DNA of 64,000 bases. It comes from a virus. The notes below the pieces were generated by a model, which made no database searches, had not been told where the DNA came from, and saw only the letters and a program-made list of their open reading frames with translations. Position 1 is the first letter of the stretch, and each line of letters starts with the position of its first letter. This document shows positions 1 through 64,000 of this stretch, piece by piece. Both the position numbers and the translations under genes were made by a program. The stretch is taken from positions 1 to 64,000 of IMG/VR virus record IMGVR_UViG_3300010413_002638. One strand, written 5' to 3'.

Positions 1-1629
1 GGAATCACCGACACCGGTCGTGAACAATTCCAGTGAAACAACATAATCATCGATCCAGGTGCCGGGGCTCGGTGCTACCAGCCAACCAACAATGCTGGCA
101 AAGTAAGCCGTATCACTGGCACAATCGTCGCTCGCCGGATCTGTCTCGCAGCTCAGTGGCGTGGAGGCGCTCACTTCACCGGAGGTCGGCAAGGTAGTCC
201 GATTGTCGCTGAAACCTCGGTATGCCCGTTTGTAGGGATAGGGGATGTTCAGCTCTTCGACGAACCGCAGCGTCTTCAAGTTCGAGAAGCTCGCCATGAT
301 AAAGAGCGTATCGAAGCGATGCTCAGAAGTCGTTGTGATAACAACGTGCGTTGTCCCACCAGGCACGGTAAGTTCAAACGAATCGAACAAGACTTCCCCA
401 GCCACGATGCCAGCACTATCAATGCTGTTTGCGACGGAGGCAACTGTTTGGCCGAGACCGACCGGGATATTGAATTCCACAGTCGTGGTGTCGTTCTCAC
501 CGATCAATTGCATCTTGACGCGATTGTTCTGCGTCGTGATGTTGAACGGACCGGGGTCCAGACCCAGCAAGTAAGACCGAGGAATGTCCCAAGCGTATTG
601 CTGGGTTCCGCATTCCAGAGCCCATGCTTCCGTAGTCATCAACTGCACACGCTCGCCAGCCGTCGTGGAGCGGATCTGTGGGATTACAGTGCCGTCGGCT
701 TGTGTGTACTCAACGAACAAGTAATCTTCGCCAGTCAACAAGGCGTTGGCCGCATCCACAAAGTCGGAGGCCGTCGTATAGGTGGCTTCCAACATCGTGT
801 AGACGTTGGCGGTGCCGCCTTCTACCGCAATCGAAAAATCGCGGTTGTCGGGGACTACCGAGAAAGTGAAGGTGTCGTTCTCATCGAGAACGCCACTTGC
901 CACTTCGACCCGAACGCTCAGACCGTCACCGATGCTGACGTATTCGGAAACACCGTCGTCGTTGTCGTCGATTAGATAACCTTCAGCGACGATTTCACCG
1001 TCGCTGTTGCGGACGATTTGGAAACCTGCACCATCGACGGAGGCAGCTGCGGAAACATCCGGTGCGGACGTGATGATCATCACGTAGGAGTCATCAATAG
1101 AACCAGTGTAGGTACCGGTGACCGTCATGCTGGCGGAAGTAGCGCCGAACGTGTTGGAGACTTCCACGTCGTTGTAATCTGGCGAGCTTACGGAGGCGTC
1201 GTGGAATACCAGTGGTCCAGCGTTGTCACCAACTCCATCACCAACTTCTCGCAGGTTGATGCGGCCATAATCGATACCGGTGAACACCGGGATGCGGCCC
1301 CATCCACTTGCTTTGGCCCCAGAAGTATCGATGCAGATGGCGGCGAGTACGTCGGCTTGGCCTTCTTCGCATTCGATGCCAACCCGCATGACGTAGCATT
1401 CGTTGCCTTCTTCGAGGTATGCCAGGACGGCATACATCAGATAACTTTCTGGGAACGGTTCACCGAACGTATCGATGGCCGTTTGAGAGTTGGCGATTAG
1501 CACTGCTTCGTTCATGGGACCTTTATTGGCCGTACCAATAAAGGCCGGTCGAAGCGGTCCAATGGAATTTGGCAGAACGCTAAGATCAATCTCTCGCGGG
1601 AAGACACCCGGACTGAGGTATACTGCCAT
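1..1629 (-). CDS. Contractile tail sheath protein, 3' end outside window
   Basis: The first 543 codons are present and the frame is open to base 1, so the C-terminal part is missing. The N-terminus (MAVYLSPGVFPREIDLS, then a Gly/Thr/Asn-Lys-Gly-Pro motif near residue 35 and a YVMRVG strand near residue 80) is the typical start of myovirus tail sheath proteins (T4 gp18 family). These polymerise around the tail tube and contract to drive it through the host envelope. Residues of about 140-290 look like an inserted surface domain rich in Asp, Ser and Val. The start is ATG with GGAG about nine bases upstream. It is the last gene of the head-to-tail connector run in this window, as in T4, where gp18 follows gp13-gp15. 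High confidence in family, none on total length. Confidence 0.93.
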   Translation of the reverse strand, partial: MAVYLSPGVFPREIDLSVLPNSIGPLRPAFIGTANKGPMNEAVLIANSQTAIDTFGEPFPESYLMYAVLAYLEEGNECYVMRVGIECEEGQADVLAAICIDTSGAKASGWGRIPVFTGIDYGRINLREVGDGVGDNAGPLVFHDASVSSPDYNDVEVSNTFGATSASMTVTGTYTGSIDDSYVMIITSAPDVSAAASVDGAGFQIVRNSDGEIVAEGYLIDDNDDGVSEYVSIGDGLSVRVEVASGVLDENDTFTFSVVPDNRDFSIAVEGGTANVYTMLEATYTTASDFVDAANALLTGEDYLFVEYTQADGTVIPQIRSTTAGERVQLMTTEAWALECGTQQYAWDIPRSYLLGLDPGPFNITTQNNRVKMQLIGENDTTTVEFNIPVGLGQTVASVANSIDSAGIVAGEVLFDSFELTVPGGTTHVVITTTSEHRFDTLFIMASFSNLKTLRFVEELNIPYPYKRAYRGFSDNRTTLPTSGEVSASTPLSCETDPASDDCASDTAYFASIVGWLVAPSPGTWIDDYVVSLELFTTGVGDS

Positions 1630-1668
1630 TGGTGATTACTCCAAATTCGCCAAATTACAGGTTTCAAA

Positions 1669-1677
1669 TTATCTTTG
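1669..1677 (-). promoter_or_regulatory. Candidate late promoter element upstream of sheath gene
   Basis: CAAAGATAA on the minus strand, about 40 bases before the sheath start codon in a 57-base intergenic gap. The same CAAAKATAW core occurs before four other minus-strand genes (20910, 22181, 22712, 29024). One of those copies runs into TATAAATA, the T4 late promoter box. Its role is inferred from position and recurrence only. Confidence 0.4.
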
Positions 1678-1686
1678 ACGAAACAA

Positions 1687-1941
1687 TCAAGGAGTTATTG
1701 CTGCTTCTTGATCTTCGACAGTTTGGCTGTCGTACAAGATCTTTATCATCCCGCGACGCTTGAGATTTTCGATCTGGTCGCTCCGAAGATGATCGTATGG
1801 CAGCGAAACGTCCTTTCCTGGGTCAAGTCTGACTTGTGATTCTCCAGTATAAAATTCGCTTCCAGGTGCACGTACCTGCAAGGGAATCATTTGTTTGCTA
1901 CTGTTGTACAATCGTACGATCCGCGTCTTACTCTTAGCCAT
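1687..1941 (-). CDS. Small phage protein, N/S-Q-IPL beta-domain family
   Basis: 84 residues. ATG at 1941 is chosen because GGAGG sits five bases upstream, overlapping the stop of the previous gene; a GTG in frame four codons earlier is less likely. The sequence has a strand ending in QMIPLQVRAPG, a second PGKDVSLP strand, then a helix (DQIENLKRRGMIKIL). It resembles the 74-residue protein at 32281 and the N-terminal 50 residues of the glycosyltransferase at 34953 (same order of strand, PG turn, helix, RG-x-I-strand). It lies between the gp15-like gene and the sheath gene, so it may be a minor virion part. Function unknown. Confidence 0.75.
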   Translation of the reverse strand: MAKSKTRIVRLYNSSKQMIPLQVRAPGSEFYTGESQVRLDPGKDVSLPYDHLRSDQIENLKRRGMIKILYDSQTVEDQEAAITP

Positions 1942-1952
1942 GTTGGCCTCCA

Positions 1953-2819
1953 CTAGATATCAGATACACTTTGGATAGGTTCAAACCAAGACGGAGTAGT
2001 ACCCGTGGACGTAGAAGCCACAAGAATCTCTCCTAGCTTCTCCTGTAGCGTCGTCACACGCCCCAGGACCGTCTTCACGATCTTCTCCGGCAACGGCAAC
2101 CAAGCTTCCGCCGTCATATTCACTTCATAGCGAACATTGGCGTGCTGATCAAACCCGGTCTCCTTATCGCTGGCATCCGTCGATCCGCCAAAACGGATCT
2201 GAACGCCTCCTTCGATTTTTCCATCGAACATCCGGAATTCAGCCAAAGGATTGAACCTGGTCAAGGTTTGATATAGTATATACTCCGCATCTCGCTTGCG
2301 TTCAGCCCAAATAATAAGGTTGTAATCGACGAGCCACGGAGTAGGGCGATAGACCTTCGCAGCCTGGTCATACCGCGTGCTCAAATAACGGGCCGTCATA
2401 GCATGATAGGCAGGGCTAAACTTCTCGGGATTAAATTGATGTGTATCCCGGCTGATAGCAGCCACCGGCAAACGAGCACGCCCCTCTTTTAGATCGTCTG
2501 CCCAAATCAACAAACTCTTATCACCGCCCGCTATCTTGACCCGCATGAAGCGGTAATTGTCCTTGGTCGGAACACGCATCCCAGACCAATACTGTTTCAT
2601 AGAATAGTCAAGCGAACGAAAACCGGGAATTAAGAATTCTTCCAGATGATATGGATAAGCAAGCAGATCACTTCCATCAAAAGGATTCCGCCCGCCTTCC
2701 ACATGGCTTAATTGACTGACACCGGGGATCTGATTCAAGCCATGCGGTATCTGTGTCGGAGGCGTATCATGCTTCTGCGGATTTATCGTAAAATCAGCAT
2801 CGAAATTATAAAGTGGCAT
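1953..2819 (-). CDS. gp15-like tail completion / sheath terminator protein
   Basis: 288 residues, good GAGG Shine-Dalgarno, starting eight bases after the preceding gene's stop. The middle part shows the order typical of T4 gp15-type tail sheath stabilisers: RLPVAAISR near residue 115, a TPWLVDYNLIIWAERK strand near 165, a helix (DAEYILYQTLTRFNPLAEF), then paired strands ending NVRYEVNMTAEAWLP. In T4 this protein caps the tail tube and sheath and binds the neck. The gene lies between the gp14-like gene and the sheath gene, as expected from T4 order. The family call is by pattern recognition; a profile search would settle it. Confidence 0.6.
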   Translation of the reverse strand: MPLYNFDADFTINPQKHDTPPTQIPHGLNQIPGVSQLSHVEGGRNPFDGSDLLAYPYHLEEFLIPGFRSLDYSMKQYWSGMRVPTKDNYRFMRVKIAGGDKSLLIWADDLKEGRARLPVAAISRDTHQFNPEKFSPAYHAMTARYLSTRYDQAAKVYRPTPWLVDYNLIIWAERKRDAEYILYQTLTRFNPLAEFRMFDGKIEGGVQIRFGGSTDASDKETGFDQHANVRYEVNMTAEAWLPLPEKIVKTVLGRVTTLQEKLGEILVASTSTGTTPSWFEPIQSVSDI

Positions 2820-2826
2820 GTAGCAC

Positions 2827-3123
2827 CTACCTCAAAAGCGACATCAACATGGAAGGATTCTTGAGACCATCCATAGCCTGGCGAACCTTTTCGTCAATAT
2901 TTCCGTCCTCATCAATCATCTGACCAGTCAATTGTGCCGAAACTTGGGTGCCACTGACCGCCTTGCCACCAAAATGCAATTCCAAGCCGGGCACCTGTTG
3001 TTCAAGCTTCGCTTTGACAGCTAGGGCAATGGCATTGAAGAACCGATGATCAGACGTATTTCTGTTCATTCGCACGATCTTAAATTGATCGGCAAGATTA
3101 GAGGCTTTCACGGTATTGGCCAT
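2827..3123 (-). CDS. Small virion-region protein of unknown function
   Basis: 98 residues, alpha-helical N-terminal half (HRFFNAIALAVKAKLEQQV) followed by short strands and a flexible C-terminus ending in Met/Leu. The start at 3123 (MANTVKASN) overlaps the end of the gp14-like gene by 26 bases; an 18-codon upstream extension lies entirely inside that gene and is rejected. It sits between gp14-like and gp15-like genes in the connector run, so it may be another neck or tail-completion part. I do not recognise the family. Confidence 0.65.
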   Translation of the reverse strand: MANTVKASNLADQFKIVRMNRNTSDHRFFNAIALAVKAKLEQQVPGLELHFGGKAVSGTQVSAQLTGQMIDEDGNIDEKVRQAMDGLKNPSMLMSLLR

Positions 3124-3724
3124 CCGTTCTAATTGGTTCTTCTTCTGGCATGTCCTCTTCCGGTCTGACAGCCACATCGGCGGTAAGGGTCTCGACTTGA
3201 CACGTCAAATAGAGCCAAGTATAACGAAAATTACCACTAGGAGTGGCGTTCAAGATCCGATAATTTTTGGGGCTGACCGCTGCCGCGTTGTAAGGCAACT
3301 GAATAACATCGCCTGTACGCAACATCCTATCGCCCAGCCTCTGATGAATGCCATAATGGCTAAAAATAACTTCTGTTTTGTTGGCAGTATCAGCACCCCA
3401 CTTGGTCAACTCTACTTCAATCGGTTCCGGCTTGAAGAAAGCCTTGACATAAATCGGATTCCAATAAGTCGGGTCCGGATCTTCATCCCATACAGCATCA
3501 AAATCGGCATTGTCGGTCCGCACGAAGACTTTCACTTCCGCTCCGGAGACATTTATCATCTCCTCTGCCAAACTCCTAGCAAGGGCAATGTCTTTATTTT
3601 CAACATCATGAATAGCGAGAGGTGTATGGCGCTGTTCCGCCTCGGAGCGATAACTTTCGAGGATCGTATCAAATAAACTAGCGCTGACTTGACCAGTGTC
3701 TACACCGAATCTATATTGGGTCAT
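3098..3724 (-). CDS. gp14-like neck protein
   Basis: 208 residues. The start is the ATG at 3724, placed six bases after GGGAGA; an earlier in-frame ATG is too close to that site. The central stretch (VKVFVRTDNADFDAVWDEDP, then YVKAFFKPEP, WGADTANKTEVIFSHYGI, RTGDVIQLPY) follows the pattern of T4 gp14-type neck proteins: a VF-x-R start, a Glu-Asp-Pro turn, a hydrophobic strand, a helix with FSxYGI, then GDxIxLPY. In T4, gp14 joins gp13 to close the filled head and accept the tail. It is flanked by gp15-like and gp13-like genes. The C-terminus is acidic (EEDMPEEEP). Confidence 0.55.
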   Translation of the reverse strand: MTQYRFGVDTGQVSASLFDTILESYRSEAEQRHTPLAIHDVENKDIALARSLAEEMINVSGAEVKVFVRTDNADFDAVWDEDPDPTYWNPIYVKAFFKPEPIEVELTKWGADTANKTEVIFSHYGIHQRLGDRMLRTGDVIQLPYNAAAVSPKNYRILNATPSGNFRYTWLYLTCQVETLTADVAVRPEEDMPEEEPIRTDGQYRESL

Positions 3725-3775
3725 TATCATTCTCCCACGTATTTTTGGTACCAAGTTTTGTCCGGAGATCAAAAT

Positions 3776-4033
3776 ATGCCAGAGGAATCAATCCCAATGG
3801 ACAAAGTACTCGAAGTCCTAGAATCGAAACTAGGCGTCAGCACCAAATGCAAGAATAGGTTGGCAACCTTCTTGTATTTGTTGATGCGTGATCACACGCC
3901 GACAGGAGTTATACCAAATATCGTCCAAGAAATAGATAAGATCACTAGCTATGAATTTATCACCTTCAGCAACGAGCATTTATTCGCTTTAGCTAAAGAC
4001 TACGCCGATAGAGTTCTAACACCCGAAGATTAA
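3776..4033 (+). CDS. Small plus-strand phage protein of unknown function
   Basis: 85 residues, helical and charged (MPEESIPMDKVLEVLESK to DYADRVLTPED). The ATG at 3776 has GGAGA about eight bases upstream. It is the only plus-strand gene in this part of the connector operon. It starts 51 bases from the divergent gp14-like gene and ends on TTAA at 4030-4033, a palindrome that gives both its own TAA and the TAA of the converging gene. A DNA- or protein-binding role is possible but not shown. Confidence 0.7.
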   Translation: MPEESIPMDKVLEVLESKLGVSTKCKNRLATFLYLLMRDHTPTGVIPNIVQEIDKITSYEFITFSNEHLFALAKDYADRVLTPED

Positions 4034-4602
4034 GTGCCACTCTGACCCCACGGCGGAATAGGCGGAAGAACACCACCACCAACAGGAAAAGTACCCTCTT
4101 CTTGATAAGGGTCATCTGGCGGCGGTTCTATGAAGTCCGGAGATGGACAATATCCCATCCCGCTAATATTGCAAGCATCATACGTTTCTTCTACAGGTGC
4201 TTCTTCAGAGGCAAGCTCCCGCAAGATTCGATAATAATCTGGGTATTCCGTACAAGGACAATCAGGATCGATGGGTGGCAATACCAGCCACCTTTGTCGC
4301 ATACCGCCCCTACCGAAGTTATTCCCATATTTCAAATAAGAACCAGGAATTGCTTCCAGCACGTCGGAAACGTTGACGAGCACATTCTTACAACCAGAAG
4401 CCGCCAGCCAACTGGAAAGCTTCACGGAACTGAGCGCCGAAGTCGGTTCGCAGCCCGGCACCATAATCTTATTAGACGGAAGTACTTCCAATTGCCAATG
4501 AATGTCAATATTCAACGGCAACGGTTTGGGTTCGTCCGAGATACGCTCTAATGTTTCTGGTTTGACAGGAAACACAGGTGATGTTGGAATATATTTGGCC
4601 AT
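4030..4602 (-). CDS. Virion-region protein with Pro-rich tail, unknown function
   Basis: 190 residues. The start is the ATG at 4602 next to the end of the gp13-like gene. The N-terminal half has several strands and two Cys residues (PGCEPTSALSS, AASGCKNVLVNV). The middle has DPDCPCTEYPDYYRIL, and the C-terminus is rich in Pro, Gly and acidic residues (FIEPPPDDPYQEE, LPPIPPWGQSGT). It lies between gp13-like and gp14-like genes, so a head-tail connector accessory role is likely. No family recognised. Confidence 0.65.
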   Translation of the reverse strand: MAKYIPTSPVFPVKPETLERISDEPKPLPLNIDIHWQLEVLPSNKIMVPGCEPTSALSSVKLSSWLAASGCKNVLVNVSDVLEAIPGSYLKYGNNFGRGGMRQRWLVLPPIDPDCPCTEYPDYYRILRELASEEAPVEETYDACNISGMGYCPSPDFIEPPPDDPYQEEGTFPVGGGVLPPIPPWGQSGT

Positions 4603-4603
4603 T

Positions 4604-5386
4604 TTACCACAACCAGACACCCATAGGCTCACCTAGTTTAATGGCTTTCTCAATGATCTCCTCCTTCATTTGCATCCCTTCTTGGACGAGATCCGAGCCA
4701 TCATAATTAATAGAACCGCCATCAGGAGTAGGCATACCCGTCACTTTACGACGAGCCATCCCGAGAGCACATTTGGCCTCGGCCTCCATCATCTCGTAAC
4801 ACACGGCTCTTGCTTGTGGGCTACGAAAATGATTGACGACAGGAATGTAAAGGACAACAACCGGAAAAGCACCTTTCGGCGTTGGATAAAGGCGAATCAG
4901 TTGATCCTTGGCATCCAAGGCATCATCAGTTACATTCCCCTCGACTTCACCTATGACCTCCCAATGCCCTTCCGTTCCCAGTACTTTCTGAGAGAACTTG
5001 CGGTAGGCTTGCAACAAATGGTAGTCCGTGAGAATATTCTGGATACCAGAAATGTTCCCAATATTGAACAAAAAGGACTCGGCACCAAAGACATCATCTA
5101 TTCTGGTCGTCACCGGGTCCCAGTTAACAGATTGAACCCAATATGCGTCTTTTGGTAGAGGATACGTACATTGAAGTGGGGTGGTCCAAAAAGTAGCTAA
5201 TTTCTGCTCTCGCGGAAAATAGCCGGAGATGAAGTCACCAGATACGCGAAAGATTGTTTCCCATTGGTCTTCCGTGATCTCTACTTCCGTTACCGGGTAG
5301 CCCAGCTTAGAGAGGACATACTTCTTCATCGGTTCGCTGCGAACCTTCAGAACCGAAGGCAACTCAGCTGGAGCCAGAATCGCCAT
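4604..5386 (-). CDS. gp13-like neck / head completion protein
   Basis: 260 residues with a good GAGGG ribosome site. The early motif LGYPVTEVEITEDQWETIF near residue 28, with a helix and GYFPREQK following, is typical of T4 gp13-type neck proteins, which carry LG-x-P-v-x-V-E-L-x-x-D-Q near the N-terminus. The central FGAESFLFNIGNIS and the long helical C-terminus (YEMMEAEAKCALGMARRKV, then GGSINYDGSDL) also agree. gp13 works with gp14 to seal the packaged head and bind the tail. It is first in the order gp13-gp14-gp15-gp18, which supports all four calls. Confidence 0.6.
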   Translation of the reverse strand: MAILAPAELPSVLKVRSEPMKKYVLSKLGYPVTEVEITEDQWETIFRVSGDFISGYFPREQKLATFWTTPLQCTYPLPKDAYWVQSVNWDPVTTRIDDVFGAESFLFNIGNISGIQNILTDYHLLQAYRKFSQKVLGTEGHWEVIGEVEGNVTDDALDAKDQLIRLYPTPKGAFPVVVLYIPVVNHFRSPQARAVCYEMMEAEAKCALGMARRKVTGMPTPDGGSINYDGSDLVQEGMQMKEEIIEKAIKLGEPMGVWLW

Positions 5387-5552
5387 GTGTTGTCCCTCGC
5401 TTGATTCTACTCAAAAGTCCAGATTTCGTTGACACCTCCACTGGCTTAGCCTTGCGAAGAATGTCTAGGACTTGCTGCGGAGTCATTTCTTTGCCGTGTT
5501 TCTCAGCAATATAGGTCCGCACCCACAGCAAGTCTTCTTTGGCTATCTTCAC
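5364..5552 (-). CDS. Small basic helical protein, unknown
   Basis: 62 residues, start GTG inside a GTGA junction with the stop of the preceding gene, and 23 bases of overlap with the gp13-like gene. Translational coupling on both sides suggests a real member of the operon. The N-terminus is a charged helix pair (KEDLLWVRTYIAEKHGKEMT, TPQQVLDILRKAKP) resembling a small winged-helix or SAP-like fold; the tail is Ser/Thr/Lys-rich. Function unknown. Confidence 0.6.
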   Translation of the reverse strand: MKIAKEDLLWVRTYIAEKHGKEMTPQQVLDILRKAKPVEVSTKSGLLSRIKRGTTHGDSGSS

Positions 5553-6088
5553 GGAAAATGATAACCCCGATCACCGAAGATAATGCCCGAATATTCAATC
5601 CGAAAAATGCTGTATGTGATACCAGCTGGAAAAGAGGCCGTAAGAACGCTTTCCAGCGTCGCTTTTAATGTGGCCACTTCTGTGCCAATTGTGGCTACCG
5701 GATTAATTTCGGCAGCGTGAGCACCAGGCCCAGTGACTACTTCACCAGCATGAATCAGAGTACGCTCAGGGTGTGGCTGAATGTTCTGGGCCGATGACTG
5801 ATGAAAACCGGTGATTTCCAACTGTGCAGGTGATTGGCCAATTTGCGGTTTGGCGGCAGTTCCTGCCGTCATACCACCCATACCGCCAAAGCGATAGCCA
5901 GCGGCAGAAGTGTGCTGACCGCCACCGGGCGTGGCGATCTGGATGGTGGATTCGTCCACTAATCCATCGTACGCCATAGTAGCGAGCTTTTGCATATCCC
6001 GCCAGTATTCGAACCGCTTGCTTTTGATTTCACCGGACCCGTGGTCGGGCACTATGCGGATATGTGCGGTGAATGGTACCCACTTCAT
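5549..6088 (-). CDS. Virion-region protein, unknown
   Basis: 179 residues. ATG at 6088 is preceded by GGGAG at good spacing; a start seven codons earlier is rejected. The N-terminus has a strand (WVPFTAHIRIVPDH) and helix (SKRFEYWRDMQKLATMAYDG). The middle is Gly/Ala/Met-rich and probably flexible (YRFGGMGGMTAG). The C-terminus has another strand pair (YSIFRIEYSGIIFGDRGYHF). It is coupled to the 62-residue gene by GTGA. Its position before the neck genes suggests a structural or assembly role. No family recognised. Confidence 0.65.
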   Translation of the reverse strand: MKWVPFTAHIRIVPDHGSGEIKSKRFEYWRDMQKLATMAYDGLVDESTIQIATPGGGQHTSAAGYRFGGMGGMTAGTAAKPQIGQSPAQLEITGFHQSSAQNIQPHPERTLIHAGEVVTGPGAHAAEINPVATIGTEVATLKATLESVLTASFPAGITYSIFRIEYSGIIFGDRGYHFP

Positions 6089-6099
6089 GGTTACTCTCC

Positions 6100-6585
6100 C
6101 TACGGGCATCTTCTAGGCAGCGCGAACTCTTTGACGTTTTGCTTGCACGGCCCTAAAATCGTTTTTGTCGGTCTTACTTCCACGTTGGCTAGATATTCGC
6201 GGATGGCTACAATCAGATCGGTAGTATCAATGTTGAATGAATAATCCGGTTCTGCTACCACTTCAAATTCATAAGAGATGGCACCAACATCGCCTTCCAC
6301 CGATGCCTCGATGTATAATGTATAATTGGTGTTCTCATCGAATCCGTTGGTATCATTGCAGATCACTTCACCAGCATAAAAGCCAACGGTATTAATTTCA
6401 TCTACCCGTGTCATGGAACCGGGTAAGTTGTCTGGCGGATAAACCTGCGTCCCATTCAGGTCATAAATACGATATGTTGGTTCCGCATCAGCATTTTCGA
6501 CGCTTCCACTAGAGGAATTATGCGTCGTTATACTGAATACCAACCGTTTGTTTATGGTGATCTGGTCGGGGCATCCCATCAGCAT
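6100..6585 (-). CDS. Beta-rich Ig-like virion protein, unknown
   Basis: 161 residues with a GAGG site just before the start. Alternating strands (INKRLVFSITTHNSS, PTYRIYDLNGTQVYPPDN, GFYAGEVICNDT, NYTLYIEASVEGDVG, ISYEFEVV) look like an immunoglobulin-like or jelly-roll fold of the kind common in tail and head decoration proteins. The last 45 residues form a different, helical-to-basic tail (LIVAIREYLANVEVRPTK). It lies between the connector operon and the glycosyltransferases. The fold is inferred from pattern only. Confidence 0.55.
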   Translation of the reverse strand: MLMGCPDQITINKRLVFSITTHNSSSGSVENADAEPTYRIYDLNGTQVYPPDNLPGSMTRVDEINTVGFYAGEVICNDTNGFDENTNYTLYIEASVEGDVGAISYEFEVVAEPDYSFNIDTTDLIVAIREYLANVEVRPTKTILGPCKQNVKEFALPRRCP

Positions 6586-6594
6586 TATCCTCTA

Positions 6595-8748
6595 TTAAGA
6601 TATTTGCTGGTGAGGATTCGCCAATGCAGCAAGAAGTTCAGGGAATTTACCCTTGGTCACACCCCAACCAGGCACTTCATCAGATAGAGTCCAGCCCTGA
6701 CAAGACCGCTTACTGCGGAACTGATCCTGACTCCAACGACTCTGGGTTAAATTATTTTTATGTCTAATATCAATATTCGGCACTGAGGACATCCATCTTT
6801 CAGCAGTATACTTATCAACACCACGCGGGTATTGATGGCAACCAGGCTCAAACCCCATGGCCCTCGTAAACCCATCCTTAGCAACTCTTCGCACTCTAGT
6901 CTTGTAGTGCTCCAACAACAAATTACGATAAGCACAACAACCAGAAGTCTGCTTCGTGTAATAGAAAACAGCCTTACCCTCGTATGCGTCCACCTTCCAG
7001 GTGTTCTCGTTGTAGTAGAAGATATTGTCCTGCGGTGGTACGAATTCAAAATGCGAAGGATGATAGAGAATATCATGTTCCGTCAGAAAGACGATATCAG
7101 CCGTGCTTTCCTCCAAACCCCTCAAGATCTGCTGAAACATCGTCAAATGACCGCGTTCTCCGTTGAATAAAAAGTTCTTGCCAAAAAACATCGGCTTCAA
7201 TGAGACACTAATAATTTCCATGCCCGAAGCGGCTGTAGAGAGTTGGCGCTGCACAGCCACCATTATCAGATCATCAATGTTATTGTCAGTGTAGTAAACA
7301 CAACCTTTAACTGTCCCAAGTTGCTTGATAGGAGTGGCGGTTGGTACTTTTTCCATCTCGCCCGTTTCTGGGTTCGGCATAGCCTCAATACGGGAATCTG
7401 GCAGCACCGCCGCTTCATCCTCAGATACTTCGATAACCTCATCAAGATCCAACATAGGAGCAGCAATAATTACCGTCTGCGACTGAATAGCGTCTAAATC
7501 ACAAGGCGGTAAAATCTGCTCCTCTTGCTCAACTTGCGCCACTTCCTTAGGTTGTGGAGGTTGTATGACTTGTGCTGGCTGCTCAGGCTCTTCTTCCTCT
7601 TCATCCAAGTTAGGTGGCGGCTCATCCATAGCCAATTCTTCTGGTGGAATTACTTCATATTCTTCTGCGTTGGTCAGATCCGGTTCTTCCTCAACAAAAG
7701 GATTTGGTTGTTCTTCAACAACAGCTTCGTCGATTGCGACCGATTCGAAGAATGAAGATGAAGCTTCGTCTTTGATTTCTGGTACAACAGCATGTTCTGT
7801 CGAGCCTGATTTGCCGAAAGTGCTGGTTCGCTCCAGGTTGGCTATTTGTTCCTCTTCCCAGCCAGGAATTGGTGCGAACTTTCGCAGCATCCAATGTAAT
7901 GGATATTTCTGAAGATGCCAAGAATCATTGAACCAGAGTTCGCGAGAACGATTTCTGGCGGCTTGGATACCTGGATTAGGATAAGGAAAACCAAATCCCG
8001 GTTGGGTGCGGAAGAGGTGCGAAAACCAAGTTGTCTTATTGACGAGCAATTGCCCACCAGACAGCCAGGTCTTACAGGCCAGTTCCGTTCCCATTTGACC
8101 CCAGGAGCCGTGGGCTTCATCCATACCTTCTATTTCCCAGTACCGTTCCCTATGCAGCATCCAGCAAGCACCGAGTAGGCTCATGGTCGGAGCGAAATCA
8201 CCTTTTGATTCTTCTCGTTTTTCGAATTCCTTCCAGTATTGGAAGTGCAATTCGCTGTCGAATCGCATGAAGTCACTGCGGCAATTGCGGCGTGGTTTCC
8301 AGACTATAAATCGCTCGAATTCTGCGGCTTTTAAGCATTTTTCGCATTTGACTGGCTTGGGACCTTGATACACGCGATTCTTGCATGACTGACACTCCCA
8401 ATCGAAAGCATGCAGGTTATACATGCGTGGTATTACAGTCCAATCATATTCGAACGTTTTCATGAGTTTGACGTCAAAGCCTTCGTCAAATGCACAATGT
8501 GCATCGCATTTCATGATGAATTTGGCTGTTGACATTTTAGCAGCTTCGTTGGTCGCCGCCCGCTGCCCGATAGATTGGCTATGGTAGATGATGGAGACAC
8601 GGGGGTGATCACGAATTGGCGGCTCTGGCCAATTCCCATCACATACTATGATGATTTCCGTTTCGCCCTGCATATTATCGAGTATATCTTGGACGGTCTG
8701 AGCAAGGAACATCTCGTTGCGAGCGGGGATCAATATAGAAAGATCCAT
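6595..8748 (-). CDS. Two-domain glycosyltransferase fusion
   Basis: 717 residues in two enzyme-like domains. Residues 1-310 are a GT-A/GT2-type domain (SILIPARNEMFLAQTVQDIL, IIIVCDGNWPEPP, then MKCDAHCAFDEGFD as the metal-binding stretch) with an inserted zinc ribbon (CQSCKNRVY and CEKC). Residues 310-480 are an acidic Pro/Glu/Gln linker. Residues 480-717 form a second domain with FLTEHDILYHPSHFEF as its acidic motif. Each domain has a separate homologue in this window: the first at 12383-13315 and the second at 11725-12390. The enzymes probably transfer sugars from nucleotide donors to a phage or host surface acceptor; donor and acceptor are unknown. Confidence 0.8.
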   Translation of the reverse strand: MDLSILIPARNEMFLAQTVQDILDNMQGETEIIIVCDGNWPEPPIRDHPRVSIIYHSQSIGQRAATNEAAKMSTAKFIMKCDAHCAFDEGFDVKLMKTFEYDWTVIPRMYNLHAFDWECQSCKNRVYQGPKPVKCEKCLKAAEFERFIVWKPRRNCRSDFMRFDSELHFQYWKEFEKREESKGDFAPTMSLLGACWMLHRERYWEIEGMDEAHGSWGQMGTELACKTWLSGGQLLVNKTTWFSHLFRTQPGFGFPYPNPGIQAARNRSRELWFNDSWHLQKYPLHWMLRKFAPIPGWEEEQIANLERTSTFGKSGSTEHAVVPEIKDEASSSFFESVAIDEAVVEEQPNPFVEEEPDLTNAEEYEVIPPEELAMDEPPPNLDEEEEEPEQPAQVIQPPQPKEVAQVEQEEQILPPCDLDAIQSQTVIIAAPMLDLDEVIEVSEDEAAVLPDSRIEAMPNPETGEMEKVPTATPIKQLGTVKGCVYYTDNNIDDLIMVAVQRQLSTAASGMEIISVSLKPMFFGKNFLFNGERGHLTMFQQILRGLEESTADIVFLTEHDILYHPSHFEFVPPQDNIFYYNENTWKVDAYEGKAVFYYTKQTSGCCAYRNLLLEHYKTRVRRVAKDGFTRAMGFEPGCHQYPRGVDKYTAERWMSSVPNIDIRHKNNLTQSRWSQDQFRSKRSCQGWTLSDEVPGWGVTKGKFPELLAALANPHQQIS

Positions 8749-9063
8749 TTATACCTCTTCGGTTGGTTCTTGTGGGGCCGGTTTGTAGCAGAACCGACGA
8801 TCGACTTGCCTTTCCACTTGATGAGCTGTCTCTTGGCCCACAATGGAACGGTATGATTTGAGCTTTTCTACCATCGCTTTAGCCATAGATACGGCCAAGC
8901 GGCATTTCATCTTGACTTCTTCGTCTTCCGAAGCTCGCCAGATCTCTCGCAATGTCTCACAAATCGTGTGGTGACCAGCATAACGAGCGAAGTTCATTTC
9001 TTCTTCCGTTGCTGGTTTAAGCATCTCCTCTTCATCAACTGGCTGGTGTTTCGGGTATGGCAT
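8749..9063 (-). CDS. Small charged helical protein, unknown
   Basis: 104 residues, start codon 28 bases inside the upstream glycosyltransferase gene and end abutting the next one. It has an acidic N-terminus (EEEMLKPATEEEMNFARYAG), then two amphipathic helices (TICETLREIWRASEDEEVK, KCRLAVSMAKAMVEKLKSY), giving a four-helix or coiled-coil look. It is co-transcribed with glycosyltransferases, so it could be a helper or simply a passenger. Function unknown. Confidence 0.6.
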   Translation of the reverse strand: MPYPKHQPVDEEEMLKPATEEEMNFARYAGHHTICETLREIWRASEDEEVKMKCRLAVSMAKAMVEKLKSYRSIVGQETAHQVERQVDRRFCYKPAPQEPTEEV

Positions 9064-9838
9064 CGTCCGGACTCTCTAGCATTGGTTGAGGAACCTGCTC
9101 ACGACTGGTACCATGAAAAAGACCAAAGGGATTTTCCTCGCCATTTTCCTGGAACTTACCCGTGGGATAGACATAAATTTTAGGGCCAAATTCTTCTTTT
9201 TGAGCTAGCCCTCTTTTTACGTACCGATGATACTTCAAGAAGAAATCACGCTCCTCTGACATGAATTGGCCGCCAACATGAAAACAAGATTGGCAAAATT
9301 TAGGATTAAACCCGTCTAGCGCCACGAATAGTGATTTTTTCATAGCGAACGTGTTGGTATGAAAACCACCTTCCAATTTTCTTCTGCGATATCTGGCTTT
9401 ACTCAAACCAAACTTGAAGATTACATCCAAGTCTTGCGTGATATCTCCTCTCGCATCTAAAATGCCAAAATGGCGAGGAAATACCATCTTGTCGCCAGTA
9501 AATTCTCGCACAGCCAATATCGCATCTCGCGTCAAGATATGATCTATATCCGTAAAGAATAAATATTCGCCCTGTGCGATTTTGGCACCAATATTCCTAG
9601 CAAGCCCCTGTGTCCAAGGACGAAAATCACCGGTAGGATAGATATTTAGATTATGGACACCAGGATCACCTATCGATTGTTTTAGCGGTGGGTTACTACC
9701 ATCATCCATAAAGATAATTTCGACGTCGTCGGGTAATCTCATCTTGCGGTAATGACGAAGTTGCCGCTTCACTATCCGATGACTGTTCAAAATAGCTATC
9801 ACCACCGAGACTTTTGTCGGCTTAAACACTATCCCCAT
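9035..9838 (-). CDS. Family 2 glycosyltransferase
   Basis: 267 residues from the ATG at 9838, which has AGGTGATATT before it; a longer frame reaching back into the methyltransferase gene is rejected. The GT-A pattern is clear: KVSVVIAILNSHRIVKRQL, VEIIFMDDGSNPPL, an N-x-G-A motif (GLARNIGAKIAQGEYLFF), and the metal-binding FTDIDHIL near residue 105. Downstream, GGFHTNTFAMKKSLFVALDG is the acceptor-side segment. It should transfer a sugar from a nucleotide donor in the cytoplasm. It belongs to an eight-gene run with two methyltransferases and other glycosyltransferases. Confidence 0.85.
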   Translation of the reverse strand: MGIVFKPTKVSVVIAILNSHRIVKRQLRHYRKMRLPDDVEIIFMDDGSNPPLKQSIGDPGVHNLNIYPTGDFRPWTQGLARNIGAKIAQGEYLFFTDIDHILTRDAILAVREFTGDKMVFPRHFGILDARGDITQDLDVIFKFGLSKARYRRRKLEGGFHTNTFAMKKSLFVALDGFNPKFCQSCFHVGGQFMSEERDFFLKYHRYVKRGLAQKEEFGPKIYVYPTGKFQENGEENPFGLFHGTSREQVPQPMLESPDDAIPETPAS

Positions 9839-9842
9839 AATA

Positions 9843-10439
9843 TCACCTGCTGACCCATAGCCAGGAATGTTGTCTGTCTCTATCGCGATGGGCGAGATAC
9901 CAGGGAACGATATTGTTGCCGCGAGTGTATGCTTCCACAGCATACACTACACCGCCTTGATAGTGATGAAAGAACCCATGCCCAGAGACTATGCCATCCA
10001 CACGAACCTTAGGAGCCCAATGAATAATATCCATTATCGCTGGATTGAATTCGTGCTTGCCATTGATATACACAAAATCTAACGATCGATCTGGTACGTC
10101 AACCACCGCTTCAAGGCTATCTTTTTGTATGAACGTAGCATTGTATAATGCCAAACGCTCTGTAGCTTGCGTTTGCAGGCGATCCATTTTCGTTGGAGTA
10201 TGACCACCAAATGGCGCATAAGGATCTATACACAATAACTCAACGTCTGGGTTGTTCCGACAAATGACTTCCGCGAAAGCACCCTCCCACACGCCAATTA
10301 TCGCACCCTTTTTGTAGCCTAATTCGCCCCATAGCTGAGCTATTTCTTCGCGTGTCCCAGCCCAGCCAGTGAATGGTAAATTATCATTCCGTTTGATACG
10401 GAGCTTTGTACAAATAGCGCTATCTATTGACGTCATCAT
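9843..10439 (-). CDS. SAM methyltransferase-like paralog with degenerate motifs
   Basis: 198 residues, start in an ATGA junction at 10439 with AGGA upstream. It is a clear paralog of the protein at 11125-11712 (class I, Methyltransf_24/FkbM-like shape), sharing DNLPFTG, ELGYKKGA, PDVELLCIDPYAP and the C-terminal SWLWV. Several usual functional residues differ: the SAM-loop glycine-rich segment reads AIIGVWEGAFAEV instead of AEIGVRYGHYSQL, the YID motif is YIN, and GHD is GHG. It may be inactive, changed in specificity, or a partner of its sister. It sits among glycosyltransferases, so the ancestral role was probably sugar methylation. Confidence 0.75.
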   Translation of the reverse strand: MMTSIDSAICTKLRIKRNDNLPFTGWAGTREEIAQLWGELGYKKGAIIGVWEGAFAEVICRNNPDVELLCIDPYAPFGGHTPTKMDRLQTQATERLALYNATFIQKDSLEAVVDVPDRSLDFVYINGKHEFNPAIMDIIHWAPKVRVDGIVSGHGFFHHYQGGVVYAVEAYTRGNNIVPWYLAHRDRDRQHSWLWVSR

Positions 10440-11125
10440 GTTATCCTGAATTCTGCGGGCGGAAATCGTCTGGAAAAAGGACAATTCGGCAGCTTTGGAT
10501 AACCGTATCGCTGCCAGGCTTCGGCTTCTGTTTGTCTACTGCCGGTATAGTATTTTCGTGAACGGGCATAATAATGGATAATTGGCGAACTCAAAACAAC
10601 CGCTGTCTTCCAATTATTCTCATACAATCTCGAAAATAGCCAATCATCGCCACCAAACGTCACCAGCTCGTCCGGAATAAGTGAGAAAGTTTCTTTCCGC
10701 AAACTAAAATCCCAACCTTGCACGACCGGCTCCGGAAGCACTTCGTACCACAATGGTATCGTCTTTGTGAAATCTGGGTGATTGGTGCTATGGATCACGC
10801 AACCTACTGTTGGCTCAGCCTCAAAAACAGCAACAGTGTCTGCCACAAAATTCGGTGGTACCCATAGATCATTGTTCAAGAAACCGAGATATTTATCATC
10901 GGTCGTTAAATAATGTTGATTCCAGATTCTATTCAGGCCGATATGCTGGTCGTTTTGTACAAATTCGAATTGGTTATTCAAGCCAGCAAAGTATTCTTTT
11001 GTACCAGGTTCTATAGAGGCTTGATCGTAAATAGTCGCACGATATGGTGCTGTTTGATTTTTCAAACAGTCTACCAGCTGGCGTGTATAGTCGAGACCGT
11101 TGATATTCACGATAACGATATGCAT
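10436..11125 (-). CDS. Family 2-like glycosyltransferase
   Basis: 229 residues from ATG at 11125, which overlaps the TAA of the upstream methyltransferase (TAATG). The pattern is GT-A: MHIVIVNINGLDYTRQLVDC, ATIYDQASIEPGTKEYF, QNDQHIGLNRIWNQHYL, then LGFLNNDLWVPPNF where NND replaces the usual acidic metal motif. The C-terminus holds GGDDWLFSRLYENNWK, the typical distal segment. Translation is coupled at both ends to methyltransferase genes, so these enzymes probably act on the same glycan. Donor sugar unknown. Confidence 0.8.
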   Translation of the reverse strand: MHIVIVNINGLDYTRQLVDCLKNQTAPYRATIYDQASIEPGTKEYFAGLNNQFEFVQNDQHIGLNRIWNQHYLTTDDKYLGFLNNDLWVPPNFVADTVAVFEAEPTVGCVIHSTNHPDFTKTIPLWYEVLPEPVVQGWDFSLRKETFSLIPDELVTFGGDDWLFSRLYENNWKTAVVLSSPIIHYYARSRKYYTGSRQTEAEAWQRYGYPKLPNCPFSRRFPPAEFRIT

Positions 11126-11712
11126 TACAATTTCACCCACAACCAAGATGGTTCTCTATCCAGTTGTGTGATATACCAGGTGTTGATATTATGTGCTCGC
11201 GTATAAGTATCAACGGCCAACGTCACGCCGCCCTGATAGTACCAACAATAATCATGTCCAGCGACGATACCACCGCGACGCACTTTAGGAACCCAATGCA
11301 ATATATCCATCATCACTGGGTCAAATTCATGCATAGCATCGATATAGACAAAATCCAAAGAATTGTCTGGAATATCATAAGAAGCTTCTATGCTTCTCTT
11401 GCGGATGATAGTAGTCTTGTAATGAGAGAGCTTCTCTTTGGCAACCTGATATATGCCCTCCATCGATTCAGCACTGTGTTTTCTGTATGGAGTCCAAGGA
11501 TCGATACAGAACAATTCGAGTTCGGGATTTTTAGCACAAAGTAACTGAGAATAATGGCCGTATCTTACGCCGATCTCAGCACCTTTCTTATATCCCAATT
11601 CCGCAAAAAGCTCAGCCAAAGCCTCTCTGGTTGCTGTTTTCCCGGTATGCGGAAGATTATCGTCCCTGTGGACTTGGAACTTGCGGAAAATCGCTCTATC
11701 GATAGAGTTCAT
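11125..11712 (-). CDS. Class I SAM-dependent methyltransferase
   Basis: 195 residues with AGGAAG six bases before ATG. SAM-binding motif I is KKGAEIGVRYGHYSQLL near residue 42, the acidic motif II is LELFCIDPW, and the later motifs are DFVYIDAMHEFDP and GGIVAGHDYCWYYQGG. This is the Methyltransf_24 pattern, found in sugar and small-molecule methylases. It sits between glycosyltransferase genes with TAATG coupling, so methylation of a glycan or activated sugar is likely. The neighbouring gene at 9843 is a degenerate copy, and the protein at 49739 is a more distant relative. Confidence 0.85.
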   Translation of the reverse strand: MNSIDRAIFRKFQVHRDDNLPHTGKTATREALAELFAELGYKKGAEIGVRYGHYSQLLCAKNPELELFCIDPWTPYRKHSAESMEGIYQVAKEKLSHYKTTIIRKRSIEASYDIPDNSLDFVYIDAMHEFDPVMMDILHWVPKVRRGGIVAGHDYCWYYQGGVTLAVDTYTRAHNINTWYITQLDREPSWLWVKL

Positions 11713-11724
11713 TGTTGCTTCCTG

Positions 11725-12390
11725 TTACCCGTGTATTCTAGCCCACAATTCTGGTGCAGGACCCCAATGTGGTAAAGTGTCTGCAATTATATCTGACTCC
11801 AGCACCCTTCGCATGCCACCAGTGCTTTGCCGGTGATTAAATGTAAGCGTCGGCGGATCTGTCTCATAGACGACCAATTTTGGTTGTGGAAGACCCAATT
11901 GTTTTTCCTTTCTGCCGGGCTCCCCCCAGCCGCCGCATTCTTCCCGAGATAAGAAGTGTGGGAATTTAGCATACTTTTGGCACAATGTTTGCACCAACAA
12001 TTCTGTAGGTGCGATACACATACACATACTAGCTCGTCGCCGCAGAAAGTATCTGTCTCGATTGACCTGATAACGATGCGTGTTGTAACCGAAGGCATCC
12101 AGAGGTGGGCGAAATCTGAAATGTTCGGGAGTATACAGGCTATCGTCTTCTGCACAGCCAATATACGGAGTATCAACCAAAAAAGCTCCCATCAAGATCT
12201 GTTTGTAGATGTTATAGGTTCCGGGCACCAGTCCTTTGGCATGAATGTTATGCCCGAAATCTATCGGTTGATGGGAAATGCTGATTATCGGTGCACCATC
12301 AATTGAATCAATAATATTTTGTCTAACGTTTTGGGCAAAATGATCGCTGATTCGATTGGCGGTGTAATATAGAATTGTAATGTCATTCAT
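11725..12390 (-). CDS. Glycosyltransferase-like protein (second-domain family of 6595 fusion)
   Basis: 221 residues, overlapping the upstream glycosyltransferase by eight bases. It matches the C-terminal domain of the fusion protein at 6595-8748: ITILYYTANRISDHFAQN at the start, a helix, YIGCAEDDSLYTPEHFRF where the fusion has FLTEHDILYHPSHFEF, then an aromatic-rich strand and a C-terminal His/Arg segment. The EDD motif near residue 100 probably binds a metal-nucleotide sugar. It and the next upstream gene together have the domain make-up of the fusion, so they probably work as a pair. Confidence 0.7.
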   Translation of the reverse strand: MNDITILYYTANRISDHFAQNVRQNIIDSIDGAPIISISHQPIDFGHNIHAKGLVPGTYNIYKQILMGAFLVDTPYIGCAEDDSLYTPEHFRFRPPLDAFGYNTHRYQVNRDRYFLRRRASMCMCIAPTELLVQTLCQKYAKFPHFLSREECGGWGEPGRKEKQLGLPQPKLVVYETDPPTLTFNHRQSTGGMRRVLESDIIADTLPHWGPAPELWARIHG

Positions 12391-13315
12391 AGGGATATGG
12401 ATGCTTTGTCTCGTATTCGATTTTCTCTTCGCGCCAATTTTCCGGCCATCCAGGAACTGGCCAAAAATGATCGATGAACCATTCCATCTTCCTAGTTTGG
12501 CCGGGCCACTTGTTATTCATCCAGTACCAGGTGGAACGAGTTTGTGTCTCACGCATCTGCCGTATTGATAATCTATATCCGCGACGGTTCTCTCGTTTAT
12601 GCCAATGAGCGTACCAAGTATGCTTGTTGCGAATGAGTTTGCCGCCAGAAAGCCACGTCTTGAAACCTAACTCTTGGGCTTCTTGGTGAATATTGGTGAA
12701 TTGATAATCCATCCCACCAATATTGTAGAAATGCTCTCGGTGCATGAACCAACAAGATCCTTGCCAGGTTTGGATCTCATCAATAAGAATATCTTTCCTT
12801 TTGCGTTCCATCCAATAATATTCGCTGGGTCGCAAACTTTTGCCATTTCCGTGTTCCCCTAGCCATTTCTTCCCGTGCAGACCATCACCAAATTGGTTGT
12901 CTGGAAGATAGGGATATGTGACGAAGAGATACTCGATGGGTCCATAATTCCGTGACCATTCTTCAGCGTTAAGGCTCCAGCGACTAGGAACGCAAAGCCA
13001 ATTTGGTTCGCACCGTCCTTCTTTCTGGAGATCTTCGTCGAAGCCCTCTGCGAACATGCAATGGGCATCGGTTTTCATCAAGTATTTGCCGGTGGCGATA
13101 GCGGCTGCTGAATTAATAGCGTGCCGCATACCCATAGCTTCGGAACGGTGGATGATAGTAAGATTAGGGCGATCTTGTAAAATAGGGTCGCACCAATATC
13201 CATCTAGTACGACTATTACTTCAATTTCACCAGTGGCTTTATTAAAGAGGTCATCGACGGTCTTTGTCAGCCATTCCTCGTTACGTGATGGGACGATGAT
13301 CGAAACTTTAGCCAT
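12383..13315 (-). CDS. Family 2 glycosyltransferase (first-domain family of 6595 fusion)
   Basis: 310 residues from ATG 13315; a TTG two codons upstream has slightly better spacing to the GGAGG site, so the exact start is uncertain. The GT-A motifs are SIIVPSRNEEWLTKTVDDL, EVIVVLDGYWCDP, MGMRHAINSAAAIATGKYL and MKTDAHCMFAEGFD. The C-terminal part (KTWLSGGKLIRNKHTWYAHW and HFWPVPGW) is shared with the 6595 fusion protein (KTWLSGGQLLVNKTTWFSHL and FAPIPGW), showing common origin. It overlaps the end of the giant repeat gene, so the two are co-transcribed. Confidence 0.85.
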   Translation of the reverse strand: MAKVSIIVPSRNEEWLTKTVDDLFNKATGEIEVIVVLDGYWCDPILQDRPNLTIIHRSEAMGMRHAINSAAAIATGKYLMKTDAHCMFAEGFDEDLQKEGRCEPNWLCVPSRWSLNAEEWSRNYGPIEYLFVTYPYLPDNQFGDGLHGKKWLGEHGNGKSLRPSEYYWMERKRKDILIDEIQTWQGSCWFMHREHFYNIGGMDYQFTNIHQEAQELGFKTWLSGGKLIRNKHTWYAHWHKRENRRGYRLSIRQMRETQTRSTWYWMNNKWPGQTRKMEWFIDHFWPVPGWPENWREEKIEYETKHPYPYE

Positions 13316-16300
13316 TGACAATAATTCCTCCGAACACTCTGGTCATAATATGGCCACCTCTGCCTTTATATAGTACCACTGGAAACGCCGACAACGGTGA
13401 TATAGATGGCGAAACCGATGGCGAAACCGAAGGCGAGACGCTGGCACTCGGACTCAGAGAGGCCGAAGGAGATACGGACGGCGATTCCGACGGACTAATC
13501 GAAGCCGATGGCGAAACACTCGGCGAAGCACTCGGAGAAATACTCGCTGAGGGTGACAGAGACGGGCTGGCACTGGGGCTCTCACTAGGGCTGGCACTAG
13601 GGCTGTACGAAGGGCTCTCGGAGGGACTCGCACTTGGGCTTTCACTCGGGCTAGCACTCGGGCTAGCCGACGGGCTCCAAGATGGGCTAATACTCGGGCT
13701 CTCACTAGGGCTAACACTCGGCGAAGCACTCGCACTAGGGCTAACGGACGGACTTACAGACGGGCTCGCAGACGGGCTTCGGGATGGGCTGACACTCGGG
13801 CTTGCAGAAGGGCTCAAACTAGCAGAAGGACTCAGCGAAGGACTCGCTGAAGGCGAACGACTAGGACTAGCCGAAGGCGAAACACTGGGACTAACCGAGG
13901 GGCTCAAACTAGCTGACGGGCTCAGCGACGGACTGGCAGAAGGACTTCGGCTGGGACTAGCTGAAGGACTAGCGGAGGGACTTCGTGAAGGACTAACACT
14001 GGCACTAGGACTGAGCGAAGGGCTAGCCGAAGGACTTCTGGACGGGCTTCTGGACGGACTGATACTCGGGCTTGCAGAAGGACTCAAACTAGCCGACGGA
14101 CTCAACGATGGGCTCGCCGAAGGGCTCCGCGAAGGGCTCGCCGAAGGACTCCGCGAAGGACTGACAGAAGGGCTCACTGATGGACTAGCCGAAGGACTTC
14201 GAGAAGCTGACGGTGATAAACTCGGACTAGCACTAGGACTAACCGACGGACTAACACTAGCCGAAGGACTAAAACCAACCGATGGACTGACTGAGGGAGA
14301 CACCGAAGGCGAAGCAGAAGCCGAAGGACTAACACTCGGACTCGCCGATGGTGAAAGACTCGCAGAAGGACTCAACGACGGACTCGCCGAAGGGCTTCTA
14401 GATGGGCTCGCCGACGGGCTAATACTCGGACTCGCCGATGGTGAAAGACTCGCAGAAGGACTCAAGCTGGGACTAGCCGAAGGACTCCGCGAAGGACTCA
14501 CCGAAGGACTAACCGATGGTGATCGGCTGGGACTAGCACTGGGGCTAATACTTGGACTAACTGATGGAGAAAGGCTAGGACTAGCTGATGGCGAGAGGCT
14601 TGCCGATGGGCTTAAACTTGGGCTAGCGCTAGGGCTGGCACTAGGGCTCAGGCTAGGACTAGCCGAAGGACTCAAACTGGCACTCGGACTCAGCGATGGC
14701 GATGCTGAAGGGCTCACTGATGGCGAAGCCGAGGGGCTAACCGAAGGGCTGAGCGAGGCACTTCCAGGGATCGATGGGCTAACTGATGGGCTTTCTGACG
14801 GACTCGCTGATGGTGATTCGCTCGGGCTCGCAGAAGGACTCACTGATGGTGATGCACTCGGGCTTGCCGAGGGGCTAGCCGATGGTGAAATTATACCGCC
14901 AGCACCAATAGCAAGCAGCCAACCCTTATATGCCGTACTATCCGCCGCCCCATATGATAAAGTAAATCCATCAACATTAAAGCTAGACGTTGTAGCATAA
15001 GTCAGATCATTGCCTGTTGCCTCATCCCTGATGTCAATAACGCGCTCATTGCTTTCACTGTCAGTCTCAGTAGGATCAGCACCATCAACATCACGAATTC
15101 CAATAGCTGAATCTTGAATATTATCGGTAGCACCGATACCGAGAGTAAGGCCATCTGTGACAGTATCGGTTGAAGTGGCCGAGCATGCTGCACACATCAC
15201 CAAGGCTGGTGTGGAACCAAGACTACTATAATCCTTGGGTCCGGTGGCAGTTTCTGTGGTCAATGTCTCCAGATTAAACTGGCCGCCACCAAGATTTAGT
15301 GTTAAATAATAAGTATAATCACCACCGGAACCTCCGTCTCTAGTTGTTAACGTAAAACCATTTGTAGCAAACGCGGTTAATTCGCCAGTCCATACAATAG
15401 CGTCGTTGAGCATATCGCCACAACAACTGTCAGTCTCCACACGCTCGTTTGATACAGTAGCCAGAGCAGCATCGACACTCGACCACATCAATTGGCGTTG
15501 TGTCCTACTGCCATCATTTACAGCAACGCCGAACGTGCCAGTTTGCTGGCTGACAACAGGACCAGCGGAGGTATAACCGTTGCAGATAAAAAAGACGACA
15601 TCAGGCTCATAAGACAATGTCGTTACTGATGATGAGCTATTTTGTACAGTGTTAGCTTGTATGTAACCAACATTAGCCGATAAATCTGATCCGCCTATCA
15701 GAATGACAGTTGCTATACGAGCTGGAGGACTACCAGTAGTTGTTGTGGTAATCCTAATTCCGTCCGTAATATTAGCAATAGTATAGGTCGTACTGCCAGA
15801 ATCTAACCCATGCCCGACGACCGTAATATTCTGAGTGCGATACGTGTTAGTTGTGGCTAAACCACTGTCTGCACCAGACGCCATACAATGCTGATTAGTG
15901 CCATCCCAAAAACCAATCGACACCAACGAGCCAGCTACTGGATTGGCAGCACCAGATGCATGGCTGATTAAAATAATCGCAGCCTTAGGAGTCCCAAAAT
16001 CCGTCCGCGTAAAATCGGCAGTTCCGGAATTACTGGCAGATAATGCATCGCGGACTACGGCAAATCGAACATCAACGACAGGCAGCGTACTTGGGCTTGC
16101 CGAAGGACTAGCCGACGGAGACAAACTTGCACTCGGGCTCAACGATGGACTAGCCGACGGTGAAGCTGATGGACTTTCGCTCGGGCTTACCGATGGGCTA
16201 GCCGAGGGAGATAGACTTGCACTCGGGCTCAATGATGGACTAGCACTAGGGCTTTCGCTCGGACTTATGCTTGGGCTTGCCGATGGACTTCCGCTAGGAC

Positions 16301-19300
16301 TCTCCGATGGGCTAAGCGAAGGAGACAAGCTCGCACTTGGGCTAAGCGATGGGCTAGCACTGGGGCTTTCGCTAGGGCTCGCTGACGGACTGGCGCTTGG
16401 GCTTAGTGAAGCGCTGCCGGGTATCGAAGGACTAACCGAGGGACTTTCTGAAGGACTAGCGCTCGGACTCTCCGACGGACTTACCGAAGGTGAAAGGCTT
16501 GGGCTTTCTGACGGACTCGCCGAAGGTGATAGACTCGGGCTTTCACTCGGACTCGCCGATGGGCTAAGACTGGCACTCGGGCTCAGCGATGGTGAAGCGG
16601 ATGGGCTCTCGCTTGGGCTTGCTGATGGACTAACAGAAGGCGACAAACTTGGGCTTGGTTCGCCAAAATCCCAGTTCGTATTTCCGCCGCCATCCGTGTT
16701 CGTGCCGCCATAAGCAACACTGCGAGAATCAATAGTGTTGCCGAACGAAGCATCCGAATTAGTAATGGTCGTATAAGTAGCCGAACCTGTCCCACCACAG
16801 GCAACTTCCGCATAAGTGAAAGTGCACCCATTACCAAATCCGGAACTGCCAGAGATCGTAAAGTTACCAGTCGTCGTAATACGACCAGGTGTTACAGCAC
16901 TGGCAGTTATAGCCGTGCCAATACCCATAGCGAACGTGGTAGCATTAATATCAAACGTATCAAGATTTATAGTGCCACTAGAAGCTGCAACCGAAACAGT
17001 GGTACCACGCATATTACCAGTAAAGGTGGTGGTACTAGTAAGAGGAGAATTAAAAACAACAATGCCTAAGCTTATGAATCCACCCGAACCGACACCAAGG
17101 GCATCGATGTTACTATCACTGCCAATAAACGAAACTGTATTGGCTGCATTATCGAAATTGAGAAGGCCAGCTGATTCAGAAAGTGTGAAATCGCCTGCAA
17201 ATTCTACATCAGCGTTGACATCAATTGTATAAGTTTGTGAAGTATTATCAGCATCAAACTCAATATCACCAGTAAACCGGGTAGCCTGATTAATCGTAAA
17301 CGTCTTACCAGCACCACCTTCATGGTGGCAATAAATCAAACCCGTAGCTGCGAGGGTTACTGGATTCGCAGTACCCGTTATGGTAATATCTTGCTTAAGT
17401 TGGATATCGGCAGCAGAAATTGCGCCGCCACTTGTCACCGACAGTGTACAGCCACGCAAATAAATCGCGGCATTCGGTAGTTCTATTAGTCCAGCGGCAC
17501 CTATTGTCAGAGTACCGCCCTGCGATAAGAAAGCACCACTGCCGTACGTCGTGTTTCCAGAAAACGCACCATTGATCGTGTTCGCAACGCCGTTCGTAAA
17601 GATGAAGAGCGACGTGCCATTGAGCACAAAAGTGGCACCAGGGTCCAACGTGAAGTTATGCAAAACTTCAACGCGCTCACCACCAGTCTGCGTAATATCG
17701 CCACTGATCGTCAGATCATAAAAATCAGTGTCGAATCGCGGGAAGATATTACCAGTGCCAGTGAACTCGACGTGCGACGTGCCCCACGTCCAATTGGTGC
17801 TAGTAAAGCCGTTACTATTCCATGATCCGGCAACGTTGATCTTCGCGTCGCCAAGATCAATTGCGCCACTGGCACCCTGGAATAAGACATTACCAGCGAC
17901 ATTATACGTCTCGGTAGTATCGCCGAAATCGATAACTCCGGCATTAGTTGTTTCGACAGTAAGACTGTCAGTAGTATATCCGCCAGTGAAAGTGAGGGTG
18001 CCAGCGCTCTTGTCAATGCTGATATCTTCGACGGTCAAATCAAATAGATCGACGTTTTGGCTGTTAGCACCTTCGAAATAGATGGTGCCACTACCCTTGG
18101 TCCACGCTATAGTGCCAAGAGTTTGTGAAAGCGTGAGATCGCCGTTGAAGATAAGATCAGCTGTACCGGTACTAACAGTATAAGATCCACCAGAAACGTT
18201 CGCGTCAAACGAAACATTACCAGTAAATGTTGATGTGCCAGTAAACGCGCAAGTATACGGTGTTCCGCTTTGTGCAGTGAAGCTCCAATTTCCACCAAAA
18301 ATGCCACCAGCAACAGTCGCTTCTCGATAAGCATTATATCCATGATTCCAGGTGCCACCAGCCGTATTATCATATGTCGCATTAAAGCCATAGCTCTGAC
18401 CGGTATGACTCAGCACACCAGTCGCGGTCAAAGCCAATGTACCACCAGTTTCCATATTGAAACTGGAAGTGCCAGTCACCGTGCCAGCAATATTTGCATT
18501 TCCATTAACACGCAAAGAAAGAGATATCGTAAAAATCTTGCTGACGTTTACAGTTATGTTATTGCAATATCCGACTGTTACCCCAGTAAGAATTGTATCA
18601 CCAGCAATAATGAGATTACCAAGGCGTTTGGTAGTAGTGGTAGTGATGGTTTTACTTGCCCCGCTCATGGTCAACGACCACAGCGTGCTCGTTGTCCACG
18701 TCGTCTGGTCTTTATTATCGAAGTTACCACCAACAGTGAAACTAGCGTTACCACAATCAACGGTTCCTACACCATCAAATATAGCATCATTCGTTATATC
18801 GACCGTATAGCCACTATCAGCGAAATCTAGCACACCATCATAAGTTGCTAGAACCGTCAACGACTTCATCGCCGCATTCGTATTGAGCGTGCAATTCGCA
18901 GTCGTATAGCTCCCATCAAAATAAACGTCATCATCTGCTGTCGGGACACCAGCATTGAAACCGCCAGTACCGCCACTCGTCGCGGCCCAGTTCGTATCCG
19001 TGTTCCAGCTACCATCCGTATCACCAACCCAATAACGATCACCACTAGGTGGCGTGGAGGGGCTGGCAGATGGTGAGGCGGAAGGGCTTAGCGAGGCTGA
19101 TGGACTCAACGAGGGACTAGCTGAAGGTGATACACTCGGACTCTCCGATGGCGAAGCCGACGGACTCAGCGAAGCGCTCTCCGCAGCTGACGGGCTAGCA
19201 CTCGGGCTCTCCGATGGACTAACCGACGGACTCAAACTAGCTGATGGACTAAGCGATGGCGACTCACTCGGACTGGCACTTGGACTCGCCGACGGACTCG

Positions 19301-20600
19301 CAGAAGGACTCGCCGAAGGCGAAAGACTGGCACTTGGACTCAGCGATGGACTCTCGCTGGGACTCGCTGAAGGACTAAGACTAGCCGATGGGCTCAGCGA
19401 CGGACTCTCGGAAGGCGAAACACTCGGGCTAGCTGATGGACTCTCGCTGGGACTAGCACTCGGACTAAGACTGGCACTCGGACTAAGCGACGGACTCTCA
19501 GAAGGACTAGCACTTGGGCTCAGTGATGGGCTTAAACTCGCTGATGGGCTCAACGACGGACTAGCACTCGGACTAGCACTTGGGCTCTCTGATGGGCTTA
19601 CCGAAGGGCTAGCACTCGGACTAAGACTAGCGCTCGGGCTCAGCGATGGACTCTCTGAAGGACTCGCTGAAGGACTCTCTGAAGGACTCGCCGAAGGGCT
19701 AAGCGACGGGCTCTCGGACGGCGAAGCACTCGGACTCAAACTAGCCGAAGGACTGAGGCTAGGACTCTCACTCGGGCTCGCCGACGGCGACAAACTAGCA
19801 CTCGGACTAAGACTAGGGCTCTCACTCGGGCTTGCCGAAGGGCTCTCAGATGGACTAGCTGACGGACTCTCCGAAGGGCTTGCCGAAGGGCTCTCGGAAG
19901 GACTCGCCGAAGGACTCAACGACGCACTAGGACTAAGCGAAGGACTCTCCGAAGGGCTCGCCGAAGGACTCTCGGACGGACTCGCCGAAGGACTAGCAGA
20001 TGGACTCTGCGAAGGACTAGCCGAAGGACTCCGCGAAGGACTAGCAGATGGGCTCAACGACGCACTCTCATGCGCCGGAGTCGTCAAATTCGGGTAACTG
20101 ATACTGGTGGTAACACTCGTAGTACCAATCTGCAACACACGAAAGCGAAACAACTGACCGTCAGTAACAGTGCCAGTAGCCTGAATACAAAGGTCGAATT
20201 CATTATTCTTGTTTTTATCGACAGTGGACGAAAAAGTCCCACTCTCAAGATACTGACCTTGGTTGTCACAAGTAGACAACAAATAAGGACCAGCCGGAGA
20301 AGGAGGACTATCACCTCCCTCTGTAGCCAAACCATTATGCCAATTCCATTCAGCACCAGAACCAAGAGTTACCCAATTATTATCATTCTTATCATATTGG
20401 ACAGTCCACGCACCGCTACCGTTAGCACCACCAGTCTCCGTCATAGCCATTCGCAAACGAAGAACATGACTAATATTAGTCATGGTAAACGTCGCTTGCT
20501 CACCGGCAAAGGCATCCGTTGGGTCAACTGGCTCAACGTTGGCGTTTAATTCGCCAAACCACTGCCAGTTGGTCATAGATGGGGTAAATGTACTAGCCAT
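13308..20600 (-). CDS. Giant Ser-Pro repeat protein, probable fibre or adhesin
   Basis: 2430 residues. Residues 1-177 are a beta-rich N-terminal domain; about 179-515, 1315-1506 and 1905-2411 are SPSxSPS repeat tracts (x = A, E, L, V, R or I); about 520-1313 form a long beta-solenoid with short repeating Thr/Gly/Asn strands (RYWVGDTDGSWNTDTNW at its start); about 1508-1904 form another beta domain with a few Cys; the last 20 residues are GRGGHIMTRVFGGIIVNG-like. There is no signal peptide, which fits a virion protein made in the cytoplasm. Ser-Pro tracts are extended and often O-glycosylated, and the downstream operon is full of glycosyltransferases. The product is probably a long fibre or surface adhesin; the exact role is inferred. 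Confidence 0.8.
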   Translation of the reverse strand: MASTFTPSMTNWQWFGELNANVEPVDPTDAFAGEQATFTMTNISHVLRLRMAMTETGGANGSGAWTVQYDKNDNNWVTLGSGAEWNWHNGLATEGGDSPPSPAGPYLLSTCDNQGQYLESGTFSSTVDKNKNNEFDLCIQATGTVTDGQLFRFRVLQIGTTSVTTSISYPNLTTPAHESASLSPSASPSRSPSASPSQSPSASPSASPSESPSASPSESPSLSPSASLSPSASPSESPSASPSESPSASPSESPSASPSESPSLSPSASLSPSASPSESPSLSPSASLSPSASPSESPSLSPSASPSESPSASPSESPSLSPSASLSPSASPSVSPSESPSASPSASPSLSPSASLSPSLSPSASPSESPSLSPSASLSPSASPSESPSASPSVSPSESPSLSPSASLSPSASPSESPSLSPSASLSPSASPSASPSASPSASPSESPSLSPSASLSPSVSPSESPSASPSAAESASLSPSASPSESPSVSPSASPSLSPSASLSPSASPSASPSTPPSGDRYWVGDTDGSWNTDTNWAATSGGTGGFNAGVPTADDDVYFDGSYTTANCTLNTNAAMKSLTVLATYDGVLDFADSGYTVDITNDAIFDGVGTVDCGNASFTVGGNFDNKDQTTWTTSTLWSLTMSGASKTITTTTTKRLGNLIIAGDTILTGVTVGYCNNITVNVSKIFTISLSLRVNGNANIAGTVTGTSSFNMETGGTLALTATGVLSHTGQSYGFNATYDNTAGGTWNHGYNAYREATVAGGIFGGNWSFTAQSGTPYTCAFTGTSTFTGNVSFDANVSGGSYTVSTGTADLIFNGDLTLSQTLGTIAWTKGSGTIYFEGANSQNVDLFDLTVEDISIDKSAGTLTFTGGYTTDSLTVETTNAGVIDFGDTTETYNVAGNVLFQGASGAIDLGDAKINVAGSWNSNGFTSTNWTWGTSHVEFTGTGNIFPRFDTDFYDLTISGDITQTGGERVEVLHNFTLDPGATFVLNGTSLFIFTNGVANTINGAFSGNTTYGSGAFLSQGGTLTIGAAGLIELPNAAIYLRGCTLSVTSGGAISAADIQLKQDITITGTANPVTLAATGLIYCHHEGGAGKTFTINQATRFTGDIEFDADNTSQTYTIDVNADVEFAGDFTLSESAGLLNFDNAANTVSFIGSDSNIDALGVGSGGFISLGIVVFNSPLTSTTTFTGNMRGTTVSVAASSGTINLDTFDINATTFAMGIGTAITASAVTPGRITTTGNFTISGSSGFGNGCTFTYAEVACGGTGSATYTTITNSDASFGNTIDSRSVAYGGTNTDGGGNTNWDFGEPSPSLSPSVSPSASPSESPSASPSLSPSASLSPSASPSESPSLSPSASPSESPSLSPSVSPSESPSASPSESPSVSPSIPGSASLSPSASPSASPSESPSASPSLSPSASLSPSLSPSESPSGSPSASPSISPSESPSASPSLSPSASLSPSASPSVSPSESPSASPSASPSLSPSASLSPSASPSASPSTLPVVDVRFAVVRDALSASNSGTADFTRTDFGTPKAAIILISHASGAANPVAGSLVSIGFWDGTNQHCMASGADSGLATTNTYRTQNITVVGHGLDSGSTTYTIANITDGIRITTTTTGSPPARIATVILIGGSDLSANVGYIQANTVQNSSSSVTTLSYEPDVVFFICNGYTSAGPVVSQQTGTFGVAVNDGSRTQRQLMWSSVDAALATVSNERVETDSCCGDMLNDAIVWTGELTAFATNGFTLTTRDGGSGGDYTYYLTLNLGGGQFNLETLTTETATGPKDYSSLGSTPALVMCAACSATSTDTVTDGLTLGIGATDNIQDSAIGIRDVDGADPTETDSESNERVIDIRDEATGNDLTYATTSSFNVDGFTLSYGAADSTAYKGWLLAIGAGGIISPSASPSASPSASPSVSPSASPSESPSASPSESPSVSPSIPGSASLSPSVSPSASPSVSPSASPSLSPSASLSPSASPSLSPSASPSASPSLSPSASLSPSASPSLSPSVSPSISPSASPSRSPSVSPSVSPSRSPSASPSLSPSASLSPSASPSISPSASPSRSPSASPSLSPSASLSPSASPSVSPSASASPSVSPSVSPSVGFSPSASVSPSVSPSASPSLSPSASRSPSASPSVSPSVSPSRSPSASPSRSPSASPSLSPSASLSPSASPSISPSRSPSRSPSASPSLSPSASVSPSRSPSASPSASPSRSPSASPSLSPSASLSPSVSPSVSPSASPSRSPSASPSLSPSASLSPSASPSVSPSRSPSASPSVSPSVSPSASASPSVSPSESPSISPSWSPSASPSASPSESPSASPSESPSYSPSASPSESPSASPSLSPSASISPSASPSVSPSASISPSESPSVSPSASLSPSASVSPSVSPSVSPSISPLSAFPVVLYKGRGGHIMTRVFGGIIVNG
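13396..14888 (-). repeat. Ser-Pro repeat tract 3 (about 500 codons)
   Basis: Coding repeat of SPSASPS/SPSLSPSASLSPS units. Ser codons of both families and all Pro codons are mixed, so the protein repeat is much more regular than the DNA. Arg appears often at the variable position here, unlike tract 1 where Glu and Leu dominate. Confidence 0.95.
16083..16658 (-). repeat. Ser-Pro repeat tract 2 (about 190 codons)
   Basis: Shortest of the three SPSxSPS tracts, joining the beta-solenoid to the second folded domain. It contains an interruption, SIPGSASLSPS, that also occurs once in tract 3, a sign of internal duplication. Confidence 0.95.
19053..20066 (-). repeat. Ser-Pro repeat tract 1 (about 335 codons)
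   Basis: Tract between the N-terminal domain and the beta-solenoid. It is built from LSPSASLSPSASPSESPS blocks, acidic because of the frequent Glu at the variable position. The complementary strand is also free of stops in one frame, a by-product of the codon composition. Confidence 0.95.
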
Positions 20601-20637
20601 TAATCACCCAGTATTCAATTAACCAAAGACACCAAGA

Positions 20638-20910
20638 CTATTCTTGTGTCCGCATCGTGCAGTCTTCGGGAAGTTCCGACACATTCAAAATAGGCCACAT
20701 CACGCAGCTCACCGGTTTGTTCGGTCCATGCAATTTGCATCTCATCACCGGCACACCATCCCACGTCTCTGCAATCAAGTTCTCAGCAGCACACTCCGGG
20801 CGTGCCTCAATACAGCACTTGCCACACTTATTGCACTCGCCAACCGGAACGCCGTTGACTGATTTTATTTGCCAACTTTCAGTATCAATTTCGAATTGCA
20901 CAACCGCCAT
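20638..20910 (-). CDS. YkgJ-like Cys-cluster protein
   Basis: 90 residues. It has CNKCGKCC near residue 26 followed by three more Cys in spaced positions (RPECAAEN, VMRCKLHG, VSCVMWP). This CxxCxxCC plus distal Cys pattern is that of the YkgJ family, small proteins thought to bind zinc or an iron-sulfur cluster. YkgJ proteins are usually longer, so this is a minimal form. A CAAAGATAT motif lies 46 bases upstream. Role in the phage unknown. Confidence 0.65.
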   Translation of the reverse strand: MAVVQFEIDTESWQIKSVNGVPVGECNKCGKCCIEARPECAAENLIAETWDGVPVMRCKLHGPNKPVSCVMWPILNVSELPEDCTMRTQE

Positions 20911-20955
20911 GCTTTGTACTCCGATAGCAGTAGAGGTGAATATGGAAAGACCATA

Positions 20956-20964
20956 ATATCTTTG
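20956..20964 (-). promoter_or_regulatory. Candidate late promoter element
   Basis: CAAAGATAT on the minus strand in an 80-base gap, about 46 bases before the 20910 start. It matches the elements at 1669, 22206, 22761 and 29042. The surrounding gap is AT-rich (ATATGGAATAG upstream of it). Confidence 0.4.
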
Positions 20965-20990
20965 GCTATTCCATATAAAGAATTGGTAAT

Positions 20991-21626
20991 CTAGGTGATG
21001 ATAGTGTCGTCAGCGGCTACGAGTTCGATAGGGTGCCGCCAACGAAAAAGCTTGCCCAGAATGGGCTGAGGTTTGCCAAGAGATACATCACCAATAAGAA
21101 TACTCAGATCTTCTTCATAAATAAATGCCATCTGAGTAAGGCATCTGTCGTCTACCGGAATCTGCCATCCAACAATATGAATCACCTGCGTCGGACCGCC
21201 CTGTTCCATTGCTGTCCGACGGCGATAAAAGAATCGCCATCCAGGAAACAGCTCGCGAACAAAAACCACCTTTCCCGGTTTGGTCAATAGACAGAATTGC
21301 CGCAACTTTTCGCGAGATATTTCTTCACTTGATCGTTCTTTGTCGTCTTGGTATTGTCCGAAGCTCGAGCCGTCTTCATATACAGCCGACCAAGTCAATT
21401 TACCCTTATACATAGCATTGGTTGCCCCAGGAATAGGACTAGGAGTGAAGGTGGTGGTTCCTAGACTGCCGAAATCCAGATCAACCGGATGTTCAATCAC
21501 GTCATTGCCAACAACATTTGATTTCACACAATTAGATGGAAGACATTGAGATCTGAATTTCTCCACATCTTCCGGAGAGGATTTTATCTTACCAATCCAA
21601 TTGGTGACAAAGACTTTCCTCGGCAT
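20991..21626 (-). CDS. Virion-region protein, unknown
   Basis: 211 residues. The N-terminus is basic (MPRKVFVTNWIGKIKSSPED), then beta-rich with a Gly/Ser/Thr-rich stretch (LGTTTFTPSPIPGATN), a helix (SSEEISREKLRQFCLLTK) and further strands (GKVVFVRELFPGWRFFYRRR, TQVIHIVGWQIPV). Four bases separate it from the upstream structural gene. It could be a virion or assembly protein. I do not recognise a family. Confidence 0.65.
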   Translation of the reverse strand: MPRKVFVTNWIGKIKSSPEDVEKFRSQCLPSNCVKSNVVGNDVIEHPVDLDFGSLGTTTFTPSPIPGATNAMYKGKLTWSAVYEDGSSFGQYQDDKERSSEEISREKLRQFCLLTKPGKVVFVRELFPGWRFFYRRRTAMEQGGPTQVIHIVGWQIPVDDRCLTQMAFIYEEDLSILIGDVSLGKPQPILGKLFRWRHPIELVAADDTIIT

Positions 21627-21629
21627 TTC

Positions 21630-22181
21630 TCATGATTCATCGTAAAGCCAAGTGAACGTCTCCTGGTTAGTCACACCAGGACTCGCGTTTGTAGCTACTG
21701 TCAGTTGGTACACGACATAATTACCAAAATCAGTGTTAGAGGAACTAGTAGAACCAGTTACACTCATTGGGCTGCCGACCGTGTAACTGGTAAAGTTCAC
21801 AGGAGCACCAGTAAGACCGGTGTGATTGGTTGTGTTTAATACTGTTCCTGTGACGCCTTGAGTACCAGTAGCTTGTCTGTATGAACTAGCCTGAGCTACA
21901 TTGCAACCAACACCGGTCCCCCATCCAGCAGCTCCATCTCCGTACCAACGAATATTATTGATGGTGCCAGATGGGCCAGTAGCACCTGTGGCTAATCTTG
22001 TGGATACCCAATAGCTATAGTTTGTGCCAGAAGGAGGAATTTTGATGGGATTGGTACTACTAGATGCTACTGCTTGATGTTGGTCTACGGCATTGGCGAC
22101 GGTATTGGCGCTGGTGATGATGGTCCCAGAAGTGGACCCAGAGGCACCGACCCATCTTTTGATATTGACAGTAGCAGCCAT
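21630..22181 (-). CDS. Ser/Thr/Gly-rich beta virion protein
   Basis: 183 residues, strongly enriched in Ser, Thr, Gly, Asn and Ala, with short alternating strands and almost no charged residues in the middle. This composition is typical of phage head decoration or tail-fibre parts. GGAGA stands before the start, and TATAAATA lies about 20 bases upstream, the sequence of the T4 late promoter box. High late expression as a structural protein is therefore likely. Precise role unknown. Confidence 0.65.
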   Translation of the reverse strand: MAATVNIKRWVGASGSTSGTIITSANTVANAVDQHQAVASSSTNPIKIPPSGTNYSYWVSTRLATGATGPSGTINNIRWYGDGAAGWGTGVGCNVAQASSYRQATGTQGVTGTVLNTTNHTGLTGAPVNFTSYTVGSPMSVTGSTSSSNTDFGNYVVYQLTVATNASPGVTNQETFTWLYDES

Positions 22182-22200
22182 TCTCTTCTCCGGACATTAC

Positions 22201-22214
22201 TATTTATATCTTTG
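22201..22214 (-). promoter_or_regulatory. Candidate late promoter with T4-type TATAAATA box
   Basis: On the minus strand the sequence reads CAAAGATATAAATA, so the recurrent CAAAGATAT motif overlaps an exact TATAAATA, the box recognised by the T4 late sigma factor gp55. The 22181 start codon is 20 bases downstream, with a GGAG site between. It is the best promoter candidate in the window. Confidence 0.5.
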
Positions 22215-22230
22215 CCACTTTATGTCCGGA

Positions 22231-22262
22231 TACAAAAACAGCCCACATTTTCATATGGGCTG
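22231..22262 (-). terminator. Rho-independent terminator after the 22314 gene
   Basis: Minus strand: stem CAGCCCA / TGGGCTG (plus coordinates 22239-22245 and 22256-22262) with a 10-base loop, followed at once by GTTTTTG. It lies in the 131-base gap after the stop of the 22314-22712 gene and before the late-promoter candidate at 22201. Confidence 0.65.
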
Positions 22263-22275
22263 CTTTTGGCGGTTG

Positions 22276-22295
22276 TCCGACTGAAATTAGTCGGA
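22276..22295. other. Intergenic hairpin
   Basis: A seven-base perfect stem, TCCGACT / AGTCGGA, with a six-base loop, between the 22314 gene's stop and the terminator at 22231. It may strengthen termination or protect the mRNA 3' end. Confidence 0.5.
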
Positions 22296-22313
22296 TTGGT
22301 TGATTTGTCTGGT

Positions 22314-22712
22314 TTACAGATCCGGCGTCAGTGCCTGAGCACCGGCGTGCAGATCGCCAGTCAAACCAGCGGTCGTGTTCGTGATGAACTTGTCGTGACC
22401 GATCTGGAAGGCAAAGTCCACCGCCGTCAGATTCGTCTGAGCGTTGGCGAACGACACCTGATCCTTCAAACCGACCACAATCGGGAAACCACGTGTGGCA
22501 TTGTGCCGGGCCTCGCCCATGTACGGGCTCAGATCGACAGTCGTGGTATCTCGTGACTTCACCTCCACCAAGATCTCATCCGCAGGAATGCTCATGACCA
22601 GCGGACGAAGTCGCTTGATGAGGGCTGCTACCGACTCATGCCGGTGTGCTTGTCGGAACGATCGGATGTTCCGAAACACCTGGATGTCGGTGTTTGCTGG
22701 TTGTGCAGCCAT
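22314..22712 (-). CDS. Probable virion protein, unknown
   Basis: 132 residues with a GGAGA site eight bases upstream. The N-terminal half is helical and basic (NIRSFRQAHRHESVAALIKR); the rest is beta-rich with strands such as ILVEVKSRDTTTVDLSPY and GFPIVVGLKDQVSF. Codon use is G/C-ending like the sheath gene, which suggests high expression. It has its own promoter-like motif (22761) and a good terminator, so it is probably a single-gene late transcript. Family not recognised. Confidence 0.65.
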   Translation of the reverse strand: MAAQPANTDIQVFRNIRSFRQAHRHESVAALIKRLRPLVMSIPADEILVEVKSRDTTTVDLSPYMGEARHNATRGFPIVVGLKDQVSFANAQTNLTAVDFAFQIGHDKFITNTTAGLTGDLHAGAQALTPDL

Positions 22713-22760
22713 GAGCTTCGTCTCCAGGACTAGTGATTGGAAGATTGTCCAAACTACAAA

Positions 22761-22769
22761 TTATATTTG
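22761..22769 (-). promoter_or_regulatory. Candidate late promoter element
   Basis: CAAATATAA followed by TTTG on the minus strand, about 48 bases before the 22712 start. The extended string CAAAKATAATTTG is shared with the element before the sheath gene at 1669. Confidence 0.4.
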
Positions 22770-22795
22770 CTGAAGACTACACTCTCTAGAGAGCA

Positions 22796-23245
22796 CTACC
22801 CACAACAACGACGAGCCCGCAAGCGGGGGTAAGGAGGAAGAATCTTATGGACTACTCGGCACCGCTTCCGAGGCTCGCAACAAGGATCGCAAGGATCACA
22901 TTTTGGCTCGCAGCACTTCTGGACCGGCTTGCAGCACTTCTGAACCGGCTTGCAGCACTTCTGAACCGGCTCACAGCACTTCTGAACCGGCTCACAGCAC
23001 TTCGGCTCGCACTTCGGTTCGCAGCAAGGATCACAACACCGCCGCACCAATACGCTCCGCAAAAAATCGCGAATTGGCGTACAACGTTGCGGACAACACT
23101 GCCCACAACACTCGACGCTCACTTCCACTTTCGCCTCAGGGGCCTGTCCCTCGGACGCTTTCGCCTCGGTCGGTTCCTGAGCAAAGGACACACTAGCCAA
23201 TACCATACCACAAACAAAAACCAAAATCAAACACACGTACTTCAT
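22796..23245 (-). CDS. Secreted Cys-rich heptad-repeat protein
   Basis: 149 residues. There is a clear signal peptide: a Lys near the start, a hydrophobic core (YVCLILVFVCGMVLASV) and an SFA cleavage site before QEP. The mature part begins with an acidic Ala/Glu/Lys stretch and then has about 30 Cys, mostly as CC pairs, with tandem CCEPVQK units near residues 85-115. Such a protein would be exported and could bind metal or form a disulfide-linked surface layer. Small secreted proteins of this style are common in planctomycetes, so it may be host-derived. GGAGGA is eight bases before the start. Function unproven. Confidence 0.75.
   Translation of the reverse strand: MKYVCLILVFVCGMVLASVSFAQEPTEAKASEGQAPEAKVEVSVECCGQCCPQRCTPIRDFLRSVLVRRCCDPCCEPKCEPKCCEPVQKCCEPVQKCCKPVQKCCKPVQKCCEPKCDPCDPCCEPRKRCRVVHKILPPYPRLRARRCCG
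22910..23003 (-). repeat. 21-bp tandem repeat coding for CCEPVQK
   Basis: About four and a half copies of a 21-bp unit, differing at one to three positions (Glu/Lys swap at the third codon). It encodes the heptad of the secreted Cys-rich protein. Copy number should vary easily by slippage. Confidence 0.85.
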
Positions 23246-23270
23246 AATAGAAGTCCTCCATTAGAAAAAT

Positions 23271-24242
23271 CTACACGGCCTCCCAACGGGCCAAATCGGC
23301 ATCAATCATTTCCGAGACTAATCCCTCAAACGAAATCGCTGGCTTCCATCCCAAATCATTACTTGCCTTTGAGAAATCAGCACAAAGAATCTCCACATCT
23401 GCTGGCCGACAAAACTGAGGGTCAACCCGAACATGGTCCCGGTAATCCAACCCAGCTCTCTCGAAAGCAGCAGTTACGAAGTCCAGAATACTGTGAGAAA
23501 CACCAGTGCCAATAACGTAGTCCTCAGGAGTATTCTGTTGCAGCATCAGCCACATTGCCCTGACATAATCCTTGGCATGCCCCCAGTCCCGCTTGGCCTG
23601 CAAATTACCCAAGTACAAGAAATCCTGGTGCCCGAATTTAATCTTTGCCACCCCATCGGTAATCTTGCGGGTGACGAATTCTAGCCCGCGACGCGGTGAT
23701 TCATGATTAAATAGAATCCCCGACACACAGAACATATTGTAGCTCTGCCGGTAATTTACCGTAATATAGTGGCCATAGACCTTAGCAACACCATAGGGAC
23801 TGCGTGGTCGGAAAGGAGTAGTCTCGTCTTGTGGCGACTTTAGCACCTCTCCAAACATCTCCGAAGATGACGCCTGATAAAAACGAATAGATCTATCAAC
23901 CGCTCTAATGGCTTCCAATATCCTCGTCACACCGAGAGCCGTAACATCCGCTGTCGAGACCGGCACCTCCCAGCTAGCATGCACAAACGACTGAGCCGCC
24001 AAATTATACACTTCCTTCGGTTTTATCAACTCAATCAGACGTGTCAGCGAAGCTTGGTCAGTCAAATCCGATACATGCAAAGTAATCCGGTCCAACAAAT
24101 GTTGAATGCGTGAAATATTCGGCGTACTAGCACGCCGAATTACACCATGGACATCGTAGTTCTTTTCCAACAGCAACTCCGCCAGATAAGAACCATCTTG
24201 ACCAGTGATGCCAGTAATCAACGCACGTTTCTTCTCGTCCAT
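23271..24242 (-). CDS. gmd: GDP-mannose 4,6-dehydratase
   Basis: 323 residues from the third in-frame ATG (24242), which has GGAG at seven bases. Short-chain dehydrogenase fold: NAD(P)-binding GITGQDGSYLAELLLEK at the start, the RRAS segment, ASSSEMFGE and the catalytic Tyr-x-x-x-Lys in SPYGVAKVYGH, with NHESPRRGLEFVTRKI further on; all are typical of Gmd. The enzyme turns GDP-D-mannose into GDP-4-keto-6-deoxy-D-mannose, the precursor of GDP-fucose, GDP-rhamnose and related sugars. Normal length is about 325-370 residues. It presumably feeds the phage glycosyltransferases with a deoxyhexose donor; no reductase partner is visible in the window. Confidence 0.93.
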   Translation of the reverse strand: MDEKKRALITGITGQDGSYLAELLLEKNYDVHGVIRRASTPNISRIQHLLDRITLHVSDLTDQASLTRLIELIKPKEVYNLAAQSFVHASWEVPVSTADVTALGVTRILEAIRAVDRSIRFYQASSSEMFGEVLKSPQDETTPFRPRSPYGVAKVYGHYITVNYRQSYNMFCVSGILFNHESPRRGLEFVTRKITDGVAKIKFGHQDFLYLGNLQAKRDWGHAKDYVRAMWLMLQQNTPEDYVIGTGVSHSILDFVTAAFERAGLDYRDHVRVDPQFCRPADVEILCADFSKASNDLGWKPAISFEGLVSEMIDADLARWEAV

Positions 24243-24271
24243 ATTCATCTCCATGGACGTTATTTACTAGA

Positions 24272-24592
24272 TCATGCCCGGCGAGAAAAGGTACGCAGAT
24301 TTTTCTCCCAGTTCAACAACATCTCACGGAAATCAAATTGGCGTGATCCGGTCGAAGGTTGAACCTTATACTGTACCTTGGGCATAGTACGTTTCAGACG
24401 ATAAAGCCTCAAAGGGCCATTATCGAAGGAGTGATAAATGAAAATGTCTTTGTGCAGCACCACTGGAACCACAATGTACTGCGGATCGTCGATATGACGA
24501 GTAGAATCCAACACGCCTCTACCAGCTAATACAGCAGTACTCTCGTTCAATTCCTTGAATGCCAAGAAAGTAATTATTGGGCTTTTAGACAT
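24272..24592 (-). CDS. Small phage protein, unknown
   Basis: 106 residues, overlapping the upstream gene by eight bases. It has a beta-rich N-terminal two-thirds (PIITFLAFKELNESTAV, DPQYIVVPVVLHKDIFIYH, GPLRLYRLKRT) and a basic helical tail ending FREMLLNWEKNLRTFSRRA. It may act with the 283-residue upstream protein. No family recognised. Confidence 0.6.
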   Translation of the reverse strand: MSKSPIITFLAFKELNESTAVLAGRGVLDSTRHIDDPQYIVVPVVLHKDIFIYHSFDNGPLRLYRLKRTMPKVQYKVQPSTGSRQFDFREMLLNWEKNLRTFSRRA

Positions 24593-25436
24593 CTTCTGTT
24601 ATAGTATCTGCTATTTTATTGAGCACTTGCTCGATCATCGTATCCGCTGTACTCATGAACTCATCATAGGTCTGAAAGAGACCACTAGGAATCCATTCAG
24701 TGACCGTCTTTATCCGATTATCACGCCGGAAAGCTCTACCAAGCCCCGCTTGAACCAGCGCTTCTCGTACTTGAAGTAAATTGTTGCCAACAGCTGCTTC
24801 TATGCTGGGGATGTATTCAGTATATGACATTCCTCCACGAATACCCAGCTGCGGAATAGTCTTATCTGCTTCCTTTCGCAACACATAAACTGCCCTATCT
24901 CTTTGCCCTCCCGCCAAACTAATCGGCGTCGGCATAATAGCAACAAAGTCCTGGGCAGGATCGTCATACATCATATAGTTATAACTGGCGTTCTTGAAGA
25001 CCGTCCTAATATCGTCCGGGACAGGAAAGAGTTCATTTTCCATTTCGCTGAAACGGGCAGCATATTCCTGCACCCACTCAGGAGCATCTTCCAAAGACGG
25101 CCTACGACGACCGCCTGTTCCGGTAGTGGGCGGTCTTCGACGACGATTTTCGCCATTGGATTTAATTTGCTGCAACAACTGTTGTAGCAATTGACCGTGC
25201 TCGGGGTCCTTGCTCACCATGTTGTACAATTGTTGCTGGATCGTATTTGGGGCAAGTTGACCACGTTCTATGTCAAGCCAAGCTTGTAACGGGTCAGTCA
25301 CACTAGCATCAAGAATATATTGCGTTCCATTGAGATTCGCGGCGAGCGTGGTCTGTCCATACTCATCGACGACCGACACATTCGCCTCGGCCAACATCAT
25401 TTTGATGGCGATTTTGAATTGTTCCGAGATCAGCAT
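24585..25436 (-). CDS. Phage protein with Arg/Pro linker, unknown
   Basis: 283 residues, AAGGAG six bases before ATG. Residues 1-95 are helical (EQFKIAIKMMLAEANVSVVD at the start, Gln-rich LLQQLLQQIKSNG at the end). A basic Arg/Pro/Gly/Thr linker follows (RRRRPPTTGTGGRRRP), then a globular part of about 150 residues with mixed strands and helices. A Gln/Arg-rich linker of this kind fits a nucleic-acid-binding or assembly protein. It sits next to DNA ligase in the same direction. Function unknown. Confidence 0.65.
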   Translation of the reverse strand: MLISEQFKIAIKMMLAEANVSVVDEYGQTTLAANLNGTQYILDASVTDPLQAWLDIERGQLAPNTIQQQLYNMVSKDPEHGQLLQQLLQQIKSNGENRRRRPPTTGTGGRRRPSLEDAPEWVQEYAARFSEMENELFPVPDDIRTVFKNASYNYMMYDDPAQDFVAIMPTPISLAGGQRDRAVYVLRKEADKTIPQLGIRGGMSYTEYIPSIEAAVGNNLLQVREALVQAGLGRAFRRDNRIKTVTEWIPSGLFQTYDEFMSTADTMIEQVLNKIADTITEDV

Positions 25437-25482
25437 GATTAGCTCCTTGGATGATACGGTAAATTTGCCAAGGAGTAATTTC

Positions 25483-27600
25483 TTACTGCAGGCTTACCTC
25501 GCCGTCGATAGCTCGCTTGAGGTAGTCGATAGAAATGATCTTCACGCCGTATTCATCGGCCTTTTTTGTCTTATTGGACGCGCTCATCGGGTCTTTCTGC
25601 ACAAGGTAACTCAACCCCTTTGAAACACCACTCTTGAGCGTCCCGCCCAATTCCTCAATTTCATCCTGAAAGGCTCGCGTTCCCGTCAGGCAGAAGGAGA
25701 GGCCCGAGAAAGGCTTTTCTTTGCCTTCCTCTGGCGTTTCGGCGGCTACGGGGCTCGGAGCCGGTTGACCAGCTTGAACGCCCTTCCGAATCATTTCCTG
25801 AATCAGAGAACGGTTCTCGTTGATACCAGCCCTAATCGCATCCCGGATCGTATCGCCCAGACCGGGGATCTGAATGGTAGCCAGTTTTTGGTCATCCAAC
25901 CAATCAGCCAACGTATCCAACTGACCCTTGGCACCCTTCTGCAAAATCTGGACACGGCGACGACCCAAAAGATCAATACCCAACGAGCCCAAGAACGTAT
26001 GCAACGGCAGATTCTTCTTGGACTGGATATTATTGACGATTTCCGTGGCCCGCGAGGTTCCAATGCGGACCCCGCCGTCCAGCACCACATTCTCCATTTG
26101 GGTAACCGTCAACATGTACAGGTCAGAAGCATCGTTGATGATACCATTATCCCACAACGCCTTAAGAATCGTGTCGCCCAGACCAAGAATTCCTACGCCC
26201 TTCTTCGAACCGCCCACCCAATGTGAAATCTTGGCGAACTTAGCAGCCGGGCAAGAATCAGGACTCGAACAATAAGTCACCGCACCCTTCTTGCCACGAT
26301 AGTTGCGAGTGGTCGGTTCACCGCAAGACGGACAGCGTGCGGGCTCCGCGATAGGTGCGCGTTGCGCACCCTTGTTCACGCGACGAATCACCTTGGGAAT
26401 AATATCGCCAGCCAGGACGACTTCGACTTCATCACCAACCGCAACCTTCAACCGTGCAATTTCGTCCCAGTTATTCAAGAGGGCGTGCGTCACATTCACA
26501 CCGCCAATCCGCACTTCCTCGAAAACAGCCGTCGGGATCACGGCCCCGGTATGTCCTACCGTCAATAACACGTCTTTGATCGTCGTCGTGTTGCTCTTGT
26601 GCGGGAATTTGATAGCTCGAGCGTACTTGGGACGTAGCCGTGTCTTGATGTCGTCCGTCACAAAGACACTCTGGTCAGCCAGCGAGTTCAAACAGACTAC
26701 CACACCATCAATCTCGAAAGGCAGTTCGTCACGACCAGCGGCAACTGTATCGTAGAATTCTTGTACTTCTTCGACGTTCTTACACGGCTTGTAGGGCACC
26801 GGCTGGAAGCCCAAATTGCGAAGCGAGACAAATTTGTTTTGCTCGGTGTCAAATTCCAAACTTTCGTGGCCGTCCCAGAACTCGACATTGAATACGATAA
26901 AACGAATTAAGTCGGAATCCTTGCCATCATCACGACCGAGCAGGCCGTTCCCGACATTCCGAGGATTGCTGATTTGCTTGGTGTCAATCTGATCGAAAGG
27001 AACGCCGAATTCTCGCTCGCAAATTGCCTGAAAATCGGCCTTAGGGAGGATAGCTTCTCCGCGAACACTCAGACTAACCGGCTTCGGCAAAGTCATAGGC
27101 AAGTGTCGGAAAGCGGCAGCGTTGACGGTAATATCCTCACCGATCTCACCGTTGCCTCGAGTGGCTACCCGGACCAACTTGCCGTCCACGTAATCGGCCA
27201 GAATTGAGCCACCATCGACTTTCAGGGAGGCCATCACGACCGGCTGGGAACCGAGCTTCTCGCAAATCGCCTGATACCATGGCTCGTAGCCGAGGATTCC
27301 ATCGTCGGTATTGTCCAACGAACCCATCGGAATGCGGTGGGTTACTTTATTGCGGAGTTCGTCGGCATTATAGGGAGAGCCAACCCTGGTAATGCGGAGA
27401 TCGCTTGGGTCGAGTTCCTTGAGAGCCGGTCGCAGAAGATCGTACTCGGCATCCGTGAGGATAGGTTCAAGACCAGGGCGATAATAGGCTGTGTCAGCCT
27501 TGTCGATGAGTTGGCGGAGTTCGTCAACATCCAGGGAGCCGATGCTTTCGGCGAAACCGTCCTGGCGTGCGGTCTTGATAATGTCTTGAACTGATCGCAT
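25483..27600 (-). CDS. ligA: NAD-dependent DNA ligase
   Basis: 705 residues, full bacterial LigA length. Domain Ia is at the N-terminus (DKADTAYYRPGLEPILTDAE with the Tyr residues that bind NAD). The adenylation motif has the nucleophile Lys near residue 127 in ASLKVDGGS, and TRGNGEIGEDIT near 150. The OB domain includes VGDEVEVVLAGDIIP, the zinc finger CPSCGEPTT plus two later Cys, then helix-hairpin-helix repeats and a C-terminal BRCT domain (GLSFCLTGTRAF). It seals nicks using NAD. Phages more often carry ATP ligases, but large phages with LigA are known. GGGGA precedes the start. Confidence 0.96.
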   Translation of the reverse strand: MRSVQDIIKTARQDGFAESIGSLDVDELRQLIDKADTAYYRPGLEPILTDAEYDLLRPALKELDPSDLRITRVGSPYNADELRNKVTHRIPMGSLDNTDDGILGYEPWYQAICEKLGSQPVVMASLKVDGGSILADYVDGKLVRVATRGNGEIGEDITVNAAAFRHLPMTLPKPVSLSVRGEAILPKADFQAICEREFGVPFDQIDTKQISNPRNVGNGLLGRDDGKDSDLIRFIVFNVEFWDGHESLEFDTEQNKFVSLRNLGFQPVPYKPCKNVEEVQEFYDTVAAGRDELPFEIDGVVVCLNSLADQSVFVTDDIKTRLRPKYARAIKFPHKSNTTTIKDVLLTVGHTGAVIPTAVFEEVRIGGVNVTHALLNNWDEIARLKVAVGDEVEVVLAGDIIPKVIRRVNKGAQRAPIAEPARCPSCGEPTTRNYRGKKGAVTYCSSPDSCPAAKFAKISHWVGGSKKGVGILGLGDTILKALWDNGIINDASDLYMLTVTQMENVVLDGGVRIGTSRATEIVNNIQSKKNLPLHTFLGSLGIDLLGRRRVQILQKGAKGQLDTLADWLDDQKLATIQIPGLGDTIRDAIRAGINENRSLIQEMIRKGVQAGQPAPSPVAAETPEEGKEKPFSGLSFCLTGTRAFQDEIEELGGTLKSGVSKGLSYLVQKDPMSASNKTKKADEYGVKIISIDYLKRAIDGEVSLQ

Positions 27601-27626
27601 TGAGGTCCCCTTTGATGCTTAGTACC

Positions 27627-27649
27627 TGTCGGTAAAATACTTTCCGACA
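27627..27649. other. Intergenic hairpin before the ligase gene
   Basis: TGTCGG / CCGACA stem with an 11-base loop, inside a wider imperfect inverted repeat (CCCCTTTG near 27608 and CAAAAGGGG near 27657). It lies in the 74-base gap between the 27675 gene's stop and the ligase start and could end transcription or form a leader structure. No strong T-run follows on the minus strand. Confidence 0.35.
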
Positions 27650-27674
27650 TACTGTTGCAAAAGGGGATTCGGCG

Positions 27675-29024
27675 TTAATATCCGTATTCGTCGTAGTCGT
27701 CGTCGTAATCGTCCCTGAACTCGTTATAATCCTCGGCGTCAAATAAGTCCTCGCCAGTATGCTCTTCGAGCTGATCCATCAACTCCATCATGGCCTGTTT
27801 TGCCTCAGCCGGGTCCGCCCCTCGGTGAACTGCCTCGATAGCTTGCGACAGTAATTTATGGATATAATCGGGCTCTTGTCGAGCCAATTGTGCTACAATA
27901 GTCACCAGGTCATGCCCCTTGGGCACGATAGACAAGAATGTGCGCCAAATCTGTGGCCCAATTTGAATCAACCAGGGTTCATCCTCCAGACGATCAGCCT
28001 CACCGTAAACCACATCTAACTCGCCCGGTGAAAGCCCCTCCAGCCCATGGTGCGAAAGCAATTCCATCACACCCTTCACTAACTCTTGTACTAGAACAGG
28101 AAAGTTGACAGCTTTGGCTACTACAACGGGCTCGTCATTCTCGTCGTACTGGACTCCGGACCAGCCCACAGCAGCACCTTTCAGGGCCAGTCTGGTGAGA
28201 TTCACAAAATCTATGATCCAATAGAAATGTGTTGATCCACTGGCGAACCTTTGATATAGTTGTAGCAACCGTGGTTCTATTTGGTCTAGATCGTCCTTGA
28301 CAATGTGATGGATTGTTGCCATGTTGTGCACGGCGGCACCCTGTGTCATGGCGTTCATGGTGATGCGTTTGTTGATTTGTGGTCGCAGCGTTTCTTTGTC
28401 GAATTGTGGAAGATCGACATCTTGGACCTCGTCGTCCGCCTCGCCTTCGTCTTGTGGCTCTGGCTGCGGGTTTGTGGTTAACATAGCCCGCAGCATCTCG
28501 GGTGGAACCTTCCATGCTTCACTGACAGCTTTCACAGCTAATTGTTCAAGTTGTCGTGCGTGGGGCTGTTCCAACCGCATCATGGCTTGTAATGCTTGCA
28601 TAGCAAATTGTGGGGCCATTTGCGTAGCTTGTTGAGGTGGCATATTCCGTAGTTCCGGAAAGACCTCGCGTAGTTTCTCCAGGCTCTGCATAAAAGACTT
28701 GTCGGCTGATTCATACCCGTACATCGCCATCAAGGGATGCTTACCATATGGGTGTTCGGAGCCGCGAATATTCTGCCAGAAATTAACAGTCGATGGATGG
28801 GCAGAAGTGCGGAAATCTTCGATTAATATGCTTGCTTTGGGCTGCGGTTGTTTGGCTGGCCGAGGCGGATTGAACGGCTTGAATTTGGGTCGTTCTTTTG
28901 GTTTAGATGGCGTGGTGCCGGGTTTCGGCGGAGCTGCCGGTGGAGCGATAACCGGCTTGCCTTCGAATATATCGGCATCTTCGGATATGAGGGACGCGAT
29001 TTTGCGGATAGACTTTTCGTCCAT
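27675..29024 (-). CDS. Large acidic-tailed phage protein, probable structural or scaffold
   Basis: 449 residues from ATG 29024 (GGGAG nine bases upstream). The N-terminal 70 residues are Pro/Lys-rich and disordered (PPAAPPKPGTTPSKPKERPK). The core is helical, including a Met/Gln/Pro-rich stretch (NMPPQQATQMAPQFAMQAL) and an acidic break near residue 210. The C-terminus ends in an Asp/Tyr-rich tail (RDDYDDDYDEYGY). Such ends are seen in scaffolding and head-assembly proteins, but no family is recognised. A late-promoter-like motif and a strong palindrome precede it. Confidence 0.6.
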   Translation of the reverse strand: MDEKSIRKIASLISEDADIFEGKPVIAPPAAPPKPGTTPSKPKERPKFKPFNPPRPAKQPQPKASILIEDFRTSAHPSTVNFWQNIRGSEHPYGKHPLMAMYGYESADKSFMQSLEKLREVFPELRNMPPQQATQMAPQFAMQALQAMMRLEQPHARQLEQLAVKAVSEAWKVPPEMLRAMLTTNPQPEPQDEGEADDEVQDVDLPQFDKETLRPQINKRITMNAMTQGAAVHNMATIHHIVKDDLDQIEPRLLQLYQRFASGSTHFYWIIDFVNLTRLALKGAAVGWSGVQYDENDEPVVVAKAVNFPVLVQELVKGVMELLSHHGLEGLSPGELDVVYGEADRLEDEPWLIQIGPQIWRTFLSIVPKGHDLVTIVAQLARQEPDYIHKLLSQAIEAVHRGADPAEAKQAMMELMDQLEEHTGEDLFDAEDYNEFRDDYDDDYDEYGY

Positions 29025-29041
29025 AGTTATTTCTCCCACAC

Positions 29042-29050
29042 ATATCTTTG
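29042..29050 (-). promoter_or_regulatory. Candidate late promoter element
   Basis: CAAAGATAT on the minus strand, only 18 bases before the 29024 start codon and five before its GGGAG site. Such a short leader is tight for a promoter, so this copy is less certain than those at 1669 and 22206. Confidence 0.3.
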
Positions 29051-29056
29051 ATACAA

Positions 29057-29084
29057 CAAGAGCGGAGCAATTGCTCCGCTCTTG
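29057..29084. terminator. Perfect 28-base palindrome, likely terminator or processing hairpin
   Basis: CAAGAGCGGAGCAA and its exact complement TTGCTCCGCTCTTG directly joined, giving up to 12 base pairs around a four-base turn. It begins eight bases beyond the CCA end of the tRNA-like RNA in the transcription direction, and TTGTAT follows on the minus strand. It most likely ends or trims that transcript. Confidence 0.55.
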
Positions 29085-29092
29085 AATAAGAA

Positions 29093-29207
29093 TGGCTGCC
29101 GAGCAGGATTTGCACCCCTGACCTCCGAGCTTTCGCCCGACGCTCTAGACTACCTCTAATGGGCATTGCCCACTAGCTGGCTCCCCGAGGGGCTGAGCTA
29201 CGGCAGG
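29093..29207 (-). tRNA. tRNA-like RNA with enlarged middle region, amino acid not assigned
   Basis: Minus-strand features of a tRNA: acceptor strands CTGCCG and CGGCAG, TAGCTC with D-stem GCTC/GAGC around an AG...GGG loop, a T-arm with GGTGCAAATCC, and an encoded CCA end. A GAAA-loop hairpin (CGGGC/GCTCG) sits where a long variable arm would be. The middle is abnormal: a 21-nt hairpin (CTAGTGGGC, AAT, GCCCATTAG) plus about 19 more bases occupy the anticodon region, and no standard seven-base loop with U33 can be drawn. Total 115 nt against a usual 75-95. It could be a tRNA with an insert, a decayed tRNA or a tRNA-mimicking RNA. Class and function are open. Confidence 0.45.
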
Positions 29208-29252
29208 TAGTGGCCCAATAAAGAACCACCACACTTCCATTGTATAAATGTA

Positions 29253-29861
29253 TTACGCCGGGGGTTCGGGCTCAGGCGGAGTATCTTCGGTCGTAAACTC
29301 CGAAGTAACCGCTAGGCCCAAGGCACCGGGAGTAGCGGGCGGAATCGTATCCACCAGCGTCTCGGTGAGCGTGCTAGCCTCTTCAGATTTGTTCCCGGCA
29401 TCGTCGATATACACAAACGAAACCTGAACCTCAGCACCTTGTTCACCGGACAAGTCGATGACTTCCGTCTGTTCTTTGGTGGTTGGAATGATTTGTGGAT
29501 CACCACCACCGATGACAACCGTCACTTCACCGCCAACAATATCATTGGGCTCCGGAGGAAGTTCCGGCAATACGATCTTGAAACCTAACATGTTCGCCAT
29601 TTGCGACTCTCCTATAACTGTGATCTTCAGCGAACCTGGAGTGGGGACCGGGAAAAAACGTCTAAGAGTTTTATTTAGTTGTCCTATAGCTACAGTCAGA
29701 TCTCGAAGATGTTTATCCCGAGTGCTGGCCGAATCCATAACAGCAAAAATGACATCGCCCCGAAACTTATCCAACGTGGAATTCACCAGCGTTGTGGACT
29801 CGCGCAAGACACGAGTCAGTTCCGTAGTCAGAGCGTTGATTGCATCAGCTTCGCCAAACAT
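29253..29861 (-). CDS. Structural-type protein with Fn3-like C-terminus
   Basis: 202 residues if the first ATG is used. Residues 1-85 form a helical coil (LTTELTRVLRESTTLVNSTL, DKHLRDLTVAIGQLNKTLRR); residues 88-202 form a beta domain (GFKIVLPELPPEPNDIVGGE, VQVSFVYIDDAGNKSEEAST) ending in DTIPPATPGALGLAVTSE, a segment like those joining fibronectin-type repeats. There is a strong AGGAG site before an internal ATG at about 29600 (MANMLGFKIV), so a 115-residue product with only the beta domain may be made instead or as well. A virion accessory role is likely. Confidence 0.6.
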   Translation of the reverse strand: MFGEADAINALTTELTRVLRESTTLVNSTLDKFRGDVIFAVMDSASTRDKHLRDLTVAIGQLNKTLRRFFPVPTPGSLKITVIGESQMANMLGFKIVLPELPPEPNDIVGGEVTVVIGGGDPQIIPTTKEQTEVIDLSGEQGAEVQVSFVYIDDAGNKSEEASTLTETLVDTIPPATPGALGLAVTSEFTTEDTPPEPEPPA

Positions 29862-29870
29862 GATTATCTA

Positions 29871-30290
29871 CTAAACATTGGGTTTAATGCGAACAGATGC
29901 CTTAGCAGCCGATATCTTCTTTACTTCTTCCGCCATCACTCCCTTCTCGATCAGCTTTTGGCGGATGGCAGGAGATTTCTCCAACTTCTCTTCATTGATG
30001 ACCAACACTTCTTTAGCCAGCCCCGTCTCCAACAACTTGGCCCGTAATTCCTGAGCCTGTGCCAATTTATCCTCGTTGAAAGTGAAAGCGACTTTCTCGC
30101 TGCCAGCTCGGGGGGCGGTAATATCGACCTTGCCGTAGCCTTCAACAACGATGTTCAATATTCTCCCATTAGCTAATACGCGCAGCTCTTCTTTCTTCGC
30201 CTCCAATTGCTCAGAAAGCTCGTTGTATTCGTTCTGTAATTTGATCGCTTCCCGTGCCAATTCTTGTTGGGCAGTTGCAGCAACAGACAT
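29871..30290 (-). CDS. Coiled-coil phage protein, unknown
   Basis: 139 residues, GGAGGA before the start. The first 42 residues are a charged coiled coil (AREAIKLQNEYNELSEQLEA). A small beta element follows (NIVVEGYGKVDITAPRAG), then a charged helical part with repeated leucines (LAQAQELRAKLLETGLAKEV, EKSPAIRQKLIEKGVMAEEV). It resembles small head or tail chaperone-like phage proteins, but no family is assigned. It is divergent from the plus-strand gene that starts 23 bases away. Confidence 0.6.
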   Translation of the reverse strand: MSVAATAQQELAREAIKLQNEYNELSEQLEAKKEELRVLANGRILNIVVEGYGKVDITAPRAGSEKVAFTFNEDKLAQAQELRAKLLETGLAKEVLVINEEKLEKSPAIRQKLIEKGVMAEEVKKISAAKASVRIKPNV

Positions 30291-30312
30291 TTATGTCCTC
30301 CGTAGATAGCGT

Positions 30313-30621
30313 ATGAAGATTATAACCCAAGAAAGACGTGTCACCAGCTGCTTTCTGCAAGCTATCCCGCCACAGATAGAGCACTTTGACGCTTATATTT
30401 ACGCGATAGTGCCCAGGAAACCAGAAAAGGTAGTCCCCGAAGCAGAGTTCGGAAAAGAAGTCAGAATAGACCCATGTCGATTCGATTGGGAAACCAAGAC
30501 CATCCATATGCAAATCCCGCTAGACTTCAACGACGGGATCAACAATTTCGATGATCTGGACCCGAAATTCTACGAATCAATAGAAGTAGCATTTATATTA
30601 CTAATGCAGAATTGCGTCTAG
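30313..30621 (+). CDS. Small plus-strand phage protein, unknown
   Basis: 102 residues, fitting exactly between two minus-strand genes. There is no clear Shine-Dalgarno. The N-terminus is beta-like (KIITQERRVTSCFLQAI, HFDAYIYAIVPRKPEKV), the middle acidic, and the C-terminus helical (YESIEVAFILLMQNCV). It ends on CTAG at 30618-30621, which supplies TAG to both this gene and the converging glycosyltransferase-like gene. The same lone inverted gene arrangement is seen at 3776 and 32281. Confidence 0.6.
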   Translation: MKIITQERRVTSCFLQAIPPQIEHFDAYIYAIVPRKPEKVVPEAEFGKEVRIDPCRFDWETKTIHMQIPLDFNDGINNFDDLDPKFYESIEVAFILLMQNCV

Positions 30622-31415
30622 CGACCAACACGTGGCATAATGCGATAATATTTCAGAGGACGAGGGCCATACAGACTTTGTTCGCCTGGTCCAGCTATCC
30701 CAGAAGCCGCCAAATGCCAAAAGGCCGTAGTGAGCACAACTTCGCCATGTTGTGCTAGATATAGAGCTATCAACCTCTCGAACATATGCGGTGTCCAGAA
30801 CCCAATATCACGTAAGCGCAGTTTGCTAGCCACCCGATATAGCTTCAACCCCAAAATGTCAAACATCTCACGCGAACAAGCAAATTGGTGTGAATAGATC
30901 AGCCTAGGTTGTAAATCCATCGCAAAATCATAAATGGCCGGATCATAACGCTTGATGAAATCCCAAACATGAATCTTATTGTCGAACGCATGTCTATGAA
31001 ACGGATCATGTTCAGGAGTGCATAAAGCATCATCTGGAACCAACCAGTCTTCCCATACACCCTTAAATCTCACCGGCGCTGTCAAACCAACAGCCGCATT
31101 CCGAATACCATCATTAATATTATCCCACGTGTCGTTCACATCGAAATGGCGTTCGATATCCGTGTGCATAATCGCCACAGAATCATCACCAATCAACTGA
31201 TCTGCATGCTCCCAAACCGTCAAAATGACGGAAGTCTCAAACAAGCACGAATTCCACGAAGCGTATGTTGGAAAGAAATCATTGGATTCAAACAGATCAA
31301 CACCAGACACCTTGGTCGTCCCGCAAGAGATACGGATAGGAGTCACATTATCGGCAAAGGCATCTGATGTCAGACTATCAGTGGATTGTGGATGACAAAG
31401 AATAATAGCTTTCAT
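30618..31415 (-). CDS. Possible glycosyltransferase-like protein
   Basis: 265 residues in an ATGA junction with the upstream glycosyltransferase. It begins with a Rossmann-like strand (MKAIILCHPQSTDSLTSDAF), has VAIMHTDIERHFDVND where a metal-binding acidic motif could be, and a conserved-looking YSHQFACSREMFDILGLKL segment. The overall pattern resembles capsular-type glycosyltransferases, but the match is weak and no catalytic motif is certain. Its place in the second glyco module supports the guess. Confidence 0.45.
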   Translation of the reverse strand: MKAIILCHPQSTDSLTSDAFADNVTPIRISCGTTKVSGVDLFESNDFFPTYASWNSCLFETSVILTVWEHADQLIGDDSVAIMHTDIERHFDVNDTWDNINDGIRNAAVGLTAPVRFKGVWEDWLVPDDALCTPEHDPFHRHAFDNKIHVWDFIKRYDPAIYDFAMDLQPRLIYSHQFACSREMFDILGLKLYRVASKLRLRDIGFWTPHMFERLIALYLAQHGEVVLTTAFWHLAASGIAGPGEQSLYGPRPLKYYRIMPRVGR

Positions 31416-32257
31416 TTTATTCCACGCTCCTTATCTGACTTCAATGCTGCCTTACTGATACCCAGAGACTTGACGGTGACACAACATCCATCTTCGGCTT
31501 CTAACGACACAGGAATATAACTCGTCAATTCATCCTCTGCCCAGTGCATGTGAGTACCCAGCAATTCCGGAAAACTGCGTTTCCACTTATTGTGTAATAA
31601 TCGCATGAAATTCCAATATCTCGAATCACCAAGCATACTGGCAGAGTATTTCCCGAAATGAACTACCGGCAGATCAGCCGCGTATACATTATAGCCAGCG
31701 GCTCGAGCTGCCATACAGATATCAGCCCCATAGAAATGGAACCCATTAAAGTGAGGGTCGAATCGGAGACCAGTGGATTTATTCAGGACAAACACGCATT
31801 CATCAGCACAGTGGATCTTAGTGAGTTCCTTTATCCCATTCCAATAGGGCGGCTCCTTCAACAAGGAATCATCATTCCAGACCGAGCCAACCGCTACCGT
31901 ATCGACATGCAAGGCACCGCCCCATCCACCAATATCTGCTCTACCATAATTCAGTGAAATACCAGCTACTCCAATAATGGCCCATTTTTCTGCTTGTTCA
32001 ATATACGCTTGCAGGCGATCAAACCAATTGTTTAGGAGCATAATATCTTGATGAGCAATTACTATATTGTCGGTCTTCGCGACATTCAGCCCTACATTCA
32101 GAGCCAAGCTAGCTGAATATAAGTTGGAATCGTTTATGATTGGAATAATTTCTACGTCGTGTTGCTGCCGCTGTTCATAGACCGATCGCAGCAAGCATCT
32201 GTCGAAGATCTCTGGGTTGGAGACACAGCAAACGACGGAGAATTTAGCCATCAGCAA
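31412..32257 (-). CDS. Family 2 glycosyltransferase (Glyco_tranf_2_5 type)
   Basis: 281 residues; an ATG at the third codon may be the true start. It shows FSVVCCVSNPEIFDRCLLRS, IIPIINDSNLYSASLALNVG, then the signature NIVIAHQDIMLLNNWFDRLQ, followed by AIIGVAGISL. The His-Gln-Asp motif with the later Gly-x-Ala-Gly is the mark of the Glyco_tranf_2_5 group. It should add a sugar to a phage or host glycan. It lies upstream of the 30618 gene with coupled translation and is divergent from the small plus-strand gene at 32281. Confidence 0.75.
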   Translation of the reverse strand: MLMAKFSVVCCVSNPEIFDRCLLRSVYEQRQQHDVEIIPIINDSNLYSASLALNVGLNVAKTDNIVIAHQDIMLLNNWFDRLQAYIEQAEKWAIIGVAGISLNYGRADIGGWGGALHVDTVAVGSVWNDDSLLKEPPYWNGIKELTKIHCADECVFVLNKSTGLRFDPHFNGFHFYGADICMAARAAGYNVYAADLPVVHFGKYSASMLGDSRYWNFMRLLHNKWKRSFPELLGTHMHWAEDELTSYIPVSLEAEDGCCVTVKSLGISKAALKSDKERGIK

Positions 32258-32280
32258 AATTACTGTAAAGGAGAATCAAT

Positions 32281-32505
32281 ATGGCAACGACGACAATCAC
32301 CAACACTTCGAACCAGGTGATTCCTATTCTGGTTGGATCGACCACGCTAGCCAAAGCTGATGCCTCTTCTTCGATTGCACCGCTCACCGCCGAGCAAACG
32401 AGAATAGCACCCGGTGCTCAACTCGTCATTGAGACATCGCGAGTTGATCTGGGACAGCTGGAACAATTGCGCCGAAAGAGTCTGATCACGTTCACTACCT
32501 TCTAG
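32281..32505 (+). CDS. Small phage protein, N/S-Q-IPI beta-domain family
   Basis: 74 residues with an excellent AAAGGAG site. It resembles the 84-residue protein at 1687: NTSNQVIPILVG matches NSSKQMIPLQV, IAPGAQLVIE matches LDPGKDVSLP, and LEQLRRKSLITF matches IENLKRRGMIKIL. It lacks charged loops and is Thr/Ser-rich. Its stop codon lies in a CTAG shared with the converging macro-domain gene. Function unknown; a small virion or decoration protein is possible. Confidence 0.7.
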   Translation: MATTTITNTSNQVIPILVGSTTLAKADASSSIAPLTAEQTRIAPGAQLVIETSRVDLGQLEQLRRKSLITFTTF

Positions 32506-32981
32506 TCTCTTTCGAACAGCACAAATCTGTCGTCCAGATATTTACGAAGTATTGGCAACACTTGCTTCTTGCGAAGATTGCCATTCTCACAACCAACTAA
32601 GGGTATGCCCACTGGTTTGACCAGACGCATACCCTTATTCTTAAATATATCCACCCAAACGACTAGTTGTGATGTGGACTTGCGTATCAACTCCAAGTCC
32701 GAATCTTGCTGCCAAGACATCCATGGCTGACCCGCTAATGGTTTAGTCGGAAAAAGAAATAAGCGGCCAGACTTATATGGTAGAACTGCCGTTTCATCGC
32801 GAAATTTCTTGCATTTAGCCCCATACCATCCGGCTAATTCTGGGTATTTGTCGGACGCAGCTCGAGCTATACCGGCACCCATGGGATTGCTGCCGTCTTT
32901 CTTCCAGCCGATATTTGTAGTAATGACGATCCAGCCACCTTCTGCATGATGAGTCCATATATCGCCAATCTTTTCTATCAT
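32502..32981 (-). CDS. Macro-domain protein
   Basis: 159 residues. The segment IVITTNIGWKKDGSNPMGAG followed by IARAASDKYPELAGWYG is the nucleotide-binding part of macro domains, with the Asn/Met-Gly-x-Gly-Ile-Ala loop that holds ADP-ribose. The C-terminus has GIPLVGCENGNLRK, which fits the second ligand loop (usually Gly-x-G-x-x-G). Macro domains bind or hydrolyse ADP-ribose derivatives such as ADP-ribose 1''-phosphate or ADP-ribosylated proteins. In a phage this could reverse host ADP-ribosylation or recycle NAD products. Neighbour to a sulfotransferase with ATGA coupling. Confidence 0.7.
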   Translation of the reverse strand: MIEKIGDIWTHHAEGGWIVITTNIGWKKDGSNPMGAGIARAASDKYPELAGWYGAKCKKFRDETAVLPYKSGRLFLFPTKPLAGQPWMSWQQDSDLELIRKSTSQLVVWVDIFKNKGMRLVKPVGIPLVGCENGNLRKKQVLPILRKYLDDRFVLFERD

Positions 32982-33616
32982 TTCACAAAGCTCTCCATAT
33001 CAATGAAAAAATCGGCATAATATTGCGATATAATACCCCGCTCCACTCCCAATATCCTGTGCAACCACTCCGGCGAATACTTGGCCCAGTAACCAGATGG
33101 CCTGCCGTCCAAACTAGATTCGTTTATCTTGGGTGTTTGGCGAAACTTTTCTTCATCAAAATCCACACCTATCTGTGTCAACACGTTGACGCAATCATCA
33201 ACCAAATTCTCAGTCCGCCCAACGAAATCGATCCCATTTGGTACAGAATCGATGTACATGTTATAGAGATACGTGAGCCAACCACTGGGCTTGTATTCAA
33301 AGACCCGACGGAGAAAATCCAAAAAATCATTAGATGCACAATTGTAATCAAGCGGATGTTCAACGTGCCAACCATGTTGCACTCGATGTACCCAACGAGA
33401 CTGGTACCAAGTCAGGGGATGGCGAACAAAAGCAAAAACAAACTTGCCGTCAAAAAAATCCTGTGGCTTCAATTCCATAATGTACGGAAAATGACTATGT
33501 TGCTCGCCAAGCTCTTCAAATGGAATATTATTTGTAGACATGGCATGGCGAAACCAAGTTCCGCCAGTCTTGGGAATATGAAGAAAAACTGCATTATTGT
33601 TTATCAATAGAGCCAT
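32978..33616 (-). CDS. Sulfotransferase
   Basis: 212 residues. The 5'-phosphosulfate-binding motif FLHIPKTGGTWFRHAM lies at residues 11-26, and the 3'-phosphate motif VFAFVRHPLTWYQSRWVH lies near residue 60-77. These two motifs define PAPS-dependent sulfotransferases of the carbohydrate type (Sulfotransfer_2). The enzyme moves sulfate from PAPS to a hydroxyl, most often on a sugar. It sits in a module with glycosyltransferases, so sulfation of the phage glycan is the simplest reading. PAPS would come from the host. Such genes are uncommon in phages. Confidence 0.85.
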   Translation of the reverse strand: MALLINNNAVFLHIPKTGGTWFRHAMSTNNIPFEELGEQHSHFPYIMELKPQDFFDGKFVFAFVRHPLTWYQSRWVHRVQHGWHVEHPLDYNCASNDFLDFLRRVFEYKPSGWLTYLYNMYIDSVPNGIDFVGRTENLVDDCVNVLTQIGVDFDEEKFRQTPKINESSLDGRPSGYWAKYSPEWLHRILGVERGIISQYYADFFIDMESFVK

Positions 33617-33797
33617 GCGTGGTCAATGCTTCGCACATATGTCTAGCTATAGCACCGCAAACATCTTCACCGGGCAACTGATCCTTGATCTCAATACTAT
33701 TGAACGCTTTCCCGTTGAAATCGAATGCGAGATGGATAGAACAAACAGAGACTAGCCTATTACGAAGTAATTCATAGACATCATCGAACTGGGTCAT
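33594..33797 (-). CDS. Small protein, unknown
   Basis: 67 residues, in an ATGA junction with the upstream glycosyltransferase and 23 bases of overlap with the sulfotransferase. It has two Cys near residue 19 and 47 and a pattern of helix, strand (SIHLAFDFNGKAFNSIEIKD), helix. Its position suggests a partner of the sulfotransferase or glycosyltransferase. No family recognised. Confidence 0.55.
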   Translation of the reverse strand: MTQFDDVYELLRNRLVSVCSIHLAFDFNGKAFNSIEIKDQLPGEDVCGAIARHMCEALTTHGSIDKQ

Positions 33798-34738
33798 GAC
33801 AACATTCCTTGTGCCTCATCCGTGAAGCCAAGAGCACTAAACAAACCAGCTATCCGATGATGATATGTATGATTATTCAGCACATGTTGACGCTGTTGCT
33901 CAGCCACAGCTATTCGTGCCTCATCGTTTCTGATATAGTGATGACATTTTTGCACGTAATTTGCCTGGTCCCGTCCCATCTCGATACTAGGGATAATATT
34001 ATTCAGACGTGGTACCGGATCGTGCACTGCCAAACAACCACATAAAACCACTTTAAACACGCGCTCTGGAATATCTATACCATACTGTTGCGTATGACGC
34101 TCCGAAACGCAAGGCGCAACCTTACCACTGTTGAAAAAAGGAGTCACCTGGTCTTCCGATAGCCCACCTGAACACAACCCCTGGGGCCAATCACCCCAAC
34201 CATGTACCCTGAAGGAGACAGGACGCTTTAACATTGGAAACAGATAACGATCGATGGTCATAGCCTTATAGGCCCAACGACCGCCTAGATAGACAATATC
34301 CAACGGTCGATTCTTCCGGTCAACGTTGAGATGATAAATGACTCTGTCGGCAGCTGTCGGCATAGGTACCCAAGGAATCGATGCTTTGCCCGGCCAGTAG
34401 CTCCACAGCAGCTCGTCGGCTGGATAACCATAGCCAAACACGGCATTCGGTTTCTTGTCCAAAGTCCACCGAATGTTCGCTTCGGACTCGTTGATACCAT
34501 CGATGTTGACAGGCCCCCATGGGTTAACATGGATAGCAACTTTAGCTCTTCTGTTAGTAGGAATGGGTTGTTTGTGACCAGAACAGCCAATATACAGATC
34601 CGGATCAAATTGATGCCATGAAGATTCTTGCCCATCCCAACGCTCAGCCACATGTCCACGGTCTCGTAGACAATTGACCCAACCATCACTGATATAGCCA
34701 AAAGCGCCGCCGGGTCTGTGGCAAATCAAGACTTTCAT
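33794..34738 (-). CDS. GT-B glycosyltransferase (Glyco_trans_1_2 / CgeB-like)
   Basis: 314 residues. The N-terminal Rossmann part begins KVLICHRPGGAFGYISDGWV. The C-terminal half has LDIVYLGGRWAYKAM, then QYGIDIPERVFKVVLCGCLA where the donor nucleotide sugar binds, and an end with the HTYHHR motif typical of the Glyco_trans_1_2 group (spore maturation CgeB-like proteins). It is a second structural class of glycosyltransferase beside the GT-A enzymes around it. Start ATG overlaps the TGA of the preceding small gene (TGATG). Confidence 0.75.
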   Translation of the reverse strand: MKVLICHRPGGAFGYISDGWVNCLRDRGHVAERWDGQESSWHQFDPDLYIGCSGHKQPIPTNRRAKVAIHVNPWGPVNIDGINESEANIRWTLDKKPNAVFGYGYPADELLWSYWPGKASIPWVPMPTAADRVIYHLNVDRKNRPLDIVYLGGRWAYKAMTIDRYLFPMLKRPVSFRVHGWGDWPQGLCSGGLSEDQVTPFFNSGKVAPCVSERHTQQYGIDIPERVFKVVLCGCLAVHDPVPRLNNIIPSIEMGRDQANYVQKCHHYIRNDEARIAVAEQQRQHVLNNHTYHHRIAGLFSALGFTDEAQGMLS

Positions 34739-34965
34739 CAGTTTCCTACATCCACTGGCTCTGGTATTTGGGATTTAGTCGCAACGACTCTCAGTTGGCT
34801 CGGCTTAGCATACACTTTATAGTCGAACCCAACATTAATTACCAGCAAACCAGCTTCTTCGCTAATCACCCTGCCAGTGATGCCTTTGTTTCTGCAAAAG
34901 ACAGCCGCCAATTGGTCTGCTGTTTCGTTGAAAGCCACAATATCGCCAAAATTTATTGAGTCCAT
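34738..34965 (-). CDS. Small SH3/KOW-like beta protein
   Basis: 75 residues from ATG 34965 (AGAGGA at nine bases). It is predicted all-beta: INFGDIVAFNETADQL, an ITGRVISEEAGLLVINVGFD turn, then KVYAKPSQLRVV. The pattern, a first strand with Gly-Asp-x-V, a Gly-x-V strand and a final Leu-Arg-x-V strand, looks like a small SH3 or KOW barrel, often used to bind nucleic acid or protein. The protein at 48312 has a similar shape. Function unknown. Confidence 0.6.
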   Translation of the reverse strand: MDSINFGDIVAFNETADQLAAVFCRNKGITGRVISEEAGLLVINVGFDYKVYAKPSQLRVVATKSQIPEPVDVGN

Positions 34966-36908
34966 TTTTGTATTTCCTCTTGCCACCCACATTCAAAAAG
35001 TCGTTGTTTTTGTAATTTGATTCTGTCCGGAATCGCTAGTTGGCAGAGCTTAGCTTCACGTTCCTTATTTTGTCGGTGGTGATCATTCCAATGTGCGACT
35101 CGCCCATGCCACATATGCAAAAAATCGAATACTCGACTTTCCACCCAATCACATCCCATAGAAAGTCTAGCATAAAAGTCGCAATCTTCGCAGCCATAAC
35201 CCCAATAATCCTCACAGAAGCCGCCTACCGCCCAATAGGTTGATCTCCGGCACGCCAATGAGCCTCCCTCAAAATACCCAACAATCCTTTCACAATTCAC
35301 GTTCTTGGTGACTTCTCTAGATTCACATATCAAATCGGTCGATGGCTGATCAGCATATAAAACTGTCTTGCCCATGTGGCAACCATCATGATTCTCTAGG
35401 ATATTAGCCACATTGGTCGTGTAATTGCCTTGAACGAGCATATCGGCATCATGGAGTATTATTTTGTCGGTCAGTGCTTTAGATACACCGTAGTTGAAAG
35501 CCAATGACTTGTTGAACAGCTCCGTGCGTTTGTCTGGCACCAAGTAATAGTAAATCGGCTTTATTTCTTCCAAGTTGATCTTGGTTGTTGTATCTTGCTC
35601 AACTAGGACAGTATGGATTACCGGGTATTGCTGAGCACGTATATTGTTGATAACCGATCTGATGCAAGCTTCTCGGCCAACATTTCGGAAAGGAACAACG
35701 TAAGTTACTTCCGGCATCCGCGATGATTCTGTCGGCCCACATCTTGTTGGTGTTCGCTTCTTAAAGAGGTCTTTGGCGTTCCTCAGATGGTCCGATTTAT
35801 GGTCTATCACCGATGTATCTGAATGCAAATGGAAATAAGCGTCAGAGCCAGCGGCATCCCAAAAGCCTGGTTGTTGTAAGCTGAACTCCCAGACTCGTTG
35901 GCTCCAATCTACGTGTTCCATGCCATAAAGACCATACTCCTCATTGAAGTACCCGCAAGTAGTCAACATATCTCGGTCGAATGCCAGCACCGCCCCGTGT
36001 GGCCGCTCATGGACTACTAATAAGTCCATATCTTTTACTCTGGTCAGAGTGCCACGGTCAGCACCATATACGCCCTCTTGGCGATACATGAAGTGATGCA
36101 TGCCGGTTCTTTGCATGGCTGCTACGTAAAAATGCTCCCATCCTTGTTGCAAGATCTCGATGTCATCATTCAGCATGAGACCATATTTGAAGCGTGATAG
36201 GCACCGTATCAATCTGTTGTGATTTCCAGCTACTCCTATTCGTTGTTGATTCTTGATGACTACAATACCACCCTGTGCAGTCAATTGGTCTAGGTATTCC
36301 AGCAGCTGTGGGTTGGTGCTACCGTCGTCGCTTATAAAGATTGTTGTCTTATGAACGTCAGTATTGGCGAGAACCGAATCAACCAATCTCTTTAGGCAAG
36401 ATAATCTGTTGTAAGAGAGGATGCCTACTCCGATGTTGTTGCTAATCGGGATCGTCGATTTGTCCAGATTCGCTCGAAGTAGAGCGGTGGCGTCGGCGTT
36501 TATACGACGTCCAACTATGCGAGTGCGTTTAGTTGGTGAAACATTTTGTCGTTGAACTTGTCGCGACCTGACTATCTTTTTGGCTCTATCAACTCGTTGT
36601 CTGCCGACTTTTCGGTCTTGGAGCGGAGGTGGAGGTGTTGGGGGTGGTGGGGGAGCAGCAGCTTTCTTGGTTGCTTTGTTCAGTTGTAGCTTGCTGCGAA
36701 TTTTGCCCGTTCGCGGGAATTTGGCTGCTGGTTTGGTAACTTGTGGTGTCGCACGAGTTTCGTTTACTCTGCGAATGTAGCCTCTGCTGATGTATTTGTC
36801 GAAGTATTCGTCCAGTACCACTTTTTGTTTGGCTCGGACTGTCACCTGCATGCCATTTTGGCCTATTAGGAAGACTGAGTAGGTATTAGGATTAATATAC
36901 TCAGGCAT
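34953..36908 (-). CDS. Tandem double glycosyltransferase with virion-type N-terminal domain
   Basis: 651 residues from ATG 36908 (GGGAG seven bases upstream). Residues 1-50 resemble the small proteins at 1687 and 32281 (strand, turn, helix, SRGYIRRV). Residues 50-155 are a basic Pro-rich linker with a polyproline run. Residues of about 160-395 are one GT-A domain (GVGILSYNRLSCLKRLVDSV, IFISDDGSTNPQLLEYLDQL, YGLMLNDDIEILQQGW). Residues 410-650 are a second (VTYVVPFRNVGREACIRSV, KIILHDADMLVQGNYTT, YWGYGCEDCDFYARL). Both have acidic metal motifs (NDD, DAD). It may build a disaccharide, or it may be tethered to the virion through its first domain. Confidence 0.85.
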   Translation of the reverse strand: MPEYINPNTYSVFLIGQNGMQVTVRAKQKVVLDEYFDKYISRGYIRRVNETRATPQVTKPAAKFPRTGKIRSKLQLNKATKKAAAPPPPPTPPPPLQDRKVGRQRVDRAKKIVRSRQVQRQNVSPTKRTRIVGRRINADATALLRANLDKSTIPISNNIGVGILSYNRLSCLKRLVDSVLANTDVHKTTIFISDDGSTNPQLLEYLDQLTAQGGIVVIKNQQRIGVAGNHNRLIRCLSRFKYGLMLNDDIEILQQGWEHFYVAAMQRTGMHHFMYRQEGVYGADRGTLTRVKDMDLLVVHERPHGAVLAFDRDMLTTCGYFNEEYGLYGMEHVDWSQRVWEFSLQQPGFWDAAGSDAYFHLHSDTSVIDHKSDHLRNAKDLFKKRTPTRCGPTESSRMPEVTYVVPFRNVGREACIRSVINNIRAQQYPVIHTVLVEQDTTTKINLEEIKPIYYYLVPDKRTELFNKSLAFNYGVSKALTDKIILHDADMLVQGNYTTNVANILENHDGCHMGKTVLYADQPSTDLICESREVTKNVNCERIVGYFEGGSLACRRSTYWAVGGFCEDYWGYGCEDCDFYARLSMGCDWVESRVFDFLHMWHGRVAHWNDHHRQNKEREAKLCQLAIPDRIKLQKQRLFECGWQEEIQKWTQ

Positions 36909-36918
36909 CACTGGCTCC

Positions 36919-37551
36919 CTACCTGACCACTTGTACGTATAATGGCTGGTAGTTCCTAACAGATTCATATAATCGAAATCTGCTCGGCTTCAATACCAGA
37001 TCGCCTTCGTAGGTGCCGCGACCCTTCATAATGAATTCAATAGCTCTTTCATCAATGATTTCGGTCGTCAACACCTCTTGCGTTGGATAAATCCTGCCAA
37101 ATATATCCTTCACCATTCCCGGAGAGGCCATTTTATTCAACGATACTTGTACATCTACCAGTATTAGTTCTCCGTCATTTAAGGCGAAGAAGAACTGGGC
37201 TTGTTCTATTTTTATCAGACGCATTGTCTCGTAAAATGTAACCACGTCTTTTCGCACGAACTCGTTGGCAGCGATGGTGAGTTCGGAAGGGTCTTTGGCT
37301 ACAACGTCTATTTTGTTGCCCGCCCAATCCCCGCACATAACGACGACTTGGTCGTTCTTAGGTTGTCTATATATGAGAACAGCCAAACCAGTGTGACCGT
37401 AATGGCGAATGACGTAGCAGAAGATATCTTTTATATTAGGAGTACCCTCGAAGGGTAATAGAGTAGGATATTTCAATATCTGTGGTAGTTCAGACGTACC
37501 AGACGATCGCGTTTTGGGTGGGGTCGTGGTGCTGAATCGCGTATTTGCCAT
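36919..37551 (-). CDS. Phage protein, unknown
   Basis: 210 residues. A Thr/Ser/Pro-rich N-terminus (FSTTTPPKTRSSGTSELP) precedes a mixed alpha/beta core with strands such as YGHTGLAVLIYRQPKNDQVV and FFFALNDGELILVDVQVSL. The next gene upstream overlaps it by 62 bases, which is long even for this genome. It may be an accessory structural protein. No family recognised. Confidence 0.6.
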   Translation of the reverse strand: MANTRFSTTTPPKTRSSGTSELPQILKYPTLLPFEGTPNIKDIFCYVIRHYGHTGLAVLIYRQPKNDQVVVMCGDWAGNKIDVVAKDPSELTIAANEFVRKDVVTFYETMRLIKIEQAQFFFALNDGELILVDVQVSLNKMASPGMVKDIFGRIYPTQEVLTTEIIDERAIEFIMKGRGTYEGDLVLKPSRFRLYESVRNYQPLYVQVVR

Positions 37552-37831
37552 TGCGAGCCCGTTTTACTTCTGACAATTTCAACTTGATAGTCTCTTTGTC
37601 ATGGTCGGCTTCCGCCATTGTGAATAACAGGTAAGGTATACCAGCCATGAGCACGCACAGCTCATCGGTGGTTCGATCATAATTAACTACCAAGCCGTGC
37701 CAGGTGCTAAACCACTTGGACCAAACAAAATAATCTCCATAACATGGTGTATACTCTGCTCTGGGTTTATATTGAGCCAAGACCGGCATGGACTGACTAG
37801 TTGTTTTCGATTCTGGTGAGTTTGTGCTCAT
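37490..37831 (-). CDS. Small beta-rich phage protein, unknown
   Basis: 113 residues from an ATG at 37831; the exact start is uncertain because no strong ribosome site is seen. It has a disordered Ser/Thr/Asn N-terminus and then strands around aromatic residues (CYGDYFVWSKWFSTWHGLVV, ELCVLMAGIPYLLFTM). It overlaps genes on both sides by 35-62 bases. Function unknown. Confidence 0.5.
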   Translation of the reverse strand: MSTNSPESKTTSQSMPVLAQYKPRAEYTPCYGDYFVWSKWFSTWHGLVVNYDRTTDELCVLMAGIPYLLFTMAEADHDKETIKLKLSEVKRARNGKYAIQHHDPTQNAIVWYV

Positions 37832-38309
37832 AGATATCATATTTGTAAATGTATCCGTCATCTAGATTCCAACAAATATGTACTCCATCCCTATACCCAC
37901 CGAGCCACTGTGATATTAATGGATCAACCCATGTTTTACCGAGACTACCGGCACCGACGGCGGCGAACTTCATTGTCTTTCCATTTACTTCGACGCTCGC
38001 CGTGTCAGCGTATTTATCCTCCGACTCAATACGATTTCTTATAATATCCAGACCTTCTATCAACATATCTCGCTTGCTCTTGCTCTTAGTCGGAGCGGAG
38101 ACTCGGTACCGTTGTTCTGTTCCCGTCGTTTCGTCTTGGGCGGATACGATAGTACCAATAGGAATAGTGCGTTGCGTTGGATTTTTCTTGGGGTCCAGTT
38201 GTGCGACCAGGCGTTTGATGTCCTCGACCGTGTGCACCTCAACCGGTTTCAGGATGTTCGGACTCAATCGTTGTTGCTGCCTCGCCAAGGCTTTGTCCAA
38301 TTGTTCCAT
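37797..38309 (-). CDS. Phage protein, unknown
   Basis: 170 residues with GGAGA seven bases before ATG. The N-terminus is helical and basic (MEQLDKALARQQQRL). The middle carries a KRL-VAQLDP repeat-like helix and a Ser/Lys patch (SAPTKSKSKRDMLIEG). The C-terminal 60 residues have a Gly/aromatic segment (AAVGAGSLGKTWVDPLISQW, DGYIYKYDIYEHKLTRI). It overlaps the membrane protein gene upstream by 71 bases. Function unknown. Confidence 0.6.
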   Translation of the reverse strand: MEQLDKALARQQQRLSPNILKPVEVHTVEDIKRLVAQLDPKKNPTQRTIPIGTIVSAQDETTGTEQRYRVSAPTKSKSKRDMLIEGLDIIRNRIESEDKYADTASVEVNGKTMKFAAVGAGSLGKTWVDPLISQWLGGYRDGVHICWNLDDGYIYKYDIYEHKLTRIENN

Positions 38310-38700
38310 CTTCGTTCTCCGAGATTCGCAGCATTATATCTAGCGAACTAACACGCCCGCGACGAATTAATTCATACGCCACATGCAACCAATTTGCCAA
38401 TCGATGCAACACAAAAACAGCCACCAACCAATTTATGAAAGTATTATCAAATATTGGAGGAGCAAACAAACCAAAGAAGGCAGCAACCCATACGCTACTG
38501 CAATACCCACAGCTCCATAAATCGTCCACAAACACTTTGAATGACCGCAAAATGCCGCCCGACGGTGGTCTATCCAAGGGGTAGGTCCACTGTTTCCATT
38601 TATTTTGGAATGGACCTATAAGCTTAGACGAGGTCAGGATTTCTGTTGTTGCTTCCACCGCGATGGCTAACAGCAGCAGAATAAGAATGGTCTCTAGCAT
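38239..38700 (-). CDS. Small membrane protein, DUF1360-like
   Basis: 153 residues. The first segment is hydrophobic (LETILILLLLAIAVEATTEI), a second lies around WVAAFFGLFAPPIF and a third around INWLVAVFVLHRLANWL, so two or three membrane spans are likely. A Cys pair in SCGYCSSVWVA before the second span is the signature seen in DUF1360-type phage membrane proteins. The C-terminus is acidic and cytoplasmic-looking. Its start overlaps the previous stop (TAATG). It may act at the host membrane; the exact role is unknown. Confidence 0.7.
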   Translation of the reverse strand: MLETILILLLLAIAVEATTEILTSSKLIGPFQNKWKQWTYPLDRPPSGGILRSFKVFVDDLWSCGYCSSVWVAAFFGLFAPPIFDNTFINWLVAVFVLHRLANWLHVAYELIRRGRVSSLDIMLRISENEDGTIGQSLGEAATTIESEHPETG

Positions 38701-38945
38701 TACAGGATATATCGACAGTTAGCATTGGAACACTGATTACGTTCTCGATTAGCAATATTTACCAGCATAGTGGGATAGCCGCACTTTGGGCATGTTTGGC
38801 GGGGAATCACGTATTGGCGATTTATTTCCACTTTCTGTCGTTGTGGGTTACGTGCTATCCGCTGAACCGCCACTTTCTTTGTGGGAGCAGCCTTGGGTAC
38901 TACTTGTTTGCGAATGCTACGACTACCACCACCACAACAACCCAT
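38700..38945 (-). CDS. MGCC-start protein with zinc ribbon
   Basis: 81 residues. The first eight residues are MGCCGGGS, then a basic Lys/Arg/Ala/Pro stretch, then a C-terminal zinc ribbon (CPKCGYPTMLVN, with NQCSNANCRY completing four Cys). It follows a 56-residue protein starting MGCGSC with the same basic Pro-rich style. Two adjacent small proteins with N-terminal Cys clusters suggest related function, perhaps metal-, membrane- or nucleic-acid-linked. AGGA precedes the ATG. Confidence 0.65.
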   Translation of the reverse strand: MGCCGGGSRSIRKQVVPKAAPTKKVAVQRIARNPQRQKVEINRQYVIPRQTCPKCGYPTMLVNIANRERNQCSNANCRYIL

Positions 38946-38947
38946 GA

Positions 38948-39118
38948 CTATGTCCTATTATCAGCACTGAATGCCGGTCGGGGAGCAGCACTGGTAGCAA
39001 GCAGCTTTCTTTTGACCGGCACTGGTATGTTTTTAGGTCTAGTTGGTCGTGGACTACCGGCGTTGTATTTCAACACTCGTAATGGTGCCGTACCTTTAGA
39101 ACAACTTCCGCAGCCCAT
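38948..39118 (-). CDS. Short MGCGSC-start basic protein
   Basis: 56 residues, below the usual size cut-off for gene finders. ATG at 39118 has GGGAGG five bases upstream, the strongest ribosome site nearby, and the stop TAG is three bases before the next ATG. The sequence begins MGCGSCSKGTAPLRV and continues with a basic Pro/Arg/Lys-rich tail (SPRPTRPKNIPVPVKRK). It resembles the neighbouring 81-residue protein at the N-terminus but lacks the zinc ribbon. It fills a gap that would otherwise be empty. Confidence 0.6.
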   Translation of the reverse strand: MGCGSCSKGTAPLRVLKYNAGSPRPTRPKNIPVPVKRKLLATSAAPRPAFSADNRT

Positions 39119-39131
39119 AACTGCCTCCCAT

Positions 39132-39800
39132 CTAGATTTGTATAAATATAGACTCCGGATCTACATGGGCTTCGAAGTCTCTCCACCGGCAGAAAACAAC
39201 TGGTGGTAAATTCAGTTCTACCATCACCTTGTTTTCTTTCTTCTTGGTCCGAGAAACGTTCATTGAGACAGGACCAAGCCAGCAATAAGCATCGAAATGG
39301 AGGTGAGGAAACCACACTTCTGAACATTTTCGACGATCAGTATATTCAGCTTCACTATCCATTGGCCGCAGGATATTCGATTGGAATGTTTGAAACGGAA
39401 CAGCTACCCAATCCCAATTTGGGTGTGGCTTGAAGAACACCATCGGGTATCGTTCAATGTTAGTGCGTTCCGTGAGGATCTTGGCATCATAAGTCGCCTG
39501 GTGCCACCATTCAGTGAACACGGCCTTTTCGGGATTCGTCATGAGGCCATCTAGGCTGAAGTCTTTGCCCTTTTTTGCCTCTATGGCGAAAATAATGTCC
39601 CCGTCAATTGGTATAACATCTGCGACGCCTTCTACTACTTTGACGTCCTCGCCTCGTCCTTCGACACGCCGCCTGCGGAATGGGCGGTTGGACCAATCTG
39701 TCATTAACCTGGCTACGCGACGTTCGTGATTCTTGGCGGTACGAACGTTGGATTTTCCGACTTTGGAGAACTTTTCTTTTTGTTCGTCTGTTAGGTCCAT
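39132..39800 (-). CDS. PD-(D/E)XK family nuclease, resolvase-like
   Basis: 222 residues. Motifs in order: a basic helix with a Glu near residue 26 (VRTAKNHERRVARLMTDW), GVADVIPIDGDIIFAIEAKK near residue 57-76 in which the Asp and Glu-x-Lys form the metal-binding triad, and a helix with a His/Trp pair (FTEWWHQATYDA). This is the RecB/Holliday-resolvase type core. It could cut branched or damaged DNA, working with the nearby recombination genes, or trim DNA for packaging. The C-terminal 90 residues are beta-rich and unusual. Confidence 0.7.
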   Translation of the reverse strand: MDLTDEQKEKFSKVGKSNVRTAKNHERRVARLMTDWSNRPFRRRRVEGRGEDVKVVEGVADVIPIDGDIIFAIEAKKGKDFSLDGLMTNPEKAVFTEWWHQATYDAKILTERTNIERYPMVFFKPHPNWDWVAVPFQTFQSNILRPMDSEAEYTDRRKCSEVWFPHLHFDAYCWLGPVSMNVSRTKKKENKVMVELNLPPVVFCRWRDFEAHVDPESIFIQI

Positions 39801-39982
39801 GATTCCAGTAACTCTAGCATGAGTTCGAGAGCATTTATCCGCTCAGAAGGGACGCCTCGCGCGTACAGATGATCGACAAGGCCAGCAGCACGCTCATACA
39901 CCTCTTCTATTCCCATTTCCCTGCCACGCTCATGGGATAGAAGCATAATCCGCTTTATGAGCAAGCTCTCTATATTTACCAT
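39791..39982 (-). CDS. Small helical protein, unknown
   Basis: 63 residues, overlapping the nuclease gene by 10 bases. It is all helical: IESLLIKRIMLLSHERGREM, then EEVYERAAGLVDHLYARGVP, then NALELMLELLESW. No good ribosome site is seen before the ATG. It might be a regulator or partner of the nuclease. No family recognised. Confidence 0.5.
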   Translation of the reverse strand: MVNIESLLIKRIMLLSHERGREMGIEEVYERAAGLVDHLYARGVPSERINALELMLELLESWT

Positions 39983-39993
39983 ACGGCCAAATA

Positions 39994-40272
39994 CTATGCG
40001 AACCCACCGGCAGCTGTTCGCAGGTAAGTCACAATTGTATTTTGATCCATATAGTGGACGACATAATCGTCCGCTGATTCCAGCTCGAGATAAGTCTTGA
40101 CGGTGGGACTGCCGGATGTGTTGGCGATAGCGGAATCTTCGATTACACGGTGTTCGTGTGATCCAGAGAGTTGAGAAGCTATGTTGCCAGAGATATTATC
40201 CTTGGATACCACATTTCCGACGGCATCAACTTTCAGGAAACCGACTCTAGCAACATGGATATTAATCGCCAT
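39994..40272 (-). CDS. Small Ser/Asn-rich protein, possible virion part
   Basis: 92 residues with AGGAG close to ATG. It is beta-like, rich in Ser, Thr, Val and Asn (NIHVARVGFLKVDAVGNVVS, SGNIASQLSGSHEHRVIEDS). Composition is close to the structural proteins at 21630 and 22314 rather than the surrounding DNA-metabolism genes. A CAAAAATAA string lies 15 bases upstream, similar to the late motif but so near the ribosome site that it is doubtful. Confidence 0.55.
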   Translation of the reverse strand: MAINIHVARVGFLKVDAVGNVVSKDNISGNIASQLSGSHEHRVIEDSAIANTSGSPTVKTYLELESADDYVVHYMDQNTIVTYLRTAAGGFA

Positions 40273-40298
40273 TGGAATTCTCCTGGATTATTTTTGAT

Positions 40299-41135
40299 CT
40301 ACTCCAAGTTCATAAATGGAATAGTCAAATCAGTATATTCACTCTGGAAGCCAACTACCTTATATTTATTGATCAGACGATCAACTTCGCCTTTTACGTA
40401 ATTGACTTTCCTAGACATCACTTTTTGAATATAAATCCTATTGGCCAATAGCCTCGGACATAGCGACAAATCAATTAATAACATATTCCTCTGAAATAGC
40501 CGCCGCCCATGCGTTTCTATGAATTCTTGGAGGCCGCCGTTTTCTAAAATGGCGGTACTCTTAACCGGCCCGATACCATAATACCCATCAATAGAATCCG
40601 CTTTGTCTCCGACCAATGCTTTTTGCATGATCGGATTGTTGACGGGGACGGCCATTTCTTCTTGCTTTTTGGGGTCATAGACCTTCGAGCTAGAAAACCA
40701 AAATGGTATCTGCACCATATCCGAGTCTGTGGAGATTATCACGGATTGATGTGGGTGGCGAACCAAAGTCGCAGCATAGATGAGGTCGTCGGCCTCCATT
40801 TGTTTGCGGCTATACTGCCGCACGCCCATCACTTTGAAGAATGCTTTGGCCACCTGTGTCGTTCTGGCGAGATCTTCCGAAATATCTTCGACGTATGTGC
40901 TAGTAGATCTGTCTTTGTACGTCTCAAGCACCATTCGTCGCCAAACAGTGTGACGAGGGGCGTCCCAGAAAATATGCACAGACTCTGGGCGATATTTGTT
41001 CATCCAGGAAGTGAGCTGTCGTAAGAATATCACGAAGTAATGATATTTTATGGTATGACGGCGATCAGCTTTGACAGCGTAAATCGCCCGATACAGCGCG
41101 TTCCGGGCATCTATGAATAGGGCTGGCTTTGTCAT
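40299..41135 (-). CDS. FEN-type 5'-3' nuclease (RNase H / 5'-exonuclease family)
   Basis: 278 residues. The metal-binding motifs run in order: ALFIDARNALYRAIYA at residues 5-20, IFWDAPRHTVWRRM near 56, the central EADDLIYAATL near 114, IISTDSDMVQ near 133, and VGDKADSIDGYYGIGPVKST near 175 (GD-x-x-D-x-I-x-G then the helix-hairpin-helix). This is the PIN-like FEN family, as in T4 RNase H and the DNA polymerase I 5'-nuclease. It removes RNA primers or DNA flaps during lagging-strand work. Here the family A polymerase gene is separate (43218), so this supplies the 5'-nuclease in trans. Confidence 0.88.
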   Translation of the reverse strand: MTKPALFIDARNALYRAIYAVKADRRHTIKYHYFVIFLRQLTSWMNKYRPESVHIFWDAPRHTVWRRMVLETYKDRSTSTYVEDISEDLARTTQVAKAFFKVMGVRQYSRKQMEADDLIYAATLVRHPHQSVIISTDSDMVQIPFWFSSSKVYDPKKQEEMAVPVNNPIMQKALVGDKADSIDGYYGIGPVKSTAILENGGLQEFIETHGRRLFQRNMLLIDLSLCPRLLANRIYIQKVMSRKVNYVKGEVDRLINKYKVVGFQSEYTDLTIPFMNLE

Positions 41136-41148
41136 AGCGTTAAGATAA

Positions 41149-41182
41149 TTGGCGGGGAAGGGGCACGTCCCTTCCCCGCCAA
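41149..41182 (-). terminator. Strong hairpin after the SSB gene
   Basis: TTGGCGGGGAAGGG / CCCTTCCCCGCCAA, a perfect 14-base-pair stem with a six-base loop, 21 bases past the stop of the gp32-like gene. TTATCTT follows on the minus strand. It probably ends or attenuates the SSB transcript before the FEN nuclease gene. A six-base-pair hairpin at 41189-41204 overlaps the SSB stop codon. Confidence 0.65.
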
Positions 41183-41203
41183 CTTGTTGCGCAGAAGACT
41201 GCG

Positions 41204-42391
41204 CTAGTCATCGTCATCTTCCAGTTGGTTCAACAATGCATCAATTTCAGACGATCCAACGTCATCATCATCGTCAGCATCGTCAGCATCGTCATCGTCA
41301 GCATCATCACTGTCAGACTCGTCATCTTCTGGACTATCGAAGTCTTCATCATCAGTCACTGGCTTCTGATCTGGAAGATCATCGTCGTCATCGACGATAG
41401 CATCGTCGTCATCGTCAACGACTTCATCGTCTTTAGGCTTATCCTTCTTGGGCTTATCCTTCTTAGCCTTGTCCTTGGCCTTCTCTTCCTTATCCTTCTT
41501 GACCTTATCCTTGGCTTTATCCTTGGATTTACCCTTGTCCTTTTTGGCTTCCTTTTCGTCGTCATCGCCTACGGTTTCATCGTCATCGAATCCACCGTCG
41601 TCATCGTCGTCATCGTCTCCGTCACTCATGATCCGGAAGGCCCGCTGAATCTTCTCTTCAGTAGGAACTTCGATCTTATCCCACAAATTGTGGCGAAGCG
41701 TCAGCAACTTGGCGATATTCTTCTCGTTCGGTTCACCCTTCTTGCCGATCATCGGAATCGGGATACCATCCGTGGTAATGAACTTGCTGGTCTTGTAGCT
41801 ATTATTCTTTCCTTGCTTCAAGGATTCCAGCTGGAACAAAAAGGCAGCATTTTCGTCGAAGAAGACACCGTGAGCCTGTGGCTCGTCCTCGTCGCCCTTG
41901 TCGTCCCGCAGCAACGCAGCTGTCCAGATATCGAAACAGGTCTTCGGGGCATTGTAGAACTTCACCCGCCCGCGAAGATCTTCCGGGTTGCCTTCCCACT
42001 TGGTAAAGTAAACGTTCACCATATAGTAAGTGGTTGGCATCCATTGCTTCACGATAGCCCGACGTGTTTCCTCGTCGGTCTCATCTTTAAGCAAATCGAA
42101 TCCTTCCGTACAGATGGGGCAATCACTGTTGTCCCACACCCGTGGACAGGGCGTCGGCTTGTTGTGAATCCAATGGTCGGCGTGTGCAATAAAGAATTGA
42201 TCCATTGTATTTTCAACGGTACCACTCTTCAGCACATCGCCTTTCATTAACGGCGGGAGGACAAAGAACCGATATTTGAGCGGTTCTGTGGCCGATTTGG
42301 CGTTGTCCGGACGAAACTGGTCGGGATCGTTGAATTTCCCGCCCATCGACTGCTTCAATCTCTTTCTGATGGCTTCAACATCGTATGGCAT
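41204..42391 (-). CDS. gp32-like single-stranded DNA-binding protein
   Basis: 395 residues from ATG 42391 (AGGAG at good spacing). The core resembles T4 gp32: basic N-terminus (DVEAIRKRLKQSMGGKF), a zinc site with His at 70-76 and Cys at 82, 91 and 94 (CPRVWDNSDCPIC), then NVYFTKWEGNPEDLRGRVKF and CFDIWTAALL, matching the gp32 OB fold. Residues of about 265-395 form a very long tail: Asp runs, a Lys/Asp-rich middle and an Asp/Ser-rich end. In T4 the acidic tail recruits replication proteins. It sits next to the UvsY-like and polymerase genes. The tail is roughly twice the usual length and of mixed charge. Confidence 0.82.
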   Translation of the reverse strand: MPYDVEAIRKRLKQSMGGKFNDPDQFRPDNAKSATEPLKYRFFVLPPLMKGDVLKSGTVENTMDQFFIAHADHWIHNKPTPCPRVWDNSDCPICTEGFDLLKDETDEETRRAIVKQWMPTTYYMVNVYFTKWEGNPEDLRGRVKFYNAPKTCFDIWTAALLRDDKGDEDEPQAHGVFFDENAAFLFQLESLKQGKNNSYKTSKFITTDGIPIPMIGKKGEPNEKNIAKLLTLRHNLWDKIEVPTEEKIQRAFRIMSDGDDDDDDDGGFDDDETVGDDDEKEAKKDKGKSKDKAKDKVKKDKEEKAKDKAKKDKPKKDKPKDDEVVDDDDDAIVDDDDDLPDQKPVTDDEDFDSPEDDESDSDDADDDDADDADDDDDVGSSEIDALLNQLEDDDD

Positions 42392-42420
42392 ACTTTCAAC
42401 TCCTGAAACAAAATCAACAA

Positions 42421-42951
42421 TCAACTCTTATCCTGCTCTTGCCGCTTGAAACCAGCCAAAGAGCGAGATAACTCAGCTTTCATCTTAAGCGCCTCCAGCA
42501 TGTGGAAGAGCTTACCAGCTTTCATCTGAAATTCTTGCAGCTTTCTGTCAGCTTTCACCAGTGCTTCATCAGCTTCAATCAAATGTTTTACTTGTTCAGC
42601 GGTAAATCTCACCTTGTTATCGCGGGCTGATTCTTGAACAGCCCTGATAGCTTCTGCTCTACGTACCTTCACAGCACGCTCAGCGACAGCTACCATATTT
42701 CGGCACTCCGAGTAAGCAGCGGACCAAAAAGCGTATTGCGACGGCAAGTCCTGGATTTGTTCCTCTAGCAGGTCATAATCCAAGTCCAAATCCGGCAAAA
42801 TATCGACCTCGATAGTGCGATTCTTCTTCGTTTCCGGGTTGACCGCGTTCAGTTTCACCTTGAAGCGGAACAACGTCGATTCCACTAGCTCCTTAGGGAT
42901 ATTGTCGGATATCCACTTTGGAAGAACAGTATTGTCAGGAATCTTCGTCAT
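42421..42951 (-). CDS. UvsY-like recombination mediator (tentative)
   Basis: 176 residues. The last two-thirds are helical and follow the T4 UvsY layout: a Trp helix (QYAFWSAAYSECRNMVAVAE), a charged helix (VRRAEAIRAVQESARDN), then VKHLIEADEALVKADRKLQE and a final helix ending LEALKMKAELSRSL. UvsY loads recombinase on SSB-coated DNA. The gene lies just upstream of the gp32-like SSB, as would suit that role. Similarity is at the level of pattern only. An N-terminal beta part of about 60 residues (FRFKVKLNAVNPETKKNRTI) is extra. Confidence 0.5.
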   Translation of the reverse strand: MTKIPDNTVLPKWISDNIPKELVESTLFRFKVKLNAVNPETKKNRTIEVDILPDLDLDYDLLEEQIQDLPSQYAFWSAAYSECRNMVAVAERAVKVRRAEAIRAVQESARDNKVRFTAEQVKHLIEADEALVKADRKLQEFQMKAGKLFHMLEALKMKAELSRSLAGFKRQEQDKS

Positions 42952-43216
42952 GCGGCTTCCACTTGTCTATCTGAAACCCTTGGTTCTCGTCTAATACACG
43001 TTCATTTCGTGGCTGTTGCATGGCATTATCAGGCGGCTGCAACGCTTGCCATGCGGACCTACTAAACGTAGTCTCCGACTGTTGTTGAACCCTAGCTATC
43101 TTAGCCTCAACTTGCACTTTTTGGGCATGTTTGAATTGAGATTCCTTGGCACGCCGCTCTTTCTTACGAGCGCGTTTACGACGCCTCTCAATTTTTTTCG
43201 GTGAATTTTTCGACAT
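42935..43216 (-). CDS. Small very basic protein, unknown
   Basis: 93 residues. The first 30 are almost all Lys/Arg/Glu (KKIERRRKRARKKERRAKES), the middle is Gln-rich, and the end is acidic. It overlaps the UvsY-like gene by 17 bases and ends two bases from the polymerase gene. A DNA-binding role in the replication operon is likely from charge and position. No family recognised. Confidence 0.6.
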   Translation of the reverse strand: MSKNSPKKIERRRKRARKKERRAKESQFKHAQKVQVEAKIARVQQQSETTFSRSAWQALQPPDNAMQQPRNERVLDENQGFQIDKWKPHDEDS

Positions 43217-43217
43217 A

Positions 43218-44411
43218 CTATCTATATATACGATACAATTTCCACTTCTTCCACTTCTTACCGATGCTTACCTTCACCGGGAAAGTCGGATTATCATCCA
43301 ATATTCCCTCAAATGGACGCAACATAATATTGGCAACTTGTTCGATAACCCAATTCATATGTTTCGTATTGGGAGCACAAGAAACAACCAAAGAGTCGTG
43401 AATTTCTGCGACTATTCGCGGACCAAGTTTCTCCCAAATCCGTCTAATTACTAGTTGCATAGCATGGGCAACCGAGCCCTGCATGGCACCGTTCAAGGCA
43501 GCAAGCTCGTTCTTAGCCTGACTACTTCGGAATTTTCTACCCAAAATAGTTTCCACATAGCCGTCATCTGCCTTCAGGGCACGCTTGCAATTACGTATCC
43601 ATTGTCCTAGTCTCGGATAGATCGTAGCCAATGGTATACTGCCAAAGTCCATCGAGTTAATAGATTTCAACAAAAATCTTTTGCTTTCCTCACGGGTCAT
43701 TTCACCCACAGCATCGGCATTAATCACATTCATCATATAGGTATATGGATCAGAATCAACGAATGATCTCGTGAGATCTTCATCATTCGACAGCAAAGAT
43801 GCAACTCTAATATCGGCACATATCCAATCAAAATGCAATAAATAATAATTATCGTGACAATTAGTAGGCCATATCATCACCTCATCAGCCAGCCCCTGAA
43901 TATTGAAGCCGGTGGTTTTGCTACGACCCGAGAAAGTACGTTGCGAATAAATAGGATTTACCGGCATATAATTATACATAAGGCCGGTTCGTTCCAAATC
44001 TTCATAGACAATAGCGGCGTTTGCCAAAACTTTCTGATATTGACGCGGAGTTTGCTTGGCCATCTTGTCTAAAATCTTGGCCAATATAGCAGAATCTTTT
44101 TCTAAGTCAACGGTCGGTTCTATAATAGGGAAGTGCAGATCGTAGACATTGTACGGCTTCACATCTAGCGGAATATCGAATGCTTTGACGCTCGTTTTGA
44201 AGTCAGAAGTGACAACCGAAATGCCGCGATTACTAGCAGCTATGATCGTCTTACGAACATCACTAATAGATTGAAAAACATCAGCTAATAATCGGCCAGC
44301 ACCAGGCCGATAGTGCTCACGTATGATAGTCTCGTTGCCGATTTTTATACCGGTACAGCGGGGCTTGCCGGTGTGCTTATCATAGAGAGTGTAAACATAG
44401 ATAGCTCGCAT
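43218..44411 (-). CDS. Family A DNA polymerase, exonuclease-less and unusual
   Basis: 397 residues, polymerase domain only, against about 600 for a Klenow-type core. Motif A is FDWICADIRVASLLS with the catalytic Asp at 195 (Asp replaces the usual steric-gate Glu). Motif B has the R-x-x-x-K pair (245, 249) but three extra residues come before the Phe-Gly (256), and the usual Tyr-Gly is not kept. The QGSVAHAM segment is near 311. Motif C is IHDS at 337-340 with Ser where Glu is usual. There is no 3'-5' or 5'-3' nuclease domain; a FEN nuclease is encoded at 40299. It may be a repair or primer-handling polymerase beside the split DnaE. GAGG precedes the ATG. Confidence 0.82.
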   Translation of the reverse strand: MRAIYVYTLYDKHTGKPRCTGIKIGNETIIREHYRPGAGRLLADVFQSISDVRKTIIAASNRGISVVTSDFKTSVKAFDIPLDVKPYNVYDLHFPIIEPTVDLEKDSAILAKILDKMAKQTPRQYQKVLANAAIVYEDLERTGLMYNYMPVNPIYSQRTFSGRSKTTGFNIQGLADEVMIWPTNCHDNYYLLHFDWICADIRVASLLSNDEDLTRSFVDSDPYTYMMNVINADAVGEMTREESKRFLLKSINSMDFGSIPLATIYPRLGQWIRNCKRALKADDGYVETILGRKFRSSQAKNELAALNGAMQGSVAHAMQLVIRRIWEKLGPRIVAEIHDSLVVSCAPNTKHMNWVIEQVANIMLRPFEGILDDNPTFPVKVSIGKKWKKWKLYRIYR

Positions 44412-44463
44412 ACGTCATGCCTCGACTGACCAAATACAAACAGGCATGACAGCGGCAAAAATC

Positions 44464-44919
44464 TCATTCTTTGGTCGGCTTGGTGGCCTTCTCGACAGCC
44501 TTTTCCATCGACTTGTCGTTCTGCACAAAATGTGTTGGCTTCGACGACCCACCATGCGTACCAGCTCTCTGCAATTTTTGCTTCATGTCGTCCACTTCAC
44601 CAGGTACTCGATATTGAGCGTATGGATCGTTATTGGTGAGTGTATGCAAATGCATATCGCGACGAGCACCATCCTTATCTAGCCAGCCATAACCGCGAAT
44701 ATAGCTGCGAACTTCTGTGCCATAAACGCTAATCTCGCAATTGGTGCCACCGCAGCGAGGACACTTTTTGGCTTCCGCCAATTCTTCCTCGGTGGGCTCC
44801 ATAGCGTGAGACGTTTCGAAGAGAACGTGCTCCTCGAACTCTTCTTGCGTTATTTGTTCGCCAAATTTCTTGGCCGCTTTTTCTTCGCAATCCTTGCAGA
44901 GATAATTATACCTCGGCAT
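44464..44919 (-). CDS. FmdB-type zinc ribbon protein
   Basis: 151 residues from ATG 44919, inside the end of the GroES-like gene. It begins MPRYNYLCKDCEEKAAKKFG, which is the FmdB style start (MPxYxYxCxxC), and completes the ribbon with KKCPRCGGTNCEI near residue 70. The rest is charged and helical with a Lys-rich end. FmdB-like proteins are small putative regulators. Translation is coupled to the co-chaperonin gene. Role in the phage unknown. Confidence 0.65.
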   Translation of the reverse strand: MPRYNYLCKDCEEKAAKKFGEQITQEEFEEHVLFETSHAMEPTEEELAEAKKCPRCGGTNCEISVYGTEVRSYIRGYGWLDKDGARRDMHLHTLTNNDPYAQYRVPGEVDDMKQKLQRAGTHGGSSKPTHFVQNDKSMEKAVEKATKPTKE

Positions 44920-45343
44920 ATAGTTCCCACTCGACTTTACTTGGCAGTTTACAGATAATGTTCCGTTCGGACACAATAACTACCTTGTTCCCAGCATATG
45001 GTGGCGCATCGGGTTCCATGGCCATCACCACGTTCTTCTCCCCGAAAACCACCATATCGCCAATCTCCACGCACGGCTTTAGGCGACCACCTGCACCATC
45101 CGCGACACCAGGGCCAACACCGACCACCACGCCCTCATTCCGGTACTTGGCCGCATCCGGCATGGCAATACTACTCTCATTTTTGGCCTGCAAAATGGCG
45201 ACGAAATCATTCAGGCATTGTACTTCACGAATCTGCAGCGGCCCGACCGCTGTATCTGTGTCTTCCAAGAGGACGGAAGGAGCCCGCATTTCGGCAGGTT
45301 GGCTTTCTTCTTTGGACAATTTTTCGCTCTTCGGGATAGCCAT
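44906..45343 (-). CDS. GroES-like co-chaperonin
   Basis: 145 residues; bacterial GroES is about 95 and T4 gp31 about 110, so there is an N-terminal extension. The barrel signature is visible: a first strand with DFVAILQAK, the EGVVVGVGPGVADGAGGRLK stretch, then VEIGDMVVFGEKNVV, and a last strand (NKVVIVSERNIICKL). The loop between AKN and KYRNEG would be the mobile loop that binds GroEL. T4 gp31 replaces GroES to fold the large capsid protein; this protein probably does likewise. AGGGA precedes the start. Confidence 0.72.
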   Translation of the reverse strand: MAIPKSEKLSKEESQPAEMRAPSVLLEDTDTAVGPLQIREVQCLNDFVAILQAKNESSIAMPDAAKYRNEGVVVGVGPGVADGAGGRLKPCVEIGDMVVFGEKNVVMAMEPDAPPYAGNKVVIVSERNIICKLPSKVEWELYAEV

Positions 45344-45394
45344 AGTAATTCCCTATTATTAGGTGATTGGGGCAAACACGTATGATTATGTACG

Positions 45395-45604
45395 TCAGAT
45401 CTTGCAAGTAGCCAGCATATCGTCTAATGTGGCAGCTGGCTCTTTCAGAAAGACCACTTTCGTCTTGCGTTTGGGGATAGTTGGAGTGTTGGGGACTTGT
45501 ACTTTCATTGCCGAGCCGTCGGGTTGCACCGCAAATCCAGTCCGCCGCATTGTCTCAGCAATAGTATCAGCCACATCGACTTCAATGACAACGCGAAGTT
45601 TCAT
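45395..45604 (-). CDS. Small protein, unknown
   Basis: 69 residues, GGAGG just before ATG, and ATGA coupling to the helicase gene. It forms a ferredoxin-like pattern of strand (KLRVVIEVDVADTI), helix (AETMRRTGFAV), strands (SAMKVQVPN, KRKTKVVFLKE) and helix. It may modulate the helicase. No family recognised. Confidence 0.6.
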   Translation of the reverse strand: MKLRVVIEVDVADTIAETMRRTGFAVQPDGSAMKVQVPNTPTIPKRKTKVVFLKEPAATLDDMLATCKI

Positions 45605-46938
45605 ATGTCCTCCCGCACCACCATGGTATTGTAATTTATGACACAGTCGATCCGCTCAGCACGCGGACCGTTCCTGTTTTTGGCTATGTACATCGTAATG
45701 CGAGGAGGTTCCGCACGACGTTGGGTTCTGTTCTGATTAAGACTAACCACATAATCCAAAGCAAACTGCTTCCCAAAGCTCTCCGCCGCCTTGTTGAGGT
45801 CGGCCACTTCTTCGCCGGAAGCCCCACTCCTATTCGTCTGCGTAGCCGTGAAAACAAGAACATTTTCATTTTTTGCTAAACCACGCAGCTCGTTAGCAAC
45901 ATGTTTTTGGCGCGTGTAATCGTCCTTGTTATAGCCCTGGTTTCGACTAACCATCAAATCCATGTAATCAAGAATGACAACATCTGGACGAAAAGATTTG
46001 GTCCTTCGCAAGTTGTCTAACAAAGCATACACATGAGCGACACTACACTCATCAGGAGCCCATTCGAAAATAGCAAACCGCTTGTTGTAAGTCTGCTTCA
46101 TCTTACTAACAATGCGGCGGATAAAATCCTGATGCTCCATAATGGCATTTATGGGTGTATCCGTAGCCGCTCCCAAGCACCGCATAGCAGTCTTCAGCGT
46201 ATCCAACTCAAAAGTGATTAACAACACATTTTGGCCGGGAGTACCATCTGGTCCGATACCAGTCAAAGAAGAGATTGCATTGTTGCACAACAGGATCGAC
46301 TTGCCAACATTAGTCCCCGCCAACCAACATACCACCTCCTTAGGCGATGGGCCACCATTGTTCAACATGCGGTCTAATCGCGGGAAACCGGTAGTGCGAT
46401 GCTCAATTACGTCCGGTTCAAACAAAGCCTCAAAATTCTCAAAGAACCAGAAGCCCTGCTGGCCAACATCAGCGATACGATTGGCCTGTTTGATGATTTC
46501 TTCGAGTTGATCATAGTCGCCACGTGCGTAAGCTTCTTGGGCTTCATCGCTGTAAAGTAATCCATAGGCTCTATCGCGTGCCCACCGCAATAATGTATCC
46601 TTGATAAGCGGTACGTCGCGTGGGTCGGAATTGCGATCGACTACAGTTATGACGTTTTCATAAGGATCGTCCTCGGTAAAAGATCGCAATAATCGATCGC
46701 GGAGCATAGGCCGCGTCGGAACGACGCCGTATTTCTCATAAGAGTTGAGAATCTCCGCCATTACCCATTGGCATTCCATTCTCGCAAACATGGATGGCTG
46801 CAAGAATCTGCCAACACTAGTGAAGAATTCTGGATGATCGAAAGCTAGAGAAACAATCGATTCTTCTTCGTAAGGGGCGAATGGTTGGTTAGACTCAACA
46901 TCCGTCTCAGAGAGCCTGCTAAGCGTATCTGTTATCAT
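45601..46938 (-). CDS. DnaB-like replicative helicase
   Basis: 445 residues. The N-terminal helical domain has LAFDHPEFFTSVGRFLQPSM and an Asp-Arg-Leu-Leu helix near residue 80. The RecA-like domain carries Walker A LAGTNVGKSILLCNNAI at residues 207-214, Walker B DVVILDYMDLMVSRNQGYNK, and later FTATQTNRSG and the arginine-finger region AKNRNGPRAERIDCVINY near the end. These are the motifs of the DnaB / T4 gp41 hexameric helicase, which unwinds the fork 5'-3' while binding primase. It is coupled by TAATG to the next gene upstream. A primase is not seen in the window. Confidence 0.9.
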   Translation of the reverse strand: MITDTLSRLSETDVESNQPFAPYEEESIVSLAFDHPEFFTSVGRFLQPSMFARMECQWVMAEILNSYEKYGVVPTRPMLRDRLLRSFTEDDPYENVITVVDRNSDPRDVPLIKDTLLRWARDRAYGLLYSDEAQEAYARGDYDQLEEIIKQANRIADVGQQGFWFFENFEALFEPDVIEHRTTGFPRLDRMLNNGGPSPKEVVCWLAGTNVGKSILLCNNAISSLTGIGPDGTPGQNVLLITFELDTLKTAMRCLGAATDTPINAIMEHQDFIRRIVSKMKQTYNKRFAIFEWAPDECSVAHVYALLDNLRRTKSFRPDVVILDYMDLMVSRNQGYNKDDYTRQKHVANELRGLAKNENVLVFTATQTNRSGASGEEVADLNKAAESFGKQFALDYVVSLNQNRTQRRAEPPRITMYIAKNRNGPRAERIDCVINYNTMVVREDI

Positions 46939-47270
46939 TATTCAGTAGTATCCGGGCACAGACCCGTTCGTTGTAGTTGTATTCTTTCCAGTGCACGTTG
47001 GGCATTTGCTTCCGCTAGAGCCAAAGCATCACAATGTGTGATAAGCTCGCTTTCGGTGTAATACAGCGTCTTAGCATGTACGGCAGTAATCCGATCTCCG
47101 TAATAAGCCACCGCTGTTGGTTGAGCGCGACCGGCCCTGACGGTGTACAGCCATTGTCCCTGGCTCGAGCCCCACATCGCACCGCTTATAATGACCGCCT
47201 CTAGATGCCCAATGGCGGCTGATTCGCGCAAATAAACGGGATCGCCAATATCGTATTTAGGGGCATCCAT
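46938..47270 (-). CDS. Small beta-rich protein, unknown
   Basis: 110 residues from ATG 47270 (GAGGA six bases upstream). The start has a Gly-Asp-x-Val barrel pattern (KYDIGDPVYLRESAAIGHLE, AVIISGAMWGSSQGQWLYTV), like an SH3-type fold. The C-terminal 45 residues are helical with Ala/Leu/Glu (ALALAEANAQRALERIQLQR). It lies between helicase and recA with TAATG coupling. Function unknown. Confidence 0.6.
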   Translation of the reverse strand: MDAPKYDIGDPVYLRESAAIGHLEAVIISGAMWGSSQGQWLYTVRAGRAQPTAVAYYGDRITAVHAKTLYYTESELITHCDALALAEANAQRALERIQLQRTGLCPDTTE

Positions 47271-47272
47271 TA

Positions 47273-48391
47273 TCATTCCTCTTCCAACTCATCCAATATA
47301 TCGTCAACACTACGAGAGGCGTCCCCTTCGTCATCCTTCTGACAATGGAACACCATACTGTAGGTTTGTTGTTCGATTTGCTTATATAGTTCTTCATTCT
47401 CCCTCAGAGCAGCGGAAGCGTTGGCTTCGCCATTCCCTAACACCTTACCGTCAAACCGATAGAAGCTTCCCTTCTTTTTTACTATATTGAGTTCCTCCGC
47501 TACGCTCAGTAGAGAAGCTACTTCGTCGATGCCAAAGACAGGCATAGCTGGTTTGCCAAAACAGATATTATAGGTCCCGGTGGCGAAAGGGGCAGCAGCT
47601 TTGTTTTTAACCATCTTGATGCGAGTGGTAATCCCCACTGGCTCATCGCTGCTTTTGATAATGGATGCTCGCGAGACTTCGGCCCGCACGGTAGCATAAT
47701 ATTTGAGGGCTCGCCCGCCAGGCGTGGTTTCTGGATTACCGAAAACCACGCCCACTTTCTCGCGGATCTGGTTGATGAAAATGACGGTGGCCCGAGCATT
47801 AGAAGCCACACCCTTCAACTTCCGCAGGCCCTGACTCATCATGCGAGCCTGGGCTCCGATGTGGGAATCACCTATCTCACCCTCTAGTTCTGCCCTCGGC
47901 ACCAGAGCGGCTACCGAGTCTACCACTACCAGATCTATCCCGCCAGATTTGAGTAAGTCCTCAACGATATTTAATGCTTCTTCACCACAATCTGGTTGGG
48001 AAATGAAGAGCTTCTCCATATCCACGCCGTTTTTACTCGCCCATTCTGGATCAAGGGCGTGTTCAGCGTCGATGAAGGCGGCTGTGCCATGTCTGTCTTT
48101 TTTCTTGAAGAAATGCCGTTGGCAGGCAGCGATAAATCGCAGAGTGGTAGTCGTCTTACCGGAGCTTTCGGTACCATATAATTCCATTATTCGTCCCAGC
48201 GGTACTCCGCCGCAACCAAAAGCCTTATCGATAGTGATTATACCAGTCGGAAACGAGTCAATGTCTACGATAGCATGGCGGCCTCTGATGATGGACCCGG
48301 CACCGTAGCGTTTATTCAGATATTCCATTAGTTTCTCGGGATCGTTCGTTGGCACCTCTTTGTCTGTCTTTTTGTCCGTTTTCTTTGCCAC
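47273..48391 (-). CDS. recA: Bacterial-type RecA recombinase
   Basis: 372 residues from a GTG start at 48391, chosen because GGGAGG stands seven bases upstream; a TTG five codons earlier lies within that site. Walker A is ELYGTESSGKTTTTLRFIAA at residues 73-80, Walker B region LVVVDSVAALVPRAELEGE, loop 1 GDSHIGAQARMMSQGLRKL and loop 2 region FINQIREKVGVVFGNPETTP; all are close to bacterial RecA, not T4 UvsX. The C-terminus is acidic (SVDDILDELEEE). It makes filaments on ssDNA for strand exchange in recombination-dependent replication. The gp32-like and UvsY-like genes are its likely partners. Confidence 0.95.
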   Translation of the reverse strand: MAKKTDKKTDKEVPTNDPEKLMEYLNKRYGAGSIIRGRHAIVDIDSFPTGIITIDKAFGCGGVPLGRIMELYGTESSGKTTTTLRFIAACQRHFFKKKDRHGTAAFIDAEHALDPEWASKNGVDMEKLFISQPDCGEEALNIVEDLLKSGGIDLVVVDSVAALVPRAELEGEIGDSHIGAQARMMSQGLRKLKGVASNARATVIFINQIREKVGVVFGNPETTPGGRALKYYATVRAEVSRASIIKSSDEPVGITTRIKMVKNKAAAPFATGTYNICFGKPAMPVFGIDEVASLLSVAEELNIVKKKGSFYRFDGKVLGNGEANASAALRENEELYKQIEQQTYSMVFHCQKDDEGDASRSVDDILDELEEE

Positions 48392-48641
48392 GCGATAACC
48401 TCCCAAGTCTACTCGTCAGGCGTGATATATCATAACCAGCTATTTTTAACACGTCTGAGACTGGCACTTTGATAACAACATTACTGCGCACCAACAACAG
48501 GTCTTCCTTGACTATCGCTGCCACCGACCAAAAGCCTTTCGGATCTATTTCCGCACCAGGTGGAGCTGATAAATAATCTATATTTTTGGTAGATAATAAT
48601 CGAACCTGGTCGAACCTGGATATCTTGATTTGGTCGTCCAT
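48312..48641 (-). CDS. Small KOW/SH3-like protein overlapping recA
   Basis: 109 residues. The core (SRFDQVRLLSTKNIDYLSA, then KGFWSVAAIVKEDLLLVRSN and VVIKVPVSDVLKIAGYDI) has the same barrel-like pattern as the protein at 34738. The last 26 residues are read in another frame over the first 80 bases of recA, giving a Lys/Arg/Glu-rich tail. The ribosome site is weak; a TTG three codons upstream is an alternative start. It precedes recA and may be co-translated with it. Confidence 0.5.
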   Translation of the reverse strand: MDDQIKISRFDQVRLLSTKNIDYLSAPPGAEIDPKGFWSVAAIVKEDLLLVRSNVVIKVPVSDVLKIAGYDISRLTSRLGRLSRGKENGQKDRQRGANERSRETNGISE

Positions 48642-48680
48642 TTCGCTCAAAATTAAATTTAGAATAATTGGAGGAATACC

Positions 48681-49247
48681 ATGACGCTCAATAAAAAAGA
48701 AAAATTGCTCTTGGAAGCTGTACAGAGTATGTTACAGCAAGATGCAATGCTTGGGCTCTCTATTCACAAAACGGAAGAGCCCCAATCTTCGACCGAGCGT
48801 GGCTACGAATATCTACATAACCAGATAGATGAAATGTTTGCGCTGAAAGCAGCCGAGCTGATACACGCCGACGGCGTATGCCAGGCATTTCACAAAGTCC
48901 ACAGCTACAAGTATCTGGACGATCCCTCATTCAAGACCGCCATGGAAAAAGAAATGGTGGCCCAAGGGATTCCAGCAGAAGAGCGGAACAAAGCCGCTGA
49001 ATGGATTCCGCAAATAATCCAAGAACTCAGGGAAGAACAATCTGAATGGGCCGAGAAAGACCACGGCTTCCATCCAGATATGAAAGAAATTAAAGAAATG
49101 AGCCAGCCCGACCAGCCGCTGGACTTCGCTGTCGAAGACGTCGAAGGCTGGCCCACCACCGCTAACGTCGAATGGGACAAAGGCAACGCCAGCCCCAGCC
49201 GCACCCCAGACGAAGCACAAAATACCAAAAATCGCCAAACAAAATGA
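48681..49247 (+). CDS. Phage protein, unknown, first of a plus-strand operon
   Basis: 188 residues with a very good TTGGAGGA site. The N-terminal 110 residues are helical (TLNKKEKLLLEAVQSMLQQD, GYEYLHNQIDEMFALKAAEL). The C-terminal 70 are Glu/Pro/Asn-rich and look disordered. It begins a four-gene plus-strand run divergent from recA, each gene coupled to the next by ATGA or overlap. No family recognised. Confidence 0.7.
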   Translation: MTLNKKEKLLLEAVQSMLQQDAMLGLSIHKTEEPQSSTERGYEYLHNQIDEMFALKAAELIHADGVCQAFHKVHSYKYLDDPSFKTAMEKEMVAQGIPAEERNKAAEWIPQIIQELREEQSEWAEKDHGFHPDMKEIKEMSQPDQPLDFAVEDVEGWPTTANVEWDKGNASPSRTPDEAQNTKNRQTK

Positions 49248-49522
49248 GCGCCTATTGCGTCATAAGTGAATTCTTCCGCCAACTAAAAGAAATGGAAGAA
49301 CTTCTTCCGCAAGTTCAAGACATTGAACTCCGCGAGAAACTGGCCGCCATCCACGCTCATATGCACAAAGTAGTCCGTATTGGCGAAAGAGCAGCAATGG
49401 ATCTGGAACGAGGAGTCAAGCACGACTGCATGGTCATCCCCAGACCAGTGTTGGAGCGTCAAAACGACCTGTACAAACTCGATTACGACGTTGAAACCTA
49501 TGAAGCTCAGCCAGATCAATGA
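49244..49522 (+). CDS. Small helical protein, unknown
   Basis: 92 residues, start in an ATGA junction with the preceding stop. It is helical and acidic-to-basic (SAYCVISEFFRQLKEMEELL, KLAAIHAHMHKVVRIGERAA, MDLERGVKHDCMVIP). Second gene of the plus-strand run. Function unknown. Confidence 0.65.
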   Translation: MSAYCVISEFFRQLKEMEELLPQVQDIELREKLAAIHAHMHKVVRIGERAAMDLERGVKHDCMVIPRPVLERQNDLYKLDYDVETYEAQPDQ

Positions 49523-49742
49523 AAATCTGATGATGCAACAGCTTCGCGGTGCTCTCTCCGCCAACGGACCATACTTCATGCGGCCCAACGTCCAACTAAG
49601 CAACAGCTATTCAGCTAATAGCGGATTCGATGCCGGTGCAAGAAATTCCGGCCTAACTATGCTACCCACCGGTATCCCCAGCAAACCCAGACATAGACAA
49701 TATCTGGGCCTCGAGCGGCGACCCGGCACCCTCCGGTTATGA
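49500..49742 (+). CDS. Small Ser/Asn-rich protein, unknown
   Basis: 80 residues from ATG 49500, overlapping the previous gene by 23 bases and joined to the methyltransferase by an ATGA junction. The N-terminus is helical (KLSQINENLMMQQLRGAL); the middle is Asn/Ser/Gly-rich (VQLSNSYSANSGFDAGARNS); the end is basic. No family recognised; confidence is lower because no ribosome site is clear. Confidence 0.5.
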   Translation: MKLSQINENLMMQQLRGALSANGPYFMRPNVQLSNSYSANSGFDAGARNSGLTMLPTGIPSKPRHRQYLGLERRPGTLRL

Positions 49743-50278
49743 TGGAACACTTCTATCAGCTACCCCATATGGGTGAAGACTATTTCACCTACCCACACCT
49801 CTATCGCGACATGGTTCAAGAGTTCGGTGACGGCAGCCATTTCGTAGAACTTGGCGGCTTCAAGGGCAAATCGACAGCCTATATGGCCGTCGAAATAATC
49901 AACTCTGGCAAGCGCATTCGCTTCGATTGCATAGACTTATTCATCGATTGTCCGCAAGGTAGCGGTGAATTCATCAAATCCTGTTTTTTGAATAATATCC
50001 AACCAGTAAAACACGTAGTCAATTTGTTTATCGGAGATTCAGCGGGAGCTGCTCGCTGTTACGTAGACGAATCGATCCATTTCATTTTTCTAGATGCCGA
50101 CCACACCTACGAAGGCGTCGGCAGAGATATAACGTGCTGGCTACCAAAAATCGCTGTCGGTGGGATCTTAGCTGGCCACGATTATGAATGGACAGGTGTT
50201 AGACAAGCAGTGTCAGAATTGCTACCACAAGCAACAAACTACAAACGAGACCCACACTGTTGGTTCGTCAGGAAGTAG
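49739..50278 (+). CDS. Class I SAM-dependent methyltransferase
   Basis: 179 residues. Motif I is HFVELGGFKGKSTAYMAVEI at residues 34-53, motif II IRFDCIDLFIDC, then IHFIFLDADHTYEGVGRDI and GGILAGHDYEWTGVRQAV. This is the Methyltransf_24 pattern, close in layout to the intact enzyme at 11125. The C-terminal WFVRK resembles the SWLWV end of those proteins. It is the last gene of a plus-strand run, separate from the glyco operons. Substrate unknown; a sugar or small molecule is likely. Confidence 0.82.
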   Translation: MMEHFYQLPHMGEDYFTYPHLYRDMVQEFGDGSHFVELGGFKGKSTAYMAVEIINSGKRIRFDCIDLFIDCPQGSGEFIKSCFLNNIQPVKHVVNLFIGDSAGAARCYVDESIHFIFLDADHTYEGVGRDITCWLPKIAVGGILAGHDYEWTGVRQAVSELLPQATNYKRDPHCWFVRK

Positions 50279-51047
50279 AAATAATACCACTGCCACCACA
50301 CTTTGGACACACTTGTGTGTTTCGGCCCATTCTCACATCACCATCACCATGGCAGATCGGGCAAGTGGCAGTAGTATTGGCATAACCAGACCTAGCGAAA
50401 TCCGGCGTCTGGTCGTGCATGGAATCAGCCGCCATCTTTTTGAACCGCTGTTGTAGCTTTCTGTCGTCTTCCGTCTTTTGGATACTGATTCTGGTCGTAC
50501 CTGTGCCATCTACCCGTTGTTGCGGTACAGCAAGCGGCTGACCTTCCCGGCCTTCTACAACAGCCATCTTCACTTTTCCCTTAAGAGCATCGGCAGGGAG
50601 TTCACCTTTCACGCTGGTCGTGTCATGGCTAGCATATGATTGTACGTTCCCGAGTGTAGTATTCCCTCCGACACTAGACATTGGTCGTGATCGATCAACT
50701 ACGTCTGTGGATACCCAATCGCCGTCTTCTTCCTGTGCCACCGGCTGCGGTTGGGGCTTCGGTTGGGGCTCCGGCGTTGATGCTTCTTGTACCGGTTCGG
50801 GAGTTTGCTTTTCCGCGATTGCTATCCCACCAGACTCTGAGATATTCAAGCCCAGTGCTTTGGCTTGTTCGATAACTTCCTGGATTTTCTTTTGCTTATC
50901 CAAGAACGCGGCTTTGGCACTCTTGATACTGGCTTCTTCCGCATGTTCATCGCAAATATCGACTGTATGCTTAAGTCCATCATCAAGCGTAATGGTCAGC
51001 TGCGTATTTAAATTCTTGGAAGTACCGCAGTAGATACATTGCGACAT
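50268..51047 (-). CDS. Two-zinc-ribbon protein with Pro/Gln linker
   Basis: 259 residues from ATG 51047 (GGAGA upstream). The N-terminus begins MSQCIYCGTSKNL with a second His/Cys pair at VDICDEHAEE. The middle is Pro/Glu/Gln-rich (PEPQPKPQPQPVAQEE). The C-terminus ends in a DnaJ-type ribbon, CPICHGDGDVRMGRNTQVCP then KCGGSG. Such proteins are often RNA- or protein-binding adaptors. It converges with the plus-strand methyltransferase by 11 bases. Function unknown. Confidence 0.65.
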   Translation of the reverse strand: MSQCIYCGTSKNLNTQLTITLDDGLKHTVDICDEHAEEASIKSAKAAFLDKQKKIQEVIEQAKALGLNISESGGIAIAEKQTPEPVQEASTPEPQPKPQPQPVAQEEDGDWVSTDVVDRSRPMSSVGGNTTLGNVQSYASHDTTSVKGELPADALKGKVKMAVVEGREGQPLAVPQQRVDGTGTTRISIQKTEDDRKLQQRFKKMAADSMHDQTPDFARSGYANTTATCPICHGDGDVRMGRNTQVCPKCGGSGIISTS

Positions 51048-51074
51048 TTTCAATATTCTCCGAAGGACAAGCTA

Positions 51075-51482
51075 ATGGCAAAAGTATCTATCATCGAAGT
51101 TGATCTAGGTTTCAGTGTATCCGATCTAATCAATGAAGACGTAGCCGGTCTGGTTGGCGAAGCACAAAAGGAATTAGAAACCGCCATTTCGACAGCCAAA
51201 AAAGCCAACGCACTACGAGAGCAAAAGGAAAGAGAAGCCCAAGAGTCAGTTGACAAAATTAGTGCAGTCATGGCCACGGCATACGACAATATCAAAACAG
51301 CCGGGGAAGAAGGAGTCCCAGCCGACCAAATCATGGCAGTCATAGATGGAGCAATCCCCAACATATCCGCCTTCACCTTACGAATGAAGAAAATCCTACG
51401 CGACAACGGCAACGAATATGCCATCATCAAAAAGAAAAAAGGCGGAGTCCCGCATTATATATTTATACCCTTCAATCAATAA
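51075..51482 (+). CDS. Small protein with possible winged-helix end
   Basis: 135 residues from ATG 51075 with GAAGGA upstream. The N-terminal half is a long charged coiled coil (VGEAQKELETAISTAKKANA, LREQKEREAQESVDKI). The C-terminal 50 residues (NISAFTLRMKKILRDNGNEY, AIIKKKKGGVPHYIFIPF) look like a small winged helix with a basic hairpin. This suggests a DNA-binding oligomer, perhaps a regulator. It is divergent from the zinc ribbon gene and convergent with the alpha-CTD-like gene, overlapping the latter's end by seven bases. Confidence 0.6.
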   Translation: MAKVSIIEVDLGFSVSDLINEDVAGLVGEAQKELETAISTAKKANALREQKEREAQESVDKISAVMATAYDNIKTAGEEGVPADQIMAVIDGAIPNISAFTLRMKKILRDNGNEYAIIKKKKGGVPHYIFIPFNQ

Positions 51483-51709
51483 AAACCGTGATTTGCCAAC
51501 ACTTCATAAATACGGTCTATCGTTCTCTGACTCACACCATTAATAGTAAGTAATTGTTTCTTGGTGCGAGCGAGCAGCATGCCCAGATTATGAATTCCAT
51601 TACTATCCAAAATGCCTGCGATAGTAGCACTCAGACCAGCATCCTGACAAGGTATATCTAGCTTAGCTTCTAATTCTTCCCGAGAGAATTGTGAGTAGTG
51701 TTTTGCCAT
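51476..51709 (-). CDS. RNA polymerase alpha C-terminal-domain-like protein
   Basis: 77 residues. The order matches alpha-CTD: a start segment (EELEAKLDIPCQDAGLSAT), a helix with Asn/Gly-Ile (IAGILDSNGIHNLGMLLART), and a helix-hairpin-helix (KKQLLTINGVSQRTIDRIYE, VLANHGF). In bacterial RpoA this domain binds UP-element DNA and activators. The linker and N-terminal domain are absent, so it could act as a free decoy or co-regulator of host RNA polymerase, or be a generic helix-hairpin-helix DNA-binding protein. It overlaps the end of the uracil-DNA glycosylase frame by 40 bases. Confidence 0.6.
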   Translation of the reverse strand: MAKHYSQFSREELEAKLDIPCQDAGLSATIAGILDSNGIHNLGMLLARTKKQLLTINGVSQRTIDRIYEVLANHGFY

Positions 51710-52479
51710 TTGGTGCGTAAGACCTTAACCAATTCACACATCACTCTTATCTGATCCTCGAAAGCCGCCTTGCGGCTTCCATCGCGAAAATTAACCGGTG
51801 ATGGGTGATAAATCGCAAAGACGCCCACGCCAAATTTCTCGCTCTTGGTAATCTTCTTCAGCGACGGGCCAAAATCAACACCAGGGCATAATTGCGTAAA
51901 CGATACCGCCCCCAGCGCTATAATTAGTTTTGGCCGCAGCAAATTGATCTCCATACACAAGAAAGGCTCGCAACGATCCATATGACGCTGCGTCGGCCTC
52001 TGATTTCCTTCCGTATAGCAACGCACCGTATTACAGATATAGAACCAATCCCTCGAAACACCGTGCTTCTTTATTTCCGTATCGAAATTATTACCAGCCG
52101 CCCCCACAAAAGGCTCATTCTTCTCCAATTCGTTCCAACCCGGATTCTGCCCCACGATAACAAAAGGTGAGGGATTCATATTACTCAGCACATGTGGGTC
52201 GCGGATTTCATTTTTGCGTTCCGCACCTTTGATGCCAAGCTCGCACATACTACACGCTGTGCAAGTAGTAGAAAGCTGACGAAGCATACGCAATTTGCGA
52301 TCTCGCCACGCTTCTTTACCGACGTCAAGAACGCTGATGAAATCTGGCACGAATACCTCGGCTGGTGCTGTGCTAGTGAAACCAAACCAATCGAAATTCC
52401 TCAGCTCATCCAGAGGATCACTGGGTTCAGGGGTCTCAATACAAGCGAATCTTTTTCGGTAGGCTTCATATTTTGACAT
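51670..52479 (-). CDS. Family 4-like uracil-DNA glycosylase
   Basis: 269 residues. It carries the four-Cys iron-sulfur pattern (TTCTACSMCELG at 73-79, then Cys at 149/154 and 170/175, of which four should bind the cluster), motif FVIVGQNPGWNE near 107 (family 4 usually GEAPG), EPFVGAAGNNFD near 122, the ALGAVSF strand and YHPSPVNF near the end. Family 4 enzymes remove uracil from DNA using a Fe-S-stabilised fold. The N-terminal 60 residues are extra. The phage presumably repairs deaminated cytosine, so its DNA is unlikely to be uracil-based. Confidence 0.85.
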   Translation of the reverse strand: MSKYEAYRKRFACIETPEPSDPLDELRNFDWFGFTSTAPAEVFVPDFISVLDVGKEAWRDRKLRMLRQLSTTCTACSMCELGIKGAERKNEIRDPHVLSNMNPSPFVIVGQNPGWNELEKNEPFVGAAGNNFDTEIKKHGVSRDWFYICNTVRCYTEGNQRPTQRHMDRCEPFLCMEINLLRPKLIIALGAVSFTQLCPGVDFGPSLKKITKSEKFGVGVFAIYHPSPVNFRDGSRKAAFEDQIRVMCELVKVLRTKWQNTTHNSLGKN

Positions 52480-53173
52480 GTCGTTTTACGAAAGCATCAT
52501 ATTCTTCGCGAGTATCAATACCAGCATGTAGTATGGAACGAGTGAGCACTTTAATTCGATAGCCAGCTTGCAACCAGGTTAATTGTTCTAGCGACTCGCC
52601 GGAATACGTGGTTTTATCGAGCGTGGCCGTTGCCATCAATGTTTCGTACGTGAAAGCATAAATCCCCATATGCTTCAAAGCCGCTTCCGGCTGGTCATAT
52701 GGAATAGGGCAGCGACTAAAGTACATCGCCAGATCGTCATGATCCAAGACTGCTTTTACCACGTCTGGAGACTGGTATTCTTCCGACGTGGCCGATGCAG
52801 CTAGTGTCGCCACCTCCACGTCATGCCTCGTGCAAGCATACGCCAAATCCAACACGTGCAGCGGGTCTAATTCTGGTTCGTCGCCCTGCCAATTAACTAT
52901 GATAGTATCATTATCAATATCCATATCTCCCGCCAATGCCGCTCTCACGCGCTCAGTGCCAGAAGAACAATTACCGGTCATGATGACTTCGGCAGACTTC
53001 CTAACCACATCGCGAATTTGTTGGTTATCCGTAGCCACCACCACACGACCAAACCTCTCTTTGGCGGCCTGGACGGTATGCAAAATAAGCGGTTGCCCGG
53101 TTTCACTCAACAATAATTTGTTGGGTAATCGGGAAGATTCTAGCCTAGCAGGAATTACTACAACAACTCTCAT
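52466..53173 (-). CDS. CMP-Kdo synthetase-like cytidylyltransferase
   Basis: 235 residues from ATG 53173 in an ATGA junction; KdsB is usually about 245-250. Typical motifs: VVVVIPARLESSRLPNKLLL at the start, FGRVVVATDNQQIRDVV, GNCSSGTERVRAA near 70, then IIVNWQGDEPELDP and a later KHMGIYAFTYETL. These are the KdsB signatures for binding CTP and the acid sugar. The enzyme would form CMP-3-deoxy-manno-octulosonate, or a related CMP-sugar, the donor for an acidic sugar. Next to an FAD enzyme with flavin-mutase character, it adds to the sugar-nucleotide set. Confidence 0.85.
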   Translation of the reverse strand: MRVVVVIPARLESSRLPNKLLLSETGQPLILHTVQAAKERFGRVVVATDNQQIRDVVRKSAEVIMTGNCSSGTERVRAALAGDMDIDNDTIIVNWQGDEPELDPLHVLDLAYACTRHDVEVATLAASATSEEYQSPDVVKAVLDHDDLAMYFSRCPIPYDQPEAALKHMGIYAFTYETLMATATLDKTTYSGESLEQLTWLQAGYRIKVLTRSILHAGIDTREEYDAFVKRHVKI

Positions 53174-54117
53174 GGCTTGATAATTTTCATAGTGGCTGGC
53201 TTGAATTCGCGTTGAGCATATTTCAGAAGCCGCATAATGCAGGAACCGACATCCATGCACCAATCCCATTGGGCATAGCTACCAACGCAATAAATACCAG
53301 CACGCTCCACATTGTCCAATTTGGGAGTATGACCCATAGGCAAAGCATTTTCGATGGAAGTACCATCGATAATCTCAAAACGAGACGTAAACGCCATCAA
53401 ATAAACACCAGGAGTCGGAATCTCCTCATGACAGTAGAACAAATATCTATTCTTGGATATATTAGCCACCTTGAAGAAAGAAATAGGAGCATCAACAACC
53501 AATAATTGATTAAAGCCTTCAAAATCAAGAGAGTCGGTCTCCACGTGCAAATAATGTAGTGTCTTCGACGGCAGTTCCACGTTAACGTTCATCAACTTAC
53601 ACAACGCATCCAGCGGTATGGTGCTCACAGCATTATCAAAGTCAATTCTATTCCCATCACGTATGAAGAAATGATCACCTACTGCTGTTACTGCTCCCTT
53701 GGCAGCCTCTTCCTTCAAGTCTGACAAAAATTCATTCACCAACGATTGATATAAGCCGTTGACTCGAATATCATAAACAAACAAATTCATCCTGTTACTA
53801 TGATAAATCTCGCTCTGGGGCGGAACCACTGTTCCAAACATTTTGCTAAGCCAATCAGAGCATAACCCCGAACTATAGTCGGATATTATCTGCCCGGCTA
53901 TTGACCAAGCTCGCTTGTATACGTATACAGGCAACGACTTGCCATATAAGTCTTTGATGAATGGATCTAACTGTTCGTCCCGGATGATAAAGTTATCATC
54001 CAGTGCCGGGTTAAACGAGAAGAATCTACTACGATAAAACGGGATGACCTTCCAGGAAGGTCCTAGAATCTTCCGTGCCAATAATCCAACTATTCCAGAC
54101 CCAAAGATTACGTTCAT
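53170..54117 (-). CDS. FAD/NAD(P)-binding oxidoreductase, UDP-galactopyranose mutase-like
   Basis: 315 residues. The N-terminal dinucleotide fold is NVIFGSGIVGLLARKILG. A later strand has DFDNAVSTIPLDALCKLM, in the position where flavin amine oxidase-type proteins and UDP-galactopyranose mutase have ST-P. The end, GIYCVGSYAQWDWCMDVGSC, fits the flavin-binding C-terminal motif. I cannot separate a mutase from another flavin oxidoreductase by sight. The adjacent CMP-Kdo synthetase gene points to sugar work. ATGA junctions on both sides. Confidence 0.6.
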   Translation of the reverse strand: MNVIFGSGIVGLLARKILGPSWKVIPFYRSRFFSFNPALDDNFIIRDEQLDPFIKDLYGKSLPVYVYKRAWSIAGQIISDYSSGLCSDWLSKMFGTVVPPQSEIYHSNRMNLFVYDIRVNGLYQSLVNEFLSDLKEEAAKGAVTAVGDHFFIRDGNRIDFDNAVSTIPLDALCKLMNVNVELPSKTLHYLHVETDSLDFEGFNQLLVVDAPISFFKVANISKNRYLFYCHEEIPTPGVYLMAFTSRFEIIDGTSIENALPMGHTPKLDNVERAGIYCVGSYAQWDWCMDVGSCIMRLLKYAQREFKPATMKIIKP

Positions 54118-54851
54118 TCTTCTGCTAAATCACTGTCATCGAAGTTGGCTGACTCTTCCTGCTCCTCCACTGGTCCCGCCGCGTCAATAAGCTTCTGCCA
54201 GGCTTCTTCGTTGGCGTCTTCGGCCATATCATCTGACGCCTGCTGTAGTGCATTACCAACGAAATCTGTACTGCTTGCCTTTTTCTTGGGGACCTTCTTA
54301 GGAGCCTTTTTGGCGGCTTTCTTAGCTGGCTTTTTCTTGGTACTCTTCGGCTTTTCCTCTTGCTCTTCTTTAGGCTCGAGAACGTCAATCAGGTCTTGGT
54401 CCACCTCGGGCTCAGAATCGCTCGGAAGGGCTTCCGATGGCTCCTCGAGGGCCTCCGCCAAGTCATTTACATCGATTCTATCGCCAATGGGTTCCCCGGA
54501 GGGTGTTATCGGTTCATTAAAGTCATGCAACAAGGGGTCCAATTCTGACGCCGGAACCCTCCCGGATTCAATGGGATTATTAAATGGATCGTTGATGACC
54601 GGCTCAGGAGGAATACAATGCTCGCAAGAATAATGTACCGGCTGAAAAGGCGGGTCCATCAACTTCACATGCACGACCAATCCCTGCCCGCAATTGGGGC
54701 AAACCGTCGATAATTTACTCGGCTTGACAATATTCCCAAAAGCATTTTCCATTGTGTTGTGGTCAGCGATCGGCGTGTCGAATTCGATCGGACGACCAAA
54801 TATTTCAACGCCATTGATAACCATCGGAACCAAATCGTATGGATTGTACAT
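54114..54851 (-). CDS. Zinc-ribbon protein with acidic and histone-H1-like Lys/Ala tails
   Basis: 245 residues. A ribbon lies at residues 51-80 (STVCPNCGQGLVVHVKLMDP, then YSCEHCIPP). The middle is acidic and Pro-rich. Residues of about 168-192 are Lys/Ala/Pro repeats (KKKPAKKAAKKAPKKVPKKK), like the tail of histone H1 or bacterial HU-like proteins. The end is acidic again. It may bind DNA through the Lys tract. The start has AGGTGAGAA upstream. No closer family recognised. Confidence 0.65.
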   Translation of the reverse strand: MYNPYDLVPMVINGVEIFGRPIEFDTPIADHNTMENAFGNIVKPSKLSTVCPNCGQGLVVHVKLMDPPFQPVHYSCEHCIPPEPVINDPFNNPIESGRVPASELDPLLHDFNEPITPSGEPIGDRIDVNDLAEALEEPSEALPSDSEPEVDQDLIDVLEPKEEQEEKPKSTKKKPAKKAAKKAPKKVPKKKASSTDFVGNALQQASDDMAEDANEEAWQKLIDAAGPVEEQEESANFDDSDLAEE

Positions 54852-54858
54852 TTCTCAC

Positions 54859-55413
54859 CTATGATTGCGTGGACCACTTGCCAGCTGACTTGCGAATCTG
54901 CTCAGCCTTCTTACGTAGCCCCAAAAAGGAATCTTCTGACAAACTGAACTCCAAAAATCGATCATCAGTATGTATCGACGCTGGTTTTACATAATTTGTG
55001 TTGCCACACGAACAAGCCTTGTCCGCATCAAATGTCTTCTTTTGGCACTTAGTGCAAATATTCGGTTGCCCAGCCATTCTGACATCGACCTTGGTCGCAG
55101 TGCAATAATAATAGCTGTAATTCGCCCCAAATTTTTCACCAGTGAGTTCACAAATATGTGGAGCACGTTGCCGTCGTGTTCCCGACATCACGAGCTTATA
55201 ATTATTGATTATTTGCTGACTCAGTGTTGAAAAACACGCCGTGCAGATGTCCAACGAAAACACAATTTGTGAGTGATACAGCGTATCCAAGCCAGGCATA
55301 CGACCGTCAGTCACTGTAATATGCCGGAAATCAAACGAATAATAGATAAAATCATTGCGATAAGAAGCACCACAATGATCGCAAGCTATCCCACTTCTGT
55401 CACTGGTTTGCAT
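54859..55413 (-). CDS. Cys-rich zinc protein, unknown
   Basis: 184 residues with GGAGA before the start. Zinc-type pairs occur at the N-terminus (IACDHCGASYRNDF), around residue 56 (DICTACFSTLS), and at 118-136 (PNICTKCQKKTFDADKACSC), the latter a ribbon of four Cys. Aromatic strands lie between them (NYSYYYCTATKVDVRM). Its place next to the polymerase gene suggests a nucleic-acid role. No family recognised. Confidence 0.6.
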   Translation of the reverse strand: MQTSDRSGIACDHCGASYRNDFIYYSFDFRHITVTDGRMPGLDTLYHSQIVFSLDICTACFSTLSQQIINNYKLVMSGTRRQRAPHICELTGEKFGANYSYYYCTATKVDVRMAGQPNICTKCQKKTFDADKACSCGNTNYVKPASIHTDDRFLEFSLSEDSFLGLRKKAEQIRKSAGKWSTQS

Positions 55414-55427
55414 AAATAGTCTCCATA

Positions 55428-58172
55428 CTATTTATTCAACTTCTCCATCCTCTCCGCCTCATAGGCTTCTCTCCAACCACGATGGAGTAGTTTAATAATT
55501 ACCTCACCTCGCACCAAAGTGAAGGTATTGCGCATCTCATCATATTCGACAAAGAGCTGCACACCAGTACCAGGTTGCTGGATCATCTCTAAATCCTGCA
55601 TCAACAGAGCCTTGCCAAAAAGCATCACCAGAGTGCTTTGGATGCCGTCACTAATCACCAGTCTACCGTATGGCTTGTTGTTCTTTGATTCCGCCATTTC
55701 AAAACCTATGATAACGCCCTCCAATTTGGCCTCACCATTCTTAACGGAATTCACTTTCGCATCTTCAATAGTGCAACCGCCCTCTATCTCATACACATCC
55801 AAAGGAGAGTGTAAATAATATCCAAGATATTCCTTCTCGAACTCAAGCATTTGTTCAATAGTGAAGTCCTCTGGAAACAAGGACATTACTTTCTCGGGAG
55901 AATCATCAGGGACCGGCTTCCAATTCTCCATTTTGGTCGGAACCTTGCGGCGATTTGGATATGCTTTGAAATATTCATCAATTTGGCGTTGACGTTCTTG
56001 TTCGATAGCTTCGTCCGTCCAATCATCCAGCAGCAACAATTTTCGCCTTATCTCCTGGCGGAGCTTGGTGATGTCCTTGCCACTGCAATATTTGTACCTG
56101 TAATACTCCCAAGTCGCCTGAGCATTTTCGTATCCTGGAAACTGCCTGAATGACCCCAATTTGATGAAACGCTCAAAAACCGACTTGTCCTTCCCTGCCG
56201 AGTCAACCATATCATCCAAAGAAGTAAATTGCCGTTGGCTGGTCCATTTTTTAGCGGCAACATCGCCCAACCCCTTGATGCCAATCAAACCCTGGTTCAC
56301 CACATCGCCCGTAACCGTGAAATTGGCGGTCATATTCTCCACATTGATCGTGTCGAACTTCACGCCACGAGCACGTTGCTTCGGTTGGAACTTGCCACAA
56401 TACGTGATATCCGTCGGTTCCCAGTTCTCAGACCGTGCCACGCCCATATAACGAACGAGTTTGTCCGGATGGCAATCGCTCATCACCGCCGCCCAGAACT
56501 CTGGCGCGAAATGAGCCTTCAACCATAAACATCGATGAGCCACCAGGCAATAACTGACAGCATGGCTGCGGTTAAACGCATATCGCCCAAACGTCTCCAT
56601 CTTCGTCCACCACTGCTCCGCTTCCTGCTCACCCAAAACACGCGAAGCACCGCGTACCCATTTCTCCTTGATGGGCTTGAGCTTGTGCGTCCATTTCTTG
56701 GCTACAGCCTTACGAGCCTCCTGAGCCTCCGGAGCCGTAAAACCAGCCACAAGCTGCCAAATAGCCTGCAACTGCTCCTGATAAACAATGACTCCATAAG
56801 TGTCTTTCAAGACACTAAGAATATCCGGATGTAATTTCTTCTGCCAACGGCCTGATGTATCATCGCGGTTTGCCACCGCATCCGGAATAGAGGCCATAGG
56901 ACCAGGATGCCCCATGGCATTAAAGAGCATCAGATCCTCAAAATTCCGTACACCATTCTGCAAGATACTCTTGGCCAGATTCGTATCGAATTGAAAAACG
57001 CCATCTGTCTTCTGGGCGTTTGCCAGTGCAAGCGCGTACTCGTCATTTAGGTCAATATATCGTTTATTCCCGTCGCCGTCGAAGAAATGACCAGCTCGGC
57101 TTTGTGTAGGATCAATATCATCCCATCCGTCCATGTTCTTGCCAAAAGAGATACCACGATTCCGCTCGATCAATTTGCAACATTCGAAGATATACTTGAG
57201 CGTCTTGAGACCGAGAATGTCCCACTTAACATAACCAAACTTGGACAGCTGTGTGTTACGGCCTTCCGTCCACATGCTGATCCAATAGCCACCCTTCTTG
57301 CTCTTAGCCAGCGGAATATTGCCGTAGAGAGAGCGATCGGCAATAATCAGGGCACCAGCGTGCATACCCATATTGCGAACGCGACCTACCAACTTGACCG
57401 CATAATCAACGATCTTAGGGTGCTTCTTGGCGAATTTGAGGAGATCTTCATGGTCTCGCAGAAGTTTACCAATAGTAATTCCATCTGTGTCAGCAGATCC
57501 GCATTTAGGGCACTTGGTAGCGTTATGCGAATGCCCACATTCAGTCTCTTCACCGGTATCTGCATTGACGACACGGCCCTTACAATTAGACTTGCCTCCA
57601 TCCTTTAGATCATCCACTTCATCCGGCAGATTGGTCGTAAGTGATAAAATCTCCTGTTTATCCAGCCAGCCGGTGGCGGCACAGACATCGATAAGAGCAG
57701 ATCGGAATTTGTAGGTTGTCCATGTGCCCACACTGCAGACAGCACCATAACCGTCTTTGATGTGCGCACCGAATTTCCGCATCGCATATTCTTTAATAGG
57801 ATCACGGGCTTCCGGTAGACAATCTATATCAATATCCGGTTGGTCTGGATCTTTGATGAGATCAGGCGGGATAAAGCCCTGGTCGCGCTTGAAATCTGAT
57901 ACCACAGAAGCCCGCACGCTATTGAGCATGGGCGTGGTGCGAGCAGCAATCGGGTCTCCTTCGACCATTCCCAACAACCACGGCAACAAAAGAAAGTTGG
58001 GATTAGAAGAGAATTTCTTGCCGTCGTTGTAGAGATTCGTCCAGTAAGTGATAGCACCTTGCTTCTCAACTTCCTGGATTTCGAATTTCAGCCGTTCTTG
58101 ATACTCTTGGCCGTTCTTGCGATTTGCTTTGTTTGCTATCTCTTTGATTTCTTGCCAAGAGACTTCAGCCAC
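55428..58172 (-). CDS. DNA polymerase III alpha, C-terminal half (split DnaE)
   Basis: 914 residues, GTG start with GAGG ten bases upstream. Catalytic Asps are present: DQPDIDIDCLPEARDPIKEY (residues 110-129, pair at 115 and 117) and KFGYVKWDILGLKTLKY (Asp 318). It has a zinc ribbon insert (Cys 197, 212, 221, 224), the NRSHAVSYCLVAHRCLWLK finger segment, a helix-hairpin-helix (GLIGIKGLGDVAAKKW) and an OB domain near 800. The PHP domain and the RGSAG loop are absent and lie in the other gene (59467). Residues 20-110 resemble a degenerate copy of the region just before the catalytic motif in normal DnaE. No intein motifs at the N-terminus. Together the halves total 1386 residues. Confidence 0.93.
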   Translation of the reverse strand: MAEVSWQEIKEIANKANRKNGQEYQERLKFEIQEVEKQGAITYWTNLYNDGKKFSSNPNFLLLPWLLGMVEGDPIAARTTPMLNSVRASVVSDFKRDQGFIPPDLIKDPDQPDIDIDCLPEARDPIKEYAMRKFGAHIKDGYGAVCSVGTWTTYKFRSALIDVCAATGWLDKQEILSLTTNLPDEVDDLKDGGKSNCKGRVVNADTGEETECGHSHNATKCPKCGSADTDGITIGKLLRDHEDLLKFAKKHPKIVDYAVKLVGRVRNMGMHAGALIIADRSLYGNIPLAKSKKGGYWISMWTEGRNTQLSKFGYVKWDILGLKTLKYIFECCKLIERNRGISFGKNMDGWDDIDPTQSRAGHFFDGDGNKRYIDLNDEYALALANAQKTDGVFQFDTNLAKSILQNGVRNFEDLMLFNAMGHPGPMASIPDAVANRDDTSGRWQKKLHPDILSVLKDTYGVIVYQEQLQAIWQLVAGFTAPEAQEARKAVAKKWTHKLKPIKEKWVRGASRVLGEQEAEQWWTKMETFGRYAFNRSHAVSYCLVAHRCLWLKAHFAPEFWAAVMSDCHPDKLVRYMGVARSENWEPTDITYCGKFQPKQRARGVKFDTINVENMTANFTVTGDVVNQGLIGIKGLGDVAAKKWTSQRQFTSLDDMVDSAGKDKSVFERFIKLGSFRQFPGYENAQATWEYYRYKYCSGKDITKLRQEIRRKLLLLDDWTDEAIEQERQRQIDEYFKAYPNRRKVPTKMENWKPVPDDSPEKVMSLFPEDFTIEQMLEFEKEYLGYYLHSPLDVYEIEGGCTIEDAKVNSVKNGEAKLEGVIIGFEMAESKNNKPYGRLVISDGIQSTLVMLFGKALLMQDLEMIQQPGTGVQLFVEYDEMRNTFTLVRGEVIIKLLHRGWREAYEAERMEKLNK

Positions 58173-58534
58173 TTTTGATATTCCTCTAACTTGTCAGCAT
58201 GATTACTTTTTACATGCAGCGTCCGCCCACTAGTGCTAGACATAGGTTTGTTGCAAAATGGACAACACAGCTGATCGGTCGGAGCTGGTTCTGGTACTGG
58301 TTCCACCTGTGTGGGTCTGGGAATAGTATCTGGGTCCAATTCCCATGGTTGTATGGCAACCAATCTACCCTGGCGTTTTTCCATAGGTGCAGAATAGAGA
58401 CAATAACCAGCCTCCACTGCCCTATTTAGCAGCTCCTGATACTCTGAGTTATTCTTTAGTTTGTGCTGCGATATAATGCGGCTCGGTGGTTTAACCAGAA
58501 TGAAAGCAGTATGCTTGAAGTCAATCTTGTTCAT
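58136..58534 (-). CDS. Small protein with C2H2-type zinc finger
   Basis: 132 residues, overlapping the DnaE C-half gene by 37 bases. The N-terminus is basic, the middle Pro/Glu-rich, and the C-terminus holds QLCCPFCNKPMSSTSGRTLH followed by VKSNHADKLEEYQKWLK, a CxxC...HxxxxH finger. Such fingers bind DNA or act in homing-type and regulatory proteins. It is the first of three genes that sit between the two halves of DnaE. Function unknown. Confidence 0.6.
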   Translation of the reverse strand: MNKIDFKHTAFILVKPPSRIISQHKLKNNSEYQELLNRAVEAGYCLYSAPMEKRQGRLVAIQPWELDPDTIPRPTQVEPVPEPAPTDQLCCPFCNKPMSSTSGRTLHVKSNHADKLEEYQKWLKSLGKKSKR

Positions 58535-58976
58535 CCGGCAAATGGTCCACAGTCTGTGAATCGTATTGTTGCTGAGATAGACAAATCCTGCTCGCTAGCG
58601 ACCGGCAGACAGCAAGATTTTCGTTATTGGGCGAATCAACTACAAATCCGACATCTTCGAAGAACCCCACCCATCGTACGAACTCATCTATCTCCTGCTT
58701 GTATCCTTTCACATCGCCCCTCAAATAATTTAATACTGTCTCGTCGGGGAAGTGCATAATTATTTTAAGTTTTCGACAGGCCGGATTAACAGCGGCCAAA
58801 GCCAATTTAGCAGCCTGGATCTTAGCCCTATCGATCTCGGAACCACCTAGCCCAAAACCCAACAACCGACACCGCACCTGGTCATTAGAGCTAAACATTA
58901 GAAGAATACCACACGAACTCAATTGCATGACCTCGTTGGCATTCCTGATAGAAATCGCACAGAAAATATCGATCAT
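58521..58976 (-). CDS. RNase H-like fold protein without clear catalytic residues
   Basis: 151 residues. Strand-helix order (DIFCAISIRNANEV, GILLMFSSNDQVRCRLLGFG, SEIDRAKIQAAKLALAAV, KLKIIMHFPDETVLNYLRGD, then GFVVDSPNNENLAVCRSLAS) follows the RNase HI fold including the late Asn-rich turn. The four acidic catalytic positions are not conserved. A structural or nucleic-acid-binding role is possible. It is the middle gene of the cassette inside the split DnaE. The fold is a visual guess. Confidence 0.4.
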   Translation of the reverse strand: MIDIFCAISIRNANEVMQLSSCGILLMFSSNDQVRCRLLGFGLGGSEIDRAKIQAAKLALAAVNPACRKLKIIMHFPDETVLNYLRGDVKGYKQEIDEFVRWVGFFEDVGFVVDSPNNENLAVCRSLASRICLSQQQYDSQTVDHLPDEQD

Positions 58977-59467
58977 AGTAGATTATTCTTGAGATCTCGG
59001 ATCTCTGGGTAAGTCGATTTGGTATACGATTGTAGGGCACGCAACGCCTCAGCAATCCCCCGCAAAACAGCATTTTTTGCCGCTCGCTTGTCAGGTAGAC
59101 CCCGCGACCTACCCACCAACACCAACAATTGATCGGCGTGAGCCTTCACGTTGTCCGGGAATGTCTCATCCTTGGCTTGGGCCTTTATCATCCGTTCATC
59201 AAAAGAACGCTGTAGCCAAATAGCCAAAGATTCAATCACGTGGAAAGACAAATCAGCACATTCTTTCTCCACCCTGGCGAGGCAAGTTTTTCTATTACCC
59301 TCATTCTCCAAGGCGTTATACAAGTCATCCACCACATCAAGTAATTTCACCAGGAACACTGACAACTGGGGGCTTGGACCGCCCTGCAGCAGAACATGTG
59401 TATAGATGGAATGCTTCAATTCAGCAAGAGATTCGGTGGCCGACGGGCCAATAGGTGTCTGCATCAT
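58973..59467 (-). CDS. Helical protein, unknown
   Basis: 164 residues, starting in TAATG directly at the stop of the DnaE N-half and coupled by ATGA to the next gene. It is all helical (LKHSIYTHVLLQGGPSPQLS, KLLDVVDDLYNALENEGNRK, ADLSFHVIESLAIWLQRSFD). The helix pattern recalls MazG-like or four-helix domains, but the metal-binding motif is not visible. It lies in the cassette that splits DnaE. Function unknown. Confidence 0.6.
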   Translation of the reverse strand: MMQTPIGPSATESLAELKHSIYTHVLLQGGPSPQLSVFLVKLLDVVDDLYNALENEGNRKTCLARVEKECADLSFHVIESLAIWLQRSFDERMIKAQAKDETFPDNVKAHADQLLVLVGRSRGLPDKRAAKNAVLRGIAEALRALQSYTKSTYPEIRDLKNNLL

Positions 59468-60885
59468 TACTCACTCGGCATTTTGACGTTCAACATGTAT
59501 CCACCACGGCTCGACGCCAGGAACCGGTCAAACGAAAGACCCCACAACAATGGGTCCAAGACGTGAATCCCCAGCAGAAAACAAACCAGCGAACCGCCAG
59601 CACTTCCACGTGGACTGAAAGGCCAACCTCGTTTCTTTCCGTACTTAATAAGATCCTTGGTGATAAGGAAGTAGCTAGCGAACCCTTTATCAATAAACCG
59701 GTTCAATTCAATACTAGCCTGTTCCCTATAAGTCACCTCGCGGCCATCGATGAGAAATTTGGTCTTACATTTCTCCAATCCACGCCACCGCAATTCCTTA
59801 ATGACCAGTTTACACAACTCATTATCAGCATCAGATATCTCGGGATATTTGGGAGCAGTATCAACACCAAATTTCTCACAGCGATCGGCAACCATTAGGG
59901 TATTATCGCACAATTGATCAAAAGTTCGGTTGTCTATGCCGTTACTGTAATTGCCGTTACGGAACGTGGCCCATAATTCTGCCCGCGACTTCATGAATTG
60001 TTCATCACTATTGACATGGAATAGATCCGGCGAATCGATGGTTGTTTCCTGGGCGACAGCCATCATCAGTTTCTGCAATATGAAGTCAGCTCGATTGAGA
60101 TAATGACAATCATTGGTGAGTACAACAGGAATCTTGAAGAAATCAGCGATAGATATCAACTCACGAAATACCTTATCATCCTCTGGGATGCCAGGCATTT
60201 GAACTTCAAGATAATAGTCCTGGCCGAATGCTTTCTTGAACTTCTTGATGTATTCGACAGCCGCGTCTAATCTGGCCTTCTTTTTCCGCTCGACCAGAAC
60301 CTTTCCTTCTTTGTCGGTGAGCTGTTTATAGCGAAGCTCATGAGACACTGGCCCATTTAGACACCCAGACAACACTATGAGTCCTTCGCGAAACTCGCAA
60401 AGTTTATCGAACCAGATCCTATTGTATTGTGTACTACCCATACCGAATAGACCGGTCTCATAAGCTTGGGTTGTCAATCTTACGAGATTATGAAATCCGG
60501 TTTCATTCTTGCAAAGGACCGTCAAATGTCTATTGCGCCTGATACGGCTGGAAGTGTCTGGATTTTCTTCCTGCCATTCTTTCGAGCGAAATTTGATTCC
60601 TTTTGCCACCAGTTCTTGTCGTAATGGTTCGAAGTCATTGAAGTAAATTTCGCAACCTGGGATGTACTTCAAGCCGTGCTTCTTGAAGGCGAGATACATG
60701 TCAGGCACGGAAGCCATATGGCCGTGCTCTGTAGCACTCATAGCGGAGTAGCCGCGAGCTGCACATTGCTCGGCATACTGTTCTGGCGTAGCCACGCCGT
60801 CCAGAGCTGAAAAGACGGTGTGATTGTGCAGGTGCACGAAATCAGAAGGGCCGGTATATTCTTCAGGACTGAATTCTTCTGACAT
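59467..60885 (-). CDS. DNA polymerase III alpha, N-terminal PHP half (split DnaE)
   Basis: 472 residues. The PHP domain starts with FVHLHNHTVFSALDG (His 19, 21), then SATEHGHM, GCEIYFNDF and NRHLTVLCKNETGFHNLVRL. The end is the palm start: WPFSPRGSAGGSLVCFLLGI near 422-441 and DPLLWGLSFDRFLASSRGGY, then a short end where the catalytic PDxDID should be. Instead it reads MLNVKMPSE and stops. The catalytic Asps are in the gene at 55428. No intein is seen at the C-terminus, so the halves probably join without splicing. The stop TAA overlaps the ATG of the next gene. Metal-binding PHP residues look kept. Confidence 0.93.
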   Translation of the reverse strand: MSEEFSPEEYTGPSDFVHLHNHTVFSALDGVATPEQYAEQCAARGYSAMSATEHGHMASVPDMYLAFKKHGLKYIPGCEIYFNDFEPLRQELVAKGIKFRSKEWQEENPDTSSRIRRNRHLTVLCKNETGFHNLVRLTTQAYETGLFGMGSTQYNRIWFDKLCEFREGLIVLSGCLNGPVSHELRYKQLTDKEGKVLVERKKKARLDAAVEYIKKFKKAFGQDYYLEVQMPGIPEDDKVFRELISIADFFKIPVVLTNDCHYLNRADFILQKLMMAVAQETTIDSPDLFHVNSDEQFMKSRAELWATFRNGNYSNGIDNRTFDQLCDNTLMVADRCEKFGVDTAPKYPEISDADNELCKLVIKELRWRGLEKCKTKFLIDGREVTYREQASIELNRFIDKGFASYFLITKDLIKYGKKRGWPFSPRGSAGGSLVCFLLGIHVLDPLLWGLSFDRFLASSRGGYMLNVKMPSE

Positions 60886-61528
60886 TAGCCACTATTTCGT
60901 CGTTGATGTTGTACAATGACTGACTTCTAAACACTGTCTGGCACACTCGCTCGATCAACTCATTATCTAGGTCAGTCGTATCCGGGTAATTAGGCGTCGT
61001 TGGTTGTCTTCCCAAGCGGCGTATAAATCCTTCAAATATCGCTGCCGCGCTAGGCATATTAAAATTACAAGTTTGCCAAAATCTGCATAAGTAATTATAT
61101 AGCCTATTTCTGCCACCTTTCTTCAATAACCTGTCGAAGTTATCAACAATAGATTTTACGTGGATCTCTTCTATTTTGGCGGGATCGATCAACTCGATAA
61201 AGTAAGACCTGGCGTAATCGTTGGTGAGATCTGTTTGAAAGATCGTTCGCCTGGACTCTATTACGGCTTGGGTAATTAATTGGCGAACGTTTTCTGCTGA
61301 AAGCCCACATGATAACCCAACGGAAAACGCCTTACTCATATCGCGTAGGCCACGCAACGAATGCCTTTGATCGGTCTTTGCTTGCAACCAATTATCGAGA
61401 TTCGGCACCACCATCTTATGCAACGTATTATCAAATAGTTCTGGTAGATTCGCACTGTCGCGGAAATAAAATAGCTCTCCATCGATCTCGAAAACAGTCA
61501 CCGTTTTCTCAACATATCTAATAATCAT
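60863..61528 (-). CDS. Phage protein, unknown, upstream of DnaE N-half
   Basis: 221 residues from ATG 61528. The N-terminus is beta-like (MIIRYVEKTVTVFEIDGELF), the rest helical with many Arg/Leu/Phe (SAENVRQLITQAVIESRRTI, NRLYNYLCRFWQTCNFNMPS). Its start codon lies in CATG, which on the other strand is the start of the plus-strand glycosyltransferase. It overlaps the DnaE N-half by 23 bases and may be co-expressed with it. No family recognised. Confidence 0.6.
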   Translation of the reverse strand: MIIRYVEKTVTVFEIDGELFYFRDSANLPELFDNTLHKMVVPNLDNWLQAKTDQRHSLRGLRDMSKAFSVGLSCGLSAENVRQLITQAVIESRRTIFQTDLTNDYARSYFIELIDPAKIEEIHVKSIVDNFDRLLKKGGRNRLYNYLCRFWQTCNFNMPSAAAIFEGFIRRLGRQPTTPNYPDTTDLDNELIERVCQTVFRSQSLYNINDEIVANVRRIQS

Positions 61529-62486
61529 GTTATCTAACAATCGAAGAAGAGAAATAAGCGTCGTTGTCGTTTGCGGCGACCAATACCACGATTATCTCCG
61601 AACAGCTATAGACAGCATTCGAAGACAAACCATTCAGCCAGATGAGATAATAATAGTATACGACAACACCGAGCCAAGTATGACCTCCTACCCATATCTA
61701 CAAACACACAATGACAACCCTCTCGCCAGCCGCAGGGACGGATTTGCCGCTACCAGCAAAGAAACAGTCTTTTTCCTAGACGCCGACGACTATATCAGCG
61801 ATGATTATATCGGTTCTGGTCTGGCCCTCAAAACCGACAACAACATAGTCTACTCAGACGTCCGCCTCTTCGGAACAATGAACAAAACATTACGTTATTC
61901 ACCCAAATTCATGTCCCAAGAAAACTATCTGCATGTAGCCAGTCTCATCAGTCGCGACGCAATCGACATAGCAGACGCCTTCAACCCAATACCACCAGTC
62001 GATTGCCATGAAGACTGGGTATTCTGGCGGCGATTATTAAAAGCCGGATGCCCAACTATCAAACAACCTGGCATCCACTACCACCGAGAACATGAACACA
62101 ACCGTTCCAAGAAAATCGTGCAACACGAATTTCCCATAGCCAAGGGAATCTGGTGTGATACTATTGGCTTCGTTCGCGCGGACGGCCAAGAACACGAAGA
62201 GCAAGTCTTACAACAATGGCCACCAGAACAGAGAGAATTATACACCATAGATAACCCGGATATCAGAGCAATCAACAAAATCCTCCAGAGAACAAACGCT
62301 GACTATTTGTTATTCTATAGCACAAAAGACCTACAAATGATTAGAATGATGGCAGATCTAGACTACGGTGTGGCAATTGTCCAAGCCCGTGATTTACCAA
62401 TGTGGTATGGAACACTCATCGTCGTTGACCTACTCAAAGCTCAATCACCGTCTTACACGTTTAACGGCAAATCGATACTGGTCTAA
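61527..62486 (+). CDS. Family 2 glycosyltransferase
   Basis: 319 residues. The GT-A part has REISVVVVCGDQYHDYLRTA, RQTIQPDEIIIVYDNTEPSM and TVFFLDADDYISDDYIGSGL with the DADD metal site near residue 91, then a DCHEDWVFWRRLLKAGCPTI acceptor-side segment near 175. The last 100 residues are an extra domain. There is no clear ribosome site; the ATG shares CATG with the divergent minus gene. It begins a plus-strand run of sugar enzymes with TAATG coupling. Confidence 0.8.
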   Translation: MLSNNRRREISVVVVCGDQYHDYLRTAIDSIRRQTIQPDEIIIVYDNTEPSMTSYPYLQTHNDNPLASRRDGFAATSKETVFFLDADDYISDDYIGSGLALKTDNNIVYSDVRLFGTMNKTLRYSPKFMSQENYLHVASLISRDAIDIADAFNPIPPVDCHEDWVFWRRLLKAGCPTIKQPGIHYHREHEHNRSKKIVQHEFPIAKGIWCDTIGFVRADGQEHEEQVLQQWPPEQRELYTIDNPDIRAINKILQRTNADYLLFYSTKDLQMIRMMADLDYGVAIVQARDLPMWYGTLIVVDLLKAQSPSYTFNGKSILV

Positions 62487-63232
62487 TGGTAAACAAGATT
62501 TCCATATTGATGGCTATCTATAACTGTGCAGATTATCTGCCAGCGTCCATTGAAAGCATATTAGGCCAAACAGTAGGAGATTTCGAATTTATCATCATAG
62601 ACGACGGCTCAGACGAATCGGTAATGGAGATATTAGAATGGTACAACGACAGGCGTATCAAAATTATCAGAGTCGATGAGAATGTCGGCTTGACCCGTTG
62701 CCTAAACATCGCCTTAGACGTAGCTACTGGCAATATATTCGCACGTCATGACGGGGATGATATTGCATTACCAGACAGACTGGCAATAGAATTACCATTA
62801 CTTACTGGGCGTACCGGTCTAGTGAGCTGCTGGGCGGAGCCCATCAACGAAAATGGAGAGATAATCAAAGACGACTGGACAGAGCAAGAATTGCAAAGAG
62901 AAGCTGATGAAGTAGAAAAGTTGATGTCCCAAACAAACTGCGTGTTGGCCCCAGGAGCAATATTCACCAGAGAAGTGTTCGAACGAATAGGATATTTCGA
63001 TCCAGAAGTCAGATATGCACAAGATTATAATTACTGGTTGCGATTGATGAACGAGTTTACCATCAACATCGTGCCAGAGGTATTAGTGCAAAAGAGAGTC
63101 CATAAAGAATCAGTGTGGGGCCAAGAAGAAGAGCACGACCAAGATTGGCGACAAATAGCCAAAGACAGAGCCACAACAGATCCAACGATTTTTCAAGTAG
63201 AGCATCCCCCATTTCATTGGAGAAGGCATTGA
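62486..63232 (+). CDS. Family 2 glycosyltransferase
   Basis: 248 residues, ATG in TAATG. It is a textbook GT2 start: KISILMAIYNCADYLPASIE, SILGQTVGDFEFIIIDDGSD, VGLTRCLNIALDVATGNIFA, then the metal-binding RHDGDDIALPDRLAIEL near residue 90. The catalytic-base region follows as DPEVRYAQDYNYWLRLMNEF. Similar enzymes build capsule, O-antigen or glycoprotein sugars. It is followed by a radical SAM gene in a TTGA overlap. Confidence 0.92.
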   Translation: MVNKISILMAIYNCADYLPASIESILGQTVGDFEFIIIDDGSDESVMEILEWYNDRRIKIIRVDENVGLTRCLNIALDVATGNIFARHDGDDIALPDRLAIELPLLTGRTGLVSCWAEPINENGEIIKDDWTEQELQREADEVEKLMSQTNCVLAPGAIFTREVFERIGYFDPEVRYAQDYNYWLRLMNEFTINIVPEVLVQKRVHKESVWGQEEEHDQDWRQIAKDRATTDPTIFQVEHPPFHWRRH

Positions 63233-64000
63233 AACTTTCACATTACGTAGTTCGTACTTTTTCTGGTGAACAAGATATACTTTTTCATACAGTCACAAGA
63301 AAAGTGCTGCTAGCAGATGCCGATGAGAAAACATTGGCAGAGAATTTCTTTTATGCTGGCCAAGAGAAACAAGCTGTCCTGGCGAAACTCGCACAACCAC
63401 CGGATGGTTGGTTTCACTTTCATTTATCTCCGACCTGGGAATGCAACCTTCGCTGTACACATTGCATGGTACGACATAGACTCATCAAAGATGACACCAA
63501 TATTCTAGAGGTCGCACCAGTAATTCGTTTAGCACAACAAAGCAAACAACTATTCGACGTACGTCGAATGTCAGTGAACTTCTTCGGTGGCGAAAGCATG
63601 CTAGCCATCGATAAATGCAACGAAATCGTCGATGCGTTCAACGGGATTGATCTTGAACTGATGCACTTTCAGTTGTTCACGAACCTCACCATGGAACTAA
63701 CCGACAAGCATCTTGAATTCTTCCGGCAAGTCGATAGTATCGGCGTCAGCATAGACGGTCTGGAACAGATACACAATGCTCAGCGTATGCCGATTTCTCC
63801 CATGAATCCATTCGAAAAAACGATGCAAAATCTCAAAATATTGGTCAAGCAAGGCTGGAAAGAAAAAATCTCGATACAAGCCTGCCTAAGCGACCAACAT
63901 AATACACTAGATAATAGAGTTTCGTTCTACAGAACCATTCTGCAATTTGGCATTCGTCCACATAGGATTATGATTGGAACTATCGCTCCAACCAAGACCA
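63229..64000 (+). CDS. Radical SAM enzyme, 3' end outside window
   Basis: 257 codons are present and open to the window end. The start is TTG at 63229, four bases overlapping the previous TGA, with GGAGAAGG just before; the first ATG is far inside, after the cluster-binding motif. Residues of about 66-80 give SPTWECNLRCTHCM, a CxxxCxxC iron-sulfur site (Cys 72, 76, 79), followed by VNFFGGES, the Gly-Gly-Glu SAM motif, and IGVSIDGLEQIHNAQR. This style is typical of SPASM-type maturases for sulfatases and ribosomal peptides. Being next to sugar genes, it may modify a carbohydrate or a peptide. C-terminal SPASM Cys would lie outside the window. Confidence 0.85.
   Translation, partial: MKLSHYVVRTFSGEQDILFHTVTRKVLLADADEKTLAENFFYAGQEKQAVLAKLAQPPDGWFHFHLSPTWECNLRCTHCMVRHRLIKDDTNILEVAPVIRLAQQSKQLFDVRRMSVNFFGGESMLAIDKCNEIVDAFNGIDLELMHFQLFTNLTMELTDKHLEFFRQVDSIGVSIDGLEQIHNAQRMPISPMNPFEKTMQNLKILVKQGWKEKISIQACLSDQHNTLDNRVSFYRTILQFGIRPHRIMIGTIAPTKT

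What the first reader, a model, noticed from the sequence alone, without database searches (positions are those of the whole stretch)
55428..60885. DnaE split inside its active site, each half with a degenerate copy of the junction
Seen: the 472-residue N-half has PHP and RGSAG loop but ends (MLNVKMPSE) where the catalytic PDxDID belongs. The 914-residue C-half has PDIDID and the third Asp, but its first 110 residues look like a decayed copy of the segment just before that motif (EYQERLKFEIQEVEKQG parallels the N-half helix REQASIELNRFIDKG; LLPWLLGMVEGDPI parallels CFLLGIHVLDPL). No intein signatures are visible. Known: cyanobacterial DnaE is split by a trans-splicing intein. Inference: here a duplication plus reciprocal loss gave a two-chain polymerase that must assemble without splicing.
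Basis: partly seen in the sequence, partly recalled or inferred. Interest (0 to 1): 0.85.

Follow-up and report, generated by a model that had tools for sequence, protein, structure and literature searches.

The report
Phage DNA polymerase in two chains
A family of large phages encodes its main DNA-copying enzyme as two separate proteins cut through the middle of the active site, each keeping a worn copy of the piece the other supplies, so the enzyme can probably work only when the two chains assemble.

Summary
The window (part of a 112.8-kb virus record) carries a bacterial-type DNA polymerase III alpha (DnaE) as two genes: a 472-aa N-half (intact PHP domain, dNTP-binding RGSAGGS loop) and a 914-aa C-half (PDIDID, third Asp, fingers, HHH, OB region). 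Against full-length DnaE model TIGR00594 they match positions 1-395 and 398-1022. The same break recurs in about 30 IMG/VR contigs; none found is unsplit. In one genome the genes lie 55 kb apart on opposite strands, so assembly error or joining in cis is excluded. There is no intein signal at the junction, while the intein model does fire on controls. The first ~108 aa of the C-half are homologous to the palm segment before the catalytic motif (profile E 7e-9 against unsplit DnaEs, 3.7e-5 against the N-half), minus the dNTP loop. The N-half tail (MLNVKM) aligns where PDIDID belongs. Both halves are under strong purifying selection. Best reading: an obligate two-chain, proofreading Pol III alpha, produced by duplication plus reciprocal loss, assembling without splicing. 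Precedent: a minimal, PHP-less split Pol III alpha in group 2.2 jumbo phages (Iyer 2021, PMC7824862). This is a new, full-architecture variant. Complex formation and activity are inferred.

The parts
59467..60885 (-). N-half of DnaE (472 aa): PHP domain, palm start, dNTP-binding loop
   Evidence: TIGR00594 positions 1-395
60199..60834 (-). PHP domain (residues 18-229), all nine metal-ligand positions of M. tuberculosis DnaE1 kept across the PHP region
   Evidence: PF02811 E 9.9e-34; alignment to 7pu7
59590..59610 (-). RGSAGGS dNTP-phosphate-binding loop (residues 426-432)
   Evidence: invariant or nearly so in relatives
59470..59496 (-). N-half tail MLNVKMPSE, decayed counterpart of the catalytic PDxDID strand
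58973..59467 (-). intervening ORF, 164 aa, conserved between the halves in relatives; its ATG overlaps the N-half stop
58521..58976 (-). intervening ORF, 151 aa, conserved in several relatives
58136..58534 (-). intervening ORF, 132 aa, zinc-finger-like, overlaps the C-half start
55428..58172 (-). C-half of DnaE (914 aa): junction copy, catalytic palm, fingers, HHH, C-terminal OB region
   Evidence: TIGR00594 positions 398-1022
57849..58172 (-). C-half N-terminal extension (residues 1-108), degenerate copy of the palm segment upstream of PDxDID, lacking the GS loop
57822..57839 (-). catalytic PDIDID motif (residues 112-117)
   Evidence: invariant P112 D113 D115 D117
57501..57584 (-). zinc-ribbon-like insertion in the palm (C197, C212, C221, C224)
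57219..57221 (-). third catalytic Asp (D318, KWDILGLKTL)
60863..61540 (-). upstream neighbour, 225 aa, conserved next to the N-half
54859..55413 (-). downstream neighbour, 184 aa, conserved next to the C-half

Best explanation
A two-chain replicative DNA polymerase III alpha. The N-half supplies the PHP proofreading nuclease and the GS loop that holds the incoming dNTP. The C-half supplies the three catalytic aspartates, fingers, HHH and OB region. The halves fold around each other through the palm and work as a non-covalent heterodimer; no splicing joins them. Origin: one DnaE lineage was duplicated. One copy then kept the front and lost its catalytic strand (PDIDID became xLNVKM, then stop). 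The other kept the back and lost PHP, the GS loop and the FERFL segment, leaving a ~108-aa remnant of the palm start that is retained as a structural element. Shown: split, conservation, homology of the remnant, selection, no intein at the junction. Inferred: assembly, activity, order of events, role of the remnant.
For: Models split with nothing missing: TIGR00594 1-395 / 398-1022, PF07733 16-98 / 100-260. All catalytic residues are kept and complementary. PHP ligand positions H20, H22, D29, H54, E79, H120, C175, D259, H261 align with the M. tuberculosis DnaE1 ligands (ligand list from my own knowledge). Same break in ~30 contigs down to ~35% identity, none unsplit. Genes unlinked in G001 (55 kb, opposite strands) and ~16 kb apart in G005. 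Junction copy: HMM hits 76/93 unsplit DnaEs vs 0 reversed and 1 shuffled decoys; E 7e-9 vs unsplit and 3.7e-5 vs N-half. dN/dS for L027 vs L038: N-half ~0.013, C-half ~0.028, extension ~0.06. Each half is monophyletic with 100 SH-aLRT, and their patristic distances correlate at r=0.96. AlphaFold2: in the C-half alone the extension is confident (mean ~80) but palm residues 106-153 and 264-322 fall below 50; in the N-half alone the GS loop and the tail fall below 50, as expected if each palm part needs the partner. In the window the genes form one tightly overlapping array. In G005, where PHP ligands are lost, a DnaQ-like ORF sits next to the N-half.
Against: No complex was modelled and nothing was assayed. 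The AlphaFold alignment had only 13 sequences, so the low palm confidence could be lack of depth. Co-inheritance in phages also gives correlated trees. The extension could be a leftover with no role, though it is under purifying selection. The extension resembles canonical DnaE more than the N-half tail (E 7e-9 vs 3.7e-5), so an internal duplication of the N-half tail and two full-length copies cannot be told apart.
Confidence: 0.84

Rival explanations
1. The halves are joined after translation by an undetected split intein, as in cyanobacterial DnaE.
For: Relatives do carry inteins in these same genes: at RG|SAGG in L011, L036 and L054, and a split intein at FGRYAFN(R/K)|SHAVSY in L009, L012, L036 and L166.
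Against: No intein model hits either window half at E<=1, while TIGR01445 hits the controls L009 and L036. The region where an intein C-part would sit is homologous to DnaE palm. Splicing at this junction would leave the palm segment twice.
Confidence: 0.03
2. Assembly or frameshift artefact, or joining in cis by intron or bypass.
For: Relatives show introns or inteins in the gene, and L160 has an interruption near the junction.
Against: Same break in ~30 contigs with conserved intervening genes; in G001 the halves are 55 kb apart on opposite strands; Rfam finds no intron in seven related loci.
Confidence: 0.01
3. The halves do not form a polymerase: the N-half is a PHP nuclease or dNTP-sensing protein and the C-half a DNA-binding or repair factor, and another enzyme replicates the genome (for example the short PolA-like protein at 43218-44411).
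For: All 11 related genomes tested also carry a short PolA-like ORF (window). The palm is incomplete in each half alone.
Against: Every catalytic residue of both halves is invariant across ~35-76% identity. The PolA-like ORF matches PF00476 mainly over its last third and fits primer removal with the neighbouring 5'-3' exonuclease. No PolB, DnaQ or beta clamp was found in the (possibly incomplete) record.
Confidence: 0.08
4. Simple fission of one gene at the catalytic strand; the C-half extension is a convergent helical adaptor acquired after the split, not a remnant.
For: In the window member alone the extension is barely detectable (phrog_405 E 0.039; no Pfam hit).
Against: The family HMM aligns specifically to the pre-catalytic palm segment in 73 of 76 hits. 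Deep members keep LLGITxIDPI.
Confidence: 0.05

Closest known systems
Minimal split DNA polymerase III alpha of group 2.2 jumbo phages (Iyer et al. 2021, PMC7824862)
   Same: Phage-encoded Pol III alpha in two unlinked genes, with the dNTP-binding part separated from the Mg2+/template-binding part.
   Different: That form is described as a bare catalytic core without other Pol III domains and accompanies a family B polymerase. Here PHP, HHH and OB regions are present, no PolB was found in the record, and a degenerate junction copy is present. The paper's text as read gives no break-point residue or accession to compare.
Split DnaE of cyanobacteria (trans-splicing DnaE intein)
   Same: DnaE encoded by two unlinked genes.
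   Different: There the break is at a C-terminal site (FAEY|CFNKSH, from my own knowledge) and split-intein halves rejoin the chains. Here the break is inside the palm and no intein lies at it.
Two-gene DnaE of actinophages (Terapinvirus Sienna and LilyPad, Krampusvirus Anakin)
   Same: Phage DnaE in two neighbouring genes without reported inteins.
   Different: The break lies between the PHP domain and the palm; GS loop and catalytic Asp stay in one chain.
Fractured genes with split inteins and Vsr-like homing endonucleases (Dassa 2009, from my own knowledge)
   Same: Relatives L009, L012 and L166 show this arrangement at another site of the C-half.
   Different: Not at the window's junction.
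Unsplit DnaE of huge phage LR756511.1 (L014)
   Same: Closest unsplit relative of the C-half (SH-aLRT 99); a sister relation with the N-half is also not rejected (AU p 0.64).
   Different: Single 1183-aa chain with one canonical junction.

Membership tests
Bacterial-type DNA polymerase III alpha (C-family, DnaE) | GS loop plus three catalytic Asp | tested here: met
   RGSAGGS in N-half; D113, D115 and D318 in C-half, invariant
Bacterial-type DNA polymerase III alpha (C-family, DnaE) | PHP domain, fingers, HHH | tested here: met
   PF02811, PF17657, PF14579
Bacterial-type DNA polymerase III alpha (C-family, DnaE) | Complete palm in one polypeptide | tested here: not met
   PF07733 divided at positions 98/100
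Bacterial-type DNA polymerase III alpha (C-family, DnaE) | DNA polymerase activity | not testable with these tools
   needs biochemistry
Minimal split Pol III alpha of group 2.2 jumbo phages | Two genes, dNTP-binding part apart from Mg2+-binding part | tested here: met
   description in PMC7824862
Minimal split Pol III alpha of group 2.2 jumbo phages | No PHP or other Pol III domains | tested here: not met
   PHP E 9.9e-34 and HHH present
Minimal split Pol III alpha of group 2.2 jumbo phages | Accompanied by family B polymerase | tested here: not met
   no PF00136 in the 112.8-kb record, which may be incomplete
Split-intein DnaE (cyanobacterial type) | Intein N- and C-fragments at the break | tested here: not met
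   no intein model at E<=1 on the window halves; controls positive
PHP|palm two-gene DnaE of actinophages | Break between PHP and palm | tested here: not met
   N-half runs through the GS loop to the catalytic strand

The most novel reading that the evidence does not exclude
A whole lineage of large phages replicates with a proofreading DnaE whose active site exists only at the interface of two chains, and the two reciprocal remnants (the decayed catalytic strand of the N-half and the loop-less palm start of the C-half) have become a new domain-swapped interface that controls assembly.
Probability: 0.4. Interest if true: 0.85.

Novelty: new variant of a known kind. Interest (0 to 1): 0.72.

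Why it matters
Replicative polymerases keep their nucleotide-binding and metal-binding residues in one chain. A stable natural break between them in a full-length proofreading DnaE, kept across divergent phages (35-76% identity in the C-half), shows that an active site can be shared between two proteins without splicing. The reciprocal remnants give a readable record of how gene duplication can turn one enzyme into an obligate heterodimer. The system is testable by co-expression, and could give a naturally split polymerase for controlled DNA synthesis.

Tried and rejected
Artefact or frameshift: rejected (conserved split; unlinked genes). Intein at the junction: rejected. RNA intron in relatives: Rfam gathering search of seven loci, no hit. 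Chimeric origin from two different DnaE lineages: quick trees differed in nearest relatives, but AU tests reject neither alternative (p 0.64 and 0.20), so not claimed. Isolated phage with the same split: none found; the best phage-database matches are <=32% identical for the N-half and were unsplit in those examined. Myxococcus phage Mx1 shares its exact length (169,621) with one IMG/VR contig but shares no 21-mers in the stretches compared and has an unsplit DnaE. A search for the group 2.2 minimal split version with a PHP-less DnaE-like query did not identify it. GTDB scan: the top hits returned are unsplit bacterial DnaEs of ~25% identity. A two-chain structure could not be run; the two monomer models were made, and Foldseek returns Pol III alpha for both.

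Full report
WHAT IS THERE. The window is positions 1-64000 of a 112,804-bp virus record. On the minus strand lie an N-half (59467-60885, 472 aa) and a C-half (55428-58172, 914 aa, GTG start with AGAGG about 10 nt upstream), separated by three small ORFs. Pfam splits the palm family PF07733 at 98/100. NCBIfam TIGR00594 (full-length Pol III alpha) is covered 1-395 by the N-half and 398-1022 by the C-half. So nothing canonical is missing; it is divided between the dNTP-binding GS loop and the catalytic PDxDID. In the window the whole stretch reads as one tightly packed gene array: neighbouring ORFs overlap by 1-37 nt, except a 14-nt gap after the C-half.

IT IS NOT AN ARTEFACT. Related loci in IMG/VR show the same break with conserved neighbours: a 225-aa ORF upstream, 164-, 151- and 132-aa ORFs between, a 184-aa ORF downstream. 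Further scans with alignments brought the family to about 30 contigs up to 408 kb, with C-half identity falling to 35%; none is unsplit. In record G001 the N-half (near 144-145 kb, +) and the C-half (85,316-87,940, -) are about 55 kb apart on opposite strands. In G005 they are about 16 kb apart.

THE JUNCTION COPIES. Single sequences give weak signals: L037 extension vs PF07733 E 0.0014; window extension vs phrog_405 E 0.039; BLAST with E 0.001 at the expected place in a seven-protein set. The family profile is decisive. It finds 76 of 93 unsplit DnaEs at E<=0.05 with 0 reversed and 1 shuffled decoys, and 73 of 76 hits end 5-60 aa before PDxDxD. HHalign gives E 7e-9 against unsplit DnaEs and 3.7e-5 against the N-half, both collinear. 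The alignment shows what was lost. The C-half copy lacks the VGPGRGSAAGS loop and FERFLNPER but keeps two helices and LLGITxIDPI (clearest in L162, L163, L157). The N-half keeps RGSAGGS and FDRFL but ends in MLNVKM where unsplit enzymes have PDIDID. This is reciprocal loss. N- and C-halves are each monophyletic (SH-aLRT 100). The nearest unsplit DnaE to the C-half is that of huge phage LR756511; the N-half does not reject the same placement (AU p 0.64).

FUNCTION. Catalytic and GS-loop residues are invariant or nearly so. All nine PHP ligand positions known to me from M. tuberculosis DnaE1 are present in the window N-half. In G005, where several are lost, a DnaQ-like ORF stands next to the N-half. 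Selection is strongly purifying: L027 vs L038 dN/dS about 0.013 (N-half), 0.028 (C-half), 0.06 (extension). AlphaFold2 monomers (13-sequence alignments) fold the PHP domain, fingers and the extension with fair confidence, but leave the C-half palm (106-153, 264-322) and the N-half loop and tail below 50. That is expected if the palm completes only in the complex, but shallow alignments are an alternative. Foldseek returns Pol III alpha structures for both models. The window also has a PolA-like ORF, a 5'-3' exonuclease, a DnaB-like helicase and a gp32-like protein, plus ORFs I read as a NAD-dependent ligase and RecA. This fits a bacterial-style division of labour with split DnaE as replicase (inference). 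No DnaQ, PolB or beta clamp was found in the record.

INTEINS. TIGR01445 hits L009 (E 0.0048) and L036 (E 0.017) but neither window half at E<=1. In relatives, inteins sit at RG|SAGG and at FGRYAFN(R/K)|SHAVSY. The gene family is thus a repeated intein target, yet the conserved break is not one of these sites. Whether an ancient intein helped to cause the fission is open.

PRECEDENT. Iyer et al. 2021 (PMC7824862) reported a minimal split Pol III alpha in group 2.2 jumbo phages, NTP-binding part apart from Mg2+-binding part, without other Pol III domains and beside a PolB. The present family shares the idea of the break but fails two defining features (no PHP; PolB present), so it is a new variant. 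Actinophage two-gene DnaEs break between PHP and palm. PHROG profiles 7513 and 13169 (about 460 aa, N-side) and 12219 and 21652 (C-side) suggest that other divided DnaEs exist in known phages; their members could not be listed here.

LIMITS. No two-chain model, no assay. Contigs are metagenomic and may be incomplete. The count of about 30 includes some near-identical contigs (for example L007/L010 and L163-L165). Ancestry by two full copies versus local duplication is not resolved.

Noticed in passing
L166:10001-16171: The C-half is split again by a natural split intein at FGRYAFNK|SHSCAY, and the two parts lie on opposite strands, so trans-splicing would be obligatory: a three-gene polymerase.
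   Followed up: partly
L009:13250-15280; L012:12380-14560: Split intein flanking an ORF that resembles Vsr-like homing endonucleases, inserted at AFN(R/K)|SHAVSY in the C-half, close to but not at the cyanobacterial DnaE intein site.
   Followed up: partly
L011:9200-9820; L036 near 4249-4679; L054:11275-12658: Intein or insertion at RG|SAGG, inside the dNTP-binding loop of the N-half; in L011 it reads as a mini-intein in frame.
   Followed up: partly
L160:10216-10623 (also L159): About 400 nt with stops and a frame change between the C-half extension and the catalytic motif; part reads like a Hint/intein fragment.
   Followed up: partly
window 43218-44411 and 11 related genomes: A short PolA-like polymerase (370-450 aa) accompanies the split DnaE in every related genome tested.
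   Followed up: partly
L068 (G006:87323-87496 and its 561-aa frame): A second, PHP-less 561-aa DnaE-like protein in a genome that also has the split DnaE; 38% identical over full length to one in huge phage LR756508.
   Followed up: partly
L065 (G005): N-half with lost PHP metal ligands (HLNVH, TEVGY) next to a DnaQ-like exonuclease ORF: an apparent proofreader replacement.
   Followed up: no
window 13308-20600: A 2430-aa ORF dominated by S-P-S-A/E/L repeats between folded-looking segments, probably a virion surface protein.
   Followed up: no
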